From positions 62,001-126,000 of the forward strand of contig NZ_JACOFX010000005.1 in assembly GCF_014284125.1 (NCBI RefSeq): a stretch of 64,000 nt of DNA. The letters run 5' to 3'. Numbering within the stretch: the first letter of the stretch is position 1; each line of letters opens with the position of its first letter. This document shows, piece by piece, positions 1 to 64,000 of this stretch. The notes beneath the pieces were generated by a model that worked only from the letters and a program-made list of their open reading frames with translations, made no database searches and was not told where the DNA came from. The position numbers were made by a program, and so were the translations under genes. Origin of the DNA: Undibacterium umbellatum (lineage in GTDB: Bacteria > Pseudomonadota > Gammaproteobacteria > Burkholderiales > Burkholderiaceae_D).

Positions 1-266
1 CCTATGGTGCAGCCATGGATGGTGCAATGATGGGTGATGGAGCAATGGCTGCCTATGATGGTCGGGGTCTGGTCACCTATGTGCAGCATGACAAAGTCCT
101 GGATATTGGTATAGGCACCAATGATGATTTCCTTATGCTCAGACCTGGCCACCACATTCATCCAGATTGAGGCATGTTGCCCCACGCTGATCTTGCCATA
201 GAGTTGCGCCGTGTCATGGATATACGCAGGATGATCAAGTTTGACATCTGGACCGATGAAAGCCAT
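1..266 (-). CDS. Gamma-class carbonic anhydrase family protein, 3' part missing
   Basis: Read on the minus strand from ATG at 266 the frame is open to the window edge (88 codons). The product starts MAFIGPDVKLDHPAYIHDTA and shows left-handed beta-helix hexapeptide turns. It has the family pattern QHASIWMNVVARSE followed by IGAYTNIQDFVMLH and GSHCSITHHCTIHGC; the His residues of the last segments fit the zinc ligands of the YrdA/CaiE/gamma-CA family. Members form trimers; many have weak or no measured carbonic anhydrase activity, so the substrate is uncertain. The ribosome site is a purine-rich CGGGGGAG. The C-terminal half lies outside the window. Confidence 0.85.
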   Translation of the reverse strand, partial: MAFIGPDVKLDHPAYIHDTAQLYGKISVGQHASIWMNVVARSEHKEIIIGAYTNIQDFVMLHIGDQTPTIIGSHCSITHHCTIHGCTI

Positions 267-305
267 TTACTCCCCCGAGGCAGGTAAAAATAACAGAATA
301 CTGCT

Positions 306-737
306 TTATAGATGGATTTGCAGGAATATTCTGTAGGCTATCTCCCAGCATATGGCCATGCCTGACAAGTACAGGATTGTACGCAAGGGTTGCATGCCAC
401 GCAGGTAAATCAGGGTATGCAAATAGCGTATTACTACATAACTGCCAAACAGCCAGTTGGCTGCCGACTGTTCTGCACCCAGCAAGACATAGCAAATGGC
501 CAGCGCCAGGAACAGTGGCAGGTTTTCCACGTCATTGCGCCAGACACGGGCGCAGCGTTGTACCAGATCAGATTCTGATTCAACCGGGCGTACTCCAGCC
601 AGGGCTGCATCTTCTGGCAAGAGATAACGACGGCTGCGTATACGGCTGATAACCTGGAATACACTTAGCACGCTGGCTTTCAGGAACAGCGCCAGCAAGG
701 CCAGTACAAAACTGGACAGGGCAGGGTAGTTCATCAT
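306..737 (-). CDS. MAPEG family membrane protein
   Basis: 143 residues from the ATG at 737, chosen because it overlaps the stop of the upstream tautomerase gene as ATGA; a longer upstream frame would overlap that gene by over 100 bases. Four hydrophobic helices are visible: near residues 6-25, 65-85 (PLFLALAICYVLLG), 90-105 and 118-138. The RCARVWRNDVENLPLF stretch is the MAPEG signature with Arg, Asn and Glu in the order that binds glutathione in microsomal glutathione transferases. Bacterial members are membrane proteins of mostly unknown substrate. Translationally coupled to the tautomerase, so probably co-regulated. Confidence 0.85.
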   Translation of the reverse strand: MMNYPALSSFVLALLALFLKASVLSVFQVISRIRSRRYLLPEDAALAGVRPVESESDLVQRCARVWRNDVENLPLFLALAICYVLLGAEQSAANWLFGSYVVIRYLHTLIYLRGMQPLRTILYLSGMAICWEIAYRIFLQIHL

Positions 738-1000
738 GCTGGCACCTCGTTGTTTTGTGCACTGGGACGTGCATCTCTGACCGCCGTAAATTGCGCGATT
801 TGCTGGCTCGATGGGCGTAGGCCACTCATGGACCAGCCTTCTGCCTCGCTTTCCTGGATATTGATCCAAATGGATTTCTTGAATTCCGGGTTACTGCCTC
901 CTTCAACTTCTACTAGTGCATCGGCAATTTTTTCCAGCAAGCGCTGTTTTTGCTCGGTGTTTAACATTCCTTGAATCGTATTGATTTGAACGTAGGGCAT
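734..1000 (-). CDS. 4-oxalocrotonate tautomerase family protein
   Basis: 88 residues beginning MPYVQINTIQGML, so after Met removal Pro-1 would be the catalytic base typical of this superfamily. The length is between the 62-residue 4-OT and longer tautomerases, and the core beta-alpha-beta fold pattern (EQKQRLLEKIADALVEVEG) is clear. The extra C-terminal 25 residues are polar. It may tautomerise or isomerise a small keto acid; the substrate cannot be read from the sequence. The stop overlaps the start of the MAPEG gene. The upstream neighbour is a divergent GlxA-type regulator. Confidence 0.85.
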   Translation of the reverse strand: MPYVQINTIQGMLNTEQKQRLLEKIADALVEVEGGSNPEFKKSIWINIQESEAEGWSMSGLRPSSQQIAQFTAVRDARPSAQNNEVPA

Positions 1001-1117
1001 GTCGTACTCCTTATGTGAATGCTTGTGAGAGACTTCATTGTGCAGCTAATGAAAAAGCAGTACCATTGGCTGAATCGACAAAAAAAGGTGTTAAATGGAC
1101 GGGACGGCCAAGTGACG

Positions 1118-2140
1118 ATGAAGTTGACGACAAAGGATGGAATCATACGCATCGGCATACTGGTTTATCCCGGTTGCCTGCGTAGTGGGGCGGTGTTGCC
1201 GCTGGATGTCTTCACCATTGCCAATACTTTGGCAGGGATACGTCCTGCGGGTAGCAAACCTGTGCAGTTTGAAGCTTTCTGGGTCAGTGCCCGTGGCGAC
1301 ATCATGCAAGAAGTGAGTGGACTACATTTTCAGGCGCGTGACATATACACGCAAATGCATACTCAGGAACTCGATGCACTTATGGTTCCTGGTGTTGATC
1401 ATAAAGACAACCAGCAACTTGATGATTTGCTCAATGCACTGGCACCTGAACAAGCCTTGATGGAAAGTTATATTCAGCAAGACAGACTGTTGATCTCCAG
1501 TTGTTCCAGCACCAGCCTGCTGGCGCGTACCGGCAAGCTTGATGGCCGGCGCGCCACCACCAGTTGGTGGCTGAGTGCTTACTTCCGCAAGAATTTCCCT
1601 CAGGTTTTATTGGAAGCTGATGAGCTCATCGTGCAGGATGGCAAGCTGGTGTCATCTGGTGGCGTGACTTCTTATATCGATCTGTCGCTTTGGCTGGTGG
1701 GGCATTTCGCCGGAGAAGAATTGCGTCAGATGACGGCCAAGATACTGGTGGTTGATGCGAATAGAAACAGCCAGGCACCCTATGTCGCCAAGGCCATCAT
1801 GCAGGATCAGGGTCATGCCGTAATTGAACGTGCGCGGCGCTGGCTGAACAAGCGCCTGGACCAGCACTGGGTAATGGCTGACCTGGCCAGCTATTGCAAT
1901 GTCAGCCAGCGCACCCTGCTCAGGCGCTTCCAGGAGTCAATGAATCTCAGCCCCATCCATTATGTGCAACAATTAAGGGTGGAGCGCGCCAAGGCCTTGC
2001 TGGAAACTACCCGTTTGTCGCTGGAAGATATCACTACTCGTTGCGGTTATGAAGACGTCTCCAGTTTCAGTAAAATCTTCAAGCAGTGGGCGCAAGTGAC
2101 GCCCAAGGATTACCGGCGCAGGTTTGGATTACGGTTTTAA
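1118..2140 (+). CDS. GlxA family AraC-type transcriptional regulator
   Basis: 340 residues from the ATG at 1118; an in-frame ATG at 1019 would add 33 residues without family similarity, so the shorter start is preferred, although neither has a strong ribosome site. Residues about 8-180 form a DJ-1/PfpI-like (class I amidotransferase) sensor domain (IRIGILVYPGCLRSGAVLPLD). About 230-335 carry two AraC helix-turn-helix motifs (MADLASYCNVSQRTLLRRFQ and LEDITTRCGYEDVSSFSKIF). GlxA-type regulators commonly activate catabolism of amino acids or quaternary amines. Next to a downstream FAD oxidoreductase only 8 bases away, which it probably controls. Confidence 0.9.
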   Translation: MKLTTKDGIIRIGILVYPGCLRSGAVLPLDVFTIANTLAGIRPAGSKPVQFEAFWVSARGDIMQEVSGLHFQARDIYTQMHTQELDALMVPGVDHKDNQQLDDLLNALAPEQALMESYIQQDRLLISSCSSTSLLARTGKLDGRRATTSWWLSAYFRKNFPQVLLEADELIVQDGKLVSSGGVTSYIDLSLWLVGHFAGEELRQMTAKILVVDANRNSQAPYVAKAIMQDQGHAVIERARRWLNKRLDQHWVMADLASYCNVSQRTLLRRFQESMNLSPIHYVQQLRVERAKALLETTRLSLEDITTRCGYEDVSSFSKIFKQWAQVTPKDYRRRFGLRF

Positions 2141-2148
2141 GGACTGAA

Positions 2149-3315
2149 ATGGATAACAGGCATGTAGTGATAGTAGGCGGTGGCGTCATCGGCAGTGCGG
2201 TGGCTTATTTTCTGGCAGCACATCCACGCTTTCAAGGCCGGGTCACGGTGCTGGAGCGTGACCCCAGCTATACCCATGCCTCGTCGGCCCTGTCGGCCAG
2301 CTCCATACGCCAGCAATTCAGTACGCCGTTGAATATACAGATGTCGCAATTCGGCATCGCTTTCTTGCGCGACCTGCATCAGCACCTCGCTGTTGACGGT
2401 GAGTTGCCGGAACTGGCGCTCAGCGAACATGGCTACCTGTATCTGGCCACCGATGGCGGTGCTGCCACTTTGCGTGAAAATCATGAGATACAAAGAGCAG
2501 CGCAGGTAGATGTTGCCCTGTTAAATCAAGATGCACTGAAACAGAAATTCCCCTGGCAGAATGTTGATGACCTTGCCATAGGTTCGCTAGGTCTTAGTGG
2601 TGAAGGCTGGTTTGATGGCTATGCCTTGTTGATGGCATTTCGCCGCAAGGCACGTAGCCAGGGCGTCACTTATCTGCAGGCAGATGCACAAGGTTTTGAG
2701 CATGAGAAGGGCAGAGTAACTGGCGTACGTTTGCAGAATGGCACAGTCATTAAATGTGATGTTGCCGTCAATGCAGCCGGTGCCTGGGCGCGGCCCTTAT
2801 TGGCTGGCACTGGTTTTGATTTGCCGGTAGTTGGGCGTGTACGCACGGTGTTTGTCGTATCCAGCCCTGCGCAAACGCCTGCTTGTCCGCTCATCATTGA
2901 TCCATCCGGTTTGTGGTTTCGGCCAGAAGGCCAGCACTGGATATGCGGTTTGCCACCGGACAATGATCCCGATGACGCAGCGCTGGAAGCAGACTATGAA
3001 CAGTTCGATACGGCATGGCAAATCATGGCCAATCGCGTTCCAGCTTTTGAAGCCCTGCGCATGCAAAGAGCCTGGGCTGGCTATTATGAATATAATGTAT
3101 TTGACCAGAATGCCGTCATTGGCCCACACCCACAACTGCCGAACCTGATGCTGGCGAATGGCTTCAGTGGCCACGGCATGCAACACGCACCCGCTACCGG
3201 GCGCGGTATTGCAGAATTACTGGTGGATGGTGCTTACAGCAGCCTGGATTTGTCGCCATTGTCAGCCCAGCGACTACTTGATGGCAGGCCGTTGCTGGAA
3301 AAGAATGTGATTTAA
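2149..3315 (+). CDS. FAD-dependent oxidoreductase, DAO (D-amino acid/sarcosine oxidase-like) family
   Basis: 388 residues starting MDNRHVVIVGGGVIGSAVAY, with the Rossmann GxGxxG dinucleotide fold at residues 10-15 and the ERD acidic residue ending the second strand. The C-terminal ANGFSGHGMQHAPATGRGIA is the second FAD-contact motif typical of sarcosine/glycine oxidases and FOXRED1-like proteins. It should oxidise a secondary or primary amine, possibly an imino acid. It starts 8 bases after the GlxA regulator stop, behind the GGACTGAA ribosome site, and is therefore likely co-transcribed. The substrate is unknown. Confidence 0.85.
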   Translation: MDNRHVVIVGGGVIGSAVAYFLAAHPRFQGRVTVLERDPSYTHASSALSASSIRQQFSTPLNIQMSQFGIAFLRDLHQHLAVDGELPELALSEHGYLYLATDGGAATLRENHEIQRAAQVDVALLNQDALKQKFPWQNVDDLAIGSLGLSGEGWFDGYALLMAFRRKARSQGVTYLQADAQGFEHEKGRVTGVRLQNGTVIKCDVAVNAAGAWARPLLAGTGFDLPVVGRVRTVFVVSSPAQTPACPLIIDPSGLWFRPEGQHWICGLPPDNDPDDAALEADYEQFDTAWQIMANRVPAFEALRMQRAWAGYYEYNVFDQNAVIGPHPQLPNLMLANGFSGHGMQHAPATGRGIAELLVDGAYSSLDLSPLSAQRLLDGRPLLEKNVI

Positions 3316-3325
3316 TTCAGATTGC

Positions 3326-4357
3326 TCAGGCGGCTTTGGCAGCATAAGCATCCAGCTCATCCAGCCATATTTGTTTTTGCTCAGGCGTGACAAACGAGGC
3401 TTCAAAAGCATTGCGGGCCAGTTGCAGCAATTCTTCCTTGCCCAGTTCCAGCGCATCGGCAGTGGCGATGTAATTCGCGTTCATATAGCCACCAAAATAA
3501 GCCGGGTCATCTGAATTGATGGTCACGCACAAACCTGCGCGCAGCATGCGTGCCAGGTTATGTTCACGCATATCCTTGACCACGCACAGCTTTAAATTCG
3601 ACAAGGGGCAGACTGTCAGCGGCATGCGGCTTTGCTGCAGCCTTGTCATCAGGGCAGGGTCTTCCTCTGCACGTACGCCATGGTCTATGCGTTCGACTTG
3701 CAAGACATCCAGTGCGCTATGGATATAGGCTGGCGGGCCCTCTTCACCCGCATGTGCAACCAGCCGAAAACCCATGGCCTGTGCAATCGTGAAGACATGC
3801 GCGAATTTTTCTGGCGGGTTGCCGACTTCTGCTGAATCCAGACCGACACCTGTCCACAGGTCTGCATATTCATCGCGCAAGGGTAGGGCAGCTTCCAGCG
3901 TGGCAATGGCATCTTCTTCACTGAGGTGACGCAGGAAGCACAGTATCATTGCACCAGAAAACCCTTGTTTGGCACGCGCTTCGCGCAAGGCGCGGGCGAT
4001 ACCAGAGAATACGGTAGTGATATGTATGCCGCGTGCTGTATGGGTTTGCGGGTCAAAGAACAATTCTACATGGCGCACATTGTCAGCCTGGGCGCGTTCT
4101 ATATAGGCATGGGTCAGGTCAAAAAAATCCTGCTCGGTTTGCAGCACGGCAGCACCGGCATAGTACAGGTCCAGGAAAGACTGCAAATCTGCAAAATCAT
4201 AGGCAGCGCGTACTTCTTCAACGCTGGCGTATGGCAATTGCACACCATTTTTTTGCGCGAGGGCAAACATCAACTCAGGTTCCAGTGAACCTTCTATATG
4301 CAAATGCAATTCTGCCTTGGGCAGGCCACGGATAAAGTCGTGCAGTTGAGTACTCAT
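3326..4357 (-). CDS. Adenine deaminase (adenosine deaminase-like family)
   Basis: 343 residues. Metal-binding HLHIEGSLEPELMF is at about residues 17-30, followed by VAHAGEEGPP, the catalytic HAGE (general acid Glu), RIDHGVRA, and SDDPAYFGGYMNANY with the two Asp ligands. The SDDPAYFGGY form, instead of SDDPxxF..T of true adenosine deaminases, together with LSNLKLCVV, matches the bacterial adenine deaminases of the ADA fold (the Pseudomonas PA0148 type), which convert adenine to hypoxanthine. The call of adenine over adenosine rests on recalled family similarity. Convergent with the FAD oxidoreductase, 10 bases apart. Confidence 0.85.
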   Translation of the reverse strand: MSTQLHDFIRGLPKAELHLHIEGSLEPELMFALAQKNGVQLPYASVEEVRAAYDFADLQSFLDLYYAGAAVLQTEQDFFDLTHAYIERAQADNVRHVELFFDPQTHTARGIHITTVFSGIARALREARAKQGFSGAMILCFLRHLSEEDAIATLEAALPLRDEYADLWTGVGLDSAEVGNPPEKFAHVFTIAQAMGFRLVAHAGEEGPPAYIHSALDVLQVERIDHGVRAEEDPALMTRLQQSRMPLTVCPLSNLKLCVVKDMREHNLARMLRAGLCVTINSDDPAYFGGYMNANYIATADALELGKEELLQLARNAFEASFVTPEQKQIWLDELDAYAAKAA

Positions 4358-4645
4358 AGTTTTGAACCTGATAGGGATAGTGCTGAATAATAGAATGGCA
4401 ATGGTCTGGCGAAGATATCACCCTGTCCCTGTCAGCATATCAAAATCAGGTGATGTTCTGTATAGATGGTCACATATTGATACGAACCAGCGCTGGATTT
4501 GTTTGGGATCTGTTTGGAATTTGCAAAGTCAGTATGAAGATGACCGCACAGCGGTACAGACGAGGGCCAAAGCCATCGTCCATACTTATCGCTGTTTCGC
4601 TGTCATTGCCTGAGCTGTGATGCAGTGATGCCTGTTCAATGCGGA
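4358..4645. other. Intergenic region without a supported gene
   Basis: 288 bases between the adenine deaminase start and the DUF3567 stop. Open frames here on the plus strand lack ribosome sites and recognisable domains. It probably carries the deaminase promoter and the end of the DUF3567 transcript; I could not single out a convincing -35/-10 pair. Confidence 0.5.
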
Positions 4646-4903
4646 TTAATGCAGTAAAACGCTTTGACCCATATAGCCATCAAACTGACCAAGGAAGTCA
4701 TCGATTTCTTCTATGCTGGGTTCACTGGCGATGAGGTCAGTCACGTCCTTGCGGAAATTGATGGCCAGCGGGCCACCAATAAACCATTCACGGCGTACGG
4801 CCTTGTCGGTAATTTCATAGCCGCCAAAGCGCAGGGCTTCGTGGTCAGTATCTGCGCCATATTCGATGACGCTATATTGCTCGCTGTTATAGATGAGATT
4901 CAT
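4646..4903 (-). CDS. DUF3567 family protein
   Basis: 85 residues. Two in-frame ATGs lie at 4912 and 4903; the GAAAGG site sits directly against the first but 9 bases before the second, so 4903 is chosen. The sequence MNLIYNSEQYSVIEYGAD followed by FGGYEITDK is typical of the betaproteobacterial DUF3567 family of small acidic cytoplasmic proteins of unknown function. No membrane segment is visible. Confidence 0.8.
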   Translation of the reverse strand: MNLIYNSEQYSVIEYGADTDHEALRFGGYEITDKAVRREWFIGGPLAINFRKDVTDLIASEPSIEEIDDFLGQFDGYMGQSVLLH

Positions 4904-5118
4904 TTTATGCATCCTTTCTGGCTGGAGGATATTTCCTCGGGTTACCGTTCATGGTGCTTACATGATGTTGCATACAGCGAATTTCAAGCAATTGCCGCTG
5001 ATGAAGCTACTGCACGACTCTTCCTCAACGACAATTGCCAGCTCGTTACTGTGCTGTTACTAAGTATTACGGCATGGCAACGTCTGGACTTTAGCGACTT
5101 AACATTGGTTCACAAGCT

Positions 5119-5178
5119 AGTGTCCTGAATTATTGATTCTCGCCGGATTTACTCAGCGAATTAATAACTCAGGACACT
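5119..5178. repeat. Long imperfect inverted repeat overlapping the end of the CobW-like gene
   Basis: Left arm AGTGTCCTGAATTATT (5119-5134) pairs with AATAACTCAGGACACT (5163-5178) with one mismatch, and the pairing can continue inward (GATTC..GC with GCGAATT), leaving a loop near 5145-5156. The stop codon and last residues of the minus-strand CobW-like gene lie inside the right arm. The symmetry suggests a palindromic mobile repeat or a strong hairpin terminator. Confidence 0.7.
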
Positions 5179-5550
5179 TGTACTGTTGATCTCAAGTAGA
5201 TTGGTGTAGGCAGGTCCCTGAAGTGTTAGCAGGAGTTTATCCAGATGGGCATCACTGGCAATGCCTAGATATATATTAGCGGGTTTTTGCCTGAGGGCGC
5301 GGTTTAGTGTTACGCGCAGGCTGAGGTTACCTATGCAGCAAAAGCAGCCGGGTGCAATCCGGCTAATGTGTAACAGGTCGGTGGCTTGCAGGATATCTTG
5401 CCCATCAGGCAAGCCTTCGAGGATGACGACATTCTTGTCAGTCGCAGCGCTATTGCCATCTAAACGGGCAAGGGAGGCTGCAATTGCCGCCTCCCTCTGG
5501 GTATAACTTGCGCCGTGTACCAGGTGTAATTGCGCTTTTGCTGCACTCAC
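5161..5550 (-). CDS. CobW/G3E-like domain protein, short and probably degenerate
   Basis: 129 residues. The GCFCCIGNLSLRVTLNRAL stretch (about 68-86) contains the GCxCC metal-site motif of CobW/ZNG1 (COG0523) G3E GTPases and the helix that follows it. The N-terminus has HLVHGASYTQREAAIAA where the P-loop GxxGxGKT should be, so the GTP-binding lysine motif is absent. Full-length family members exceed 300 residues. The last codons fall within a large inverted repeat, so the 3' end may have been replaced by an inserted element. It could be a diverged metal-binding stub or a pseudogene; the frame is intact. Confidence 0.6.
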   Translation of the reverse strand: MSAAKAQLHLVHGASYTQREAAIAASLARLDGNSAATDKNVVILEGLPDGQDILQATDLLHISRIAPGCFCCIGNLSLRVTLNRALRQKPANIYLGIASDAHLDKLLLTLQGPAYTNLLEINSTSVLSY

Positions 5551-5580
5551 ATGGTACTCACATTGCGCTGTGCTGCAATA

Positions 5581-6303
5581 TTACTCGCCACGCTTTGCGT
5601 ACTTCATGGACTCAACGCCCAGTTGCTTCAGTTTGCGGTATAGGTGCGTGCGTTCAAGGCCGGTTTTTTCTGCCACCCTGGTCATGCTGCCACCTTCGCG
5701 GTTCAAGTGGTATTCAAAGTAGATGCGCTCGAAGGCATCTCTGGCTTCACGCAGGGGCAAGTCAAACGACAGGCTGGCAAACTGATTATTTGGCGCCGCA
5801 GCGACAGGCTGGGCAGCAGAAAAATGTCTGGCTTCGTAAGACGGTGCAGTATTGCCAAAACTGCCGGATGTATTGGCGCTGACGGAATTGTCATTGCTGA
5901 TCACGCGCAAGGCCGGGGCAGCCGGTTTTGGTGCCTCCGTGCTGCGTGTCAGGCCCTGCTGTACTGCTTTCAGCAATTTTTGCAGGGCGATGGGTTTTTC
6001 CAGGAAATTCAAGGCACCTATCCGGGTCGCTTCGACCGCAGTATCTATCGTGGCATGACCTGACATCATGATCACGGGCATGGTCAGCAAACCATCGCGC
6101 TGCCATTCTTTAAGCAAAGTAACGCCATCTGTGTCCGGCATCCAGATGTCGAGCAAGACCAGGTCTGGCCTGGCTTCTTGCCTGGACTGACGCGCCTGCT
6201 GAGCATTTTCAGCGAGCTGAACGACATGACCTTCATCGCCGAGAATTTCTGACAACAATTCCCGGATACCCATTTCATCATCTACGACCAATATATTTGC
6301 CAT
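5581..6303 (-). CDS. NtrX-like response regulator without AAA+ domain
   Basis: 240 residues. Receiver domain at 1-120 (ILVVDDE, phosphoacceptor Asp in LVLLDIWMPDTDG, Thr/Ser in MMSGH, Lys in FLEKP). A low-complexity Ala/Pro linker follows, then a Fis-type helix-turn-helix at the C-terminus (MTRVAEKTGLERTHLYRKLK). Classical NtrX of alphaproteobacteria has a sigma54 AAA+ domain between these parts; it is missing here, as in many Burkholderiales homologues, so sigma54 activation is not expected. Partner of the NtrY-like kinase encoded upstream on the same strand, separated by 216 bases. Confidence 0.85.
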   Translation of the reverse strand: MANILVVDDEMGIRELLSEILGDEGHVVQLAENAQQARQSRQEARPDLVLLDIWMPDTDGVTLLKEWQRDGLLTMPVIMMSGHATIDTAVEATRIGALNFLEKPIALQKLLKAVQQGLTRSTEAPKPAAPALRVISNDNSVSANTSGSFGNTAPSYEARHFSAAQPVAAAPNNQFASLSFDLPLREARDAFERIYFEYHLNREGGSMTRVAEKTGLERTHLYRKLKQLGVESMKYAKRGE

Positions 6304-6519
6304 AAATCTACCCTATTACCGCCTCTATGTTTTTTTGGGTGCTTCTTACCGTTCGATGTTCAAGCTGGCTTATTGCTTACTCCAGTCTGGCTGGTGAAAA
6401 CGATATGCTTGTGCTGAATGACAATTTCAAAGTGCCCCTTCTGCTTTTATCCGTATTCCTCTTTTGGGAACATCAGAACAACTACCTGCTACAGAACTAC
6501 TACCGCAAGTACGGCGAAC

Positions 6520-8934
6520 TTATACCGTATTTGCATCCGGTGCTAACTTTAACAGCAAAATCGCTACTTTTGCACCGTTTGTATCGCTGCGATTTTGAAT
6601 ATCTATCCTGCCACCATGTTCATCAATGATTTTCTTTACCATTGCCAGTCCCAGACCTGTACCACGTGGCTTGGAAGTGGCATAGGGTTCAAAGGCGCGT
6701 GCCAGGATTTTGCTGGAAAATCCCGGGCCGTTATCGATAATTGACAGGCGTACCGCAGAGTGAGCAATCTGGTCAGTGCCAGTGTAGCGCACGACATCAG
6801 TGATGACATCAATTCGTGGCACAAAACCGGCAGTGGTATTGTCAGCCACGGCATCCTGGGCGTTTTGTAAAAGATTGTGAATTACCTGGCGCATCTGGGT
6901 GGCGTCACCCATGACCTTGGGTAAATCTGCCGCCATGGTCAGCTTGATGGCATCCCTGCCATCACCGGCAATATACAAATGCAGCACTTCATCAATCAGG
7001 CCAGCCAGATTCAATGGCATCAATACAGCAGGCGGTGTACGCGCATAATCGCGGAAATCATCGACCATGCGTTTCATCGACGTCACCTGGTTGACGATGG
7101 TGGTCGTACTTTTATTGAGTATCAGCACATCGGTTTCGCTGAGCTTGTCCTGCAACTTCATTTGCAGGCGCTCTGCTGACAATTGTATAGGTGTCAGCGG
7201 GTTCTTGATTTCATGTGCCAGGCGGCGCGCCACTTCACCCCAGGCGATAGAGCGTTGGGCGGAAATGATATTGCTGATGTCATCGAACACCACCACATAG
7301 CCGCTGCCTGAGGCCACCGGCAAGTGCGAGCCACGCGCCAGCAGGGTAATACTCTGTTCATCTTCAGCGACCACCACTTCGCCAGGAGTTGCAGAGGTGA
7401 CGCCTTTTTTACCGACATTTGGACGAGGCACTTCAATTTGCTGTTGCCAGTGTTGTTCGCGTTCGTTTTCACCACCAGCAGCTGACTGCGCATGCTGCTC
7501 TGAAAAAGCTTTGGAAATAGCAAAGGCAAAAGCCTGCATGCCATCAATATCTGCCAGGGGTTTATTGATTTCGCTTTCCAGCCTGCGCTGCAAGATACGT
7601 TCTACCGACTCATTACAGGTCACCAGATTGCCATTTTGATCCAGCACCATCACTCCAGCTGACATGTTGGCCAGCACTGATTCCAGATAGGCTTTGGCGT
7701 TTTCCAGTTCATTGCGGTTTTTCTCCACTGCAGCACGGGCGTCAAATAACTGCCTGGTCATGGTATTGAAAGACTTGGTCAGGCTACCGAGCTCATCAGT
7801 GCTAGTAACGATAGGGCGAGGCGAGAAATTACCTTCGGTCACGGCCTTGGTACCTTCTGCCAGCAGCAGCAATGGTCTCGCCAGTTCGCCCGAAATCAAA
7901 AAGGCACTGGTGATGGCGGCGACAATTGCCAGCAACAGCGTCAGTGTCAGGGTGATGATGTACATCTTTTTTAGGTTCACGCGGCCTATCGAGCGCACCT
8001 GGTATTCTCGCGATGCATTGCTCAGTGCTTCAGCATGCATGGCCAGGTTGATGGGGACGGGTTGTATCAATTGCAGGTACAAAGCTTCATTTTGCAGGGA
8101 TATCCAGCCTGTGCTCATACGCAAAGGCACGATCACGCGGGAACGCAGTATGCGAGCAGGTTCTGGTGCCAGTGCCGGACGGGTTGCTCCACGGGTTTCA
8201 GGGATACCGCTGCCTGTACTTGCTGCACTGGTGCTACTTGCTGAAGCAGTAGCCGGGTCGCCATCACTGCCAGGAGCAGGGACGAGTTTTTCATCCCTGG
8301 CGGCATAAAAACGTGACAACTTGACTTGCCTCAGCATGTCCGGGGTTGGCAACTCTGGCAGCAGGCTATTGACGTTTTCATTGGCAGAAGCAATCAGGCG
8401 GCCTTTGCTATTGACGATGGTGGCTTCCTGTACCTGCATACGTTCGCGCAGGCGTGACAGGTGGATGGACATCGAGCTTTCAGACGGATCAGACAATTCC
8501 GAAGCCATGTCCTTGGCCTTGGACTGTAAATCTGCCAGCAAGAAATCCAGTGCGGTCAGGCCCATGTTCTTGCCGGAATCGAGGGCAGATTCAACCTTGA
8601 CATCAAACCAGGATTCGATAGAAAGGGAAACAAAGCGAACCGACACCACATAAATCACCGTTCCTGGCAAGATGCCTACCAAGGCAAACAGCACCACCAG
8701 ACGGGTCATCAGTTTGGAGCCAAATTCCCTGGCACGGTAGCGGCGGAACAGCCGCCACACCAGGGTCAGTACCAGGATCAGCAGGGCCAGGGCGACAATG
8801 GCATTGGCATCCAGCAGCCATTCGTAATAACGCTCAAAGCGCGAAGAGTTTTCGGAGACTGTAGTCAGGAAAAACAGCAGGATGCTCATCAGAGCACCAC
8901 CGATAATCAGTGCATACCGCAAAAATCTTGTCAC
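6520..8934 (-). CDS. NtrY-like membrane sensor histidine kinase
   Basis: 804 residues. N-terminal helices at about 7-28, 40-62 and 76-100 precede a periplasmic region to about 330 and a further helix near 335-357, followed by HAMP, a PAS domain (VMVLDQNGNLVTCNES), HisKA with RRLAHEIKNPLTPIQ (His near 572) and HATPase with DNGPGF and GTGLGLAMV. An Ala/Ser/Pro-rich low-complexity insert lies in the periplasmic loop (around 215-245). It belongs to the NtrY family that pairs with NtrX, linked in other bacteria to nitrogen or redox sensing and envelope control. The start overlaps the DUF4390 stop by four bases. Confidence 0.9.
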   Translation of the reverse strand: MTRFLRYALIIGGALMSILLFFLTTVSENSSRFERYYEWLLDANAIVALALLILVLTLVWRLFRRYRAREFGSKLMTRLVVLFALVGILPGTVIYVVSVRFVSLSIESWFDVKVESALDSGKNMGLTALDFLLADLQSKAKDMASELSDPSESSMSIHLSRLRERMQVQEATIVNSKGRLIASANENVNSLLPELPTPDMLRQVKLSRFYAARDEKLVPAPGSDGDPATASASSTSAASTGSGIPETRGATRPALAPEPARILRSRVIVPLRMSTGWISLQNEALYLQLIQPVPINLAMHAEALSNASREYQVRSIGRVNLKKMYIITLTLTLLLAIVAAITSAFLISGELARPLLLLAEGTKAVTEGNFSPRPIVTSTDELGSLTKSFNTMTRQLFDARAAVEKNRNELENAKAYLESVLANMSAGVMVLDQNGNLVTCNESVERILQRRLESEINKPLADIDGMQAFAFAISKAFSEQHAQSAAGGENEREQHWQQQIEVPRPNVGKKGVTSATPGEVVVAEDEQSITLLARGSHLPVASGSGYVVVFDDISNIISAQRSIAWGEVARRLAHEIKNPLTPIQLSAERLQMKLQDKLSETDVLILNKSTTTIVNQVTSMKRMVDDFRDYARTPPAVLMPLNLAGLIDEVLHLYIAGDGRDAIKLTMAADLPKVMGDATQMRQVIHNLLQNAQDAVADNTTAGFVPRIDVITDVVRYTGTDQIAHSAVRLSIIDNGPGFSSKILARAFEPYATSKPRGTGLGLAMVKKIIDEHGGRIDIQNRSDTNGAKVAILLLKLAPDANTV

Positions 8935-9518
8935 TTGTCTTCAGCCTTGAAGGAAAAACGCTTCCACTCGGTTTTCTGACTCCAGTGACTGTCGTTGAAG
9001 CTGGGTATTTGCAAATGCATGGAGATCTTGCTCAAACCCATGCGCAATTGCACTGCTGCGTTGTAGGTGGCTCCGGCAGTTAACTGGGATTTATCTGCTA
9101 TCAGCCAGCGATTTGGCCGTGTCACCAGATTGAGCGCGGTATCGAGAGAGGCAAAATTCTGTTGCAAGCCATTATTAATAGTGACGTTGTATTGCTGCGT
9201 CCATTCATTATAAGAAATTCTGACCAGATATTCACTACGCACCACCTTTTCGTCTACCCAATACCAGCGTGAGCGGGTCAGTTCTACTTCTGTGGTGAAT
9301 GAGACCGGGATGCCATCCCGGATAGCCTTGCGCAAGCTGTCACTGAGGTCCAGGGAAAAAGTGGCAGCCAGGCGGTAGCCTTCGTCGCTGGCTTCTATCC
9401 TGGCCGTTTTGACTTCCACGTCGGCGGCCTGAACTACAGGTGCCGCCGCCATTGCCAGCAGCACCAACATCAAAGTCAGCGATATCTGGCGCAGCAGGGA
9501 GGTAAAACGTCTGAACAT
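8931..9518 (-). CDS. DUF4390 domain protein, exported
   Basis: 195 residues. A signal peptide is visible (LLRQISLTLMLVLLAMAAAP ending in VVQAAD). The rest is a beta-rich periplasmic domain (TARIEASDEGYRLAATFSLD, VELTRSRWYWVDEKVV) typical of DUF4390, found between rsmB and ntrY in Burkholderiales. Function is unknown; its strict linkage to NtrY suggests a periplasmic accessory to that sensor, which is inference. Overlaps ntrY by ATGA-type coupling. Confidence 0.85.
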   Translation of the reverse strand: MFRRFTSLLRQISLTLMLVLLAMAAAPVVQAADVEVKTARIEASDEGYRLAATFSLDLSDSLRKAIRDGIPVSFTTEVELTRSRWYWVDEKVVRSEYLVRISYNEWTQQYNVTINNGLQQNFASLDTALNLVTRPNRWLIADKSQLTAGATYNAAVQLRMGLSKISMHLQIPSFNDSHWSQKTEWKRFSFKAEDK

Positions 9519-9574
9519 GCAATCAATACGAAATCAAAAGTCTGCTAATGATAGCTTGAACTTGTTGGCATTCG

Positions 9575-11005
9575 TTAATTTTGCATTGGTTTTTGAAACA
9601 AAGCATAGAACAAACCGTCATGTTCGTTGTTGCTTTCGGACGTCTTGGTCAAGCTGGGCAGTAATTGCCCCGGTGCATCAAGGCGTTGCGCGCCATTACG
9701 TGTAGCAAAAGCGGCAGCCTGAGCTTCGGATTCCAGCGGCCAGATCGAGCAGGTGACCATCAGCATCTTGCCACCCGGTTTCAGCATACGCCACAGATTA
9801 TCGAGTATGCGGGCTGACAAGGCCGCCAACTGGGCAGCATCGGTCTTGCGGCGCAACCAGCGGCTGTCCGGGTGACGTCTGACCACGCCAGAGGCAGTGC
9901 AGGGCACATCTGCCAGGATGCGGTCATAGGGCTGGCTATCCCACCAGTTGTTGCGGCAGGCATCGCCTTCCTTGATTGTCGCAAATAACTTCAAACGCGC
10001 CAGATTTTCATGGATACGCTGGATACGGGCCGGGTCAGTATCAACCGCAGTCAGTTCGATATCAGCCAGTTCCAGCAAATGGCCAGTCTTGCCACCGGGG
10101 GCGGCGCAAGCATCCAATACCCGCATGCCTGTCTGTACATCCAGTAAAGGCGCTGCCAATTGGGCGGCGGCATCCTGCACCGACACAACACCCGCTTCAA
10201 AGCCGGGGATGCTGAACACTGGCAGTGGCCGGTCCAGGCGCACAGCAAACGGGCCTATCTGGCTGGCACCGATCTGCTGGCTGGCCAATAACTCCAGATA
10301 AGCAGCGACCGTGCTGACACGTTGATTCACACGCAAAGTCAAAGGCGGGGCATGGTTGCCGCAGCTCAGTATCGCTTGCCAGTCTTGTGGATAAGCTGTT
10401 TTGCACTGGTCTACCCACCATTGCGGATAATTCCAGGCAGCTGCCGGCTGTTTCATGACCAGTTTTAACAATTCTTCTTTTTCACGCAGATAGCGGCGCA
10501 GCACGGCATTCACCATACCTTTGGCAAAAACCATATGCGGGCTGGAAGTGGCGGCTGTCACTGCCTGGTCCACCACGACAAACTCTTCATAGGCCTTTTC
10601 ATCATCACCTTCATTACCAACCAGCAGGGTAAGTGCACAGCACAGCAAGCCATATAACAAGGCTGGTTCCGGCGTCTTGTTGGTCATGATTTTGAGCAGG
10701 GCATCCACCCGGCCAACCTGGCGCATGGTGCGGTAGGCAATATCCTGGATTGCCCCGCGCGCCTGTGGCAAGGCATTGGTTTGCGTAAATACCCTGGTCA
10801 GCGCTTGCGGCAAGGCTGTACCTTCCAGCACATAGGCGACAGCCTGTGCTGCACCTACAAGGCTGAATGCCAGGGAATCTGCCTTGATTTCTATGGTTTC
10901 AAACTCCACCTGTGGCTTGCTGAGGACGTGGGATGTGCTGCCCGTAGTGGCGCTGCGGGCAGGTTTGGCTGGTCGGCCCAGGGTTTTTCTTGGTTGATCT
11001 TGCAT
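9575..11005 (-). CDS. rsmB: 16S rRNA (cytosine-967-C5)-methyltransferase RsmB
   Basis: 476 residues. An N-terminal NusB-like helical RNA-binding domain (to about 190) is followed by a Rossmann methyltransferase with LDACAAPGGKTGHLLEL (SAM site), DVPCTASGVVRRHPD (first catalytic Cys region PC) and MLMVTCSIWPLESE (second Cys). This two-cysteine arrangement is diagnostic of m5C RNA methyltransferases. A polar N-terminal extension of about 35 residues precedes the domain; no better start is evident. First gene of the rsmB-DUF4390-ntrY-ntrX block, an arrangement conserved in Burkholderiales. Confidence 0.92.
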   Translation of the reverse strand: MQDQPRKTLGRPAKPARSATTGSTSHVLSKPQVEFETIEIKADSLAFSLVGAAQAVAYVLEGTALPQALTRVFTQTNALPQARGAIQDIAYRTMRQVGRVDALLKIMTNKTPEPALLYGLLCCALTLLVGNEGDDEKAYEEFVVVDQAVTAATSSPHMVFAKGMVNAVLRRYLREKEELLKLVMKQPAAAWNYPQWWVDQCKTAYPQDWQAILSCGNHAPPLTLRVNQRVSTVAAYLELLASQQIGASQIGPFAVRLDRPLPVFSIPGFEAGVVSVQDAAAQLAAPLLDVQTGMRVLDACAAPGGKTGHLLELADIELTAVDTDPARIQRIHENLARLKLFATIKEGDACRNNWWDSQPYDRILADVPCTASGVVRRHPDSRWLRRKTDAAQLAALSARILDNLWRMLKPGGKMLMVTCSIWPLESEAQAAAFATRNGAQRLDAPGQLLPSLTKTSESNNEHDGLFYALFQKPMQN

Positions 11006-11184
11006 ATTTCCGGATAATTTTGCTTATTGCAGTAAATTGCATTTTCAGCAATTTAACATGGTCAGCCTGATAAGGCGAGAGGGCGCTAGTGTAACAGCCT
11101 TGCTGGCTGCTTCCGCTTTCTGTAGCACGCCACCACTTCAGACTATGCTGTTTTATTCTATCCAACTTCAGAAAATTTGCTGTT

Positions 11185-12069
11185 TCAGGCCGCTTCTTGT
11201 ATCTGTTCCAAAGGGGTGAATTGCTGGAGTTCCAGCCAGGTTCGCAAGTCATCGAATACCCTGGTGGCATCCAGTTCATTGAATATTTCGTGATAAAAGT
11301 CGGCATAAAAATGCGCGCTAAGCTGGTCATTTCCCAGCTTTTCCAGGAAGCGGCGGCTACCTGCCGGGTCGACCAGATGATCGTCATCCGCCACCATCAT
11401 CAACAGGGGCATGCTTAATTCTGCGGCATGTGCATGGCAATAATCCATGGCCTGCAACATACTGGTCAGCAGGCGCGCACTCAGGCGTGAGTGCACCAGG
11501 GCATCATTTTCATAGGCGAGTACCACTTCGCCATCGTGAGACAGATAGCGAGTTTGCAAGCCGTTCGGCAAACCCACACCAGGTATCAGGTTGGATGCAA
11601 CCTTCAACAAACCATGCTGCAAGCTGGACATGCGTATTGCCAGCGCGGGGGAAGACAAGATCAGGGCGCGCAGCGGTGTCAATTGCTCAAGTGCATAGCG
11701 GGCAGCAAACAAGCCACCCATGCTATGTCCTAGTAATATGGGCGGCCCCGCCAGTTGCTGGCTAAAGTCGCTAATGACCATCTGCGCATCACGCAAGATG
11801 CACATGGAGTCTGGAACATCACCGCTGCCACCGTCAGATTGTCCATGGCCGCGATGGTCATAGGTGCGCACGACAAAACCCAGGGCGTTGAAGAACCTGG
11901 CGACATGGGCATACCGCCCGCAGTGCTCACCCAGACCATGCATGATGACTATACCTTGCTGTGGTTGAGCCATGACTGCATCCGCCAGCGGCCAGTCGCG
12001 CACAAAAATTGCCTTGCCATCTGCGGTCCGGAGTTCGAATTCCCTGGTATTTTCTACGTGGGAGGTCAT
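11185..12069 (-). CDS. Alpha/beta hydrolase, monoacylglycerol lipase-like
   Basis: 294 residues from ATG 12069, which lies 4 bases after the DUF1840 stop. Motifs: oxyanion segment VIMHGLGEHCGRY, nucleophile elbow LGHSMGGLFAARYALEQ (Ser in GHSMGG), acid Asp in MMVADDDHLVDP, His in FYHEIFNE. This HGxGEHxxRY plus GHSMGG pattern matches Hydrolase_4 (lysophospholipase/monoacylglycerol lipase) enzymes that cleave lysophospholipids or monoglycerides. No signal peptide. Likely co-transcribed with the DUF1840 gene. Confidence 0.87.
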   Translation of the reverse strand: MTSHVENTREFELRTADGKAIFVRDWPLADAVMAQPQQGIVIMHGLGEHCGRYAHVARFFNALGFVVRTYDHRGHGQSDGGSGDVPDSMCILRDAQMVISDFSQQLAGPPILLGHSMGGLFAARYALEQLTPLRALILSSPALAIRMSSLQHGLLKVASNLIPGVGLPNGLQTRYLSHDGEVVLAYENDALVHSRLSARLLTSMLQAMDYCHAHAAELSMPLLMMVADDDHLVDPAGSRRFLEKLGNDQLSAHFYADFYHEIFNELDATRVFDDLRTWLELQQFTPLEQIQEAA

Positions 12070-12073
12070 GGTT

Positions 12074-12418
12074 TTATACGCCCCACATGACTTCGCGCTG
12101 CATCTTGTGGGCGGCGTGCAACATTTCAAGCACGGGGAAAGCTCTGGTAGCAAAGCTTACTGGCTCTGGTGTTTCGTGCTCATTATCATCACCATTTTCA
12201 TTGTGATGGGCGTTCACATCGCGGCTGACTTCTTCAGAAATTGGGTGAGCCTTGCTTTCGGCAACCGCAGCTTCGATTTTTTGTATGGCTTGTGGCAATT
12301 CGGGAGGGGTAATGATGCCGCGCTCCACATCCTTGTGCAGCAGTTCCAGGATGCGGCGTGCATGCTCTTTGTACATGGTTATTTCTGTAGCCGCTTTGGA
12401 CTTGAATGTGATCAGCAT
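12074..12418 (-). CDS. DUF1840 family protein
   Basis: 114 residues from ATG 12418 (MLITFKSKAATEITMYKEHA). The core is AAAEITM-like followed by HARRILELLHKD and ITPPELPQAIQKIEAAV, as in DUF1840 proteins, small cytoplasmic proteins with an acidic linker (NENGDDNEHETPE) and a basic amphipathic C-terminal helix (LEMLHAAHKMQREVMW). Function unknown. A plus-strand frame of over 300 codons crosses this gene and is its antisense shadow. Confidence 0.8.
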   Translation of the reverse strand: MLITFKSKAATEITMYKEHARRILELLHKDVERGIITPPELPQAIQKIEAAVAESKAHPISEEVSRDVNAHHNENGDDNEHETPEPVSFATRAFPVLEMLHAAHKMQREVMWGV

Positions 12419-12565
12419 GGACACGTCTCCTATTTTTCTATGATGTGCGAAGATAAAGCGGCTAAACACCAGAAGTGCGCTAGCGTCACTGATCTGGCCG
12501 CGCTCACTCATATAATAATCCCAAATTGGCCGATTGTCGTTTCAGATTGTTTTCAGATTGTTGCT

Positions 12566-13069
12566 TCAGTTGGATTTGAAAGACGTCATATAGGTGTCGA
12601 TGACCTCCTGCTTCATGTCTTTTTCCTGCCCCAGCATGATAATTTGATACACCCAGGGGCCGCGTATCAAAAAGCGGGCCAGCATCACGATGGGTTGGCC
12701 ATTGCGCAATTTGCCACGCACTTCCAGCATATCTGCGCCTTTACTGGTGGTGGTTTCCGGCGTTCCCTGAATATTCATGAGCATGCCTTTTTTCATGGCT
12801 TCCATGACCAGCCCGGTCTTGCCGGGATCGTCTACTTTGGTGCTGCCAACGGCAAAACTGATGCCGCCAGCTTCCCCGGCCAGCATGTCCATTTTTACAG
12901 TGATGCCTTCCAGCTGCATGTCCTTGCTGTCACCCAATGGTTTGCCCGGCATTAATATGGAGAACGGTGCATTACTGCCGCGCGCATCGCGCCAGTCAAA
13001 TTTAGGGCTGCATGCAATCAGCAGTATCAGAGAGGCAAGCAGTAAAAAGCGATGGATGGTGGATTTCAT
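12566..13069 (-). CDS. Predicted lipoprotein of unknown function
   Basis: 167 residues from ATG 13069 (MKSTIHRFLLLASLILLIAC). The hydrophobic stretch ends in a lipobox LIAC with Cys at residue 20, followed by SPKFDWRDARG. The mature part has FSILMPGKPLGDSK, an arrangement seen in small exported proteins that begin with a 'FS..MPGxP' strand, and ends WVYQIIMLGQEKDMKQEV. Serine after the Cys favours outer-membrane sorting by Lol. No family assigned with certainty. Confidence 0.72.
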   Translation of the reverse strand: MKSTIHRFLLLASLILLIACSPKFDWRDARGSNAPFSILMPGKPLGDSKDMQLEGITVKMDMLAGEAGGISFAVGSTKVDDPGKTGLVMEAMKKGMLMNIQGTPETTTSKGADMLEVRGKLRNGQPIVMLARFLIRGPWVYQIIMLGQEKDMKQEVIDTYMTSFKSN

Positions 13070-13329
13070 GGAAATTGAATCGATAAGATTGCGGAATAGC
13101 ATTCATGTTTACGGCTTTCTTGCCGTCAACAATACGCATGGACAAGTGCTACATGATAAGTCCTTTGGTCAAATTGCGTCTGTTTTTGCACTAGAACGCC
13201 CCTTGCCTGGAAAATAGGCTGGTGTTTCCATCTCCGTCCAGAGCAACAAGGCATTTTGTCCAGCCACACACTGGGTTATCATAAACAGATCTACCTGAAC
13301 GTTTTCACTTATTTTTTTTTGGTGCTGTG

Positions 13330-13665
13330 ATGTCACTTTCCAAGTTTTCCGGGATTTTTTTGCTGATGCTGACGTCCTTGACTGCCTGCGACCGCCTGGG
13401 TCTGCCTGATCCAGCCAAGGACGCAGCAGCGCGCGAATCGGATGCCCGTGCGACTGGCAGTGCCTGCCGCCACGCTGGCCGCGCCATTGAAGACTGCTAT
13501 GCCCTCAATCCCGATGCTGCCAGGGCGGCAGTGTATGCGGGGTGGAAGGAAATGAATGACTATATGCGTGAAAACAAGATCGACGTCGTCAAGCCAGAGC
13601 TGGCAAAGCCAGACGCGTCGGCCAGTGCCGAAGAAGGCAGCGCCAGTGCCAAGGCCACGAAATAG
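13330..13665 (+). CDS. Small predicted lipoprotein
   Basis: 111 residues. GTG at 13327 and ATG at 13330 are adjacent possible starts; ATG is chosen. The signal sequence ends SLTACDRLG, a lipobox with Cys near residue 20; Asp at +2 suggests inner-membrane retention by the E. coli rule. Two further cysteines (GSACRHAGRAIEDCYALNP) may form a disulphide. The C-terminus is Ala/Ser/Glu-rich low complexity. It lies 6 bases before the GNAT gene, so they are probably one transcript. Family not recognised. Confidence 0.7.
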   Translation: MSLSKFSGIFLLMLTSLTACDRLGLPDPAKDAAARESDARATGSACRHAGRAIEDCYALNPDAARAAVYAGWKEMNDYMRENKIDVVKPELAKPDASASAEEGSASAKATK

Positions 13666-13671
13666 CTGTAT

Positions 13672-14172
13672 ATGACAGTGTTGCTGCGTGCCATGCAGAC
13701 AGCGGATCTGGCGGCGGTTTATCAGATACAGGCCAAGGCTTATGTGGCTGAGATGGTGGAGGCACCAGCCTTGCTGGCAGCCCGCCTGGCCACCGCACCC
13801 GATTGCGCCTGGGTTGCGGCGCAGGATCGTCAGGTGCTTGCCTATCTGGCCGCTTATCCTACGGTCAAAGGACGAATTTCTGCTTTGGGACAGGACTTTC
13901 AAGTAGCTGAGCCTGCCAATGCCCTGTATCTGCATGACATGGCAGTTGCACCGGATCACACTGGCAAGGGTTTGGCGCGAGCCATGCTTGAATTCGCCCT
14001 GGCACATGCCAGGCGACAGGGCTGGCAATATGCCTGCCTGGTGTCAGTGCAAAGTACCAGGTCATACTGGCAGGGTCTGGGTTTTATTGAGCAGACTGAT
14101 TTGAGTGCGGAGCAAAAAGCCAAATTGGCAAGTTATGCTGGACAGGCTCATTACATGCTGATGAACTTGTAA
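13672..14172 (+). CDS. GNAT family N-acetyltransferase
   Basis: 166 residues. The acetyl-CoA pyrophosphate loop is VAPDHTGKGLARAMLEFAL (motif A, Q/RxxGxG/A variant), and VSVQSTRSYWQGLGF is the C-terminal beta-bulge/helix typical of GNAT folds. The N-terminal AVYQIQAKAYVAEMVEAP matches Rim-like acceptors of unknown substrate. The stop codon TAA is the first part of a dispersed repeat that begins here. Confidence 0.85.
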   Translation: MTVLLRAMQTADLAAVYQIQAKAYVAEMVEAPALLAARLATAPDCAWVAAQDRQVLAYLAAYPTVKGRISALGQDFQVAEPANALYLHDMAVAPDHTGKGLARAMLEFALAHARRQGWQYACLVSVQSTRSYWQGLGFIEQTDLSAEQKAKLASYAGQAHYMLMNL

Positions 14173-14332
14173 GAACCAGTTCACGATCTTACTGCGCGTG
14201 CGCAACCTGAGTACCCGCGGGGCTCATGTGCTGCTCAAATTGCTCATGTACTCAAGTACATTCCGCTTTTTGCGCTGCTCCTCTCCTCCGCTGACACCCG
14301 CTCTCTACAGGTCGTGACCAGACTCTAGGCGG
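14171..14332. repeat. Dispersed intergenic repeat, copy A (about 162 bp)
   Basis: Begins AAGAACCAGTTCACGATCTT at the GNAT stop codon and ends ..CCAGACTCTAGGCGG. The core CTCATGTACTCAAGTACATT and CCGCTTTTTGCGCTGCTC is shared almost letter for letter with the copy at 45739-45888. Ends are imperfect inverted repeats, with an internal GTAC..GTAC palindrome. No coding potential. Confidence 0.85.
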
Positions 14333-14401
14333 CAAAAAGAAAAGCGAATCTTGCCTGATTTTTGCATGCAGGCAGATCCGCTTTGCAGTGTAGTAGCAGG
14401 C

Positions 14402-14662
14402 TTATTCTTCAGCCTTGCTGCTCGCCTTTTCTTTTTTGTAAATGATCTTTTTCTTGCCACCTTCGCAGCTACCGACGACTCTGTACTTGGTTTCGGTATC
14501 CCTGGAAACGACTTGCAAGCTGTAATTGTTGACTCCTTTGCGTTCCAGTTTTGCTGCTACTTTGTCTTTAATGGTTTCACAAGACGTTATCTCGGCCCAC
14601 GCCGGGGCGCTGCTGAGCAAGAAACTGATGACCAAACCTTTGACCAAAACGCTTTTACTCAT
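14402..14662 (-). CDS. DUF1161 family periplasmic protein
   Basis: 86 residues with a signal peptide cleaved after SSAPAWA. The mature part has SCETIKDKVAAKLERKGV, YSLQVVSRDTETKYRVVGSC and GGKKKIIYKK, the two-cysteine pattern of DUF1161, small periplasmic proteins of unknown function. Ribosome site AGGGAGC before the ATG. Monocistronic. Confidence 0.85.
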   Translation of the reverse strand: MSKSVLVKGLVISFLLSSAPAWAEITSCETIKDKVAAKLERKGVNNYSLQVVSRDTETKYRVVGSCEGGKKKIIYKKEKASSKAEE

Positions 14663-15001
14663 TTTGTTTGCTCCCTTTCTGTTTTAGCTTGGTTACTAAT
14701 TGATGGCAAGCTTGTCGTCACATGGACACTCACTTAGCTGTATAAAACCGTAACATCCCCCCGGTATTTTTGATAGAAATAAATAGTTACTTCCATGAAA
14801 GCGTGGTAAATCGTCTGCAAACTTGCTGTCTTCAGAGTAATTCTTTCGATTTTTCCTAGTTGGCCAACGCTAGGATAGAATGTGTTTTAGTTTGCTTTAC
14901 TTTATCATTCTGGTAAGTTTGCTATATCTGACAATACGACTTTAAATTCGGGCGACATGCAGTTGCAATCAACTTGCCAGACTTGAGCACAAGGATGAGC
15001 T
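14663..15001. other. Intergenic region between divergent genes
   Basis: 339 bases between DUF1161 (minus) and the sensor kinase (plus). It is AT-rich and should hold both promoters; no clear pair or operator stands out to me. Confidence 0.5.
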
Positions 15002-17227
15002 TTGAGCAAGACCGGACCAAATGAAATGAAGCCAGCAGGATTGCCTACCAGTCGTTTAGCTATTGCGCTGGCAGCCAGCCTGGTGCTGGCCATTATCGTC
15101 GGTGCCGCGACGGCGATCTGGATGCTGCGTATCCAGGAAATTGGCAAGTGGGAAAAGCAGACTGAAACCTTCAGCATCGTGCTGGCCGAAACCGTCAGCC
15201 AGCAAATGGACTTTGCCTACACGGCACTCGACAGCATTGCCGAGCGCATACAAGACCGCTGGAGTGTCAGCGCCGAATACCTGAGTGGTAAATTATCTAC
15301 GCATGATTTTCATCAGTTCCTGCGAGAAAAGGCTTCGCTGTCACCTGCTGTAGAAGTGATTTCCGTGCTCGATGTCGATGGCAATGTCATTAATACATCG
15401 CGTAATTTTCCCGCGCCTACCTACAGCCTGGCAGACCGCGACTACTTCATTGCGCAACGCGATAATCCAGTACAAGGTATTTACCTGAGCTCTTCCGTGC
15501 GCAGTAAGACCACGGGGAAATGGATGTTTTTCCTCAGCCACAGGCTGACAGGCAGTGACGGGGAGTTCATTGGCGTCGTCATACTAGGTATGTCTCCCTC
15601 GTTTTATTCTCAGTTTTATGAAAAACTCAGTGCCGACGGCCATGCCTCTATAGGCTTACTGCGCAATGATTTCACTTATTTGGCACGCTGGCCAGAACGC
15701 GGCGATGTCATGGGCAAGCGTAACCTGACAGGAAGCACCTATGAACTGGTGCACAGGCACAATAAAAAATCAGGCGTCATCATTGGCAATAATCCGCGCA
15801 TGGCCGAGGGTGGCAAACAAATCACCCGCATGGCCGCCATACAGTCGCTGGAAAAATACCCGCTGATCGTCAATTTTTCTGTGGATGAAGACTTGTATCT
15901 GGCTGACTGGCGCAAAATCAGTACCGGCATCGTCGTTATCGCCATGAGTGGTATCCTTGCTATCGTGGCGGCTTTTAGCGTGTTGGTTAATTTGCTGGAA
16001 AGACGAGAGCAGGATTTGCTGGTGACCACTGAGCTCAAGCAACAGGCAGAAGTCATCAACCGCAATCAGGCCCACTTGCTGAAAAACCTGACGGAGCAGC
16101 AGATCGCTTTGAAAGATTCTTCAGACAGACTGCAGGCCATTTTCCAGAACGCGGCGGACGGCATCATCATGATCGATGACACTGGCAAGATTGAGGCACT
16201 GAATCCGGCTGCCGTGGCCATTTATGGTCATCCAGCCAATGAAGTGGTGGGCAAGAATGGTAAATTTTTCTCCCCGCCAGGACAACCCGATTTGCTGGGG
16301 CTGGCCATGAGCCGCAGGGAGTTTCTGGAAACCGGTTGCCTGCGCACTGAGGCCGAGCGCATGCGCAAGGATGGCAGCCTGTTCCCCGCAGAGCTGGCGA
16401 TTACCGAGTATTATCATGCTGGAAGGCGCAAACTTATCGTCATCGTGCGCGATATTTCAGAGCGGCGCAGGATGGAACGCATGAAGAGTGAATTCATCTC
16501 CACCGTCAGCCACGAATTGCGCACGCCATTGACAGCCATCCGTGGTGCCCTGGGGCTGGTGGTCGGCGGGGCCATGGGCCTGGTGCCGGAAAAAATCTCT
16601 GCCCTGCTGGGCATGGCGCACAAGAATAGTGAAAGCCTGACCCGCCTCATCAATGACTTGCTGGATATTCAAAAAATAGAAGCCGGCAAGATGGATTTTG
16701 TTTTTGAGCGACTGAATTTGCAAAGCCTCTTGCAGACGGCAGTGAATAATAATCAGGCTTTCGCGCAAAGCATGGATACTGAAATCGCGATGGGCAAACT
16801 GGCAGATCAGACAGAAGTCATGGTCGATGCCGGACGTTTCCAGCAAGTCATGGCTAATCTCTTGTCGAATGCCTGCAAGTATACGCCCGGAGGGGAGACC
16901 GTCAGGGTTATCAGCGCGGTCAGGGACGAAAACATGGTGCGTGTAGAAGTGATCGATCAGGGCACAGGCATACCGGAAAGTTTCCGTGAACGTCTGTTCC
17001 AGAAGTTTTCCCAGGCAGATTCTTCAGACACACGTGCCAAAGGTGGTACTGGCCTGGGTTTGGCAATATCGCAGGCCATCATCCGGCAAATGCATGGCGA
17101 CATTGGTTATTATATGAGTGAAGATCCGGCGCAACCAGGTACACATTTCTATATAGACCTGCCTTTGCACCGGGAAGGCCAGACTGGTCTGGAAGCGATT
17201 ACAGCAAGGCCAGATCACGTGCTTTGA
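15002..17227 (+). CDS. Membrane sensor histidine kinase, Cache-PAS-HisKA-HATPase
   Basis: 741 residues from a TTG start preceded by AAGGATGAGC; ATG at 15026 is an alternative that loses 8 residues. TM1 is about 18-42, then an extracytoplasmic PDC/Cache-like sensor (YSLADRDYFIAQRDN, GIYLSSSVRSKTTGKW) to about 305, TM2 about 308-332, a coiled coil, a PAS domain (IFQNAADGIIMIDDTGKIEAL), HisKA with FISTVSHELRTPLTAI (His 504) and HATPase with NLLSNACKYTP, DQGTGIP and GTGLGLAISQ. No receiver domain and no response regulator next to it, so the partner is elsewhere. The 3' end overlaps the convergent DUF1501 gene by 29 bases. Confidence 0.9.
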   Translation: MSKTGPNEMKPAGLPTSRLAIALAASLVLAIIVGAATAIWMLRIQEIGKWEKQTETFSIVLAETVSQQMDFAYTALDSIAERIQDRWSVSAEYLSGKLSTHDFHQFLREKASLSPAVEVISVLDVDGNVINTSRNFPAPTYSLADRDYFIAQRDNPVQGIYLSSSVRSKTTGKWMFFLSHRLTGSDGEFIGVVILGMSPSFYSQFYEKLSADGHASIGLLRNDFTYLARWPERGDVMGKRNLTGSTYELVHRHNKKSGVIIGNNPRMAEGGKQITRMAAIQSLEKYPLIVNFSVDEDLYLADWRKISTGIVVIAMSGILAIVAAFSVLVNLLERREQDLLVTTELKQQAEVINRNQAHLLKNLTEQQIALKDSSDRLQAIFQNAADGIIMIDDTGKIEALNPAAVAIYGHPANEVVGKNGKFFSPPGQPDLLGLAMSRREFLETGCLRTEAERMRKDGSLFPAELAITEYYHAGRRKLIVIVRDISERRRMERMKSEFISTVSHELRTPLTAIRGALGLVVGGAMGLVPEKISALLGMAHKNSESLTRLINDLLDIQKIEAGKMDFVFERLNLQSLLQTAVNNNQAFAQSMDTEIAMGKLADQTEVMVDAGRFQQVMANLLSNACKYTPGGETVRVISAVRDENMVRVEVIDQGTGIPESFRERLFQKFSQADSSDTRAKGGTGLGLAISQAIIRQMHGDIGYYMSEDPAQPGTHFYIDLPLHREGQTGLEAITARPDHVL

Positions 17228-18401
17228 CACCAGCAAACACCTGTTCTACCTCGCCAGCATTCAAACCATATAGACGGCTGAACAAGCCACCGAGCACTGC
17301 GCGATATTCGTTCAGCACCGGGTAGTCACGGTTCTGGAATAATTTGCCAGCTTCCAGCGCAATTTGTTCCCCGACGATTTGCCCGCCTTTTATACCGCCA
17401 CCCAAGACCCAGTACACCGTGCCATGGCCATGGTCAGTACCGCGTTTGCCATTTTCGCGAAAGGTACGGCCAAATTCACTGATCACCACCACCGTGGTAT
17501 TGCGCCAGGCACTGCCCATTTCAGTACGATAAGCGGCCAGCCCGCGACCGAGTTCTTCAAACTTGACGGCCAGTGTGCCTGTTGCCCCGCCCTGGTTAAC
17601 ATGTGTGTCCCAGCCACCGACATCAATAAAACCCAGTGCGTATTTATCGCGCATGAGTTTGGCGATACGTTGGGCTTCCAGCTCAAAACCTTTGGTCGAG
17701 ATCGCATTGCGATTGGCACTATTCATTTCTTCTGCCATTTCACGCGCCACTTCATCGCGCATGGCAAAGCCATCCTTGACGGCTTGCGACAGATTTGTAT
17801 TGGCATACATTTGCATGATCAACTCACGCTGGCGCTGATCAACATTGGCCTTGCTGACATTGCGCAATGCGGTGTTGGCAATGTGGGCCTGGCCCTGCAT
17901 GGCCAGTGGTAACTGGTCAGTAAAGGACATGGCACTGACTTTGCCGTTATTCCCCAACACTTTCGCCAGGCGATTCAAGAAACCAGAATGGAAATCCCGG
18001 CTGGCATTCAGGGGCTGGCCCATTTCTATACTGTCCTGGGTTTCAAAATGGCTACGCGATAAATCATCTGTTCCAGCAAAGGGGATGAATGCTGCTTCAC
18101 CCTGCTGGAACATGGGATAAATCGTGTCACGCAAGGCCGGATGAAGGCCCCAGTCTGCATTCAGTGCCAGTGCCGCATCCGGTATGGAACCCGGTCTGGC
18201 AATGGCAATATTTGGCCTGGTTTCATAATAGAAGTTGCTGTAAGTAGGCACCAGTAAATTGCTGGCATCATAGCCGCCGCGCAAAAACACCAGCAGCAAA
18301 CGATTTTGAGTGGCTGGTGCCGCCATCACCTGGCTGCTCATTCCCAGCAAGGCAGACGATGGCAGCAGGGCCATTGCTTTCAATAAGTCTCTACGGTTCA
18401 T
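17199..18401 (-). CDS. DUF1501 family protein, Tat-exported
   Basis: 400 residues. The N-terminus MNRRDLLKAMALLPSSALLG carries twin arginines before a hydrophobic stretch, a Tat-type signal ending SQVMAAPA. The body matches DUF1501 (LLLVFLRGGYDASNLLVPT, SRSHFETQDSIEMG, VISEFGRTFRENGKRGTDHG), related to alkaline-phosphatase/sulfatase folds. It is nearly always paired with DUF1800, as here 36 bases downstream of it on the same strand. Biochemical function is not established. Confidence 0.9.
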   Translation of the reverse strand: MNRRDLLKAMALLPSSALLGMSSQVMAAPATQNRLLLVFLRGGYDASNLLVPTYSNFYYETRPNIAIARPGSIPDAALALNADWGLHPALRDTIYPMFQQGEAAFIPFAGTDDLSRSHFETQDSIEMGQPLNASRDFHSGFLNRLAKVLGNNGKVSAMSFTDQLPLAMQGQAHIANTALRNVSKANVDQRQRELIMQMYANTNLSQAVKDGFAMRDEVAREMAEEMNSANRNAISTKGFELEAQRIAKLMRDKYALGFIDVGGWDTHVNQGGATGTLAVKFEELGRGLAAYRTEMGSAWRNTTVVVISEFGRTFRENGKRGTDHGHGTVYWVLGGGIKGGQIVGEQIALEAGKLFQNRDYPVLNEYRAVLGGLFSRLYGLNAGEVEQVFAGVKARDLALL

Positions 18402-18436
18402 GGTAGACCTTTCCGTAATAATTGGCAGACGTTCAG

Positions 18437-20071
18437 TTAGCGACGCATCATTTCAGGCGAGGCCAGGAACAAAGTGTTCCATTCCTGTGGCGTGCGTGTT
18501 TGATTCAAGACGGTCTGGGTAGCAGGGCTGAATTGTGTACTCCATTTTTTTACATAGGGCGATGCAGCCAGTGCAGGTGGCTGCGGCTTTTCTTGTGTGC
18601 CTGGCAATGTTGCGGGTGTAGTCTGCGCTGGCACGGAAGTTTGCATGCCTTGCATGGCTTGCGCAGCTTGTGGAGTTTGATTCTCCGCCCGAAACAGGGC
18701 CGGGTTGCCACCCGCAATTGACCGGGCAATATCAAAGCGCACCGTCATCTGACCAGAACTGGCCCATGAACTTTCATTGAGTGCATAACCATCCGGTGTC
18801 TGGCGACCATTCAATTGCTGGCCCATCATGTTCAGCCAGTTCAGCATGGGGCCGGTATTGACAATGGTATTGCCGTCATACGCCAGGCGTACCGAAGCCA
18901 GCATAAAGTGCAACGGATCTTTGAATTTTTTTCCCAGCGAAGCAATAAATTCCTGGCTATTAAACATGGTACGCAAAGTGGCTGCGATATCGCCATCGGT
19001 TTGCAGGAAACGCTGCGCCATTTTATCGGTCAGGTCTTTTGAGGGCGTATCAGAGACAAAAAAAGTCGCCAGCTTCTGGCTGACAAAACTGGCTGTAGCC
19101 GGTTGTCGGGACAGCAGTACCAGCACCTCATCGAGTTCGGCCATACCTCGGCCCTTGATGGTCTTGCCCAACACCAGCTTGTCACCAAAATCATGACGTT
19201 GCGGGTTGAATTCAAACAAGCCTTGCCTGAGATAAATTTTCTCCAGCTCAGGCTTCATGCGCGGCGCATCCTTGCTCAAATTAATGCCCACGCCGGTCAG
19301 CACCCTTGCCAGTTCCTGTACATCTTTCTGGCTATAGCCGCCATTCACCCCCATGGTATGTAATTCCATCAACTCACGCGCATAGTTCTCATTGATGCGG
19401 TTGGCTGCATTATGTTCATTATCCAGATACCTGAGCATGGCAGGGTGCGTCACAGTGGCACGCAGCAAGTCACGGAAATTGCCCAGGGCATATGGGCGTA
19501 TTGCGTGTTCTTCAAAATCTCCCAGCATGGCACGTACATTGGCTTTGCCATTATGGATATTGAAGTGATTCATCCAGAACCAGCTCATTTGCTCCTGCAA
19601 CTGATTCGGCGAATAAATGTCACGCAAAAGTGCGCGGGTAGACGCTTCCCTGGCCAGGCGTGTCAATTCTTGCTGATATTCCTTGCGTAGCGTGTCATCT
19701 GTGCCTTTTTGCTGCTCAGAGGCAAGGCGGCGAGCTTCAAGGTCACGCATGAGTTCAGGCAATGGCTGGCGCGAAATGGTCATCGCATCAATCTGGCTTT
19801 GTATCGCTGGTGGCAAGACGGTACTACGCGCGCGCAATTGCTGGTCCAGGTAGCGGTCTGGGCCAACGGCTTGCAAGACCTGCAGGCTGGAGGGATTGCT
19901 ACCCCAGGTCAAACGGTTCAGCAATTGCTCTGGCACTAGCGCAGCCTGTGCCAGCGTCTTGCCTGGCTGGCTGCTGTTATCTGCATGTTGCTGGGGTAGG
20001 TTGCTGCATGCTGCCAGCAAGACCAGCAGGCTGGCACCCAGCACTTGCTGCAGCTTGGATTGAATTTTCAT
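18437..20071 (-). CDS. DUF1800 family lipoprotein
   Basis: 544 residues from ATG 20071. Signal sequence with lipobox (VLLAACSNL), Cys near residue 22. DUF1800 motifs: LLNRLTWGSNPSSLQVLQAV, SWFWMNHFNIHNGKANV, YARELMELHTMGVNGGYSQ, VLTGVGINL and FNPQRHDFGDKLVLG. A low-complexity Gln/Ala/Pro-rich segment lies near the C-terminus. Expected to be anchored in the envelope; always adjacent to DUF1501, so a joint activity is likely but unproven. Confidence 0.9.
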   Translation of the reverse strand: MKIQSKLQQVLGASLLVLLAACSNLPQQHADNSSQPGKTLAQAALVPEQLLNRLTWGSNPSSLQVLQAVGPDRYLDQQLRARSTVLPPAIQSQIDAMTISRQPLPELMRDLEARRLASEQQKGTDDTLRKEYQQELTRLAREASTRALLRDIYSPNQLQEQMSWFWMNHFNIHNGKANVRAMLGDFEEHAIRPYALGNFRDLLRATVTHPAMLRYLDNEHNAANRINENYARELMELHTMGVNGGYSQKDVQELARVLTGVGINLSKDAPRMKPELEKIYLRQGLFEFNPQRHDFGDKLVLGKTIKGRGMAELDEVLVLLSRQPATASFVSQKLATFFVSDTPSKDLTDKMAQRFLQTDGDIAATLRTMFNSQEFIASLGKKFKDPLHFMLASVRLAYDGNTIVNTGPMLNWLNMMGQQLNGRQTPDGYALNESSWASSGQMTVRFDIARSIAGGNPALFRAENQTPQAAQAMQGMQTSVPAQTTPATLPGTQEKPQPPALAASPYVKKWSTQFSPATQTVLNQTRTPQEWNTLFLASPEMMRR

Positions 20072-20222
20072 GCTCGCCCTCACTTGTGTATCTGTCTAGA
20101 AGGTTTCTGACAGTGGATTGTGATAGCAAGTTTAGGCTTATTTTGCGAAATTTTCGTAACGTGCTGTAACAGTGAGGAAAAACTATGTAACTGCTTCCAA
20201 GCTAAAAAAACAGCAAGTGTCT

Positions 20223-21746
20223 TCACTGGTCTCTGAGCGCCCGCCTGTACTGTATGGCTTCCGCCACGTGTGGCGTCGCTATGTGTGCTGAACCAGCCAG
20301 GTCAGCTATGGTACGGGCGACTTTTAATACGCGATGGTAGGCACGGGCTGACCAGTTGAGCTTGTTCATGGCATTGCGCAAGAGCAGCCCTGCCTGTTCA
20401 TCCGGTTTGCAGTGCAGATCAATTTCAGTCGTGGACAAGAGATTGTTCGCCTTGCCCTGACGCTGCTGTTGCCGCTCAAAGGCAGCTTCTACTCGCGCAT
20501 GGATAGCGGTGCTGCGTTCACCATCGGCCTGCTTGAGCAAATCGGTATGTGGCAAGGCCCCCACCTGTATCTGCATGTCTATGCGGTCCAGCAAAGGGCC
20601 GGATATCTTGTCCTGATAGCGGGCGATAATGTCTGGTGTGCAGCGGCATTTGCCATTGGAGTGACCAAAATAGCCGCAAGGACAGGGATTCATCGCAGCA
20701 ATTAGCTGGAAGCGCGCCGGGAAATCAGCCTGCCTTGCCGCCCGTGAGATGGTAATGTGACCCGATTCCAGCGGTTCACGTAACACCTCCAGAACTTTGC
20801 GGTCAAATTCTGGCAATTCGTCGAGGAACAGGACACCTCTATGTGCCAGGGAAATTTCGCCTGGCCTTGGCGTGCCTCCACCACCCACCAGAGCCACCGC
20901 AGAAGCTGTGTGATGAGGTGAGCGGTAAGGTCGTAGCTTCCACTTCTCTATGGAAAAGCCGGAAGTAAGTGATTGTACGGCTGCTGATTCCAGTGCTTCC
21001 TGGTCGGTCATGGTGGGCAAAATGCCAGGGAAGCGGGCGGCCAGCATGGATTTTCCGGTACCTGGAGGCCCGATTAATATCACGGAATGCGAGCCTGCCG
21101 CTGCCACTTCCAGTGCGCGTTTGGCCTGGATCTGGCCTTTGACTTCGGCAAAGTCAGCATAATGCGGACGGGCCGCTTGCGATGCTGGCTTGTGGCGCAC
21201 CAGTTTTTGTTCAGCATCTACGCCAGCGAAGTGGGCACATACTTGTAACAGCGAATCTGCCGGATAAATGGCGGCCTCGCTGACCAGGGCAGCTTCATCG
21301 GCATTGGCTCGCGGCAAGATGAAGGCAGGTTCCTGTTGTGAATGCTGCTGGCTTTTGCAAATTGCAAAAGTCATGGCCAGGGCACCGCGTATCGGGCGCA
21401 ATTCGCCAGACAGTGACAATTCACCGGCAAATTCATACTGCTCAAGCGCATCTGCCGGTATTTGCCCGGATGCCGCCAAAATGCCCAGGGCGATAGGTAA
21501 ATCAAAGCGGCCAGATTCCTTGGGCAAATCAGCCGGGGCCAGATTCACGGTAATGCGCTTGGCCGGGAATTCAAACCTGGCATTTTGCAAGGCAGCCCTG
21601 ACCCTGTCCTTGGATTCCTTGACCTCGGTTTCAGGAAGTCCAACGATAGTGAAAGCGGGCAGGCCATTTGCCAGATGCACTTCCACCGTGACCTGCGGTG
21701 CATCCATGCCATTCAAGGCGCGGCTTTTGAGGACGGCTAATGACAT
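20223..21746 (-). CDS. comM: YifB/ComM family Mg-chelatase-like AAA+ ATPase
   Basis: 507 residues. ChlI-type Lon-like N-terminal domain (residues 1-190; VEVHLANGLPAFTIVGLPE), Walker A LIGPPGTGKSMLAARFPGIL, Walker B VLFLDELPEF, and a sensor segment with AAMNPCPCGYFGHSNGKCRC holding four cysteines. ComM is a hexameric helicase that promotes branch migration during natural transformation in Vibrio; the same role is inferred here. Downstream of ubiK by 9 bases, a linkage seen in many betaproteobacteria. Confidence 0.92.
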   Translation of the reverse strand: MSLAVLKSRALNGMDAPQVTVEVHLANGLPAFTIVGLPETEVKESKDRVRAALQNARFEFPAKRITVNLAPADLPKESGRFDLPIALGILAASGQIPADALEQYEFAGELSLSGELRPIRGALAMTFAICKSQQHSQQEPAFILPRANADEAALVSEAAIYPADSLLQVCAHFAGVDAEQKLVRHKPASQAARPHYADFAEVKGQIQAKRALEVAAAGSHSVILIGPPGTGKSMLAARFPGILPTMTDQEALESAAVQSLTSGFSIEKWKLRPYRSPHHTASAVALVGGGGTPRPGEISLAHRGVLFLDELPEFDRKVLEVLREPLESGHITISRAARQADFPARFQLIAAMNPCPCGYFGHSNGKCRCTPDIIARYQDKISGPLLDRIDMQIQVGALPHTDLLKQADGERSTAIHARVEAAFERQQQRQGKANNLLSTTEIDLHCKPDEQAGLLLRNAMNKLNWSARAYHRVLKVARTIADLAGSAHIATPHVAEAIQYRRALRDQ

Positions 21747-21755
21747 GCGTACTAC

Positions 21756-21998
21756 TTAAGCGTCTTTTTGCGGTGCTTCCAGAGCGGCTACCCTGGCTTC
21801 CAGGGCTTCCAGTTTGGCGCGGGTCTTGGCCAGGACTTGTGCTTGTATATCAAATTCTTCGCGCGTTACCAGGTCCAGCTTGGAAAAGCCCTGGCTCATC
21901 ATGGCTTTGACATTTTTTTCGATATCTTTGGCGGGTGAGTTTTCCAGTGCCTGGCTGATTTTGACTTGCATGTCATTAAAGAAATTTTGCTTATCCAT
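21756..21998 (-). CDS. ubiK: Ubiquinone biosynthesis accessory factor UbiK (BMFP family)
   Basis: 80 residues: an N-terminal amphipathic helix (FFNDMQVKISQALENSPAKD) and a C-terminal coiled coil with heptads (TREEFDIQAQVLAKTRAKLEALEARVAALEA split over residues 43-75). This matches the UbiK/YqiC membrane-fusogenic family, which helps assemble the ubiquinone biosynthesis complex with UbiJ. Ribosome site AGAGGATA. Its promoter region contains the NtrC-like palindrome at 22020-22036. Confidence 0.88.
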   Translation of the reverse strand: MDKQNFFNDMQVKISQALENSPAKDIEKNVKAMMSQGFSKLDLVTREEFDIQAQVLAKTRAKLEALEARVAALEAPQKDA

Positions 21999-22019
21999 AT
22001 TTATCCTCTATTTTGTAGT

Positions 22020-22036
22020 TGCACGCTTATGGTGCA
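22020..22036. promoter_or_regulatory. NtrC-type enhancer site 1
   Basis: TGCACGCTTATGGTGCA matches the enterobacterial NtrC palindrome TGCACY-N5-GGTGCA except at the sixth base (G for Y), so both half-sites are nearly perfect. It lies about 245 bases upstream of a sigma54 promoter and also 22 bases before ubiK. Confidence 0.75.
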
Positions 22037-22074
22037 AATTAGGTTCTGCCACTTATTTGTGCAAAATCTGATAC

Positions 22075-22091
22075 TGCTCTTTATTGGTGCG
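22075..22091. promoter_or_regulatory. NtrC-type enhancer site 2, weaker
   Basis: TGCTCTTTATTGGTGCG keeps the 17-base geometry with two mismatches. Its centre is 55 bases from site 1, about five helical turns, so two NtrC dimers would lie on the same face of the DNA. Confidence 0.6.
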
Positions 22092-22275
22092 CAAACTTGA
22101 TTATTCGCTTGCAATTTTACCTATGGAGCAATGATAGCGCATCTTACCCAGGCAGCCACTGGTATTGCGCTGCAATATTAATACTGGGCCGTAGCCTTAG
22201 CTTGTCTGACTGTATGCGTATGTATACAGCGATCTACGACAGCTTATACCAGGTTAAATGAATAGATGTTCATGG

Positions 22276-22292
22276 TTGGCACGACTCCTGCT
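22276..22292 (+). promoter_or_regulatory. Sigma54 promoter for torF porin-glnK-amtB
   Basis: TTGGCACGACTCCTGCT fits TTGGCACG-N4-TTGCW with one change in the -12 box. The GG (22278-22279) and GC (22290-22291) pairs have the required 12-base offset. Transcription should start near 22303, giving a leader of about 124 bases. Confidence 0.8.
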
Positions 22293-22426
22293 AACAGGTA
22301 AGGGAAAGAAGAATTTAAGTGTCCTTCAGATGTAATTCATGACCTTAAGAAGTCACTGATGCGCAAAAAGTGGATGCTGTCCCGGTTTCAATCAAATCAA
22401 ATCTTAATTCAATAGGGGGAAGCGCA

Positions 22427-23173
22427 ATGAAAAAATTAGTAATCGCCGCTGCTGTAGCCACAACATTCCTGAGTGGTTTTGTCCACGCAGCAGATGCCAA
22501 GCCAGACAATGAAGTCAGCTTCAATATTGGCGCCGTCAGTGAATACCGTTATCGCGCCATTTCACAATCGCGCCTTGATCCGGCTTTGCAGGGTGGTGCT
22601 GACTACGTGCATAACCCTAGCGGCTTCTACGCTGGAACCTGGCTCTCCACGATCAAGTGGACCAAGGATGCCGGTGGTAGCGGAGATATTGAATGGGATA
22701 TCTATGCCGGAAAAAAAGGCGAGATCGTCAAGGATGTTTCGTATGACGTTGGTGTATTGACCTATGTTTATCCATCCAATGGCTTGAACAAGGTACCAGG
22801 TTTTGCGGATGCCAACACCACAGAAATCTATGGTCAGGTAGGCATGGGACCTTTCTATGCCAAGTATTCGCATTCTGTGACTAATCTGTTCGGCTTTGTC
22901 GATAGTAAAAATAGCGGCTATCTGGATCTGGGCGCGAATGTGGAACTGCCAGACGGTTATAACCTGGCGTTGCATGTAGGCCGCCAGACCGTCAAGAACA
23001 ATGGTGCCTATTCTTATTCCGACTGGAAAATCGGTGTGACCAAAGAATTCTTTGGCGTCAATTTTGGCCTTGCAGCCCTGGGCACCAATGCCGAGAGCAA
23101 ACTGTATGTGACACCGAGCGGCAAATTCACTGGCAAGACGACTTTGCTGCTGTCTGCAGTTAAAACATTTTAA
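22427..23173 (+). CDS. TorF family putative porin
   Basis: 248 residues from ATG 22427 behind GGGGGAAGCGCA. Signal peptide MKKLVIAAAVATTFLSGFVH-AADA. The mature part begins with strands EVSFNIGAVSEYRYRAISQS and ends in a beta-strand with terminal Phe (LLLSAVKTF), as expected for an outer-membrane barrel. This fits the TorF/Gcw_chp family, often found beside glnK-amtB in betaproteobacteria. It probably admits nitrogenous solutes such as ammonium or urea under nitrogen limitation; that is inference from the operon and its sigma54/NtrC-type promoter. Confidence 0.88.
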   Translation: MKKLVIAAAVATTFLSGFVHAADAKPDNEVSFNIGAVSEYRYRAISQSRLDPALQGGADYVHNPSGFYAGTWLSTIKWTKDAGGSGDIEWDIYAGKKGEIVKDVSYDVGVLTYVYPSNGLNKVPGFADANTTEIYGQVGMGPFYAKYSHSVTNLFGFVDSKNSGYLDLGANVELPDGYNLALHVGRQTVKNNGAYSYSDWKIGVTKEFFGVNFGLAALGTNAESKLYVTPSGKFTGKTTLLLSAVKTF

Positions 23174-23527
<354 letters not shown>

Positions 23528-23547
23528 TAGCCTACCAGGGAGTTCAC

Positions 23548-25113
23548 ATGAAAAAACTGTTGAAGAACATACTGGCAGGGGCGGCCTTGATGGTCACTGT
23601 TGGTTTTACCTCTGTGGCATCAGCCCAGGACGCGTCAGCCAAAGCTGAGCCTGTGGCAGCCTCGGCCGCAGTGGCGACTGCATCCGCACCAGCGGCTGCT
23701 GTAGCGGTAGTCACCCCGGCATCTGCTCCAGCCGCAGCAGCAGAACCTGCTGCTGCCAGTGCCGCAGCGCCAGCACCGGCACCTACACCCAATAAAGGCG
23801 ACACCGCCTGGATGATGGTTGCCACCTTGCTGGTTATCTTGATGACCATACCTGGCCTGGCCTTGTTCTATGGTGGTCTGGTGCGCTCCAAAAACATGCT
23901 GTCGATACTCATGCAAGTCTTCATGATCTTTGCCGTGATTATTGTATTGTGGTGTATCTATGGTTACTCGCTGGCCTTTACTGAAGGCAGCAAGTTCATC
24001 GGTTCGTTTGACCGCATGTTCCTGAATGGTATCTGGGATCCGGCCAAGGCCAGTTTCAGTGTGGCAGCAACCTTCAGCAAAGGCGTGGTGATTCCTGAGT
24101 TTATCTACGTGGCCTTCCAGGCGACATTTGCAGCCATCACTTGCGGCCTGATTATCGGCGCATTTGCAGAACGTGCCAAGTTCACTGCCGTACTCTTGTT
24201 TGTAGTTCTGTGGTTCACTTTCAGCTACCTGCCTGTTGCTCATATGGTCTGGTTCTGGACTGGTCCTGATGCGATCAAGGATGCAGCAACGCTGGCAACC
24301 GAGTCTGCCAAGGCTGGTTTCCTGTTCCAAAAAGGCGCGCTCGACTTCGCTGGTGGTACTGTCGTACACATCAATGCAGCGGTGGCTGGCCTGGTGGGTG
24401 CTTACCTGATCGGCAAACGCGTGGGCTACGGTAAAGAATCCATGGCACCGCACTCCCTGACGATGACGATGATAGGTGCGTCCCTGTTGTGGGTGGGCTG
24501 GTTTGGTTTCAATGCCGGTTCTGCTCTGGAAGCAGGTGATATTGCCGCACTGGCCTTCATCAATACATTGCTGGCAACGGCGGCAGCTACTGTGTCATGG
24601 GTATTTGGTGAGTGGATGTCGAAAGGCAAACCTTCCATGTTGGGTGGTGCATCCGGTGCGGTAGCTGGTCTGGTAGCAATTACTCCTGCTTGCGGCTTCG
24701 TCGGCCCCATGGGCGCCCTGATCATCGGCTTGCTGGCAGGTATCATCTGCCTGTGGGGTGTGAATGGCCTCAAGCGTTTGCTGGGGGCGGATGATTCCCT
24801 CGACGTCTTCGGTGTGCATGGCGTGGGCGGTATCCTCGGTGCCTTGTTGACAGGTGTATTTGCTGCACCATCCCTTGGTGGTCAGGGTATATTCGACTAC
24901 GTCACCAACAAAATGTCGGCTGATCCCTACGACATTTTCGGCCAGGTCATGACGCAGGCAACAGCGGTAGGCACAACCATCATCTGGTCAGGCGTGGTGT
25001 CCTTCGTGGCATACAAGTTGGTTGATCTGGTGGTAGGTCTGCGTGTGCCGGAAGATGAAGAACGTGAAGGTCTGGACATCACCAGCCATGGTGAGTCTGC
25101 TTACCACTCTTGA
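23548..25113 (+). CDS. amtB: Ammonium transporter AmtB
   Basis: 521 residues, longer than the usual 400-430 because a cleavable signal peptide (ending VASAQDA) is followed by an Ala/Pro-rich periplasmic tail of about 50 residues. Amt motifs are clear: MTIPGLALFYGGLVRSKNML, VHINAAVAGLVGAYLIGKR (first pore His), VFGVHGVGGILGALLTGVF (second pore His) and WFGFNAGSA. Eleven membrane helices are expected. The transporter works with GlnK. A strong terminator follows at 25245. Confidence 0.95.
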   Translation: MKKLLKNILAGAALMVTVGFTSVASAQDASAKAEPVAASAAVATASAPAAAVAVVTPASAPAAAAEPAAASAAAPAPAPTPNKGDTAWMMVATLLVILMTIPGLALFYGGLVRSKNMLSILMQVFMIFAVIIVLWCIYGYSLAFTEGSKFIGSFDRMFLNGIWDPAKASFSVAATFSKGVVIPEFIYVAFQATFAAITCGLIIGAFAERAKFTAVLLFVVLWFTFSYLPVAHMVWFWTGPDAIKDAATLATESAKAGFLFQKGALDFAGGTVVHINAAVAGLVGAYLIGKRVGYGKESMAPHSLTMTMIGASLLWVGWFGFNAGSALEAGDIAALAFINTLLATAAATVSWVFGEWMSKGKPSMLGGASGAVAGLVAITPACGFVGPMGALIIGLLAGIICLWGVNGLKRLLGADDSLDVFGVHGVGGILGALLTGVFAAPSLGGQGIFDYVTNKMSADPYDIFGQVMTQATAVGTTIIWSGVVSFVAYKLVDLVVGLRVPEDEEREGLDITSHGESAYHS

Positions 25114-25244
25114 TTCGATTCTTGATTCGATTCATGATGGTGTTTGAAAGTTTTTGCCCGGCTTTTCATTGAGGCCGGGGCAGTAAGAGTATCCAAAGGA
25201 GTACCGTCAGTACCGTAATCAGAGCTTGCGGTCCTGAACTTGAC

Positions 25245-25279
25245 AGGCTGTTTTGCATTGCGCAAAACAGCCTTTTTTT
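25245..25279 (+). terminator. Rho-independent terminator after amtB
   Basis: AGGCTGTTTTGC pairs perfectly with GCAAAACAGCCT across a five-base loop, followed by seven T residues. This closes the torF porin-glnK-amtB transcript. Confidence 0.9.
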
Positions 25280-25304
25280 ATCCCGTTGCATCTTTAATGC
25301 AGAG

Positions 25305-25344
25305 GCAAAGATTTACGCCACCCGCAGGTGGCGTAAATCTTTGC
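25305..25344. repeat. Perfect 18-bp inverted repeat between convergent genes
   Basis: GCAAAGATTTACGCCACC (25305-25322) and its exact complement (25327-25344) flank a CGCA tetraloop. No T-run follows on either strand, so it is not a classical terminator, although it sits 22 bases past the stop of the minus-strand TPR gene and could cap its mRNA. Confidence 0.8.
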
Positions 25345-25365
25345 ACTGATGAGCTATCAGCCAGT

Positions 25366-26643
25366 TTATTTTGCCGCAGGTGCGAATTTATCAGCAGGGA
25401 CCAGCAACCACAAACGCGCCAGGTCAGCAGAACCATCACGGCCTTGTACTGATTTCAGGGTTTCAACGGCTTTGTCGCGCTTGCCCGCTTTCAGGTACGC
25501 CATGCCCAGATGCAGTTTTGCTTCATCTGGGGATTTCAAGCCACCTTTTGCGATACCTTGTTCCAGTAAGGCCAAGCCCTTGTCGTACTGGCCGTTGATC
25601 ACATAGTTGTAACCAATGTTGACCATACCGATACCAGTCTTGGCATTTTTTGCGGCTGCTTCGCCTGCATCCAGATTCTTGACGTCATCAGCTGCCTGCT
25701 TATTGACGCGATCGCGCAATTGCTTGTGTTTGGTGGCTTCCTTGCCGGCACCCAGCAGGTTTGCAGCATAACCTGCATCAATTGCGGTTTTGGCTTCGAC
25801 TGGCAAGCCTGACAACAAGGCCAGTTCTGCCATATCGACAAACTGAGCGCCATCTTCAAATTTGTCAGTGACGATCAGCAGGCGATAGTAGTCCAGCAGC
25901 AAGCGATCAGAAAAACCGGGCTTCTTGGTGACGCGATACAGCAGGTCAGCCCAGAATTCTGGTTTTGGGTAATGTGCCACCATGCGTTCCAGTGCCACTG
26001 TATAACCATCCCAGTCTTTCAGTTGTTGATAGCTGCTGGTCAGTAAGCGCAAATTCTCTTCTGTAGACTTGCGCTGAGCTTTCTCATCTTCTGCAACTTG
26101 CGCATTCAATACCTTGATGGTATTGGCGTAATCGTTTTCCAGGTAATAGGTGCGGGCGACCAGATTGGTCATGCCTGGATTGCCTGGGTCTTTCGCCAGT
26201 TTGCGGTTCGCCCATTCACGTGACTGTGCATACTTCTTTTCATTGAACAAAGTACCGGCAACTGCTTCCATGAAATGCTGTTTTTCGGACTCTTTCAAGA
26301 ATTCTGTGGCAATCATGGCATCCATTGCCTTGACCATCATGGCAGAGTCATTGGTACTGGAACCAATGACTGCACGTATGCGATTCAGTGCAAAATTTTC
26401 AAAAGGAGTTTTTTTCTCCATTGCTTCCAGAACGACCAGCTTTTCCAGTGCCTGTGAAAATTGCTTGGCAGTCACCAACTCCATGACTTCATTGATTGGC
26501 TTGCCCATTTCTGCGCGTACAGTTGGCTGCTTTGCAGGATCAGCCGCTTCTTGTGCCAGAGCGGTATTCACAGTCACGGGAGAGAAGCCAGATCCAAGTG
26601 CTGCCATCAGCATGGCGGCGAACAGGTAAGAAGTTTTTTTCAT
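25366..26643 (-). CDS. Exported tetratricopeptide-repeat protein
   Basis: 425 residues with a signal peptide ending TALAQEA. Several TPR-like helix pairs are visible: AKQFSQALEKLVVLEAMEKK, EKKYAQSREWANRKLAKDPG, ENDYANTIKVLNAQVAED, NGQYDKGLALLEQGIAKGG and PDEAKLHLGMAYLKAGKRDK. The protein should be periplasmic and may scaffold other envelope proteins. No enzymatic motif. The gene has its own promoter (26684-26712). Function unknown. Confidence 0.85.
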   Translation of the reverse strand: MKKTSYLFAAMLMAALGSGFSPVTVNTALAQEAADPAKQPTVRAEMGKPINEVMELVTAKQFSQALEKLVVLEAMEKKTPFENFALNRIRAVIGSSTNDSAMMVKAMDAMIATEFLKESEKQHFMEAVAGTLFNEKKYAQSREWANRKLAKDPGNPGMTNLVARTYYLENDYANTIKVLNAQVAEDEKAQRKSTEENLRLLTSSYQQLKDWDGYTVALERMVAHYPKPEFWADLLYRVTKKPGFSDRLLLDYYRLLIVTDKFEDGAQFVDMAELALLSGLPVEAKTAIDAGYAANLLGAGKEATKHKQLRDRVNKQAADDVKNLDAGEAAAKNAKTGIGMVNIGYNYVINGQYDKGLALLEQGIAKGGLKSPDEAKLHLGMAYLKAGKRDKAVETLKSVQGRDGSADLARLWLLVPADKFAPAAK

Positions 26644-26683
26644 GAATGGTCCAGGTAAAAAATGAAAATTGTCGTGTTGATAT

Positions 26684-26712
26684 TAAATATGCAACAGGCG
26701 TCAATATGTCAA
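26684..26712 (-). promoter_or_regulatory. Sigma70-type promoter of the TPR gene
   Basis: On the minus strand TTGACA (26712-26707), a 17-base spacer and TATTTA (26689-26684). The leader is about 35 bases. Confidence 0.65.
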
Positions 26713-26862
26713 CAACAAATCAACAACACAAAAGAGCAGCATGATTAATGGGGAGCTGGTAATTCTTCCCCATGCCCTGTCCAAGCAAGATAGCCTTGGT
26801 CTTTCCGTGCCAGCTTTGTTCACATTGTGGAATCCGGCATTATAGCCGAGCTGGTAACAGCA

Positions 26863-27462
26863 TTACCATTTGCATCCAGTATCCACAACGGTGCTGACTG
26901 CCAATGGGATGACAGCCAGCAAACCTATGCCGGAATACGCCTTGAGGCATTCCTTCTTTTCTGCTCTTTTCGTGCCTTCAGCAAGGCGCTTTTCCAGGCT
27001 CTCAGCCTGTCGGTGGCTGGCCTGTATTTGTTCGATTTCTGTGGGTTTGCGCTGTTTTTCTATCGCCAGGGCAGAGCTACGCAAAGCGTCCAGGTCCAGC
27101 CCTTGCCTGGCGACTGGTTGTTCACTGATTGTTGGTGGCGCCGGCGGGCTGATCACATCTGCTGTCGCAGGCGGCTGTACTGACATTGCCGTGGTCGTGC
27201 GCTGACGCTTGCTCACCGTGTTTGGCAGTGCGCGTTCAGGCTTCACCTGCGGCGGGGCAGTTGGCTGGGTTTCAAGAACTGGCGGTGGCGGCACTATCTG
27301 TAAAAATTGCAGATAATGCACCACAGGATTATCACTTGCATGACGTGGAATACCGTTTTGCTGGTGCAATAATTGCCAGAAAAGAATATGAGCAACAATA
27401 ACCAACATGATCGCCAAGAGCGGGCGACCTGGTTTGTTAGCCGGTGTCAGTGAAAAGTGCAT
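26863..27462 (-). CDS. Membrane-anchored proline-rich protein of unknown function
   Basis: 199 residues. A single N-terminal membrane helix (LLAIMLVIVAHILFWQLL, about 15-32) is followed by a Pro-rich linker (PPPPVLETQPTAPPQ; SPPAPP) and a charged helical segment (SHRQAESLEKRLAEGTKRAEKKE), ending in a short hydrophobic tail with two cysteines (KKECLKAY and DTGCKW). The layout resembles TonB-like or energy-transducer N-termini, but the TonB C-terminal domain is absent. No family recognised; a periplasm-spanning structural role is a guess. Confidence 0.65.
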   Translation of the reverse strand: MHFSLTPANKPGRPLLAIMLVIVAHILFWQLLHQQNGIPRHASDNPVVHYLQFLQIVPPPPVLETQPTAPPQVKPERALPNTVSKRQRTTTAMSVQPPATADVISPPAPPTISEQPVARQGLDLDALRSSALAIEKQRKPTEIEQIQASHRQAESLEKRLAEGTKRAEKKECLKAYSGIGLLAVIPLAVSTVVDTGCKW

Positions 27463-27551
27463 CTTGGCTTTCCAAAGCGAAATCTCTGGTTCTGACCAAT
27501 GGGGCTTGTGAAAAGTTCAAGGGCGTTGAGGAAGCTCGCTTGCTCCTTATG

Positions 27552-27845
27552 CTACCGTTCCTGTACCAGTATCCAGGGCTTGACGACTACGGTCCAGTGC
27601 TGCGCGTCCTGTTCCAGCCAGGCCTGGGCTTGTTCATCGCTGACCTTGGCCAGGTAACCTTCTCCAAGCAAGGCAGCAATTTCATCTGCATGATCTTGCG
27701 CCATCAGTAAGGCCACCTCCACCAGATCCAGCCCTGGCTGGACCACCAGTACTGCACCGCTGGCAAAGTGGCGCAATAATTCACTCCATGGGTAAGCCGC
27801 CGTCTCCAGATTGATCCTGGTGCGCAAAATATCGGTATTGGACAT
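27552..27845 (-). CDS. DUF2288 family protein
   Basis: 97 residues from ATG 27845 (MSNTDILRTRINLETAAYPW). LRHFASGAVLVVQPGLDLVEVA and AQAWLEQDAQHWTVVVKPWILVQ match DUF2288, small cytoplasmic proteins of unknown function common in beta- and gammaproteobacteria. A 20-residue in-frame upstream extension lacks similarity and is excluded. Confidence 0.8.
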   Translation of the reverse strand: MSNTDILRTRINLETAAYPWSELLRHFASGAVLVVQPGLDLVEVALLMAQDHADEIAALLGEGYLAKVSDEQAQAWLEQDAQHWTVVVKPWILVQER

Positions 27846-28161
27846 ATGAAATTTATTAAAATACATTGAAAGAAATAAAACCCGGTGAAAACTCACCCTA
27901 AACACGATTTTAAGTAAAACTTGAAATAAAGTAGAAGAAATAAGCGATAAAACCTATTTTCTTGTTAAAGTCACCATGGGCAAGTAAAACACTGCAATTA
28001 AATAGACTTACCCAACATGGCCCCATTGTGGTGCTAGTGACGAGACAATTCTTTAGTCGCGGCTCCTGTGAGAGACGCTGCAAGGCAGTCGGGGTGGTTT
28101 TACGCAAGTCTTAATACAAACAGAGGCAGAGTCAGGGAATGAAAACATACAAAGAGACGCT

Positions 28162-30120
28162 ATGACACTGAGACGACAACTCCTGCTTGCCATATCCATT
28201 ATCTTTTTTGCCGTGTTCCTTGGCTTGCAGACTTTGTCGGTGCTGACCACACGGGATTATCTGCAACAGCAACTGGCCTCGCACGCACAGGATGCCGCCA
28301 CGGCCTTGTCGCGGCCACTGGAAGAAGCCTTGGTCAAAAACGACCAGACCCTGGCCAATATACAAATCTCCACCCTGTTTGACCGCGGCTATTATAAGAA
28401 AATCGTGGTTCTTGATCCAGCCGGCAAAGTTATCATCAATAAGGAGCTGGCTGGCAGCAAAGACAATGTACCGACATGGATGCCCGCGCTGTTTGATTTG
28501 CAGACACCGGCGGGGGAAGCCTTTATCTCATCAGGCTGGCGGCAGTTGGGCAAGCTCATCGTCATCAGCCATCCGGCTTATGCCTATGAGTATCTGTGGC
28601 GTTCGATGAAAGAAATGGCCTTGTGGATGTTTGCCATGTACCTTGTCGTCCTGGGTTTAACCGTTGTCTTGTTGAGAATCATACTCGGCCCGCTTGAAAA
28701 AATTGAAGAAGTCGCCATCGCCATACAGGCCAAGCGTTTTCAACGCATAGAAGTGGTGCCACAAACCCGTGAGCTAAAACGTGTGGTCGTCGCCATGAAC
28801 CATATGACAGAACGCATCTCCAGCATGCTGGATGCAGAAATCAGCCGGGCCGACAATTTCAGACGTGAAGCCTTCATCGACAAAGTCAGTGGCCTGGAAA
28901 ACCGCCATGGTTTTGACCTGCGCTTTAATCATTTGCTGTCAGAAGACGGGCGCTTTGAAAGCGCCGTCATTTTTGTTTTCGAATTCGATGGCTTGAAAGA
29001 ATACAATCGCCACTACGGCTATCAGCAGGGCGATGCCTTGCTGGCCGATGTCGCCACTGTGCTGACGGAAGTGGCGAGCAAATACAGCCATATGCTTGGC
29101 CGCATAGGTGGCAGTTCCATGGCCCTGGTTTGTATTGATGTCGATCAGGCAGCCATGAACCTGTTGATTGATGCCCTGCAATACAGATTGAATCAAGTCC
29201 TGCTGCGCGCAACCCGGCAAGTCAGCCTGGCGGCGGGTGCCGTGGTGTTTGGTCCGGCACAACAGCGTGGTGATATTTTTTCCCATGCCGACCTGGCCAT
29301 AGAAACCATGCGCCAGTCCGGCAATGGACAAATCACGCTTACCCACATGGAAGACAGTGAGGCAGCGATGGCAGGTTCACATGGCTGGCGCACCATGATC
29401 AGCGATGCCCTGGCAGAAAACCGCTGGGTCCTGTTTGCCCAGCCTGTCATGCGTCTGCAATTGCGTCAGCTGGTGCATCATGAAGTATTCTCGCGCCTGC
29501 TTGATAGCCAGGGCAATCTGGTGCCTGCCAATCAATTCCTGCCCATGGCCTTGCGCCATCAGTTGATGCCAGAGATAGACCAGGCCGTGGTCACTCTCAT
29601 CCTGGACCTGTTGCAAAAAAATCGTGGCAGCTACAAAAGTATCGCCGTCAATGTTTCGCTGCAATCCATGGAAAGCAAGGAATTCTGTGAATGGCTAATG
29701 GCACGCCTGAAATACTCCCCAGAACTGGCAGCCCGCTTGTCAGTAGAGATCAGCGAATCTGCCTGCGCCAAGGACCATGCCGTGACCAGGAAATTTTTCA
29801 ACACCTTGCGTACTGCCGGTGTACGCTTTGGCGTCGATCATTTTGGTCTGGACCCGCATGCCCTGAACTTCATCCGCGAAGTGCCGCCGGACTACATCAA
29901 GCTTGATGGCGGTCTGGTGCAAGAAGTGGCTGAGAACGAAAACAGCCACGCCCATTTACGCGCCATCGTCAAATTCGCGCAATCCCTGGGCATATCCCTG
30001 GTGGCACAAAATGTAGAGACAGAAGCCAGCCTGCAATTATTGATAGCCGACCAGATAGAATGCGGGCAGGGCTTCTATTTTGGCGCGCCCGAAAAAGTCA
30101 TCATGGCTGCGGTAGAGTGA
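28162..30120 (+). CDS. lapD: LapD-like membrane c-di-GMP receptor with degenerate GGDEF and EAL domains
   Basis: 652 residues. TM1 is about 4-27, then a periplasmic LapD/MoxY N-terminal domain to about 150, TM2 about 153-174 and HAMP. The GGDEF domain has IGGSSMALV in place of GGDEF, and the EAL domain has HHEVFSRLL in place of the EAL signature, so both enzyme sites look inactive, as in Pseudomonas LapD, which binds c-di-GMP instead. LapD sequesters the periplasmic protease LapG when c-di-GMP is high and so keeps a surface adhesin attached. lapG lies convergently just downstream; no adhesin gene is in the window. Confidence 0.9.
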   Translation: MTLRRQLLLAISIIFFAVFLGLQTLSVLTTRDYLQQQLASHAQDAATALSRPLEEALVKNDQTLANIQISTLFDRGYYKKIVVLDPAGKVIINKELAGSKDNVPTWMPALFDLQTPAGEAFISSGWRQLGKLIVISHPAYAYEYLWRSMKEMALWMFAMYLVVLGLTVVLLRIILGPLEKIEEVAIAIQAKRFQRIEVVPQTRELKRVVVAMNHMTERISSMLDAEISRADNFRREAFIDKVSGLENRHGFDLRFNHLLSEDGRFESAVIFVFEFDGLKEYNRHYGYQQGDALLADVATVLTEVASKYSHMLGRIGGSSMALVCIDVDQAAMNLLIDALQYRLNQVLLRATRQVSLAAGAVVFGPAQQRGDIFSHADLAIETMRQSGNGQITLTHMEDSEAAMAGSHGWRTMISDALAENRWVLFAQPVMRLQLRQLVHHEVFSRLLDSQGNLVPANQFLPMALRHQLMPEIDQAVVTLILDLLQKNRGSYKSIAVNVSLQSMESKEFCEWLMARLKYSPELAARLSVEISESACAKDHAVTRKFFNTLRTAGVRFGVDHFGLDPHALNFIREVPPDYIKLDGGLVQEVAENENSHAHLRAIVKFAQSLGISLVAQNVETEASLQLLIADQIECGQGFYFGAPEKVIMAAVE

Positions 30121-30129
30121 GGCATAAAA

Positions 30130-30321
30130 GGGCTTACGGAAAATTGTTCCAGCAAGGCTATCGCCTCGGGAAACCACCCTTGCAAGGGTGGTTCGCTACG
30201 TCGGCAGACAACATCTTGTCCGAAACCCCGACTACACCGTAGCGACGAAGACAGTACTTTAGTACCGAATCTTGTTAAATACAGAAGCTGCAACGCAACT
30301 GGAGCAATTTTCCGTAAGCCC
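30130..30321. repeat. 192-bp palindromic element between lapD and lapG
   Basis: Terminal inverted repeats GGGCTTACGGAAAATTG at the left and CAATTTTCCGTAAGCCC at the right. Inside lie a perfect 22-base palindrome at 30172-30193 (AACCACCCTTGC, then GCAAGGGTGGTT halves), a CGCTACG/CGTAGCG pair and the sequence GTACTTTAGTAC. It fills nearly the whole gap between two convergent stop codons. It looks like a miniature mobile or REP-type unit; no open frame of note. Confidence 0.75.
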
Positions 30322-30322
30322 G

Positions 30323-31024
30323 TCACATGCGTTTTTCCTTGGCCATCTTCTCTATCAAATCCTTCCACAAGCGCACCGTTGATGCGCCGCCCTTGCGGGT
30401 ATTGCCGCTGGCCAGCCATAAGTCATCATCGTTGAAACTGTAGACAGGCACCAGATCAGTCCGGGCTGAGGCGGGCTGTATGTCATCTTCCAGATTGTCC
30501 ATGATCCACGGTTCTGCCGCCGGGCTGGGATAATACGCCAGTACCATATGGGTTTCACCTATGCGCGTCGCCCTGACATAAGTGATGCGCAAACGCTCGG
30601 CTGGTATGCCCAGATCCTTCAGCGTCATGTACTTGGCCACGGCATAGTCTTCGCAATCAGCGCCCCATGAAGCAATCATTTCTACAGGCGTAGCCCAATA
30701 GTCGTTGACACCCCAGTGTTCCTGATCTGTCAGATACGGCACACGATTATAAAAGTCATTCACTTGCCGCAGTACTGCCATCTCATATTGCCCATCGCTA
30801 GAACGCGCAACATTCCTGGCAAAGTCCTTGCCAGCGGCGGCCTTGATCTTGTTGATGGCAACCTGCATTTGCGCCAGGCGGCGCGGCCCCTCCACACCAA
30901 AGCGCTTGCCCGCGGACTCAATCAAGCCAGGCGAAAAATCCACCAGGCCAGATATCACCACCGGGCTGATAAAGCCCAGCAGCACAAACAGACTGGCAGC
31001 GAATTTGGCCGTGCGACTGCGCAT
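30323..31024 (-). CDS. lapG: LapG-like periplasmic transglutaminase-like cysteine protease
   Basis: 233 residues from ATG 31024 (MRSRTAKFAASLFVLLG). An N-terminal signal or anchor helix (about 5-26) precedes the BTLCP fold. Catalytic residues are visible: Cys in SWGADCEDYAVAKY, His in IGETHMVLAYYP and Asp in PWIMDNLEDDI. The acidic cluster around the Cys (DCED) fits the calcium-binding site of LapG. It would cleave the N-terminus of a LapA-type adhesin and be held inactive by LapD. Confidence 0.9.
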   Translation of the reverse strand: MRSRTAKFAASLFVLLGFISPVVISGLVDFSPGLIESAGKRFGVEGPRRLAQMQVAINKIKAAAGKDFARNVARSSDGQYEMAVLRQVNDFYNRVPYLTDQEHWGVNDYWATPVEMIASWGADCEDYAVAKYMTLKDLGIPAERLRITYVRATRIGETHMVLAYYPSPAAEPWIMDNLEDDIQPASARTDLVPVYSFNDDDLWLASGNTRKGGASTVRLWKDLIEKMAKEKRM

Positions 31025-31163
31025 GAGTGGTTGATCTGGTAAGCATGAACAAGAGCAACAGTGTAGCGGTTTATGCTGCACAGATAGGCGCATTTTTGCT
31101 TTTAAAAATTGTCAGATGAAAATTGCTAAAATGCATGCACTTAGCCAGATTAGAGGAAAACCA

Positions 31164-32219
31164 ATGTCAAAAAGTCAAAGCAACTGGATAGATTTGCGCA
31201 GTGACACCGTCACCCGTCCCAGCCCGGCCATGCGTGCCGCCATGCAGGCTGCCGACCTGGGTGATGATGTCTATGGCGATGACCCCAGCGTCAACCGCCT
31301 GCAAGACTATGCTGCCGACTTGTTTGGCTACGAGGCCGCCCTGTTTGCCCCCTCCGGGACACAAAGCAATTTGCTGGCCCTGCTCAGCCATTGCGGGCGC
31401 GGCGATGAATATATTGCCGGGCAAGAGGCCCATACCTATAAATACGAAGGCGGTGGTGCCGCCGTGCTCGGCAGCATACAACCGCAGCCCTTGCAAAACC
31501 AGGCCGATGGTACGATAGCACTGGAAGACATTGCCGCCGCCATCAAGCCTGATGATTTTCATTTTGCCCGCAGCCGTTTGCTGGCGCTGGAAAACACCAT
31601 AGGTGGCAAGGTCTTGCCGATGGAATACACGCGGGCCGCCACCAGCCTGGCCCATCAGCGTGGCCTGGCTACTCACCTGGATGGGGCGCGTATCTGCAAT
31701 GCCATCGTCAAGCTCGGCATCAGTCCCAGAGAGGCGGTCAGGGGTTTTGACAGTGTCTCGGTGTGCCTGTCCAAAGGACTGGGCGCGCCAGTAGGGTCCG
31801 TACTCTGTGGCGACAAGTCACTCATCGCGCAAGCAAGACGCTGGCGCAAGATGCTCGGTGGTGGCATGCGCCAGGCCGGTGGCCTGGCTGCCGCAGCCCA
31901 GTATGCGCTTGAACATAACGTGGCACGCCTGGCAGAAGACCATGCCCATGCCGAACGCCTGGCGCATGGCCTGCGCCAAATCGAGCTTCTCAAAGTACAA
32001 ACACCGCAAACCAATATCGTCTATGCCGACATGCCTGCCGCAGCTTGCGCTGGCCTTGACGGTTTGCTGCGCGAGCACGGCATTCTGGCCAGGGTGACAC
32101 CCCATATGCGCATGGTCACCCACCTGGATGTCAGCGCTGCCGACATCGACAAAGTGCTCACAGTGTTCCAGACATTCTTCAATACCTGGAATGCGCCGAC
32201 CAGCGAGGGCGCAGCATAA
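31164..32219 (+). CDS. ltaE: Low-specificity L-threonine aldolase
   Basis: 351 residues from ATG 31164, behind GAGGAAAACCA. PLP enzyme: IDLRSDTVTRPSPAMRAAM at the start, GDDVYGDDPSVN, HLDGARICNA (Asp that contacts PLP) and SVCLSKGLGAPVGSVLCG with the PLP lysine. It splits L-threonine and L-allo-threonine to glycine and acetaldehyde. Divergent from lapG. The family is close to vertebrate and bacterial LtaE and the length is standard. Confidence 0.93.
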   Translation: MSKSQSNWIDLRSDTVTRPSPAMRAAMQAADLGDDVYGDDPSVNRLQDYAADLFGYEAALFAPSGTQSNLLALLSHCGRGDEYIAGQEAHTYKYEGGGAAVLGSIQPQPLQNQADGTIALEDIAAAIKPDDFHFARSRLLALENTIGGKVLPMEYTRAATSLAHQRGLATHLDGARICNAIVKLGISPREAVRGFDSVSVCLSKGLGAPVGSVLCGDKSLIAQARRWRKMLGGGMRQAGGLAAAAQYALEHNVARLAEDHAHAERLAHGLRQIELLKVQTPQTNIVYADMPAAACAGLDGLLREHGILARVTPHMRMVTHLDVSAADIDKVLTVFQTFFNTWNAPTSEGAA

Positions 32220-32224
32220 GCTGC

Positions 32225-33271
32225 TCACTCCCCTGCATGCATCATGGGGTTGTACAAAACGATGCGCCCTATGTGCAGGCAGGTCTGGTCATCACTGAGC
32301 CTGGCGTTGTCTATGTAGGGCAATTGGTTCAGGTCTTGCCCCAGCTGACTTTGCGGATAGGTGAGCCTGGCAATGACATTGAACAGACTCAGGCATTGAT
32401 GCAGAAGCCGACTGTGCTCATGCCGGGCTGGCAGCAATTTTTCCAGGCAAAATCCCAGCATGTTTTTCTCAAGCGCCTGCCCGGTTTTTTGTTTTGCATT
32501 CATCGGGAAAATGACACTATCCTTGTTGCTGCAATTGGTAATCGTTTGCAGCCAACTGTGATTGGCGGCATCATAGACAATGCGGCAGCTTAGTATGTCG
32601 CCAGGCGCGACTGCCATATACGGGCCACCAAAGCAGGTTTGCTCTGCCTGTAGTTTTCCACCCGCATGAACATATTGCCCGCACACCCACCAACCCCCTT
32701 GCGCAAACGGGTGTTCAGAAACTTCATCGGTGACCTCATGGGGCGGACAATAACAAAGCACAGCCTGCAAACCGCCACCTTGCAATTCAGCGCCATGCGC
32801 CTGGCCAGGCAGAAGGCAAGGCCAGAGATAAGCATGGGCTTGTGTACTGCTCAAAAAAGGCACCTGCATATGCGCCTGTATGCTGACCCAATGATTGCCC
32901 GGCGCGGCGGTGATGCTAAAACGGCTGCCCGGTGCAGCAGGTTTTTCAAAACTGTCTGCCCCGGCTTCTGCCACCAGAACAGGCGTGCCAGAAAAAAACA
33001 CCACATCACCCGCATGCAAGACCTGGTGACGGCACATGATGGCGTAATGTTTGACATAAAAGAAAAAAGTGATACGGTCATCCGCCGCTGCAAAAGACTT
33101 GGCTTCTGCCAGCGTCATGCAAGTCTTGCGACAAATTTCCAGTTCCCAGTTGGCATCACCATGCACAGCCATGCCCATGATCCTTTGCCATTGCAGTCCA
33201 GGTTCTTCTGGCGCAAATGCAAGCAGAGGATCTTCTTCATGCGGAACGAGCAGCGTTTGTTCTTTCATCAT
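32225..33271 (-). CDS. Hypothetical protein, last gene of the sigma54 operon
   Basis: 348 residues from the ATG at 33271 (MMKEQTLLVPHEEDPLLAFA); a second ATG follows at once. An 85-residue in-frame extension is rejected because it runs into a TG-repeat tract and overlaps the next gene. The sequence is Trp/His/Cys-rich without signal peptide or membrane helix (for example LEICRKTCMTLAEAKSF, ICGQYVHAGGKLQ-type strands and SWLQTITNCSNKDSVIF). It looks like a beta-rich globular protein. No family recognised. Follows two other unknown genes in the divergent operon of the FHA regulator. Confidence 0.65.
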   Translation of the reverse strand: MMKEQTLLVPHEEDPLLAFAPEEPGLQWQRIMGMAVHGDANWELEICRKTCMTLAEAKSFAAADDRITFFFYVKHYAIMCRHQVLHAGDVVFFSGTPVLVAEAGADSFEKPAAPGSRFSITAAPGNHWVSIQAHMQVPFLSSTQAHAYLWPCLLPGQAHGAELQGGGLQAVLCYCPPHEVTDEVSEHPFAQGGWWVCGQYVHAGGKLQAEQTCFGGPYMAVAPGDILSCRIVYDAANHSWLQTITNCSNKDSVIFPMNAKQKTGQALEKNMLGFCLEKLLPARHEHSRLLHQCLSLFNVIARLTYPQSQLGQDLNQLPYIDNARLSDDQTCLHIGRIVLYNPMMHAGE

Positions 33272-33297
33272 AGGTGATCCTGAATTCTCATGGCTCT

Positions 33298-33342
33298 GGG
33301 TTGTGTGTGCTGCTGTGTGCTGTAATGTGTGTGGTGTGCAGT
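33298..33342. repeat. TG-rich low-complexity tract
   Basis: Irregular TGTGTG/GCTG units between two minus-strand genes, next to the stop of the 100-residue hypothetical gene. Such tracts can vary in length by slippage. Confidence 0.5.
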
Positions 33343-33644
33343 TATATGCCGTTATTACGATCGTCACCCTTACGGCGCTGGTAGTTTGCTGCCCTGGCCA
33401 GCCTGGCCGGGTCCAGTCGCCTGTCTGTCTTGCGCCTGTCAAAACCATTTCTGGCCATACCATACAAAGTACGAAAAGTATCCAGTGCTGCCGCCTCTTC
33501 TGCCTCAGTCGGTATGCGTTCGCCAAACAGATTGGCTTGCAATCTCAGCATGGGTGGCAGGCAATCCTGGTACAAATCAAAGTCACCAACCGGGTCAAGC
33601 TTCAATAACATGTCTGCAGTCGTGTATGGCTGTGCGGGCTTCAT
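33342..33644 (-). CDS. Small hypothetical protein in the sigma54 operon
   Basis: 100 residues from ATG 33644, behind CAGGAGTTATCT. Sequence MKPAQPYTTADMLLKLDP, then a helical region (LFGERIPTEAEEAAALDTFR) and a strongly basic C-terminus (NGFDRRKTDRRLDPARL, NYQRRKGDDR). The basic tail could contact nucleic acid or phosphoprotein. No domain recognised. It sits 46 bases after the membrane-protein gene and is probably on the same transcript. Confidence 0.65.
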   Translation of the reverse strand: MKPAQPYTTADMLLKLDPVGDFDLYQDCLPPMLRLQANLFGERIPTEAEEAAALDTFRTLYGMARNGFDRRKTDRRLDPARLARAANYQRRKGDDRNNGI

Positions 33645-33690
33645 AGATAACTCCTGAAATACGGTTGGCATGCTTCAGTGCTCCAGATAT

Positions 33691-34266
33691 TTAAAAGGCA
33701 GCGCGCTGCATCATCCCCATTTCCAGCAAGTCTTGCGCAGTCTTGCCAGGCTTGAGTACCAGTTTGCGTGCAGGTTTTTCTTTGACCACGTCCACAGCCA
33801 CTACCGCAGTCGCTTCTACTGCAACTTCTACTGCAACTTCTGCCGCAGCTTCAGGCTGCGTTTCCTGCTTCAGGCTTACTGTGGTAGACCAGGGTGTGTC
33901 TTTCGAAGCCCAGGTCGTGGCCCATAAGGCATACGGCACTTCCAGCACCGACGGTGCGGCTTCTGGCAAAGGGCGCAGGCGCATGTGGGTAGATGTGTGG
34001 ACTGCCGCAAACCAGGCCACTTGCGGGTCTTGCTTGCGTGTTGCAGGGATTTTGGCGATGCTGCTGATCCGGACGCGGCCGCAAGACAATTTGGCGCTCT
34101 CCATATTTTTTTGTATCAGCACGCCACGGGTTTCATGGTAATACACGTCATCGGTCAGCAAACGCATGGCTATGTTGCGGGCCAGCCTGGCTTTCAGCGC
34201 CATTTTGCTGAGCAGCATGAACAACAGCAGATTAAGTACAGCAAGCAAGATTTGAGTGGTTGGCAT
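33691..34266 (-). CDS. Small membrane-anchored hypothetical protein, first gene of the sigma54 operon
   Basis: 191 residues from ATG 34266 behind GAAGGAGAGAATC. One N-terminal membrane helix (TQILLAVLNLLLFMLLSKMA), a globular part (KLSCGRVRISSIAKI, HTSTHMRLRPLPEA) and an Ala/Val/Glu repeat (EAAAEVAVEVAVEATAVVAV), ending KPARKLVLKPGKTAQDLLEMG. Faces the cytoplasm or periplasm depending on topology, which I cannot settle. Directly controlled by the sigma54 promoter at 34319-34335. No family recognised. Confidence 0.68.
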   Translation of the reverse strand: MPTTQILLAVLNLLLFMLLSKMALKARLARNIAMRLLTDDVYYHETRGVLIQKNMESAKLSCGRVRISSIAKIPATRKQDPQVAWFAAVHTSTHMRLRPLPEAAPSVLEVPYALWATTWASKDTPWSTTVSLKQETQPEAAAEVAVEVAVEATAVVAVDVVKEKPARKLVLKPGKTAQDLLEMGMMQRAAF

Positions 34267-34318
34267 GATTCTCTCCTTCAGATGGCAAGCAGGTTCACTT
34301 GCGCTATGCATGTCTATT

Positions 34319-34335
34319 TGCAAAGCCCGTGCCAG
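34319..34335 (-). promoter_or_regulatory. Sigma54 promoter of the divergent unknown operon
   Basis: Minus strand CTGGCACGGGCTTTGCA agrees with YTGGCACGRNNNTTGCW at every defined position. The -24 GG and -12 GC are 12 bases apart. Predicted start is near 34308, about 40 bases before the ATG at 34266. The adjacent divergent gene encodes a sigma54 activator. Confidence 0.88.
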
Positions 34336-34374
34336 CATCGTTTCCCTAGGGAGAGAAGGTTTTTTCGACCACAA

Positions 34375-34403
34375 TTGACATGTAAAGCATACAAATTTAC
34401 ATT
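34375..34403 (+). promoter_or_regulatory. Sigma70-type promoter of the FHA-sigma54 activator gene
   Basis: TTGACA (34375-34380), 17-base spacer, TACATT (34398-34403). The box overlaps ACATGTAAA/TTTACAT motifs that recur before the kinase gene near 38901-38940. Confidence 0.65.
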
Positions 34404-34476
34404 GGCGCTTTACACTGTCGCTTACATTCAAGTACCAGCTAAGTTTCAGCTAAGTTCCAGCTTCACCGCAAACACA

Positions 34477-36003
34477 ATGACCGATACCGACTACACCCTG
34501 ACCTCACCCCTGGCCAAGCTGGCCGACAATGCCTCGGCCCTGCTGGGCCTGACCATCATCTGGCATCCAGACAGCCAGCGCATAGGTGAACAGTTCATGG
34601 CCAGCAACCCTGATGGCCAGGTTGAGATCAATCGCTTCTTGCCGCTGTTCCGTCACCCCGGCAAAGACGGCCTGCCGCTGGGCTATGGCGGCATCTCGCG
34701 TGACCCCGTTCGTATCAGCCGCGATGGGTATGACAATATCCTCATCACGCCACCAACCAGCCGCATGGTGGTCGAGGTCAATGGGGAAGAGATCAATGCA
34801 CCTGTGGCCTTAAACCGTGAACAACTGGAAGCAGGCGTCATCCTTGGCCTGGGCCGCGCCATCATCATCTGCCTGCACTGGATGCGCTGCCTGCCTAAGC
34901 ACAATCCTGCCCTTGGTTTCATCGGCGTAGGCAGTGCCGCCATCGTCGCCCGCGACCAGATACGCCAGGTCGCCGGGACTGAGCTGCCGGTCCTGCTGCT
35001 GGGTGAAACTGGCACAGGCAAAGAAATCGCCGCCCGCGCCATTCATGCCTATAGCAAGCGAGCTAGTGCAGAGCTGGTCAGTGTCAACATGGCCGCTTTG
35101 AATGAAGCCCTGGCGGCGGCTGATTTGTTTGGTGCCGTCAAAGGTGCCTACACAGGCGCACAAAACGCCCGCAAAGGCCTGTTCGCCGAGGCAGAAGGCG
35201 CAACGCTTTTCCTTGATGAGATAGGCAATACCCCGGGCAGCATACAACCCATGCTCTTGCGCGTACTGGAGAGTGGCGATTACCGCCCGCTCGGTGCTCA
35301 GCAAGACCAGAAATCCAGCGCCCGCCTGATAGCCGCGACTGACCAGGATTTATATAGCGAAGGCTTCAACCAGGCCCTGCTGCGTCGCCTGGAAAGCTTC
35401 ATCATCCACCTGCCACCGTTACGCGCCCGCCGTGAAGATATAGGCGTCTTGCTGCTGCACCTGCTCAGCACCAGCAAACTGTCGAACGAAATAGGCACCA
35501 GCCTGCCAGTGGCACTGGTCAGCGAATTTGCCAATTACGACTGGCCAGGCAATATCCGCCAGTTGGCCCACGTCCTGCGCCGCGCTCTGCTGGCCCTGCA
35601 ACTGGGTGAAGTGCCACAACTCGCCAGCCTGGTCAAAACCACGCACAAAGCTCCATCCAGCGTGGCACAAGCCAGCATAGTCACAGACAGCAAATTTCCG
35701 CAGCCAGCCAGCCCCCGCAAAAAACTGGCCGAGCTCAGTGACGACGATGTTTTACGCGCGATGGAAAACAATGACTGGTACATACAGGGCGCAGCGCAAG
35801 AGCTTGGTGTCTCGCGCCCATCCATGTACAAGCTGCTCGACAACCACAGCCAGATACGCCGCGCCGAACAGATACCCACAGAAGAAATTCGCCAGTCACT
35901 GGAAACCAGTGCTGGCGATGTAGAGGCTTGCGCCGCCTTATTAAAAACGCCTAGTGAGGCTTTGAGGCGGTATTTGAAGTTGGTAGAGATTAAGAAGGAT
36001 TAG
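34477..36003 (+). CDS. FHA-domain sigma54-dependent transcriptional activator
   Basis: 508 residues from ATG 34477; the long upstream in-frame extension runs through the divergent promoter and is rejected. An FHA-like domain occupies about 25-135 (GGISRDPVRISRDGYDNILI, then TSRMVVEVNGEEIN). The AAA+ domain has Walker A GETGTGKE (176-183), GAYTGA (223-228, Tyr replacing the usual Phe of GAFTGA), Walker B TLFLDE (243-248) and LLRRLESFIIHLPPLRARRED. A Fis-type helix-turn-helix (IQGAAQELGVSRPSMYKLLD) lies near 440-460, followed by about 45 further residues. FHA domains bind phosphothreonine, so the input is probably a Ser/Thr kinase, and one is encoded 2.7 kb away. It should drive the divergent sigma54 operon. 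Confidence 0.9.
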   Translation: MTDTDYTLTSPLAKLADNASALLGLTIIWHPDSQRIGEQFMASNPDGQVEINRFLPLFRHPGKDGLPLGYGGISRDPVRISRDGYDNILITPPTSRMVVEVNGEEINAPVALNREQLEAGVILGLGRAIIICLHWMRCLPKHNPALGFIGVGSAAIVARDQIRQVAGTELPVLLLGETGTGKEIAARAIHAYSKRASAELVSVNMAALNEALAAADLFGAVKGAYTGAQNARKGLFAEAEGATLFLDEIGNTPGSIQPMLLRVLESGDYRPLGAQQDQKSSARLIAATDQDLYSEGFNQALLRRLESFIIHLPPLRARREDIGVLLLHLLSTSKLSNEIGTSLPVALVSEFANYDWPGNIRQLAHVLRRALLALQLGEVPQLASLVKTTHKAPSSVAQASIVTDSKFPQPASPRKKLAELSDDDVLRAMENNDWYIQGAAQELGVSRPSMYKLLDNHSQIRRAEQIPTEEIRQSLETSAGDVEACAALLKTPSEALRRYLKLVEIKKD

Positions 36004-36410
36004 CCTCCGGACCCTACGTCGCATTCAGGATCCCATTTGACCACCACACCTGGGTTTGTTAATGAAGATATGAAGGAACCTTGAATTCTCCATTTTTCAG
36101 TCTGTGTTGTCGTATTACCCAAAGCCACTGTGAAATTGTTAGTGTTGTCTAAGTTGTAAGTGTAAGCACCATCAGGAAATGGACCTCCACCATTTTGAAC
36201 AGGACTTGCTGAAATCTGGCTATTGTTTATTACGGATGAATTTTCACCTTGTGCAATACCGTGACTGACAAAATTATATTGATAACTAATTGAATCACCA
36301 TCAGCAAAATCTGGTACGCCATTTAAAGTCAGAGGTGGAATTGGACTAAGAAACTCACCAACGGCATTGCCCCGGCGGTCATAATTGATCATAAAAACGT
36401 AAGTTGCCAA
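36000..36410 (-). CDS. Small AT-rich hypothetical protein
   Basis: 136 residues from a TTG start (MATYVFMINYDRRGNAVGEF) placed 7 bases after AAGGAG; an internal ATG six codons on is an alternative. The sequence is rich in Asn, Ser and Thr with alternating strands (YTYNLDNTNNFTVALGN, TTTQTEKWRIQGSF, VVVKWDPECD), suggesting a small beta-sandwich. No signal peptide. Base composition is AT-richer than neighbours. Its 3' end overlaps the activator gene end by four bases. Product is unknown; a structural or effector role cannot be told from sequence. Confidence 0.62.
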   Translation of the reverse strand: MATYVFMINYDRRGNAVGEFLSPIPPLTLNGVPDFADGDSISYQYNFVSHGIAQGENSSVINNSQISASPVQNGGGPFPDGAYTYNLDNTNNFTVALGNTTTQTEKWRIQGSFISSLTNPGVVVKWDPECDVGSGG

Positions 36411-36432
36411 GTTTTTTCTCCTTGTTGATTAG

Positions 36433-36460
36433 AAGGTGCAAGTTGCTTAGCTTGCACCTT
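36433..36460. repeat. 10-bp inverted repeat upstream of the small hypothetical gene
   Basis: AAGGTGCAAG and CTTGCACCTT flank an 8-base spacer. It lies in the leader of the TTG-started gene and downstream of the kinase stop, so it may be an operator, a processing hairpin or an attenuator. Confidence 0.55.
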
Positions 36461-36526
36461 TCATGGGTAAAATGCTTATTTCGAAATTCACGATCTTCTA
36501 CAATAGAAAATCACGCAAGCAATCCT

Positions 36527-38740
36527 CTACTTTTTTTTGTAGAGAGCGTCACGCCTTAAAGCAAGTAAATCAGGTTCTGCTTCAATTAACTTCACCGGAT
36601 ATCCTAATTCCAGAGCTTTGTGTATAGCATCCAGCGCCAGTGGTCTGTTGTCTAGCAATTCATATGCCAGACCAGCCCGAAAATGAATGTCGCCACTTTT
36701 AGGAGCTAACTCAATTGAATGTTTTATCAATTCTTCCGATTTACTTTTATTCCCAACTCTTGCTGAATAAAGGCCCATACGTGACATCAATGTGACATCG
36801 TTTGGAGAACGGTCCAATCTAGGTTGCAGGAGTTCTATTGCTTTGGCATAGGCAGTTTGCGCTTCAACTTTCCGACTTGGAATCCATAGGAGGGTATCTG
36901 CTAAATTAGCCCAACCAAAGTAATTGTTTGGGTTCCCTTTATCGTTAGATACAGCTTGTTGGAAGGCTTCTACGGCTGCTAAATAATCTCCTTTTATGAA
37001 CAGAGCATTTCCAAGATTTGTGTACAAAGCAGCGCTTGGTCGTATTTGTAATCCTTGCTGCAGAATTGTCAGTGCCTCATCATTGCGATTTAATCTTAGA
37101 AGTGCAGCATTTAGATTTGCGTATGGTTGTACTGCATCAGGTTCCATCTTTATTCCTAATCGGAATACCTTTTCCGCACCCTCGTAATCACCTTTTAGAT
37201 ACTTTGCAGTGCCTAGTTCACTGGCGAATACTGAATTATGCGGAAATTTTTGAATCCCAAGCTCTGCGAAATTTATTGCCTCATCGAATCGACGAGCTTT
37301 TCTTAGTACGGTAGTCTTTATGAACCAGGCGAAGTAGTTTTCTGGATCTAATACCAGTGCCCGTTCTAAATCAGCAAAGGCTTGATCGTGGGCATCCTTT
37401 CTCGAAGTTGCTGCCCCCCGGGCGACATAGCTCAATGCTAATTGCCCATTCATTTTGACGGCTTGCTGAGCACTTGCATCTGCTTTTTGCAACCAAATTT
37501 CGTCTTGCCCGTCTGTGGTATAGCGAAAACTGTACACCAGCGATAAACCTGCTACTGCTGCTGCGCTATTTGCATCGTGCTTTAAGATCGTTTCAAAATA
37601 CTGTGTAGCCTTGTCCAGACTGCCAGGCCTATCAAACTGCTTTAATGCTTCCAAGCCTTGCTTCATAGTCAATGATTCGGAGTAAGGCTTCAACGACATT
37701 TTGTCAATTTCAAGATAAGGCGTAGCCTGCCAGGCGACATATCCCAGAGCGATAATGGCAGCAATGACGATGGCAAAGCGTTTCGGCTTGCTCAGCGCCT
37801 TCCATCCTTTGCCTGAAATGCTGCTTACATTCCCAGCAACACCTGTTGCCACTAGTGCTGGCACACTCATCAACCCACGCAATTGTTCATGCACTTGCTG
37901 CATACTGTTCAGACGTTTCTCAGTCTGCCGCGCCGTCATTGCCAGCACCAGCTTGATCAGTTCTGGCTTACATCCTGCCGGAAATTCCCAGGTGTCGGAA
38001 TTCGATTGCATGAGGGCGGCGGCCAGGGCCAGGCCGCTGGCGTTGGCGAAGGGACGTTGGCCCGTCAGGGTTTCGTAGAGGATGACGCCGAGGGCGTAGA
38101 TGTCGCTCTGGGCGTTGGCCGGGCTGCCCATCATGCGTTCCGGGGCCATGTAGGCTATGGTGCCTTGCGGGTCGAGCTGGCTCATGGACGTGGTGGCCTG
38201 GGCATCGGTTTGGGATGCCAGGCCAAAGTCGAGTATGCGTACTTTGCCGTTGGGTTCCACCATGAGGTTGGATGGTTTCAGGTCGCCGTGAATGAGGCCG
38301 CTGGCATGGGCCTCTTGCATGGCTTCGGCGACCTGGCTGATGATGTTGATGGCTTGCTGTTCTGGCAATGGCTGCTGCGGGTGTTGTTGCAGCAGTTGTT
38401 TTAGTGTCAGGCCGGGCACCAGTTCCATGACGATGGAATGGCTATTGTCTTCTTCTTCAATGGCGAATATCTTGACGAAGGCGGGGTGCTTCAATGATGC
38501 CGCCAAGCGGGCTTCCTTGAGCAGGCTGGTGGTCTGGATTGTGCTTCCTGAGCTTTCCGTGCCCGCTATGACTTTGAGCTGTTTGATGGCGACAGGGCGG
38601 CAGAGTTTGCTGTCCCAGGCTTCATGGACTTGCCCAAAGCCACCTTCACCCAGACGCTTTTTGAATTCGTAATGTCTGAGACTGACGCTTTCTTCTTCTG
38701 TTTTTGTATTGTCGTTGCTAGCCAGATTGGTATTTTGCAT
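36527..38740 (-). CDS. Ser/Thr protein kinase with membrane helix and C-terminal TPR domain
   Basis: 737 residues. PknB-type kinase domain at about 25-290: GEGGFGQV (31-38), VAIK (Lys53), HGDLKPSN with catalytic Asp153 (the HRD Arg is Gly, a non-RD kinase), DFG (171-173) and APE (199-201). One membrane helix (FAIVIAAIIALGYVAW, about 325-341) and about eight TPR units outside it (LNRNDEALTILQQGL, KGDYLAAVEAFQQAV and more). Activation is therefore likely to be triggered by ligands or partners on the TPR side. The kinase-domain DNA is GC-rich and the TPR half is AT-rich. The neighbouring FHA activator is the obvious candidate substrate reader. Confidence 0.9.
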   Translation of the reverse strand: MQNTNLASNDNTKTEEESVSLRHYEFKKRLGEGGFGQVHEAWDSKLCRPVAIKQLKVIAGTESSGSTIQTTSLLKEARLAASLKHPAFVKIFAIEEEDNSHSIVMELVPGLTLKQLLQQHPQQPLPEQQAINIISQVAEAMQEAHASGLIHGDLKPSNLMVEPNGKVRILDFGLASQTDAQATTSMSQLDPQGTIAYMAPERMMGSPANAQSDIYALGVILYETLTGQRPFANASGLALAAALMQSNSDTWEFPAGCKPELIKLVLAMTARQTEKRLNSMQQVHEQLRGLMSVPALVATGVAGNVSSISGKGWKALSKPKRFAIVIAAIIALGYVAWQATPYLEIDKMSLKPYSESLTMKQGLEALKQFDRPGSLDKATQYFETILKHDANSAAAVAGLSLVYSFRYTTDGQDEIWLQKADASAQQAVKMNGQLALSYVARGAATSRKDAHDQAFADLERALVLDPENYFAWFIKTTVLRKARRFDEAINFAELGIQKFPHNSVFASELGTAKYLKGDYEGAEKVFRLGIKMEPDAVQPYANLNAALLRLNRNDEALTILQQGLQIRPSAALYTNLGNALFIKGDYLAAVEAFQQAVSNDKGNPNNYFGWANLADTLLWIPSRKVEAQTAYAKAIELLQPRLDRSPNDVTLMSRMGLYSARVGNKSKSEELIKHSIELAPKSGDIHFRAGLAYELLDNRPLALDAIHKALELGYPVKLIEAEPDLLALRRDALYKKK

Positions 38741-38900
38741 TGGTTTCTTGCATGGTTATTATTTTTTATGCCGCATTGGGTTACACGCAGCTATCTGTCC
38801 ACGCAAGATAGTTGCTGGTCGTAACAAGATGTAACGGCAATAATATAGCGAACTTTATTACAAAACTGTGTACTCACAGTGACAAGCCAAGCTATTTTAT

Positions 38901-38940
38901 ATGTAAATGACATGTCAATTGACAGTAATTTACATGTAAA
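38901..38940. promoter_or_regulatory. Palindrome cluster upstream of the kinase gene
   Basis: Three overlapping or adjacent perfect palindromes: TGACATGTCA (38908-38917), TGTCAATTGACA (38913-38924) and TTTACATGTAAA (38929-38940), with ATGTAAAT/ATTTACAT flanking pairs. They lie 160-200 bases before the kinase start. The CAATTGACATGT element is also in the promoter of the FHA activator at 34373-34384. Candidate operators for a shared regulator. Confidence 0.6.
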
Positions 38941-38986
38941 AAGCTGCTAGGTCCAAATGGGCTGGCGAGCGGGAAGATGAAGGCTT

Positions 38987-39574
38987 TTAGTCAGGTTTGA
39001 TGATGCTGACTTGCCCTTTTAGCATTTCTATCAATTCGGCTTCAAAATTGCTGGCGAGTTTTTGCTTGATGCTGATGCTGATGGTGGTGGATTCTGTATA
39101 GGCCAGCTCGGTGACGCTGGCGGCAAACTTGTCGCACAGGCGGCGTACATGGGATTCGTCGGCATAGGCGCAGGTGATGTCCCAGTCAACCATGTATTCC
39201 ACTTCTGTCAGTTCGGCCACCTTGAAGGCATCTGAAATGGCCTGGCCATAGGCGCGCGTCAGGCCGCCTGCACCGAGCTTGGTGCCGCCCCAGTAGCGCA
39301 CAACCACGGCCAGCACATTGGTCACGTCCTTGTGTACCAGCACGTTGTACATGGGCTTGGCAGCGGTGCCTGAAGGTTCGCCATCGTCATCCAGGCCAGA
39401 GTCGCCAGTGCAGATCAGCGCCCAGCAGACGTGGACGGCATCCGGGTGCTGCGCCCGTATCTGTGCCAGTTGCTGGCGTGCTTCGGCGCGGCTGTTGAGT
39501 GGGTATAGCTGGCCCAGGAAACGGCTTTTCTTGATTTCTATTTCGGCAAAAGCAGGGGCGACAAGCTGGTACAT
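38987..39574 (-). CDS. YigZ/IMPACT family protein
   Basis: 195 residues. UPF0029 N-terminal domain with [34 protein letters not shown] and [20 protein letters not shown], the defining motifs, followed by a small ferredoxin-like C-terminal domain. Members resemble the eukaryotic IMPACT translation regulator and bacterial YigZ; molecular role is not settled. Divergent from the deo operon. Confidence 0.9.
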
Positions 39575-39741
39575 GGGGTGCTGGATGGGGCAAAACCGCT
39601 ATTTTGGCGGCTAATTGGGTCTGGGTATACATAAACTGTATTGCCCGTATTCTGAGCATAGTCTTGATGTCTGATGTATATCAAGCATTGCCATCCACAT
39701 GCGCCGTATCTTTAACGTTTGTTTTTACCGGAGCAAGTACC

Positions 39742-40524
39742 ATGTCTTCTACCCCAGATACGGCTTTGAAGCAGGCTGCCAGCCGCGCTCTGCGCCTGAT
39801 GGATTTGACCAGCCTGAATGAGGATGACAGCAGGGAAAAGATCACGGCCTTGTGTAATGCTGCCAGCAGTGAGCAAGGGCAGGTGGCGGCGCTGTGCATT
39901 TACCCGCGCTTCATTCCGCATGCAAAAAAGATACTGCTTGAATTTGGTACGCCAGCCATCAAAGTGGCGACGGTGGTTAATTTTCCGTATGGTGAGGCAG
40001 ACGTAGAGGTCGCAGTGGCCGAGACCAGGGCAGCCATTGCCTATGGTGCAGACGAGGTGGACCTGGTTTTCCCTTATGCCGCGCTGATGGCGGGTGACAC
40101 CAGCACCGGGGCAGAGATGGTCAGGGCTTGCAAGACAGCTTGCGGCGACAAGCTCTTGAAGGTGATCATAGAAAGTGGCGAGCTAAAGACGGATGCCTTT
40201 ATCCGCGCCGCCAGCTTGATAGCAATCACGGCAGGGGCAGACTTTATCAAGACTTCTACCGGCAAGGTGGCAGTCAATGCCACGCTGGCAGCGGCAGAAA
40301 CCATGCTGACAGTGATCAAGGAAACCGGTGGTCATTGTGGCTTCAAGGCCGCAGGCGGGGTCAGGACGGCGGCAGAAGCCGCAGCCTATCTGGCACTGGC
40401 GGATAACATCATGGGGCCAGATTGGGTGAGCCCTGCGCATTTTCGTTTTGGTGCTTCCAGCCTCTTGAGTAATTTGCAGGCTTGCCTGCGCGATGTACCG
40501 GCACAGATCAAGGCAGGCTACTGA
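39742..40524 (+). CDS. deoC: Deoxyribose-phosphate aldolase
   Basis: 260 residues from ATG 39742 behind CCGGAGCAAGTACC. DeoC motifs: VCIYPRF-like [47 protein letters not shown] and [14 protein letters not shown] with the Schiff-base lysine in KTSTGK. The enzyme cleaves 2-deoxyribose-5-phosphate to glyceraldehyde-3-phosphate and acetaldehyde. First gene of a tightly packed deoC-deoA-deoD operon. Confidence 0.95.
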
Positions 40525-40525
40525 G

Positions 40526-41881
40526 ATGCTGCTGGCGCAAGAGCTGATACGCAAGAAGCGCGCAGGCCTCGCTCTGGATCAGGCAGAGATACAGGCGCTA
40601 GTCGCTGGCATGGTGGATGGCGGCATATCAGACGCGCAACTCGGAGCGTTTTGCATGGCAACCTGCTTCCAGGGCATGACAGCGGCGGAGGGAGCTGCAC
40701 TGACGCTGGCGATGCGTGATTCTGGCACGGTCTTGCGCTGGGATGATCTGGATTTGCCTGGCCCGGTCGTGGACAAGCATTCCACAGGTGGGGTGGGTGA
40801 CCTGGTGTCGCTGGTGCTGGCCCCGATGGTGGTGGCTTGCGGCGGTTTTGTCCCCATGATCAGTGGCCGTGGCCTTGGTCATACTGGCGGTACGCAAGAC
40901 AAGCTGGAAGCCATACCAGGTTATTGCACAACGCCTGATCTGGCGCGCTTTCGCCGTGTGGTCAGGGATTGCGGCATGGCCATCATCGGCCAGACTGCTG
41001 ATCTGGCCCCGGCAGACAAACGACTGTATGCGATACGCGACGTGACAGCTACGGTGGATAGCCTGCCTTTGATTACGGCATCCATCCTGTCTAAAAAATT
41101 TGCCGCCGGGCTGGATGCGCTGGTCATGGATATCAAATGTGGCAATGGCGCGCAGACACCAGAGCTGGCGCAGGCGCAGGCATTGGCAAAAAACATCATA
41201 GACACTGCCAATGCAGCGGGCATGGCTTGCTCAGCCCTGATTACCGACATGAGCCAGCCGCTGGCACCGAGCGTTGGCAATGCGCTGGAAATACGCGAGG
41301 CGCTGGCGTATCTGCGCACCGATACTTGCCCGCAGCGCCTGCACCAGACCGTGTTGGCGCTAGGGACAGAGATGCTGCTACTGGCGGGCCTGGCTGACAA
41401 TACCCTGGAGGCGCAGGTGCGCTTGCTGGATGCTCTGCACAGCGGCAAGGCGGCACAGGTGTTTGAGCGGTCTTGTGCGGCGCTGGGTGGCCCGCTTGAT
41501 CTGCTCGCCAAATTTGACGACTACTTGCCTGGCGCGGCCTTGCAACAAGCAGTCTTTGCGCCCGCTGGCTTCTATCTGAACAAGATGGATACCCGCGCCA
41601 TTGGTTTGCTGGCCTTGCAATTGAGTACTACAGGCCAGGGGCAACGGGATACCAGCACAGGCTTGAGCCAATTGGCGGAACTGGGCCAACTCATGGAGGG
41701 CGACACTCCACTGGCCATCATCCATGCCGTTGATGCAGATAGTCTGGCTCTTGCCAGCAAGAGCCTGCTGGCAGCATGCACATTTGGCGAAACAGCCGCA
41801 CCACGACCACAACAATTACGGCAAAGCATGCGCGGTGGCTTGCGCCCAACTGCGCCAGCCCTCACGACAGAAACAGTATGA
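40526..41881 (+). CDS. deoA: Thymidine phosphorylase
   Basis: 451 residues; the ATG at 40526 follows the deoC stop by one base. The glycosyltransferase family 3 signature is [20 protein letters not shown], followed by [20 protein letters not shown] and [14 protein letters not shown]. It phosphorolyses thymidine to thymine and deoxyribose-1-phosphate, feeding the pathway ending at DeoC. A phosphopentomutase (deoB) is not in the window. Confidence 0.95.
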
Positions 41882-42615
41882 CTACTCCCCATATCAATGC
41901 CGCCCCCGGTGAATTTGCTGACACCGTGCTCATGCCGGGCGACCCCTTGCGCGCCAAGATGATCGCTGAACAATGGCTCAGCGATGTCCAACTGGTGAAT
42001 ACCGTACGCAATATGCTGGGCTACACTGGCTGGTATCGTGGGCAGAAGATATCTGTGCTGGCGCATGGCATGGGTATACCTTCGATCAGCATTTATGCGA
42101 CAGAATTGATACGCGAATACGGCGTGAAAAAACTCATCAGGCTGGGTTCTTGCGGCGCTTTGCGGGACGACCTGCAAATGGGGGATGTGATCATCGCGAT
42201 GGGGGCCAGCACCGACAGTAAGGTCAACCGCATGCGTTTCATGGATCATGATTTTGCAGCGATTGCAGACTATGCCTTGCTGGCAAAAGCGGTGGACACG
42301 GCCAACAGTTTGCGCAAGCCTGTCAGGATAGGCAATGTGTTTTCTGCCGACCTGTTTTATAGCGTGCAGCCGCAGCTTTTCGATATCATGGAAAAAATGC
42401 AGATACTGGCGGTGGAAATGGAACTGGCAGGTTTGTATTCTGTGGCAGCCGAACATGACGTGCAGGCACTGGGTTTGCTGACGGTGGCCGACCATCTGCG
42501 CAGCGGGGCCAGCATGACGGCTGAACAAAGGCAAAACAGCTTTGGCGATATGGTGGAAATCGCGCTGGAAAGCTGTTGTGGAGGTATTGATTGCCGCTCT
42601 AAAATTACTGGATAA
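41878..42615 (+). CDS. deoD: Purine-nucleoside phosphorylase, DeoD type
   Basis: 245 residues. The start overlaps the deoA stop as ATGA. Motifs: [58 protein letters not shown] and [20 protein letters not shown], the hexameric PNP (high-molecular-mass) family. It converts purine (deoxy)nucleosides to base and sugar phosphate; the adenine deaminase at 3.3 kb could act on the adenine produced. Its last 11 bases overlap the convergent FliL-like gene. Confidence 0.94.
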
Positions 42616-43024
42616 CGAAGTTTTCAAAGAAGACATCGGTCACGCCATCGCGCTCTTTCAGCTCCAGCGTCTTGTTGACGCCGCTCTTGATCTCTTCCAT
42701 CAACTGATGTTTGCCATCCAGGCTTTGCAATTGTTCACTGTCCTTGCTACTCAATAACAGGATCAGGGTATGCCTGACCTTGGGCATGAACATTTTTATC
42801 TTGTCGTTGACTTCTGCGCTGGCAATTTGCAGCGCCATGCTGAGTTGCAGGTAGCGCTCTGTACTGGAAAGATTAACCACAAAAGCTTCCAGTTTGGCAG
42901 TCGGTGCACCTGCGCTGGCTGAAGCACTGGCAGCTTTGTTTTCAGGAGCCGCCAGGAGCAATCCTGATTGCAGACTCAGAGCCAGGCAAAGCAGAACAGG
43001 GGAAAAATGTTTTTTCAGTATCAT
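42605..43024 (-). CDS. FliL-like periplasmic protein
   Basis: 139 residues from ATG 43024, placed 6 bases after AAGG; an upstream ATG at 43042 has no ribosome site. A cleavable signal peptide is predicted ([15 protein letters not shown]) instead of the usual FliL membrane anchor. The domain has [37 protein letters not shown] and [20 protein letters not shown], ending FVIQ, as in FliL C-terminal domains. No flagellar gene is adjacent, so a stomatin-like or stator-associated role outside the motor is possible. Confidence 0.75.
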
Positions 43025-43123
43025 ATTTTGCCTTTTGCTCATGTTTACTCAAGAAAAACCTATATTTTTCAGAAGCTTATCGCATAGCAACAAAACACAC
43101 TGTTAAACAAATTTACAACGGCA

Positions 43124-43183
43124 TGCCTGGTATTCTGCATTCACCCGTGAAACGACACAGGTGAATGCCTTGAACGCCAGGCA
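43124..43183. repeat. Nested inverted repeat between the FliL-like gene and ettA
   Basis: Outer arms TGCCTGG (43124-43130) and CCAGGCA (43177-43183); inner arms GCATTCACC (43137-43145) and GGTGAATGC (43160-43168). Together they form a long hairpin about 8 bases past the ettA stop, possibly its terminator, although no T-run is seen. Confidence 0.6.
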
Positions 43184-43190
43184 GGGGGGC

Positions 43191-44858
43191 TTACACAGTC
43201 AAAGGCTTGTAACGGATACGCTTGGGCTTGGCACCTTCTTCGCCCAGACGTTTTTTCTTGTCGGCTTCATATTCCTGATAGTTGCCGTCAAAGAAACTGA
43301 CTTGTGAATTGCCTTCGAACGCCAGGATGTGGGTGGCGATACGGTCAAGGAACCAGCGGTCATGGGAAATGACCATGACGCTGCCGGCAAATTCCAGCAA
43401 GGCATCTTCCAGCGCACGCAGGGTTTCCACGTCCAGATCATTGGATGGTTCATCCAGCAGCAGGACATTGCCGCCTTGCAGCAGAGTCTTTGCCAGATGC
43501 AAACGGCCACGCTCACCACCAGAGAGGTTGCCAACGATCTTTTGCTGGTCACCGCCCTTGAAGTTGAAGCGACCCAGATAAGCGCGGGAAGGCATTTCAA
43601 AACGGCCTACTGTCAAAATGTCGGCACCGTTTGCCACATCTTCAAATACCGTCTTGGTGTTGCCCAGGTCTTCACGTGACTGGTCAACCAGAGAAATCTT
43701 TGCAGTCTGGCCCAGCACTACTTCGCCGCTGTCCGGTGTTTCCAGACCCTTGATCATCTTGAACAAGGTCGATTTACCGGCACCGTTAGGGCCGATGATG
43801 CCGACAATCGCGCCAGGCGGGATCTTGAAGCTCAGGTTGTCGATGAGCAGGCGGTCACCAAAGGCTTTGCTGACGTTTTTGAATTCGATAACTTCATTAC
43901 CCAGACGTTCGGCCACAGGGATGAAAATCTCCTGGGTCTCATTGCGCTTCTGGTATTCATGCTCGCTCATCTCATTGAAGCGGGCCAGACGCGCCTTGCT
44001 CTTGGCCTGACGTGCTTTCGGATTCTGGCGTGACCATTCCAGTTCTTTTTGCAGGGCTTTCTGGCGGGCGGACTCGGTTGCTTCTTCCTGCTTCAAACGG
44101 GCTTGTTTCTGATCCAGCCAGGAAGAGTAATTGCCTTTCCATGGAATACCATGGCCACGATCCAACTCCAAAATCCATTCAGCAGCATTGTCAAGGAAGT
44201 AGCGATCATGGGTAATCGCCACGACGGTGCCAGGAAAGCGCAGCAGGAATTGTTCCAGCCAATCAACAGATTCAGCATCCAGATGGTTGGTTGGTTCATC
44301 AAGCAAGAGCATATCAGGCTTGGACAGCAGCAATTTGCACAGGGCGACGCGGCGTTTTTCACCACCGGACAAGACGCCTATCTTGGCATCCCATGGTGGC
44401 AGGCGCAACGCATCGGCAGCCATTTCCAGTTGCAGTTCTACATTGTCGCCAGAGGAGGTGGAGATAATCGCTTCCAGACGTGCCTGTTCATTCGCCAGCG
44501 CATCAAAGTCAGCATTTTCTTCAGCATAGGCGGCATACACTTCTTCCAGTTTGGCCTTGGCTGCAAACACTTCACCCAGCGCAGATTCAACCGCCTGACG
44601 CACAGTTTGTTCCGGGTCGAGTTGCGGTTCTTGCGGCAGGTAACCGATGTTCAGGTTAGGCATGGGCACGGCTTCGCCCTGTATGTCCTTGTCTAAGCCT
44701 GCCATGATTTTCAGCAGGGAAGACTTGCCTGAACCATTCACACCCAGCACGCCAATCTTGGCACCAGGGAAGAAGGACAGGGAAATATCTTTCAGAATTT
44801 GACGCTTCGGTGGGACGATTTTGCCGACGCGATTCATGGTGTAGACGTAATTGGCCAT
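43191..44858 (-). CDS. ettA: Energy-dependent translational throttle protein EttA (ABC-F)
   Basis: 555 residues. Two ABC domains: Walker A GVNGSGKSS and GPNGAGKST, signatures LSGGEKRRVALC and LSGGERGRLHLA, Walker B LLLDEPTNHLD and LLLDEPSNDLD. The N-terminal YVYTMNRVGKIVPPKRQIL and the arm and linker segments match EttA instead of other ABC-F proteins. It acts on the ribosomal E site under energy limitation. The length is standard. Confidence 0.95.
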   Translation of the reverse strand: MANYVYTMNRVGKIVPPKRQILKDISLSFFPGAKIGVLGVNGSGKSSLLKIMAGLDKDIQGEAVPMPNLNIGYLPQEPQLDPEQTVRQAVESALGEVFAAKAKLEEVYAAYAEENADFDALANEQARLEAIISTSSGDNVELQLEMAADALRLPPWDAKIGVLSGGEKRRVALCKLLLSKPDMLLLDEPTNHLDAESVDWLEQFLLRFPGTVVAITHDRYFLDNAAEWILELDRGHGIPWKGNYSSWLDQKQARLKQEEATESARQKALQKELEWSRQNPKARQAKSKARLARFNEMSEHEYQKRNETQEIFIPVAERLGNEVIEFKNVSKAFGDRLLIDNLSFKIPPGAIVGIIGPNGAGKSTLFKMIKGLETPDSGEVVLGQTAKISLVDQSREDLGNTKTVFEDVANGADILTVGRFEMPSRAYLGRFNFKGGDQQKIVGNLSGGERGRLHLAKTLLQGGNVLLLDEPSNDLDVETLRALEDALLEFAGSVMVISHDRWFLDRIATHILAFEGNSQVSFFDGNYQEYEADKKKRLGEEGAKPKRIRYKPLTV

Positions 44859-45024
44859 TTTTCTTGAATTTTCATAGGGAATAAGAATGTTTGCAAGGAT
44901 ACCTCAAGCCAGCACGGGACGGAATATTTCACCTGAAAATCTGAGGTATACGGCAAAGTTCAGACATTGCCATAGCGCATGTAGCGAGTTGGAATGCGTG
45001 CAATTTCAATGACAAGAACGCATA

Positions 45025-45043
45025 TTTGGTGCCCTGCACCAAA
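45025..45043. promoter_or_regulatory. Perfect 8-bp inverted repeat upstream of ompW
   Basis: TTTGGTGC, spacer CCT, GCACCAAA. It abuts the FNR-like box, so it may be a second operator or part of a hairpin between the divergent ettA and ompW genes. Confidence 0.5.
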
Positions 45044-45044
45044 G

Positions 45045-45058
45045 TTGATGTAGCTCAA
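45045..45058. promoter_or_regulatory. FNR/ANR-like box upstream of ompW
   Basis: TTGATGTAGCTCAA matches TTGAT-N4-ATCAA with one mismatch. Its centre lies about 75 bases before the ompW start. OmpW-type genes are oxygen-regulated by FNR in enterobacteria. Confidence 0.55.
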
Positions 45059-45125
45059 GACCCTGCTACTAGTGTGGATTTACACTTTCTTCATCACTGT
45101 TGACTGATGAGAAAAGGAAATGAAA

Positions 45126-45740
45126 ATGAAAAAGCTTGTAATCGCACTCTCCCTGGCCGCTATTGGTTTCACAGCAACCCAGGCAATGGCTCAAGAACAG
45201 AGCCCATGGCAAGTGCGCGCCCGTGTCGTCAATATCAGTACTGCAAATGGCTCTGATCCTGTGGGTGGCGCTGGTGCCGCTGACCGTATTACAGTCGATA
45301 ACAAGGTAATTCCTGAAGTGGATATTACTTACTTCTTCACGCCTAACTGGTCGGCAGAATTGATTTTGACTTACCCTCAAAAACATGATGTCAAACTTGA
45401 TGGCGCCGTTATCGGCAGCTTCAAACATTTGCCACCAACCTTGACTGCGCAATACCATTTTGCACCTGGTTCCCAAGTCAGTCCTTATGTTGGCGCTGGT
45501 CTTAACTACACCCGCATTTCAGATGTGAACCTGCTCAAAGGTGCAGGCGGTCTGGAAAGCAGCAGTTTTGGTCTGGCGATACAGGCTGGCGTCGATTTCA
45601 AACTCGACAAAAACTGGTCTTTGAATCTGGATGTCAAAAAAGTACAGATTCGTAGCGATGTCACTATCTCTGGCGCTAAAGTCAGTGCAGTCAAGGTTGA
45701 TCCTTGGCTGGTAGGTGTAGGCGTAGGCTATCGCTTCTAA
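45126..45740 (+). CDS. OmpW family outer-membrane protein
   Basis: 204 residues from ATG 45126, which is correctly spaced from AAGGA; an ATG two codons earlier is too close. Signal peptide ends TQAMAQEQ. The barrel has WQVRARVVNISTANGSD, VIPEVDITYFFTPNWSAELI, PPTLTAQYHFAPGSQVSPYVGAGL and ends VGVGVGYRF with terminal Phe. OmpW is an 8-stranded barrel with a hydrophobic channel for small molecules. An FNR-like box upstream hints at oxygen control. The stop TAA is the first part of the dispersed repeat copy B. Confidence 0.92.
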   Translation: MKKLVIALSLAAIGFTATQAMAQEQSPWQVRARVVNISTANGSDPVGGAGAADRITVDNKVIPEVDITYFFTPNWSAELILTYPQKHDVKLDGAVIGSFKHLPPTLTAQYHFAPGSQVSPYVGAGLNYTRISDVNLLKGAGGLESSSFGLAIQAGVDFKLDKNWSLNLDVKKVQIRSDVTISGAKVSAVKVDPWLVGVGVGYRF

Positions 45741-45888
45741 GAACCTGCTTCCGATCTTACTGCGCGAACGTGATCGGGGCTCATGCGCTGCTCAAAATGC
45801 TCATGTACTAAAGTACATTCCGCTTTTTGCGCTGCTCTTCACCCCGCTGACGCTCGCTCGCTACAGATCGTAAACAGGTTCTAAGCGG
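45739..45888. repeat. Dispersed intergenic repeat, copy B (150 bp)
   Basis: Begins AAGAACCTGCTTCCGATCTT at the ompW stop codon and ends CAGGTTCTAAGCGG. The termini form an inverted repeat (AGAACCTG/CAGGTTCT), and the core has GTACTAAAGTAC. It is closely similar to the copy at 14171-14332, apart from about 12 bases missing in the left third. Confidence 0.85.
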
Positions 45889-45986
45889 ACATACGAAAAC
45901 CGTCCCAGCTGCGTTGCAGCACCTTGCTGGGGCTGCTTTGCGTAAGTTCTGAGTCCTAAGCTCAAAAAGAATAAGCATCATGTTTT

Positions 45987-46016
45987 CCCCTTCCTTACAG
46001 AAAGGGGATTTTTATT
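45987..46016 (+). terminator. Rho-independent terminator after ompW
   Basis: CCCCTT pairs with AAGGGG across a short loop, followed by ATTTTTATTT. It lies 246 bases past the ompW stop, after the repeat, and protects the sigma54 promoter region from read-through. Confidence 0.7.
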
Positions 46017-46044
46017 TGGGCAATAGATTTGCTCTGCAATCACT

Positions 46045-46079
46045 GTGCTAATTCGCACACCAGCGTTCGCTGACGAACG
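46045..46079. promoter_or_regulatory. Paired palindromes upstream of the efflux operon
   Basis: GTGC..GCAC within 46045-46059 and the perfect CGTTCGCTGACGAACG (46064-46079) lie 90-120 bases before the sigma54 promoter. This is the usual distance for an enhancer site of an NtrC-family activator, and such an activator is encoded at the end of the operon. Confidence 0.5.
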
Positions 46080-46164
46080 GAATGTCTATATTTTTCTCCC
46101 TTCCCTTAATCCTTGAAGCTGATTAAGTATTTGATTTTAAATAGTTAAATCAAAATCTATGGGG

Positions 46165-46181
46165 CAGGCACGGTGCTTGCA
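46165..46181 (+). promoter_or_regulatory. Sigma54 promoter of the ABC efflux operon
   Basis: CAGGCACGGTGCTTGCA matches YTGGCACGRNNNTTGCW with one mismatch (A for T before GG). GG at 46167-46168 and GC at 46179-46180 keep the 12-base offset. Start is expected near 46192, just before the adaptor gene ATG at 46218. Confidence 0.82.
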
Positions 46182-46217
46182 AACCTGATCTGATAATTAC
46201 TTACATCAGGTTTCAAC

Positions 46218-47465
46218 ATGGATCAGGCTCTCAGCCAGGACACACTTAAAAAGCGCAGGCGCAAGACTATCTTGCTGCTTGCCGTCATTGCCATTTCTGT
46301 CACGGGGGCAGCATGGGCGGTGAACCGCATCATCAGTCCCGGCGTCACTCTGGGCGAAATTCGTGTCGGCCAGGTGCGTGTGGGTGCCATCGACAATACC
46401 ATCAATGCTGCAGGGGTCGTCATACCTGTACGTGAAGAGCAATTGTCCAGCCCTAATCAATCGCGCATCAGCAAAGTCATTGCCAAGGCGGGCCAGACCG
46501 TGCATGCCGGTGAATTGCTGATGGTGCTGGATGATCACACCATACGGTTGGCAATCGACAATTTGCGTGAACAGATTTCCCAGCAAGACATCAAGAGTCA
46601 GGTACTGGCGATGGAGATGGATGCCAATCTGAAAAAAATTGCCAGTGAAATTGAATTGCTGGAACTGGATTTGCAAAGCAATAAAGTCAAGCTGTCCCGT
46701 TATCAAAAACTGGGGGCGATAGGCATTACTTCTGCGGTTGATCTTCAGGCAGCAGAACTGGCCGTCAAACGCAATGAAGTGCAACTGCGCCAGCACAAAG
46801 AATCCCTGACAGATACCCGCCGCACTACCCTCAGCAATATCGAAGCTGCACGTTTGCAAAAATCCATCTTCCAGAAACAGATGGAATTGCAGCAAAGACT
46901 GCTGGAGCAAACCCAGGTCAAAGCACCTTTTGATGGTTTGCTGAGCTGGATGCTGGCGGAGGAAGGTGCCAGCCTGAATACCGGACAATTGATCGCCAAG
47001 GTATCTGAGCTGAATAACTTCAAGGTAGAAGCCACAGTCTCCGACTTTTATGCACGCTACCTCAATCCCGGTCAAAAAGTGCGTGTCGAATATAGCGGGC
47101 AAATCATGCCGGGTGAAGTGCAAACCATTTTGCCTGAGATACAAAATGGCACAGTGAAACTCATCGTGGTGCTGGATAAGGCGAACCACCCTTCACTGCG
47201 GCATAAACTCAGGGTGGAAGTGAATATCATCACAGAACAAAAAGCACGCAGCCTGATTGTTGAAAATGGACCAGCGATCAGCGGCAAGGGCAGGCAGGAT
47301 GTGTATGTGCTGGAAGATGGCCGGGCAGTCAAACGCAGTGTGCAAATTGGTCTGGGTGACAGCAAGATGGTGGAAATCTTGCAAGGTGCAAAAGAAGGGG
47401 ACAGGCTGGTGATTTCAGATATCAGCAACCTCAGGCATTTGAGCAGTTTCAGGGTGTCTCAGTAG
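46218..47465 (+). CDS. HlyD/MacA-like periplasmic adaptor protein
   Basis: 415 residues. One N-terminal membrane helix (TILLLAVIAISVTGAAWAV), then a biotinyl-lipoyl-like barrel (ISKVIAKAGQTVHAGELLMV and VKAPFDGLLSWMLAEEGASL) interrupted by a long coiled coil (about 105-225), a beta-barrel domain and a membrane-proximal domain. This is the membrane-fusion protein layout. It would link the MacB-like transporter to an outer-membrane channel, encoded elsewhere. First gene of the sigma54 operon. Confidence 0.88.
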   Translation: MDQALSQDTLKKRRRKTILLLAVIAISVTGAAWAVNRIISPGVTLGEIRVGQVRVGAIDNTINAAGVVIPVREEQLSSPNQSRISKVIAKAGQTVHAGELLMVLDDHTIRLAIDNLREQISQQDIKSQVLAMEMDANLKKIASEIELLELDLQSNKVKLSRYQKLGAIGITSAVDLQAAELAVKRNEVQLRQHKESLTDTRRTTLSNIEAARLQKSIFQKQMELQQRLLEQTQVKAPFDGLLSWMLAEEGASLNTGQLIAKVSELNNFKVEATVSDFYARYLNPGQKVRVEYSGQIMPGEVQTILPEIQNGTVKLIVVLDKANHPSLRHKLRVEVNIITEQKARSLIVENGPAISGKGRQDVYVLEDGRAVKRSVQIGLGDSKMVEILQGAKEGDRLVISDISNLRHLSSFRVSQ

Positions 47466-47497
47466 ACCTCAATAATAATTCAATGAAGGAAGCAATC

Positions 47498-48160
47498 ATG
47501 ATCAAGCTGGAAAACGTCAGCAAAACCTACCAGACCGATAAGGTTGAAACCCTGGCTTTGCGGGATATCAATCTGCATGTCAAAAAGGGCGAATTTGTCT
47601 CCATCATGGGACCCAGCGGCTGTGGCAAAAGCACGCTGTTGAATTTGATCGGTCTGCTCGACAGACCAGGCAAGGGCAAGATTGCGGTTGATGGTACAGA
47701 GATGAAAGTCTGGCGCGACAAAGAGCTTGCCAGCATGCGCAACCGTACTTTTGGTTTCATCTTTCAAAGCTTCCATCTGATCAATGATTTGCGTGTTATC
47801 GATAATGTCGAGTTGCCCTTGTTGTATCGCTCCTGCAGTGGCAAGGAGCGCCGCCGGCTGGCGGAAGAAGCATTGGCCAGAGTGGGCCTCTCTGCACGCA
47901 TGGACCATTACCCCAATCAGTTATCCGGCGGTCAGCAACAAAGGGTGGCCATCGCCCGCGCCATGGTGGGACGCCCCAGTGTATTGCTGGCGGATGAGCC
48001 GACCGGTAATCTGGATAGCCAGATGGGGGCTGAGGTCATGGATATCTTGCTCAAGCTCAGTCATGAAGGCACGACCGTGATCATGGTCACCCATGACGAG
48101 CGCCAGGCCAAACAGGGTGGCCGCATAGTCCGGGTATTTGACGGCCAACTGGTCGTTTAG
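47498..48160 (+). CDS. ABC transporter ATP-binding protein, MacB/LolD type
   Basis: 220 residues from ATG 47498 after GAAGGAAGCAATC. Walker A IMGPSGCGKSTLLNLIG, Q-loop FGFIFQSFHLIND, signature LSGGQQQRVAIARAMVGR, Walker B VLLADEPTGNLD, switch His in TVIMVTHDERQA. The FQ(S/A)F..(I)xxL pattern is typical of exporters that extrude lipoproteins, macrolides or peptides. Works with the two permeases that follow. Confidence 0.92.
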   Translation: MIKLENVSKTYQTDKVETLALRDINLHVKKGEFVSIMGPSGCGKSTLLNLIGLLDRPGKGKIAVDGTEMKVWRDKELASMRNRTFGFIFQSFHLINDLRVIDNVELPLLYRSCSGKERRRLAEEALARVGLSARMDHYPNQLSGGQQQRVAIARAMVGRPSVLLADEPTGNLDSQMGAEVMDILLKLSHEGTTVIMVTHDERQAKQGGRIVRVFDGQLVV

Positions 48161-48170
48161 GAGCTATGCC

Positions 48171-49406
48171 ATGTTAAAAAATTACTTCCAGATTGCCTGC
48201 AAGGTATATATGCGGCGCAAACTCTTCACCGCAATCAACCTGCTGTGCATTGTGCTGACCATGGTGGTATTGCTGACGGTGACGGCTATCTTGCAAACGA
48301 CTTTCTATCCTACGGGTGTGGAAGGCAAGAGTGAGCGGTTCTTGCAAATTACTACTATCACACAGGCCAGTAACAACAACACGAGCAGAAGTCCATTAGG
48401 CTATAAGACGATTGATCAATATTTGCGCAAAATGAAGACTGTGGAAAAGGTAGCTGCAGTGACTGGGCCGGAGTCTGTTTCCGTCTATCAAAAAGAAAGT
48501 GTTAATGAAATCATGATGCGTCGCGCTGATGCAGAGTATTGGCAGATACTGGATTTCAAGCTCTTGTCCGGGCGCGTGCCTTCTGAAGATGACGTCAGGC
48601 AAGGTCGTTTTGTGGCAGTTGTCAATGAAAACACGGCGAAAAAATTATTTGGAACCGAATCCGCCGTAGGTAAGAAAATCAACACTGGTGGCCAGCAGTT
48701 TGAAATCATTGGCGTAGTCGAAGACGTCATCCATCTCAACGCTTATGCTGATATGTGGGTACCTGTAACAACTTTCCCTTCTTCACAATATCGTGAACAA
48801 TATACGGGGGACTTCACAGCCTTGTTAATGGGTAAGAGCGCTGCAGACTTGCCTCTGATTAAAGATGAGCTCCTACAGATCGTCAAACAAGTAAATGCCG
48901 ATGAACCCAACCATTGGGATCATACCTATATGTGGGCGGACGGCAAACTGGATTTCTTTGCAAGAGGCATACTGAATAACGATGAAGTTGCCGGTTCAGG
49001 CGCTGCCCAGCTACTGGCAGGAATCGTTTTTGCCATGTTGCTCTTTATGCTTTTACCTGCCCTGAATCTGATCAATCTGAATTCTGGCCGCATCATGGAA
49101 AGGGCAGCAGAGATTGGTGTACGCAAAGCCTTTGGTGCCAGCAATAGCGAACTGGTCAAGCAATTCGTCATGGAAAATATCTTGCTCTGCCTGTTTGGTG
49201 GCGCACTGGGATTGATATTCACCAAATTGACTTTGATCTGGCTCAGCAATATAAATCTGGTGCCGTACATGAAAGTGGATCTGAGCTTCGCGGTGTTTGC
49301 CTATAGCTTTGTAATGGCCATCGTGTTTGGTGTTTTGTCTGGCGTCATCCCTGCATGGAAAATGTCACGCCTTGACCCCGTGCTTGCACTGAAAGGAGCT
49401 GCATAA
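48171..49406 (+). CDS. ABC transporter permease, MacB/FtsX family, subunit 1
   Basis: 411 residues from ATG 48171, behind TAGGAGCTATGCC. One N-terminal helix (AINLLCIVLTMVVLLTVTAI), a large periplasmic MacB-core domain to about 280 (RFVAVVNENTAKKLFG, IIGVVEDVIHLNAYAD), then three C-terminal helices in the FtsX pattern (IVFAMLLFMLLPALNLI; IGVRKAFGASNSELVKQF; FSFAVFAYSFVMAIVFGVL-like). This is half-length MacB without a fused ATPase. Its partner starts at its own stop codon (TAATG). Confidence 0.9.
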   Translation: MLKNYFQIACKVYMRRKLFTAINLLCIVLTMVVLLTVTAILQTTFYPTGVEGKSERFLQITTITQASNNNTSRSPLGYKTIDQYLRKMKTVEKVAAVTGPESVSVYQKESVNEIMMRRADAEYWQILDFKLLSGRVPSEDDVRQGRFVAVVNENTAKKLFGTESAVGKKINTGGQQFEIIGVVEDVIHLNAYADMWVPVTTFPSSQYREQYTGDFTALLMGKSAADLPLIKDELLQIVKQVNADEPNHWDHTYMWADGKLDFFARGILNNDEVAGSGAAQLLAGIVFAMLLFMLLPALNLINLNSGRIMERAAEIGVRKAFGASNSELVKQFVMENILLCLFGGALGLIFTKLTLIWLSNINLVPYMKVDLSFAVFAYSFVMAIVFGVLSGVIPAWKMSRLDPVLALKGAA

Positions 49407-50608
49407 TGTTTTTCCATATACTCAAACCTATCTGGAAGCGCAAGTTCAAGAATTTGTTGTTGAGCCTGGAAATTCTTTTGGCGTTTTGTGTCGTTTTCGG
49501 GTTGGCACTGATGAGTGCCCGTTATTTTCAGTTGTACCATTTACCCACGGGATTTGAATATCAGGATGTGTGGTCAATCAGGATGTTGAGTACAGGTCCG
49601 TTAGATGCAAAAAACGATTCCATTGTGACAGAAAATTTCCAGCGCAGTCTGGCAGCCTTGCCAGAGGTGGAGCAAGTTGGTTTTATTAATTATTCTCCTT
49701 ATAGCAATTCCACCTGGCGCTCGGATTTGTATTTGCCTGACAGTCAATTCAGATATTCGGTCAACATGGCGGAAATGGCAGACGAAACCCCTGCGCTCTT
49801 GAAAATGAAGTTGCTGGATGGACGCTGGTTCTCAGCTGAAGATGAAGGCAGACCGGAGAGGGCCATCATGATTAATAAAAAACTGGCAGACAGCATGTTC
49901 CCTGGCAAGAGTGCAGTGGGGCAATTGGTCACTGATACTGAGCCAGACTCGAAAAAAGTCAAATTATTGCGCATCACAGGCGTTGTTGAGGATTTCCGTA
50001 ATAAAGGCGAATTCATGGCGCCGACAAATTTTTCCATCATGCGTTTTTCCAAAACAACCGGGGCTAAGCGCATGGAAGTTGTCCTGATCAAAGTCAAACC
50101 GGGTACATCGCGGGCCTTTGAAGAAAAACTGAATCAGCAATTGAAACTCATACGCAGTGACTGGGGTTACAGAATTTCACCCTTGGTCGACATGCGCAAA
50201 TCCAAAATGACCGAAGACACCATTCCTCTGATGATACTGGCTGTCATTGCCGTCTTCTTGCTTATCATGGTCGGTTTTGGTTTGTTTGGTGTGCTCTGGC
50301 AAAATACCACGCAACGTATTCCTGAGATAGGTTTGCGCCGTGCCGTTGGTGCCAGCAGCGGACATATCTATCAGCAAATCGTCAGCGAGCAATTATTGTT
50401 GAGTTCCATTGCCATGCTGGCAGGGATGGTAATCCTGATACAACTGCCACTGACCGGAGTTTTGGGAGATGCCATCAACTGGACAGTCTTCATTACCGCT
50501 ACCGTAATCTCTATGGCGGTGATATATGTTATCTCTACGCTTTGCTCGCTCTACCCAGCCTGGCGCGCTAGCCGCCTGAGCCCGACGGAAGCTTTGCATT
50601 ACGAATAA
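49406..50608 (+). CDS. ABC transporter permease, MacB/FtsX family, subunit 2
   Basis: 400 residues. N-terminal helix (LSLEILLAFCVVFGLALM), periplasmic core (AIMINKKLADSMFPGKSAVGQ, KLLRITGVVEDFRNKGE) and three C-terminal helices with the IGLRRAVGASSGHIYQQIVS motif. It is similar in layout to subunit 1, so the two probably form a heterodimer. The start overlaps the preceding stop. Confidence 0.9.
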   Translation: MFFHILKPIWKRKFKNLLLSLEILLAFCVVFGLALMSARYFQLYHLPTGFEYQDVWSIRMLSTGPLDAKNDSIVTENFQRSLAALPEVEQVGFINYSPYSNSTWRSDLYLPDSQFRYSVNMAEMADETPALLKMKLLDGRWFSAEDEGRPERAIMINKKLADSMFPGKSAVGQLVTDTEPDSKKVKLLRITGVVEDFRNKGEFMAPTNFSIMRFSKTTGAKRMEVVLIKVKPGTSRAFEEKLNQQLKLIRSDWGYRISPLVDMRKSKMTEDTIPLMILAVIAVFLLIMVGFGLFGVLWQNTTQRIPEIGLRRAVGASSGHIYQQIVSEQLLLSSIAMLAGMVILIQLPLTGVLGDAINWTVFITATVISMAVIYVISTLCSLYPAWRASRLSPTEALHYE

Positions 50609-50655
50609 AATTATTCTTGATCACAGACCAAAACGTTTAAGATAGGTAGACGCAA

Positions 50656-50673
50656 TCACACTCAAGGGTGTGA
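50656..50673. promoter_or_regulatory. Small inverted repeat between the permease and response-regulator genes
   Basis: TCACAC-TCAAGG-GTGTGA, six-base arms. Could be a weak attenuator or a binding site for the adjacent regulator; not a clear terminator, so read-through into the two-component genes is likely. Confidence 0.4.
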
Positions 50674-50715
50674 AGGCTGCATTCCTGTTTTCACCCATAT
50701 GCAATAGATAAGGCC

Positions 50716-52119
50716 ATGCCAGTAGCATTAACAAACCAACGTATCCTGATCATAGATGATGACAGCTCAGTGCTGGTGTCGCTGGCCTTGCTGTTGAAGC
50801 AAGCTGGTTATGCCAGCGTCAGTTGTGATGACCCGCAACAGGCCATGCAAGTACTGGCAACGCAGGAAATACACCTGGTTTTACAGGACATGAATTTTTC
50901 TTTGCAGACCACGGGTGAAGAAGGCCTGGCTTTATTGGCCGATATCAAACGCCTTTATCCAGCCTTGCCAGTGTTGCTGATGACGGCCTGGGGCTCGATT
51001 GCCCTGGCCGTGCGCGGCGTCAAACTGGGGGCAGCAGATTTTTTTACCAAACCCTGGAATAACACATCTTTGCTGGAGCTGATACGCGCTACGCTGGATA
51101 TGGCGCAAGTCGCCATGCCTGCAAATACAAACCGTCAGGCGCTGGACCAGCAGTTCAATTTCAGTGACATTATCGGCGAACATTCAGAATTGCTAAAGGT
51201 ATTGGCGACCATAGGCCGGGTCGCCAGAACCAATGCCTCGGTACTGATTTTGGGTGAGAGTGGCACAGGCAAGGAATTGATCGCCGATGCCATTCATCGC
51301 AACAGCCCGCGCGCCAGCAAGCCCATCGTCAAGGTAAATATGGGAGCGGTGACGACAAGCTTGTTTGAAAGTGAAATGTTTGGTCATGTCCGCGGTGCAT
51401 TTACCGACGCCAAGAGTGATCGTAAAGGGCATTTTGCCATGGCCAGCCAGGGTAGTTTATTCCTGGATGAAATCGGTGAATTGAACCGCAATGACCAGGT
51501 GAAATTACTGCGGGTATTGCAAAACCAAAGCTATCAGGCGGTGGGTGCCAGCAAGACTGAGCATGCCGATGTACGCATCATCTCGGCCACCAACTGCGAA
51601 CTGGCAGAACTGGTCGCCAGCAATGAATTTCGCGAAGACCTGTATTACCGTCTGAACCTGATCACCATACGTCTGCCGCCTTTGCGTGAACGCCGTTGTG
51701 ATATTCCCTTGCTGGCAAACCGCCTGGTGGCTGCACTGGTGAATAGCTACGGCATGGAGCCAGTCAGTCTTGCCCCTTCTGCATTGCAATGGCTGGGCAG
51801 CAGGACCTGGCCCGGCAATATACGCCAGCTCAAACAATGTCTGGAACGCACTCTGCTCCTGGTGGGCAAGCCTGTACTGGAGCAAAACGATTTCCTGTTT
51901 GCCGAGCAGCACGAAGAAGCGCAAGGGCAGGGTATGAGCATCGCTGGCATGACGCTCGACCAGGTAGAAAAGTTGATGATAGAAAAAGCCATGGAGCAAT
52001 ATCAGGGCAATATCACCCGCGTGGCCAAGGCTTTGGGCCTCAGTAGATTTTCCCTGTATCGCAGGCTGGAAAAACATCAGATTAACATCAATGAACTGGA
52101 TGATGGGGAGCAGCGATGA
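50716..52119 (+). CDS. NtrC-family sigma54-dependent response regulator
   Basis: 467 residues. Receiver with Asp58 in LVLQDMNFSL, an AAA+ domain with Walker A GESGTGKE (180-187), the sigma54-contact loop GAFTDA (227-232, where GAFTGA is usual), Walker B SLFLDE (247-252), LYYRLNLITIRLPPLRER and a Fis helix-turn-helix at the C-terminus (NITRVAKALGLSRFSLYRRL). It probably activates the operon in front of it. The GAFTDA variant may alter sigma54 contact. Confidence 0.9.
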   Translation: MPVALTNQRILIIDDDSSVLVSLALLLKQAGYASVSCDDPQQAMQVLATQEIHLVLQDMNFSLQTTGEEGLALLADIKRLYPALPVLLMTAWGSIALAVRGVKLGAADFFTKPWNNTSLLELIRATLDMAQVAMPANTNRQALDQQFNFSDIIGEHSELLKVLATIGRVARTNASVLILGESGTGKELIADAIHRNSPRASKPIVKVNMGAVTTSLFESEMFGHVRGAFTDAKSDRKGHFAMASQGSLFLDEIGELNRNDQVKLLRVLQNQSYQAVGASKTEHADVRIISATNCELAELVASNEFREDLYYRLNLITIRLPPLRERRCDIPLLANRLVAALVNSYGMEPVSLAPSALQWLGSRTWPGNIRQLKQCLERTLLLVGKPVLEQNDFLFAEQHEEAQGQGMSIAGMTLDQVEKLMIEKAMEQYQGNITRVAKALGLSRFSLYRRLEKHQININELDDGEQR

Positions 52120-53474
52120 GCCTGAAGCGGCGCTTGCTGGTTTATCTGTTCCTTATCCACGGTATCTTTCTGGTGCTGGCTTTCAGTTTTTATCTTAGCC
52201 AGCCCTTGCTTATCGTCTGTCTTGAACTGGGCCTGGCTTGCAGCCTGGCCCTGGGGATCTACCTGGTTAACAAAGTCTTGCAACCACTGGATTTCGCCCA
52301 GCAATTTCATGACCTCTTGCAAGATGAAAATTATGCCAGCCGCATCAAGCCAGACAGCAACCAGGAAATCAATGAATTGGTGCTCTTGTTCAACCGCATG
52401 CTGGAAGCCCTGTATAAGGAAAGACTGGAATTGGGTGAGCAGCGCGGTTTTCTGGATCGCTTGCTGGAGGCGACACCGACTGCAGTCATTGTGTTTGATT
52501 TCGATGGCAAGATCAGTTTGCTGAATGCCAGCGCCCAGAATTTGTTGGACGTAACGGAAACTGCAGGATTGAGTTTGCCGCAGTTGATCCAGAAGTATGA
52601 AGCCACCAGTAACACTGAATTGCTGCAGCAACTGCAACAGTTATTGCCAGGTGAGAGCGCAGTGTATGGCGACACTGAAGGCAGGCGTTACCGCTGCCAG
52701 AGAAATCAATTCACAGACCGTGGCTTCAAACGTGATTTCGTATTGATCGATGAAATCACTGCAGAACTTGCCAGCTCAGAAAAAGCCACTTATGAAAAAC
52801 TCATACGGGTACTCGCGCATGAAGTAAATAATACCGTCGCCGCCACAGGTTCTGTGCTCGAATCACTGCTGTTCTACAGCGGGCAATTGCAGGCTGAAGA
52901 CAGCCACGATTTTGTCACCGCCATCGCCGCAGTCAGGAAGCGCAACGGCAACCTGGGTGAATTCATAGAAAGATTCACCCGTGTCGTCAAAATGCCAGAA
53001 CCTGAATTGAAAGCGCATGACCTGGCTGCCATGCTCGATGGCATCATTTATCTGTATCGCCAGCAATGCAATGAACTGGGTATCAGCTTCAACTGGGTAG
53101 TGCGTGAAGACTTGCCCCTGCAAATGCTGGATGCACCTTTGATGGAGCAGGCATTATTAAATATCGTCAAGAATGCTATTGAAGCTGTAGAAACGTCCAT
53201 CAAACTTGGCCTTCAACAGGCTGGCTATGTCAAACTCGAACTCAGGCGGGATGCAGACACGCGGGCCATACTTTTATCCATCAGGGACTCTGCCAATCTT
53301 TTATCAAATGTGCCGCATGGGCAATTGTTCACGCCTTTCTTCACGACCAAGAAAGGTGGTCAGGGCATAGGCCTGATGTTTGTGCGCGAAGTCTTGAACC
53401 GGCATGGCTATAGCCATAAACTCATGGCGAATGGTGAGGGGGAGACCAGTTTTGATATCCTTATCGAAGGCTGA
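52116..53474 (+). CDS. Sensor histidine kinase partnering the sigma54 regulator
   Basis: 452 residues; ATGA overlap with the regulator. Two N-terminal helices (LLVYLFLIHGIFLVLAFSFY and LLIVCLELGLACSLALGIYL) with almost no periplasmic loop, HAMP, a PAS domain (TPTAVIVFDFDGKISLLNAS), the H-box KLIRVLAHEVNNTVAAT (His235; HEVNN replaces HEIRNP) and HATPase (NIVKNAIEAVET, GQGIGLMFVREVLNRHGY). The missing loop suggests it senses the membrane or an intramembrane partner, as in kinases that respond to envelope-acting compounds. Confidence 0.9.
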   Translation: MSLKRRLLVYLFLIHGIFLVLAFSFYLSQPLLIVCLELGLACSLALGIYLVNKVLQPLDFAQQFHDLLQDENYASRIKPDSNQEINELVLLFNRMLEALYKERLELGEQRGFLDRLLEATPTAVIVFDFDGKISLLNASAQNLLDVTETAGLSLPQLIQKYEATSNTELLQQLQQLLPGESAVYGDTEGRRYRCQRNQFTDRGFKRDFVLIDEITAELASSEKATYEKLIRVLAHEVNNTVAATGSVLESLLFYSGQLQAEDSHDFVTAIAAVRKRNGNLGEFIERFTRVVKMPEPELKAHDLAAMLDGIIYLYRQQCNELGISFNWVVREDLPLQMLDAPLMEQALLNIVKNAIEAVETSIKLGLQQAGYVKLELRRDADTRAILLSIRDSANLLSNVPHGQLFTPFFTTKKGGQGIGLMFVREVLNRHGYSHKLMANGEGETSFDILIEG

Positions 53475-53567
53475 TTCATAAAACTTCCAGCCTCATACGC
53501 AAATTTTCTATACACCCTATAATGCAGCTCCATTCGGCTCTTTCTGCCAACTATTTAGGAGATTTCC

Positions 53568-54077
53568 ATGTCTGTTTCCATGTACGCTGCCTCTGTTCCC
53601 GTCTTTAACCAGATGCTTGATAGCCTGAGCGATGTCCTGAAAAAAGCTGAAGCGCATGCGACAGCCAAGAATATCCCGGCGGAAAATTTCTTGCAGGCAC
53701 GTTTGTTCCCTGACATGCTGGCGCTGACACGCCAGGTTCAGATCGCTGCAGATTTCGCCAAGGGCGTGACCGGCCGCTTGGCCCAGGTGGAATTGCCAGT
53801 ATATGAAGATACTGAGCAGAGTTTTGCAGATTTGCAGGAACGCATCGCCAAAACCAAGGCTTTCATTGCGACTCTTGATGCATCCAAGTTTGAAGGCAGC
53901 GAAACCCGCAACATCGTCCTGCGCCCAGGTACACCGAAAGAACAGACTTTCTCAGGCCAGGCTTATTTGTTGAACTATGGCTTGCCGCAGTTCTTTTTCC
54001 ATGTAACGACGGCGTATGCATTGTTCCGTCATAACGGTGTGGAAATTGGTAAAAAAGATTTTATGGGCCTGCGTTAA
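53568..54077 (+). CDS. DUF1993 family protein
   Basis: 169 residues. MYAASVPVFNQMLDSLSDVL, ARLFPDMLALTRQVQIAADFAKG and QAYLLNYGLPQFFFHVTTAYALFRHNG (in two parts) match DUF1993, a four-helix DinB-like domain of unknown function. Ribosome site TAGGAGATTTCC. No paired gene. Confidence 0.85.
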   Translation: MSVSMYAASVPVFNQMLDSLSDVLKKAEAHATAKNIPAENFLQARLFPDMLALTRQVQIAADFAKGVTGRLAQVELPVYEDTEQSFADLQERIAKTKAFIATLDASKFEGSETRNIVLRPGTPKEQTFSGQAYLLNYGLPQFFFHVTTAYALFRHNGVEIGKKDFMGLR

Positions 54078-54091
54078 TATTTTTTTCTCCG

Positions 54092-54139
54092 TAGGTTGGG
54101 CCGGGCCTCGCTAGGCTACGCTTCATCAGCCCATCCTAT
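54092..54139. repeat. REP-like intergenic palindrome
   Basis: TAGGTTGGGC at the left pairs with GCCCATCCTA at the right with one mismatch; the interior is GC-rich (CCTCGCTAGGCTACG). The GTAGGTTGGGC.. opening is a common bacterial REP signature. Confidence 0.6.
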
Positions 54140-54149
54140 GACGACATAG

Positions 54150-54183
54150 CCAGCATGCGTGATTCACGCATGCTGGTTCTTTT
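54150..54183 (+). terminator. Rho-independent terminator between DUF1993 and the transporter gene
   Basis: CCAGCATGCGTGA pairs perfectly with TCACGCATGCTGG around a single T, followed by TTCTTTT. It lies at the shared end of convergent genes. Confidence 0.85.
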
Positions 54184-55906
54184 ATGCAGCCACAGTAAAA
54201 CTCTGCACCGTCTTCAGCCTCAAATTAAACACCAGCAGTGCGACAGAAGTAATCACACCTATCCCGCCAAACAAACTCCACATCAGCATGGGCTGGTGCA
54301 TTTGCCGTGCCAGCACGGTGTACGACCAGCCAGACAAAAGCCCGGCAAACAAATTGCCGAGTGCCATGGAGACGAAGTAATAACCCATGAACATGGCGGT
54401 TTTGCGTTTCGGTGCAATGGCCGCTACATATTCCTGGCTCTTGGGTGAGGCGATCATTTCCCCCAGGGCAAATACAAAGACTGCCATACTGACGCTGACA
54501 CCGCCAAACAGCAAGGCATTCGACAGGCCCGCCATCCACAGGCTGAGGCTCAATACCAGCGTACCTATGACCAGGACGGGTAAGGCTTTCCAGCGTTGCA
54601 CATAAGTGCTGATGGCAATTTGCAGGACCACGACTACGCCAAAATCCAGATTGACGATGTATTCAGGATTGACCTGCCGGTAAGCCTGGCTCCAGTTGGC
54701 GGCTAATTGTGAGGCACTGATTTGACCCGCATGCAATGCCTGCAAGCCAGATTGCAATTGCTCCAGCGGCGGCATGACTTTGTAGTTCACCAGTTCCAGT
54801 CGTAATTGTTCCAGCAACTTGGTATCCGCAAATGGCCCCAGCTTGGCGGCCAGGCCAGGCAAGACGGTCGTCAATTGTTCTACATTCACCGAGGCTAAAA
54901 AATTGACGGCCGAGGGGCTGAGTTTGCCTATCAACAGGACCAGGTCGGTGGTATCGACAAAGTCACGTATGTACAAGGGTAGAGTGATGAAGAGCTGGTT
55001 ATAGATAGTCCAGAAGCCTGTCATGATCAGCAGGTAAATGACGAATTGCGCATTCCCTATGCATATGCCTTGCTGGTACCAGTGTTGTTGGCGACCAGAT
55101 TTGTTTAGCGCACTCCATACCAGGTTGATGCCTAGCCAGCCCGCCATTGTCATGAAATATTGGGAGTAACTGATGCCACCTTTGGCGGCGATCATGATGC
55201 CGATGATGGCCGGCACCACCAACAGGGCCAGCCTGCCATTGCCCAATACTTCCTGGGTTTCCAGCAAGACCTGGCGCAAGCCGCGTTGGTCGGCTCCGCC
55301 TTCGTGATGGTCACCATCCTTGTACAGGAAAATCGCCGGTATGAAGTTCAATAAGATCCAGAATGAGGACATGATGAAAACCATGTCCCAACTGATGGCG
55401 CGCACATAACCGGCCACCAGTGGCCCAAGGAAACCACCTACATTCACCATGGTATAAAACACGCCAAAACCCAGGCCGCGATTGCTGTCATCAGTCGTGC
55501 GGCCTATGGTGCCGACTACCACGGGTTTGAAGCAGGCTGCTCCTATGGCCACAGCCAGGAAGGCGGCACAGAAGCTCCAGAAACCATGCACCTGACCCAG
55601 CAGGAAGTAAGCCGGGCACATGATGCAAAACGCAATCAGGAACATGCGCCGGTAACCATAGCGGTCTGCCAGTGCACCGGTAATCACCGGTAGCAGATAT
55701 AGCAGGAAGGGGATCATGCCCTGCAAGAAGCCGCGTTCCTGATCATTCAAACCAAGACCACCTTGCGATACCGGGCTGGTCATATAGAGGGATGACAGGG
55801 TAAAGAAGCCATACCAGGCCAGGCGTTCAAAAATTTCCATGGTATTAGCGACATAGAAATTTTTATGGAAGGGGCTGCGGCCCGAAGAAAGTGGAGTAGT
55901 GGACAT
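54182..55906 (-). CDS. POT-like MFS peptide transporter
   Basis: 574 residues with about 12-14 membrane helices. The NTMEIFERLAWYGFFTLSSL start carries the ExxER motif of proton-coupled oligopeptide transporters, and GALADRYGYRRMFLIAF is the MFS A-motif. A long insert between helices (about residues 318-405) is unusual and contains hydrophilic helices. It sits 15 bases after the M24 peptidase gene, so peptide uptake feeds that peptidase and the hydroxyproline enzyme. Confidence 0.83.
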   Translation of the reverse strand: MSTTPLSSGRSPFHKNFYVANTMEIFERLAWYGFFTLSSLYMTSPVSQGGLGLNDQERGFLQGMIPFLLYLLPVITGALADRYGYRRMFLIAFCIMCPAYFLLGQVHGFWSFCAAFLAVAIGAACFKPVVVGTIGRTTDDSNRGLGFGVFYTMVNVGGFLGPLVAGYVRAISWDMVFIMSSFWILLNFIPAIFLYKDGDHHEGGADQRGLRQVLLETQEVLGNGRLALLVVPAIIGIMIAAKGGISYSQYFMTMAGWLGINLVWSALNKSGRQQHWYQQGICIGNAQFVIYLLIMTGFWTIYNQLFITLPLYIRDFVDTTDLVLLIGKLSPSAVNFLASVNVEQLTTVLPGLAAKLGPFADTKLLEQLRLELVNYKVMPPLEQLQSGLQALHAGQISASQLAANWSQAYRQVNPEYIVNLDFGVVVVLQIAISTYVQRWKALPVLVIGTLVLSLSLWMAGLSNALLFGGVSVSMAVFVFALGEMIASPKSQEYVAAIAPKRKTAMFMGYYFVSMALGNLFAGLLSGWSYTVLARQMHQPMLMWSLFGGIGVITSVALLVFNLRLKTVQSFTVAA

Positions 55907-55921
55907 GAGTAAATGAGTTTC

Positions 55922-57013
55922 TTAAATTTCCAGCTCAAAATTCTTTGGTGCATGGCTGATAAAACTATAGCCATCTGACTGGATGACGACATCGTCTTCT
56001 ATGCGCACGCCACCATAGCCAGGGATGTAGATACCGGGTTCTATGGTCACTACATAATTGGCTTGCAGAGTGTCCTGGCAAACCGGGCTGATAAAAGGCT
56101 GCTCATGCAACTGGATTCCTACACCATGGCCCAGGCCTGTGCTGGTATAGGCAGCAAATTCCGAAGCTTGCAGAATATCGCTGGCAGCGGCACTGGTGAC
56201 GGTGGCTAACTGGCCTGCATGCAGACTTTGTAATGCGGCCTGTTGCGCGCGTTGCGCAGTGTCGAATATATTTCTTTGTCGTGTACTGGCCTTGCCTGCA
56301 ACAAAGCTGCGTGTCATGTCCGAACGGTAGCCATTCACAACTGCACCAAAATCGATGACGACGAGATCACCTTCAGCCAGAGTCTTGCCTGAGGGGATGC
56401 AATGCGGCAGGGCAGAACGCGGGCCAAAGCCGACTATGCTGGGGAAGGACAGGCCCTCGGCCCCCAGTTTTTGCATACGGTATTCAAGTTCCAGCGCGAA
56501 GTCGCGTTCGCTGACGCCTATGCATAGCATTGGCATACAGTCATGCAAGGCCTGGTCGGCAATTGCTGCTGCCTTGCGGATTTGCGCTATCTCCCACTCA
56601 TCCTTGATCTTGCGCAATTCTTCCACCAGACCTGTACTAGCCGTACATGTAATGCCGTTCAACTCTTGTGCAATTTCTGACCACATCTGCAGATGGATAT
56701 GTCCGGCTTCAAACAGCAGGCTGGTGATGTGTGTTTCATCCAGCACTTGCCGTATCGCTTGCCCCAGGCTTTGCCGGTCGCGGTTGCGACATATTAACTG
56801 GCAACCAAAACACTCTTCTTCCGCCTGTTCGATAAAACGATAGTCGGTCATCAAATAGACTTGGTCCAGTGTGACGATGCCATACGCGGCTTCACCAGAA
56901 TAGTTGGCTAGATAACGCAGATTGTCGAGTGAGAATATCAGCAGGGCTTGTTGTCCATCCACAGCCATGCGCTGGCGCAGTTTGTTCAGTCTTTGTGTGA
57001 ATTCTGGCTTCAT
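55922..57013 (-). CDS. Xaa-Pro peptidase, M24 family
   Basis: 363 residues. Creatinase-type N-terminal domain to about 125, then the pita-bread catalytic domain with metal ligands in VVIDFGAVVNGYRSDMTRSF (two Asp), TGLGHGVGIQLHEQP (His), TIEPGIYIPG (Glu) and VRIEDDVVI (Glu). It should release the N-terminal residue next to proline (aminopeptidase P or prolidase type). The start overlaps the upstream dehydratase gene by four bases. Confidence 0.9.
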   Translation of the reverse strand: MKPEFTQRLNKLRQRMAVDGQQALLIFSLDNLRYLANYSGEAAYGIVTLDQVYLMTDYRFIEQAEEECFGCQLICRNRDRQSLGQAIRQVLDETHITSLLFEAGHIHLQMWSEIAQELNGITCTASTGLVEELRKIKDEWEIAQIRKAAAIADQALHDCMPMLCIGVSERDFALELEYRMQKLGAEGLSFPSIVGFGPRSALPHCIPSGKTLAEGDLVVIDFGAVVNGYRSDMTRSFVAGKASTRQRNIFDTAQRAQQAALQSLHAGQLATVTSAAASDILQASEFAAYTSTGLGHGVGIQLHEQPFISPVCQDTLQANYVVTIEPGIYIPGYGGVRIEDDVVIQSDGYSFISHAPKNFELEI

Positions 57014-58062
57014 CGGAATATGAATCCTTGTATCAGTGGATCTTGTGGATCCAGATAAAAAGTGCTGCGTCCTGTGATGTGGGCACTGCCTTCGACGCGG
57101 GGAATGATGGCGCTATGGTAGCCATAGCTGTGCGGATGATAGGCAGCCACCTTGAACTGGCTGCCCAATATGCTTTCTATCGTAATGCTTTCACCCAGGC
57201 GCAATTGTCCGCGCGCATACAGGATGGCTGCCTGGCCAGAGACCCCGCTGCCAGTGGGGCTGCGGTCCAGCTCGCCATCGGCAAAGATGCAGACATTGCG
57301 ACTATGTACGCCAGGTGTTAGGGATGGTGCAGAAAAAATGCAGCCATACAGAAAACCGAGTTCAGCATCATTGGGATGGTGTATGGCGATCTGTGCCTGC
57401 ACTGCTGCCTTGATGTCACATCCCATGCGGATGATTTGGCGGTGATTGTCAGCCGCCAGTGACAAGCCCAGGCTTGGCGCATCGACATAGGCGTAGTAGG
57501 CACCGCCATAGGCCAGCGTGACATTCACCTTGCCCAGATTGGGTACCTCGACCTTGACATCCATGGCAGCGACAAATGACGGCACATTGTCAAAATAAGT
57601 GCGTGTGACCTTGCCATTGTCCATTTCGGCATAGGCAGTGATTTGCCCGGCAGGCACATCGATCTTGATGGTTGTCATGGGGCCGCTGCTGGCAACCACG
57701 CCAGCTTCCAGTGCCACGCGTGTGAGTGCAATGATGGCATGACCGCACATGGTGCTATAGCCCTCGTTGTGCAGGAACAGGGCACCAAAATCACTGTCTT
57801 CGCGTTCCGCCGCAACGATGAGGCAGCCATACATATCGGCATGACCACGCGGCTCAAACATCAGGGCGGTGCGCAAATGATCGTAGTGGGTATGGCAGTA
57901 AGCACGTTTTTCCAGTATGCGTTTGCCTGGCAAGACAGGAAAGCCACTGGTGATGATGCGCAGAGGTTCGCCACCGGTATGGCAATCCAGGCTGCTGATT
58001 TGCAAAACTTCAGGCGATGGTCTCCAGCTGGAAAAAGCCCTGGCTTGTGTTGCACTCGACAT
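57010..58062 (-). CDS. Trans-3-hydroxy-L-proline dehydratase-like proline racemase family protein
   Basis: 350 residues from ATG 58062, seven bases after AGGAG. The racemase family fold is clear (SLDCHTGGEPLRIITSGFP; ALFLHNEGYSTMCGHAIIAL with the first catalytic Cys). The second catalytic position reads DRSPTGSGVSGQAA, with Thr where racemases and epimerases have Cys. A Cys/Thr pair is characteristic of trans-3-hydroxy-L-proline dehydratase, which yields pyrroline-2-carboxylate. Specificity remains predicted. First gene of the three-gene peptide/hydroxyproline operon. Confidence 0.8.
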   Translation of the reverse strand: MSSATQARAFSSWRPSPEVLQISSLDCHTGGEPLRIITSGFPVLPGKRILEKRAYCHTHYDHLRTALMFEPRGHADMYGCLIVAAEREDSDFGALFLHNEGYSTMCGHAIIALTRVALEAGVVASSGPMTTIKIDVPAGQITAYAEMDNGKVTRTYFDNVPSFVAAMDVKVEVPNLGKVNVTLAYGGAYYAYVDAPSLGLSLAADNHRQIIRMGCDIKAAVQAQIAIHHPNDAELGFLYGCIFSAPSLTPGVHSRNVCIFADGELDRSPTGSGVSGQAAILYARGQLRLGESITIESILGSQFKVAAYHPHSYGYHSAIIPRVEGSAHITGRSTFYLDPQDPLIQGFIFR

Positions 58063-58068
58063 GTGCAT

Positions 58069-58568
58069 GCTCCTGCTCTAAAAGCGTCAGCTTAAAGCGC
58101 ATGAGAAAGCCTGTCTTGACGTTTTGCATGCCCCCTTTTGTGGAAATTGGCACAACAAAAAACTATTTGAAATTGCTTAAAATTTCCGCAAAAGTTTACG
58201 TATATTTAAAATATATTCGTGATATATTAAAAAACGGCATAGCGATTTTGTAACAACGCAGTGTAACGATGTCCATGAATTGGCAAGCCACTAGCGCTGA
58301 TTGATGAAAGCTGGTAGCCACGCAGAAAGCAGGCAGCTAGTGATCTGGTCTTTCTGTCATTTGCATCAAGTGATTCATATGCTGAGCAGAGCAAATACGG
58401 AAACAGGCAGTTTTGCGTGTTTTCCTTGTTCAGCAAAAAACAGTCCAGGTTTTTCCGGATAAGTAACAAGCCAATCACAGGCCAGTACCAAGGCAACAAT
58501 TAATACGCAAGACCCTTAGCAAGCAACAAGAAAATCAAAAAATATTTTTCAAATCCGGAGCAGACAAA
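58069..58568. other. Divergent intergenic region
   Basis: 500 bases between the hydroxyproline operon and the TonB receptor. The left third (58140-58240) is very AT-rich and holds the operator-like palindrome at 58210-58228. No gene with a ribosome site is apparent. Confidence 0.6.
58210..58228. promoter_or_regulatory. AT-rich palindrome, candidate operator
   Basis: AATATATTCGTGATATATT has perfect 7-base arms and a 5-base centre. It lies 148 bases before the dehydratase start, in a region where a minus-strand promoter would be expected. Confidence 0.5.
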
Positions 58569-61379
58569 ATGAAAGAAAAAGTACTATCCCATTCGCTGAG
58601 ACTGATGTTCGCCAGCGGACTAGGCTTGAGCATGATCGCCGGTAGCACGCAGGCGCAAGATGCTGGCCCAGCCATGCAGCGCGTTGAAGTGACGGGTTCG
58701 TCGATCAAACGCATCAATCAGGAAACCGCATTGCCTGTGCAAACCTTGTCGCGCGCCGATATAGAAAAAAGTGGTGCAACCAATGTGGAAAGCCTGATTG
58801 CGGCGCTCCCCAGCATGCAGGGCTTCAGCACCGCCAACCAGACGATCAATGGCGGCGGTGGTGGTTTGCAAACTGCTTCCATCCACAATATCGGCGCTGC
58901 ATATACCCTGGTTTTGTTGAATGGACACCGACTGGCGTCCTATGGTGCGGGCAGTACAGTCAACCTGGCCAGCATTCCCTTGTCTGCAGTTGAGCGGGTA
59001 GAGATATTGACTGACGGTGCATCGACCTTGTATGGCTCGGATGCGATTGCCGGTGTCGTCAATTTCATCTTGCGCAAGAACCAGACGGAAGCTGCGGTTG
59101 ACTTCAGTTACACTCATCCACAGCAATCTGGTGGCAAATCTTATCGTCTTGGTATTTCCAAAGGTTTTGGCGACCTGGAAAAAGATGGCTACAACGTCCT
59201 GGTGTCCTATAGCCATGACGAGCAAAGCATGCTGAACTCTTCCCAGCGTTCATTTGCTGATACCGGTGTCAGGAGATTTTCTGAAAATGGTAAAAATTAT
59301 GCGACCTGGTTTTTGTCAGACAATTCCAGCCCATCCATCGCACAGTTGAATTTCAAGAATGGTGCAGATCCCATCCTGTTTTCACCAAGCTACATGAAAG
59401 ACAAGACTTGCGGGCCGAACACCTTCCAGGTAGAAAATCGCTGCCGCTATGATTATGCATCGACAGTGCAGTTGATCCCTGAGTCCAAGCGTGACAGCCT
59501 GTTTTCATCACTGAACTACAAACTCAATAGCGATACCAATATTTTTGCCGAAGCAGTGTTATCCAAGTTCACGCAAACAGGTCGCTACGCGGCTGCTGCC
59601 CAGCCATTGAACCTGGGTCTGGACAGCCCTTTGTTTGCCAAATACGTGACACCTTACCTGGGTGCTCTGGGTGTCAACCCGGCCAACCTCGATTCAGCCA
59701 GGATGCGCCTGCGTATTTCTGACGCTGGTGGCCGCAATACTGCTTATACGACAGAGGCACAGCACCTGGTGCTGGGAGCGGACGGCAATGCTTTTGGTTT
59801 TGACTATAACCTGTCCTACACCCACTCCATCTCCAAGCGCAAGCGTGATTTTGCTGGTGGCTTCCTGAGCAAGGATAAGTTCTATGCCATCGTTGACAGT
59901 GGCAAGTACGATCCATTTGCGCCTGCAGGATCTTCTGAAGCGATACTGGCACCTGCAGTCTTGCGTGAAAACTGGTCCAGCTCCAAGAGTACATTGGATG
60001 TATTGAGTCTGCGCGGATCGCGTGAATTGTTTGTCATAGGCAGTGGTAAATCGCAATTGGGCCTGGGGGTGGATTTCAGCAAGCAGGGCTATGACTACAC
60101 CGCGACACCGATAGGCATGGGCACGAATGCCCTGCAACCAAACTACACCGATGCGCCTTTGGGCGATTCTCCAGGTGACTTGCCGATTGCTGCCAGCCGT
60201 AAAAACTGGGGTACGTTTGCTGAGCTATTGCTGCCATTCAGCAAGCAATTCGATGTGACAGCTGCCCTGCGTTATGATGATTACAGCGCCGTCACCAATA
60301 CCGCGAATTTCAACGAGCAAGGCAAGCCCATTGCATCTGCGACTCAGGGTAACAAGGCTGACAAGCTGACTTACAAGCTGTCTGCTGCTTACCGTGCTTT
60401 TGACAATGTCTTGTTGCGTGCGTCATATGGCACGGGTTTCAAGATGGCTAGCATGAGCGATATCACTTCACCACTGATACATAGTGGTAACACGGGTGGT
60501 ACTTATCCTTGCCCGGTCAAGTCACCAGATCCACGCGCAGTAAATTGTATGGGTTCGACTCAGTATGACGTGCTGACAGGTGGTAATCGCCTGACTGGTG
60601 AAAATGGCTTGAAGCCTGAAGAGTCGAAACAATCCACTATCGGCATGCGCGTAGAACCTAGCTCCAACTTGTCTCTGGGTCTGGACTTGTGGGATGTAAA
60701 AATGGAAAACCAGATCGCGCAACTGCCGGAAGCCATCGTTTTTGGTCACCCTGAGCGTTATCCCAATCTGTTCTCGACTTTTTATGAACCAGGCCAAGGA
60801 GGCAATATCCTGGTGGGCACACTGCCTTCGTACAATATCGCCAGTGCCCATTATCGCGGCATAGACTGGGATCATAGCTTCAAGACCGCGACACCCTTGG
60901 GCAAGCTGGGTTTGAACTGGACTGGTACTTATATGCTGATGTCAGATCTGGAAATTCCAGGCAGCCCGACGGTGCGCAGTGTCGGTCGCTATGACGAAAA
61001 CAATGCAGTGGCTTTTCGTGTCATCAGCAAACTGGTGGCAACGCTGAAAACTTCGGATGTATTCACGCACGCCCTTACCATGAATTATCGTTCTGGTTAT
61101 CACGATGCCAGGGCTTCTGTGCGTGAAGTCAATGCCGATGGTAGTTTTGGTGATTTTGTCACCGTCAAGCGCGAAGTATCGCCTTACACCACATTTGACT
61201 GGCAAACCCGTGCGCAACTGCGCAAGAATCTGGCATTCACTTTCGGGGTTCGCAATCTGTTCAATGTTAGCCCCCCTTTGTCTTTGAAAGAAGGCAATGG
61301 TGACCAGGTTGGTTATGATGGCCGTTATACCGATGCACTGGGCAGGACGATTTACGTTACAGGTTCTTACAGCTTCTGA
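58569..61379 (+). CDS. TonB-dependent outer-membrane receptor
   Basis: 936 residues. The signal peptide ends AGSTQAQDA. A TonB box-like segment RVEVTGSSIKRI precedes the plug domain (SLIAALPSMQGFSTANQTIN, AAYTLVLLNGHRLASYG, VERVEILTDGASTLYGSDAI). The barrel ends TDALGRTIYVTGSYSF with terminal Phe. The Gly-rich GGGGG stretch in the plug and the ITGSRI-like box are typical of receptors for organic substrates, not classical siderophore receptors. Located opposite the peptide/hydroxyproline operon, so it may import peptides; this is inferred from context. Confidence 0.9.
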   Translation: MKEKVLSHSLRLMFASGLGLSMIAGSTQAQDAGPAMQRVEVTGSSIKRINQETALPVQTLSRADIEKSGATNVESLIAALPSMQGFSTANQTINGGGGGLQTASIHNIGAAYTLVLLNGHRLASYGAGSTVNLASIPLSAVERVEILTDGASTLYGSDAIAGVVNFILRKNQTEAAVDFSYTHPQQSGGKSYRLGISKGFGDLEKDGYNVLVSYSHDEQSMLNSSQRSFADTGVRRFSENGKNYATWFLSDNSSPSIAQLNFKNGADPILFSPSYMKDKTCGPNTFQVENRCRYDYASTVQLIPESKRDSLFSSLNYKLNSDTNIFAEAVLSKFTQTGRYAAAAQPLNLGLDSPLFAKYVTPYLGALGVNPANLDSARMRLRISDAGGRNTAYTTEAQHLVLGADGNAFGFDYNLSYTHSISKRKRDFAGGFLSKDKFYAIVDSGKYDPFAPAGSSEAILAPAVLRENWSSSKSTLDVLSLRGSRELFVIGSGKSQLGLGVDFSKQGYDYTATPIGMGTNALQPNYTDAPLGDSPGDLPIAASRKNWGTFAELLLPFSKQFDVTAALRYDDYSAVTNTANFNEQGKPIASATQGNKADKLTYKLSAAYRAFDNVLLRASYGTGFKMASMSDITSPLIHSGNTGGTYPCPVKSPDPRAVNCMGSTQYDVLTGGNRLTGENGLKPEESKQSTIGMRVEPSSNLSLGLDLWDVKMENQIAQLPEAIVFGHPERYPNLFSTFYEPGQGGNILVGTLPSYNIASAHYRGIDWDHSFKTATPLGKLGLNWTGTYMLMSDLEIPGSPTVRSVGRYDENNAVAFRVISKLVATLKTSDVFTHALTMNYRSGYHDARASVREVNADGSFGDFVTVKREVSPYTTFDWQTRAQLRKNLAFTFGVRNLFNVSPPLSLKEGNGDQVGYDGRYTDALGRTIYVTGSYSF

Positions 61380-61389
61380 TGCCAGATGA

Positions 61390-61420
61390 CCTTACCCGTT
61401 CATAAAAACGGGTAAGGTTT
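61390..61420. terminator. Bidirectional terminator
   Basis: CCTTACCCGTT pairs perfectly with AACGGGTAAGG across a six-base loop; TTT follows. It serves the TonB receptor on the plus strand and possibly the RodZ-like gene on the minus strand. Confidence 0.75.
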
Positions 61421-61427
61421 GGCAAAC

Positions 61428-61931
61428 TTAGTGCAAGCTGAAATAGGCGTAAGCCAGTGCTGCAGCAATACACAGGCTGATAAAAATGCCCAGCGGGAAC
61501 GCCTGGTTTTCTGCCGGGTTGCCTGGTCGCCTGGACGAGCCTGACTGGTTGGCTTGCCGTTTTGATTTATCAGTATCGATCACGATCAATGCCAGAATGG
61601 GGTCAGGATCGAGTTTTACCAACTTCGCATATGCGCGTGTGAAGCCTTTGACTATCGCTGCCTCCGGCAGGGCGGGATAGTCGTCTTTTTCCAGTGCAAT
61701 GATTTGCCGTGGTGCCAGTTTGAGCTGGGCGGCCACTTGCTCCACCGTCCAGCCCAGCGCAAGGCGCCCTGCCGCCAGTTTGGCACCGGGTGAAGCCGCC
61801 AGTCTTTTGGCTTCCGCCTCCAGTAAATCGGCGGCGATAGGCTGGCCCAGGCGGGATTCAATCAATTCCTGATAATGAAATGTGCCCGTAACTTCTGACG
61901 GAGCTGGCTCATTGTGCTCAGACTTGCTCAT
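61428..61931 (-). CDS. RodZ-like helix-turn-helix membrane protein
   Basis: 167 residues from ATG 61931, eight bases after GAGG. HTH_25 domain (LAAGRLALGWTVEQVAAQLK; APRQIIALEKDDYPALPE; KGFTRAYAKLV) as in RodZ, then a basic linker (SKRQANQSGSSRR) and a C-terminal membrane helix (PLGIFISLCIAAALAYAYF). The periplasmic domain of true RodZ is missing, so this is a short paralogue, perhaps membrane-tethered regulation. Confidence 0.8.
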   Translation of the reverse strand: MSKSEHNEPAPSEVTGTFHYQELIESRLGQPIAADLLEAEAKRLAASPGAKLAAGRLALGWTVEQVAAQLKLAPRQIIALEKDDYPALPEAAIVKGFTRAYAKLVKLDPDPILALIVIDTDKSKRQANQSGSSRRPGNPAENQAFPLGIFISLCIAAALAYAYFSLH

Positions 61932-61937
61932 TACCAT

Positions 61938-62350
61938 TGCCTCATATATAACAAATATCCAGACTAAATGCCGTTACAAAAACAGCGGCGAACTAAAACG
62001 CAGCGACTTGATTACGCAGAATGCCATGCAAGCACGCTCTGCGATACTAAATTTCGATGACTTAATTGATATCAAATGTCGTACTTTGTCCCAATGTATG
62101 CTGCAAACTGAAAAACTTGGTCTGGCTCAGTCGCCGATTTCATGATAATCGGGTAAGCTTCGAGTACGTGTTGACATGGCAAGTTATCAACTTGGGGCTG
62201 GACGCAAAATGGCGGAGCTTTTTTGCGTTAGCCTTTTGTTGTTTCGATAGAAATTTCAACATAAAAAAGCACTGTCGTAAGATTATCTCACACTGCCTGT
62301 TCAGGATACTTATTTTACAGGCGATACAAAATGGTTTTGGAGTGCCACTA
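61938..62350. other. Intergenic region upstream of tagH
   Basis: About 410 bases, AT-rich. Contains a TTGATATCAA palindrome near 62065 and a TTGACA at about 62171 with no convincing -10. I found no -24/-12 element. Possible start of the type VI secretion transcript. Confidence 0.5.
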
Positions 62351-63559
62351 ATGATTAAAATTGCCGTTGTTTCTTATAATAACCAAGCACCAGACACACC
62401 TGTTTTTGCGGTATTTGGACCAGAGCCAGCGACGATAGGGCGTAATGTAGAGAATTTTCTGGCCTTGCCAGACCCTAAACACTTTGTTTCGCGTACCCAG
62501 GCTCATGTATGGAGCACTGGTGGACAGCACTTTATCAATAATCTCAGCCTGGCTAATCCAGTCAGCATCAATGGCAAGGAAATCAAGGCCGAGACAGCAT
62601 TTGAAATTCATTCGGGTGACGAGATACAGATAGGATTGTACTTATTGCGCGCAGACGCGGTGCAGGCAGTAGTTGCCAATGATGCAGCACAGGCACCTGT
62701 AGTGTTTGAGGCTGCACCAGAGAGCAATGAAGTCGAAGTCATTGAAGAAAACAAGCGCCAGCATCAGGCAGTTGTGCCGGTTGGAAAAGAAGATGCGGCA
62801 GTACAACCGCCGCAATTCCTGCTGCGTCCTGAAGTCGCCAATCCACCAGTTGAAGCAGTGACTGAGGAGATTAGCAAACCAGTAGCCCAGACTGAAGCTA
62901 CTGCCGCAGTCGATGCGTATGCTAATGCAGCCAAGGTGGCCGATGCTGGCAAAGCTGCCGGCAACGCCAATGAACTCATGCAAGCCTTTTTGCAAGGCGC
63001 AGGCCTGCAACAATTAAACCTGGCATCAGGCCTGACCGTGGAATTGATGGAAACACTGGGCAAGTTCATGGCTGCCTCTGTGCAGGGAGCCATGGAAGAG
63101 CTGTCACAACGAGCCTTGCTCAAGCGCGAAGTGAAAGCAGAAGTAACCATGGTTGTGCTGAGGGAAAACAATCCTTTAAAATTTTTCCCGGATAGTAAAA
63201 CCGTCCTGACCCAGATGTTGCGCAAGAAGATGCCAGGCTTCATGGCACCGGCCGAGGCGATGGAAGATGCTTTTTTTGACATACGGACTCATCAGATGGG
63301 CGTGGCAGCAGGCAGCAAGGCGATCACCGATTCCATCTTGAAAAATTTGCAGCCTGCACATGTCGAAGCGCAACTGGGTGCACCGGGCTTGCTTGACCAG
63401 ATTAACCCGGCACGACGTAAGGCGGCCATGTGGGACCAGTTCAATGAAATATTTGACACTATTTCGTCTGGTAAGAAAGATGAGTTCCAAGCCTTGTTTG
63501 GTAAAGAGTTTTTACTTGCCTATGAGAAAGAAGTTGAAAAAGCAGAACTGAACCGCTAG
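62351..63559 (+). CDS. tagH: Type VI secretion FHA-domain protein, TagH type
   Basis: 402 residues from ATG 62351. N-terminal FHA domain with ATIGRNVENFLALPDPKHFV, VSRTQAHVWSTGGQHFI and NNLSLANPVSINGKEI (the Gly-Arg, Ser-Arg, Asn-Asn phosphothreonine-contact layout). A linker of about 100 residues is followed by the VI_FHA C-terminal domain (MQAFLQGAGLQQLNL, ETLGKFMAASVQGAMEELSQ, NPLKFFPDSKTVLTQML). TagH/Fha is a scaffold activated by PpkA-type phosphorylation. The gene for the phosphatase follows after 31 bases. Confidence 0.9.
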   Translation: MIKIAVVSYNNQAPDTPVFAVFGPEPATIGRNVENFLALPDPKHFVSRTQAHVWSTGGQHFINNLSLANPVSINGKEIKAETAFEIHSGDEIQIGLYLLRADAVQAVVANDAAQAPVVFEAAPESNEVEVIEENKRQHQAVVPVGKEDAAVQPPQFLLRPEVANPPVEAVTEEISKPVAQTEATAAVDAYANAAKVADAGKAAGNANELMQAFLQGAGLQQLNLASGLTVELMETLGKFMAASVQGAMEELSQRALLKREVKAEVTMVVLRENNPLKFFPDSKTVLTQMLRKKMPGFMAPAEAMEDAFFDIRTHQMGVAAGSKAITDSILKNLQPAHVEAQLGAPGLLDQINPARRKAAMWDQFNEIFDTISSGKKDEFQALFGKEFLLAYEKEVEKAELNR

Positions 63560-63590
63560 TCTTGTGCAAAATCTCATACTATCCCCAGTC

Positions 63591-64000
63591 ATGCTTCTGG
63601 ACACTGCGCAATTCACCGCCATAGGCGGTAGAAAGAACAATGAAGATGCGCTTGCCTGGGCCGATGAAGATGGCCTGGCCTGTTATGTGCTGGCTGATGG
63701 CACGGGTGGACATGCAGGTGGCGAGATGGCTGCCAAGGTGGCCATTGATGCTGTCGTGGAGAAATTTGTTCAGGAAGCCTCGTTCAGTGCCAGGGCTTTG
63801 CGCTCTTATCTGGACTGGGCCATCCTGAAGGTGGCGCAAAGCAAACGCGATCATCTCAGTCAGCGGCATATGAGTACCACCATTGCCACCTTGTTGATAG
63901 ACAAGAGCAATCGTTGTGCCTTGTGGGCGCATATGGGGGATACCAGGATCTACCATTTTCGCAAGGGCAGGATCAAGATGGTATCGAAAGACCATAGCCA
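63591..64000 (+). CDS. pppA: PP2C-type protein phosphatase, 3' part missing
   Basis: The first 136 codons. Motifs: NNEDALAW (metal Asp), CYVLADGTGGHAGGEMAAKV (the DGxGGH signature) and TTIATLLIDKSNRCALWAHMGDTRIY (GDTR). Together with TagH it forms part of the PpkA/PppA threonine-phosphorylation switch that controls many type VI secretion systems; PppA removes the phosphate from Fha. The kinase is not in the window unless the 36.5-kb gene substitutes. Symbol assigned from context. Confidence 0.85.
   Translation, partial: MLLDTAQFTAIGGRKNNEDALAWADEDGLACYVLADGTGGHAGGEMAAKVAIDAVVEKFVQEASFSARALRSYLDWAILKVAQSKRDHLSQRHMSTTIATLLIDKSNRCALWAHMGDTRIYHFRKGRIKMVSKDHS

Follow-up and report, generated by a model that had tools for sequence, protein, structure and literature searches.

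Sigma54 enhancer-binding proteins that carry an FHA domain are reportedly found in Myxococcus xanthus, in work by Jelsbak and colleagues from 2005, and these resemble the protein considered here in combining an FHA fold, an AAA+ sigma54 activator domain and an HTH, with an implied Ser/Thr kinase input. The kinase PknG, which is soluble, controls an enzyme inhibitor. An excerpted account (PMC8546545) describes PknG as a TPR-domain kinase that phosphorylates the FHA protein OdhI near its N-terminus (Thr14), and the PknG-GarA/OdhI system of actinobacteria is similar to the arrangement proposed here in having a TPR-bearing Ser/Thr kinase and a small FHA substrate phosphorylated near the N-terminus. 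In the T6SS threonine phosphorylation pathway, as outlined in a section of PMC10482370, the Ser/Thr kinase PpkA likewise acts on an FHA protein, Fha1; there an injection machine is controlled post-translationally, whereas we propose sigma54 transcriptional control.

The locus described here lies in a window of 64,000 nucleotides from Undibacterium umbellatum. Six ORFs (32225-38740) and a perfect -24/-12 site (34334-34319) are present where the first-pass annotation had placed them. A possible distinction from the M. xanthus FHA set is that the present loci pair the activator in a fixed way with one TPR kinase and a small DPE-tailed beta-protein, with variable sigma54 outputs and, in some genomes, double-glycine peptides. 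All counts were taken over related genomes. Genes were called with a greedy longest-ORF script, so that a portion of the calls in GC-rich genomes is incorrect.

Comparison of the loci in relatives separates a fixed unit, made up of the activator, the kinase and the P0005 gene, from the three-gene operon, which is the variable part. As judged from sequence, a unit of membrane kinase, FHA-fold sigma54 activator and small beta-rich protein is conserved in environmental relatives of Undibacterium beside changing target genes. An activator was called at 65 loci, and at 51 of these the kinase is convergent with it and no more than 8 kb away; the close linkage of the two extends across related genera. 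Several of the other 14 stop at a contig edge, and at L156 and L158 the kinase is on the same strand. The beta-protein is found in 38 of the 51 activator-kinase loci, and 10 of the 13 without it belong to the loci, in Undibacterium and relatives, whose divergent gene is LodB-like. The P0005 gene, labelled a small orphan at first pass, is instead the third conserved member of the unit and has a sigma54-like site to itself. At four Undibacterium loci the gap between activator and kinase holds a 140-aa gene that falls outside the P0005 family, which by eye we read as putatively thioesterase-like. Structured RNA was discounted, as no Rfam family reached its gathering score within 31000-40000.

Activator and kinase

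The activator P0004 (508 aa, 34477-36003, forward strand) is assigned from Pfam, AF2 and Foldseek, and conservation a disordered N-terminal tail, a divergent FHA fold (approximately residues 20-140), an AAA+ domain with a GAYTGA loop and a Fis-type HTH. It matches Sigma54_activat in Pfam (E 6.2e-49) together with an AAA lid and HTH_8, and the last of these, slightly above its cut-off (E 4.1e-5, 23.6 bits against 22), identifies the HTH as Fis-type and DNA-binding. The Walker sequence GETGTGK and the GAYTGA loop, in which Tyr replaces the Phe of GAFTGA, are invariant in 20 aligned activator orthologues, as befits an AAA+ domain. The AAA+ domain, the HTH and the -24/-12 target support the prediction that P0004 is a sigma54 enhancer-binding protein.

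The Pfam FHA profile PF00498 has no match in P0004 at E<=1 and gave a single match among six orthologue N-termini (E 0.19), which at 12.6 bits stays below the cut-off of 20.7. When an AF2 model (mean pLDDT 65.5) was compared with the PDB using Foldseek, ranks 1-21 were all FHA proteins, with a best E of 1.4e-3 and none below 1e-3; 18 of these are FHA proteins by title, and EmbR and two KLP-6 chains we take to be so. Structure prediction, and not Pfam, thus supports a divergent FHA fold, and with the Sigma54_activat match it bears out the earlier description of an FHA-type sigma54 activator.

The FHA residues that contact phosphothreonine are Arg, Ser and Asn. Matching the pocket by eye to the canonical FHA motifs places Arg53 in 64 of 64 activators and Ser74 in 60 of 66, with Arg75 also nearly invariant; the canonical Asn position is Met97 in 59 of 65, and the His of SxxH is absent. 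The earlier statement that the FHA domain reads phosphothreonine agrees with the retained Arg53 and Ser74 and not with Met97, and we infer such reading by P0004 with caution because the pocket is non-canonical. The tail ahead of the fold holds the motif D-x-T-x-T-S-P-L (codons 5-12, 34489-34512, forward strand), a candidate phosphorylation site at Thr7/Thr9 with Leu at the +3 position of Thr9. Conservation is high at Thr7 (62 of 64 activators), Thr/Ser9 (59 of 64) and Asp/Glu5 (61 of 64), and [DE]-x-T-x-T lies within residues 1-18, for which the AF2 pLDDT is below 50.

The kinase P0006 (737 aa, 36527-38740, reverse strand), whose orthologues also lie beside the activator, matches Pkinase (E 2.6e-52) and TPRs in Pfam, with the kinase domain at 24-285 and the TPR region C-terminal. 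Its catalytic motifs are intact (VAIK50, HGDLK151, DFG171, APE199), as in Hanks-type Ser/Thr kinases. A single TM candidate at 322-340, between the kinase domain and the TPRs, sets it apart from the PknG type, which is soluble with TPRs and no TM segment; a further difference from PknG is that FHA is here fused to a sigma54 activator. The TM threshold was passed by 43 of 56 kinase sequences and the Lys/Arg excess is on the kinase side in all 43, which suggests that the kinase domain is inside and the TPR region outside the membrane. RRNPP receptors are cytoplasmic TPR proteins that bind a re-imported peptide; the TPR region of the present kinase is predicted by this positive-inside count to be external.

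Sigma54 promoters, candidate enhancer and divergent genes

The operon divergent from the activator is on the reverse strand and encodes P0001 (191 aa, 33691-34266), with an N-terminal TM candidate at 6-24, and P0002 (100 aa, 33342-33644) and P0003 (348 aa, 32225-33271), both without a TM candidate. None of the three matches Pfam or NCBIfam, in keeping with the first-pass view that the output products belong to no recognised family. PADLOC gave one noise-level match to the three (P0001, E 0.031), and a known family for P0003 was dropped after a profile search of the PDB found nothing. A 95-aa protein encoded at the corresponding divergent position in L054 shares a short stretch of similarity with P0001 (19 aa, 53%). 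Of 43 genomes of the genus, 7 have P0003, beside the activator in all 7, which upholds the proposed linkage of the operon to activator and kinase and argues against the operon as a constant part of the island; P0001 is restricted to a few genomes of Undibacterium, a narrower range than that of the widespread activator and kinase. Divergent outputs vary by species and include flavoenzymes such as the flavin amine oxidase of L114, a MACPF protein (L125), an ATPase and many products without a known family.

The -24/-12 sigma54 promoter of the operon, TGGCACGGGCTTTGCA (34319-34334, reverse strand), matches every defined position and is conserved in relatives. Two occurrences of the strict pattern were counted in the window, where chance would give 0.38. 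Across the 65 activator loci, which are related and so do not represent 65 independent events, the divergent site is perfect in 21 and has at most one mismatch in 35, compared with shuffle means of 0.12 and 1.15, opposite-strand counts of 1 and 2, and 3 and 8 among 584 other called ORFs at the same loci. The promoter is therefore conserved above all of these controls, and in the genomes searched we saw neither of the outcomes that the first-pass annotation had named as evidence against the proposed island and that genome comparison can address, namely a lost promoter match in close homologues or operon homologues lacking both kinase and activator.

The second strict occurrence, TGGCATATGAATTGCT (36654-36669, reverse strand), lies inside the 3' end of the kinase gene, upstream of P0005. 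Of 40 P0005-type genes, 14 have an upstream site with at most one mismatch, compared with a mean of 0.51 in shuffles and 0 on the opposite strand; the other 26 have no such site. Where the kinase contains the peptide AYELL, the full site is spelled by synonymous codons in 12 of 26 cases, whereas the codon usage of the individual genes predicts 0.25, which rules out protein-level constraint alone as its source. No kinase gene (0 of 49) has an upstream site with at most one mismatch, and sigma54 control of the kinase gene was dropped. A looser pattern gives 24 one-mismatch matches across the window, and these, with the position of the P0005 site in coding sequence, could suggest that the promoter matches are artefacts of chance or coding constraint; we consider this extremely improbable, as the shuffle, opposite-strand and other-gene controls rule out chance for the divergent promoter and the synonymous-codon test also stands against it.

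A candidate upstream activating site, TTGACATGTAAA (34375-34386), with the palindrome CATGTAAA/TTTACATG, is approximately 45 bp upstream of the -24 element, and the palindromic sites TTTACATGTAAA, TTGACATGTCA and TTTACATATAA (38896-38940) are upstream of the kinase. The candidate enhancer CATGTAAA occurs upstream of both activator and kinase, at 1.08 per kb upstream of kinases against 0.045 elsewhere; it was chosen from the activator-upstream regions in which it was also scored, so that its presence upstream of kinases is the sole separate check. Near the P0005 promoter it is at background density (0.032 per kb), and in the window 3 were found against 2.63 by chance, so only the placement is notable.

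The beta-protein family and the double-glycine peptides

P0005 (136 aa, TTG start, 36000-36410, reverse strand), encoded directly downstream of the kinase, is an all-beta protein with the tail WDPECDVGSGG and belongs to a family of beta-proteins that end in a D-P-E tail. The 40 genes of this type were collected with a filter that admitted D/N, P/L/Q and E/D/R only at the three places, because of which the invariance of D and E in the family alignment is partly selected for; the alignment left out 5 of the 40 (L123, L125, L130, L144 and L150). Several tails have no Ser/Thr at the place of the P0005 Ser, for example PEVDVEVGGGGG and PECEVGAGA. At L052 and L053 there is a 146-aa gene with a sigma54-like site that ends in DPV instead of DPE, and the P0005-family profile does not match it (0 in G014 and G016). 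A Shiga-like-B Pfam match to P0005 (E 0.06) scored 13.8 bits, short of its cut-off of 27, and is regarded as noise. When the P0005 model was searched with Foldseek, the PixA structure 4pib (E 6.9e-4, prob 0.99), of the PixA/AidA inclusion-body family (PF12306), ranked first, with 4lzk also listed; in contrast, the model superposes weakly on PixA (TM 0.38/0.32, rmsd 16.6). Membership by sequence was ruled out, as PF12306 matched none of 35 P0005-family members at E<=1 and a PDB profile search did not find PixA. A genome search with PF12306 (0 of 60) says nothing on absence because no control genome matched either.

In seven genomes there are tiny double-glycine peptides that end in the tail of the P0005 family, and one core, at L046, is identical to the P0005 tail PECDVGSGG. 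In three genomes (G034, G026 and G004) 8-10 peptide genes with a GG leader, such as LTDSEVLGVAGG, adjoin a C39 exporter, with HlyD genes also adjacent, as for GG-leader/C39 bacteriocins and peptide pheromones. Unlike those, the core PE-x-[DEQH]-[VI] is very short, is repeated in many small genes and is common to the tail of a folded protein. Most cores have 9-13 residues, and they are acidic and rich in glycine. As far as the literature was searched, a DPE tail common to a folded protein and tiny export-peptide families appears to be undescribed. Most loci, including that in the window, have no peptide genes; the GG-PE pattern has 0 matches in the window genome, whose two C39 matches are on other contigs. 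The match between tail and core of the same locus was reached by 21 of 5040 permutations, with seven loci only, several of them closely related. The best core for the L114 and L115 tails is that of L146, and the G026 tail is fitted better by G034 and G004 cores than by its own.

A proposed phosphorylation switch

Building on the linkage, promoter conservation, codon-level constraint, FHA fold, tail motif and shared tail seen in these sequences, we favour, with moderate confidence, a self-contained Ser/Thr-phosphorylation switch. The kinase would phosphorylate Thr7/Thr9 in the flexible N-terminal tail of the activator, the FHA domain would bind the phospho-tail of its own or a neighbouring protomer, and its AAA+ domain would thereby be licensed to open sigma54 promoters. 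The divergent operon (P0001-P0003 here, other genes elsewhere) and the P0005 gene would be the direct targets; in some relatives the latter gene is followed by double-glycine peptides that share the DPE tail. We infer the phosphorylation, FHA binding, activation and topology, as well as every function of the beta-protein, peptides and outputs.

The first-pass scheme ran from the kinase through a phosphoprotein to the FHA activator and sigma54. The linkage of its parts and the promoter stand, but since a conserved [DE]-x-T-x-T lies in the disordered tail of the activator itself, no separate phosphoprotein has to be invoked. FHA domains usually bind other proteins, and such a phosphoprotein could be P0005, encoded directly 3' of the kinase with a Ser in its tail, or P0001, and would control the activator by docking on its FHA domain; position 7 is also Ser/Thr in 25 of the 33 peptide cores. 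Given the beta-protein tails without Ser/Thr there, the narrow distribution of P0001 and the T-x-T already in the activator, we think this unlikely. The non-canonical pocket and negative FHA profile would instead suit a phospho-independent scaffold or autoinhibitory domain, with the kinase co-inherited and acting elsewhere, yet the near-invariance of Arg53, Ser74, Arg75 and the T-x-T tail and the strict convergent linkage of kinase and activator make this quite unlikely.

The switch could also serve antagonism, driving bacteriocin-like peptides and other weapons, with the DPE-tailed beta-protein as immunity, carrier or decoy. The C39 and HlyD genes, class V lanthipeptide-like genes that six genomes have in the kinase cluster, and the MACPF and flavin amine oxidase outputs would fit, but the cores are judged unlike pore-forming bacteriocins, most loci lack peptide genes and many outputs have no known family, and we hold this to be improbable. 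Equally doubtful is a Gram-negative peptide circuit in which DPE/PEVDV-tailed peptides, exported through GG/C39 or borne on P0005-type tails, would be sensed by the extracytoplasmic TPR region of the kinase, which would act through the activator tail, FHA and sigma54 to yield more DPE-tailed product and a species-specific output.

Ser/Thr kinase inputs to FHA-type sigma54 activators are rarely known. The whole path is testable here in an environmental bacterium that is harmless, because kinase, activator, promoter, candidate enhancer and candidate phosphosite adjoin and are conserved over several genera. The variable output genes offer a route to new effector families by position and, if the DPE-tailed peptides are signals, the sensing of secreted peptides in this manner would be new for Gram-negative bacteria.

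Distribution of the locus and its divergent outputs

All six ORFs and the perfect -24/-12 site of the first-pass annotation were confirmed in the window, which belongs to a 6.46 Mb genome (G000) of the genus Undibacterium. The locus is flanked by ordinary genes, on one side for a beta-eliminating lyase, a transglutaminase-like protease and an EAL/GGDEF protein and on the other for UPF0029, DeoC and a glycosyl-transferase-family-3 enzyme. The N-terminus of the sigma54 activator (P0004, 34477-36003, +) is 97% identical to that of U. pigrum DSM 19792, the closest named relative in that region, and orthologues of at least 59% identity occur in 29 of 43 Undibacterium genomes (22/36 in a first set and 7/7 in a second, where that of genome G063 lies in two frames). 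For this split gene (locus L181, 8880-10480), and for locus L120 with its fragmented activator and kinase, sequencing error and real loss are indistinguishable.

A scan of named genomes with an alignment of the N-terminus gave at least 77 activator loci, those listed coming from Undibacterium, Massilia, Duganella, Pseudoduganella, Janthinobacterium, Herbaspirillum, Glaciimonas, Rugamonas, Telluria, Cellvibrio, Ideonella and some MAGs. Our own gene calls placed an activator ORF of more than 250 bits in 65 of the 77 listed loci. The TPR-bearing membrane Ser/Thr kinase (P0006, 38740-36527, - in the window) is convergent with the activator within 8 kb in 51/65; some of the remaining 14 lie at the end of a contig, and the kinase of L156 and of L158 is instead on the same strand as the activator.

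On the strand divergent from the activator a perfect -24/-12 site is present in 21/65 loci, and one with at most one mismatch in 35/65, against 0.12 and 1.15 respectively in dinucleotide shuffles, 1 and 2 on the opposite strand, and 3 and 8 before the other called ORFs of the same loci (n=584). As a known-type positive control, the scan recovered a perfect site in L057 (11564-15765) before an RtcB-like gene, named by eye, which adjoins an RtcR-like activator, with RtcA (PF01137) also there. The gene behind the divergent promoter varies from locus to locus. In seven Undibacterium genomes it is the P0001-P0003 operon (34266 to 32225, -, behind the site at 34334-34319 in the window), and the proposed association of operon and activator was borne out, P0003 lying beside the activator in 7/7 genus copies. 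Among 300 genomes drawn from the order no P0003 was found beyond the Undibacterium copies; a single partial 30% match lies away from the activator, in G065. Elsewhere the output is a LodB-like flavoprotein (NF038171, E 3.6e-87, under its cut-off), a flavin amine oxidase in Massilia sp. Root418 (two mismatches), a MACPF protein in Duganella flavida (L125:7851-9881, -; PF01823, E 2e-20; one mismatch), an AAA_16-like ATPase just below the Pfam cut-off in M. phosphatilytica (perfect site) or, in several cases, a protein of no family.

The window contains a further perfect TGGCAC-N5-TTGC match at 17930-17944 (+), antisense within the ORF at 17199-18401 (-), which may be chance. Some 15 kb away from P0004 it also encodes another sigma54 activator, this one of response-regulator type (50716-52119, +; Response_reg E 9.6e-21, Sigma54_activat E 1.8e-64). 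Perfect sites at L050:9356-9371 (+) and L053:5305-5320 (-) precede a 7TM-DISM/GGDEF gene that adjoins the kinase, the family of this gene (c30) being assigned from L050, and suggest a cyclic-di-GMP branch in some species. Six loci with the LodB-like divergent gene, from Undibacterium and related genomes (L059, L060 and L062-L065), have kinase clusters with lanthipeptide-type genes. In L064 these are an LxmK-like phosphotransferase (NF038156, E 3e-24, under its cut-off), HopA1 (PF17914, 2.5e-40) and a LanC-like protein (PF05147, 1.3e-61), and four of the six encode a Cys/Ser/Thr-rich repeat protein (GPTSSECTQTCET-like). The set resembles a class V lanthipeptide cluster linked to this kinase-activator switch; enzymes of that class are already known (PMC9486802).

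The activator N-terminus, the kinase and a candidate enhancer

In its C-terminal part the activator is a typical sigma54 AAA+ protein that carries a GAYTGA loop. The N-terminal 140 residues of P0004 have no Pfam family match, and of six orthologue N-termini a single one gave a Pfam FHA hit, at E 0.19. An AF2 model built from 19 sequences (pLDDT 65.5, pTM 0.66) was compared with the PDB using Foldseek. Because FHA proteins fill the first 21 places (best E 1.4e-3), the FHA call is right in fold, though the domain is divergent. Among the aligned activators Arg53 (64/64), Ser74 (60/66) and Arg75 (65/66) are kept, and the position read as the canonical FHA Asn is Met97 in 59/65. The first residues, predicted to be disordered and followed by a variable stretch, carry a [DE]-x-T-x-T motif in which Thr7 (62/64), Thr/Ser9 (59/64), the acidic residue 5 (61/64) and, further on, Leu12 (48/64) are conserved. 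The analogy with OdhI and other FHA proteins that a TPR-bearing kinase phosphorylates near the N-terminus (PMC8546545) makes this tail the likely kinase site and FHA ligand.

None of the catalytic motifs is missing from the kinase, which has a candidate transmembrane segment at 322-340. The transmembrane threshold is passed by 43/56 kinase sequences, and since all 43 are more positively charged on the kinase side the TPR region is probably outside the membrane. No enrichment of sigma54 sites was found at the kinase gene. The palindrome TTTACATGTAAA/CATGTAAA, a candidate upstream activating site, lies upstream of the activator in 25/60 loci against 0.7 in block-shuffled sequence, at a density of 3.89 per kb against 0.045 elsewhere. 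Its density is 1.08 per kb upstream of the kinase (8/48 loci) and 0.032 per kb, with no enrichment, in the activator-kinase gap. The window has three copies of CATGTAAA against 2.63 expected, all upstream of the activator or the kinase.

DPE-tailed proteins and double-glycine peptides

P0005 (36410-36000, -), a small beta-rich protein, is not the orphan it was first taken for, as a gene of its type lies directly 3' of the kinase, on the same strand, in 38/51 activator-kinase loci. Ten of the other 13 have the LodB-like divergent gene, the rest being L120 (broken), L124 and L152. The 35 aligned members are 16-24% identical to P0005, except one at 51%; D127 and E129 never vary and P128 and W107 hardly do, although the filter used to collect the members favours DPE. 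A profile search of the 43 genus genomes found a single copy in each of 13, with 12 at the activator locus and that of G018 on a contig fragment where its place cannot be told. The family has no Pfam match; the AF2 model is all-beta (pLDDT 76.9), with PixA as top PDB match but a poor superposition. The P0005-type proteins of L144 and L150 each carry two copies of the tail motif (PEGEVGSGVSPP twice; PESEVGGGVAP twice), so that, by its sequence, the tail resembles a module that can be repeated.

A site with at most one mismatch lies upstream of 14/40 P0005-type genes (0.51 in shuffles, 0 on the opposite strand). In the window (36669-36654) and 11 other loci it is written in the conserved AYELL codons of the kinase, the full site being present in 12/26 AYELL kinases, where the codon usage of these genes would predict 0.25. 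In L091 and L094 the site is intergenic instead and the AYELL site codons are not kept.

Between activator and kinase, U. pigrum (G034), G026 and U. hunanense (G004) carry 9, 10 and 8 double-glycine-leader peptide genes, mostly in one tandem array with one or two directly 3' of the P0005-type gene; genes for a C39-peptidase ABC transporter (PF03412, E 1.2e-36) and HlyD lie between them. U. crateris (G012), Massilia Root418, Root351 and Pseudoduganella aquatica encode one or two such peptides each. When the 77 listed loci were scanned independently for the leader alone, 25 ORFs were obtained. Of these, 22 have a P-E core and sit between activator and kinase in the orientation of the kinase; one of the exceptions is a P0005-type tail (L107), and those of L120 and L151 are unrelated frames. 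The leader-core junction DNA pattern has 25 matches in 3/43 genus genomes, all at the activator-kinase locus, with no match in G000 and none for its reversed control in the 43 genomes. Throughout the 33 cores there is P1, E2, an acidic residue, Q or H at 4 and V/I at 5, a pattern partly selected by the first search, and Ser/Thr is at position 7 in 25/33. The C-terminal end of P0005, PECDVGSGG, is exactly one U. pigrum core. No sigma54-like site was found before the main tandem arrays.

A possible signalling route and its known parts

The best-supported mechanism would run from the kinase to the activator N-tail, from there to the FHA domain and on to sigma54. Its input might be DPE-type peptides sensed by the outer TPR domain of the kinase, a reading that would account for the presence of exporter and peptide genes and for the topology of the TPR region. 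Most loci, however, among them that of the window, yielded no peptide gene, and there the folded DPE protein alone would have to serve.

FHA-type sigma54 activators are reportedly known in Myxococcus. PknG-OdhI is a known TPR-kinase/FHA-protein pair and PpkA-Fha1 a known Ser/Thr kinase/FHA pair (PMC8546545 and PMC10482370, respectively). Parts related to this locus are thus known one by one, and no description of their combination was found in the open-licence papers searched. The conserved unit is the kinase, the activator and the DPE protein, and the outputs are exchangeable.
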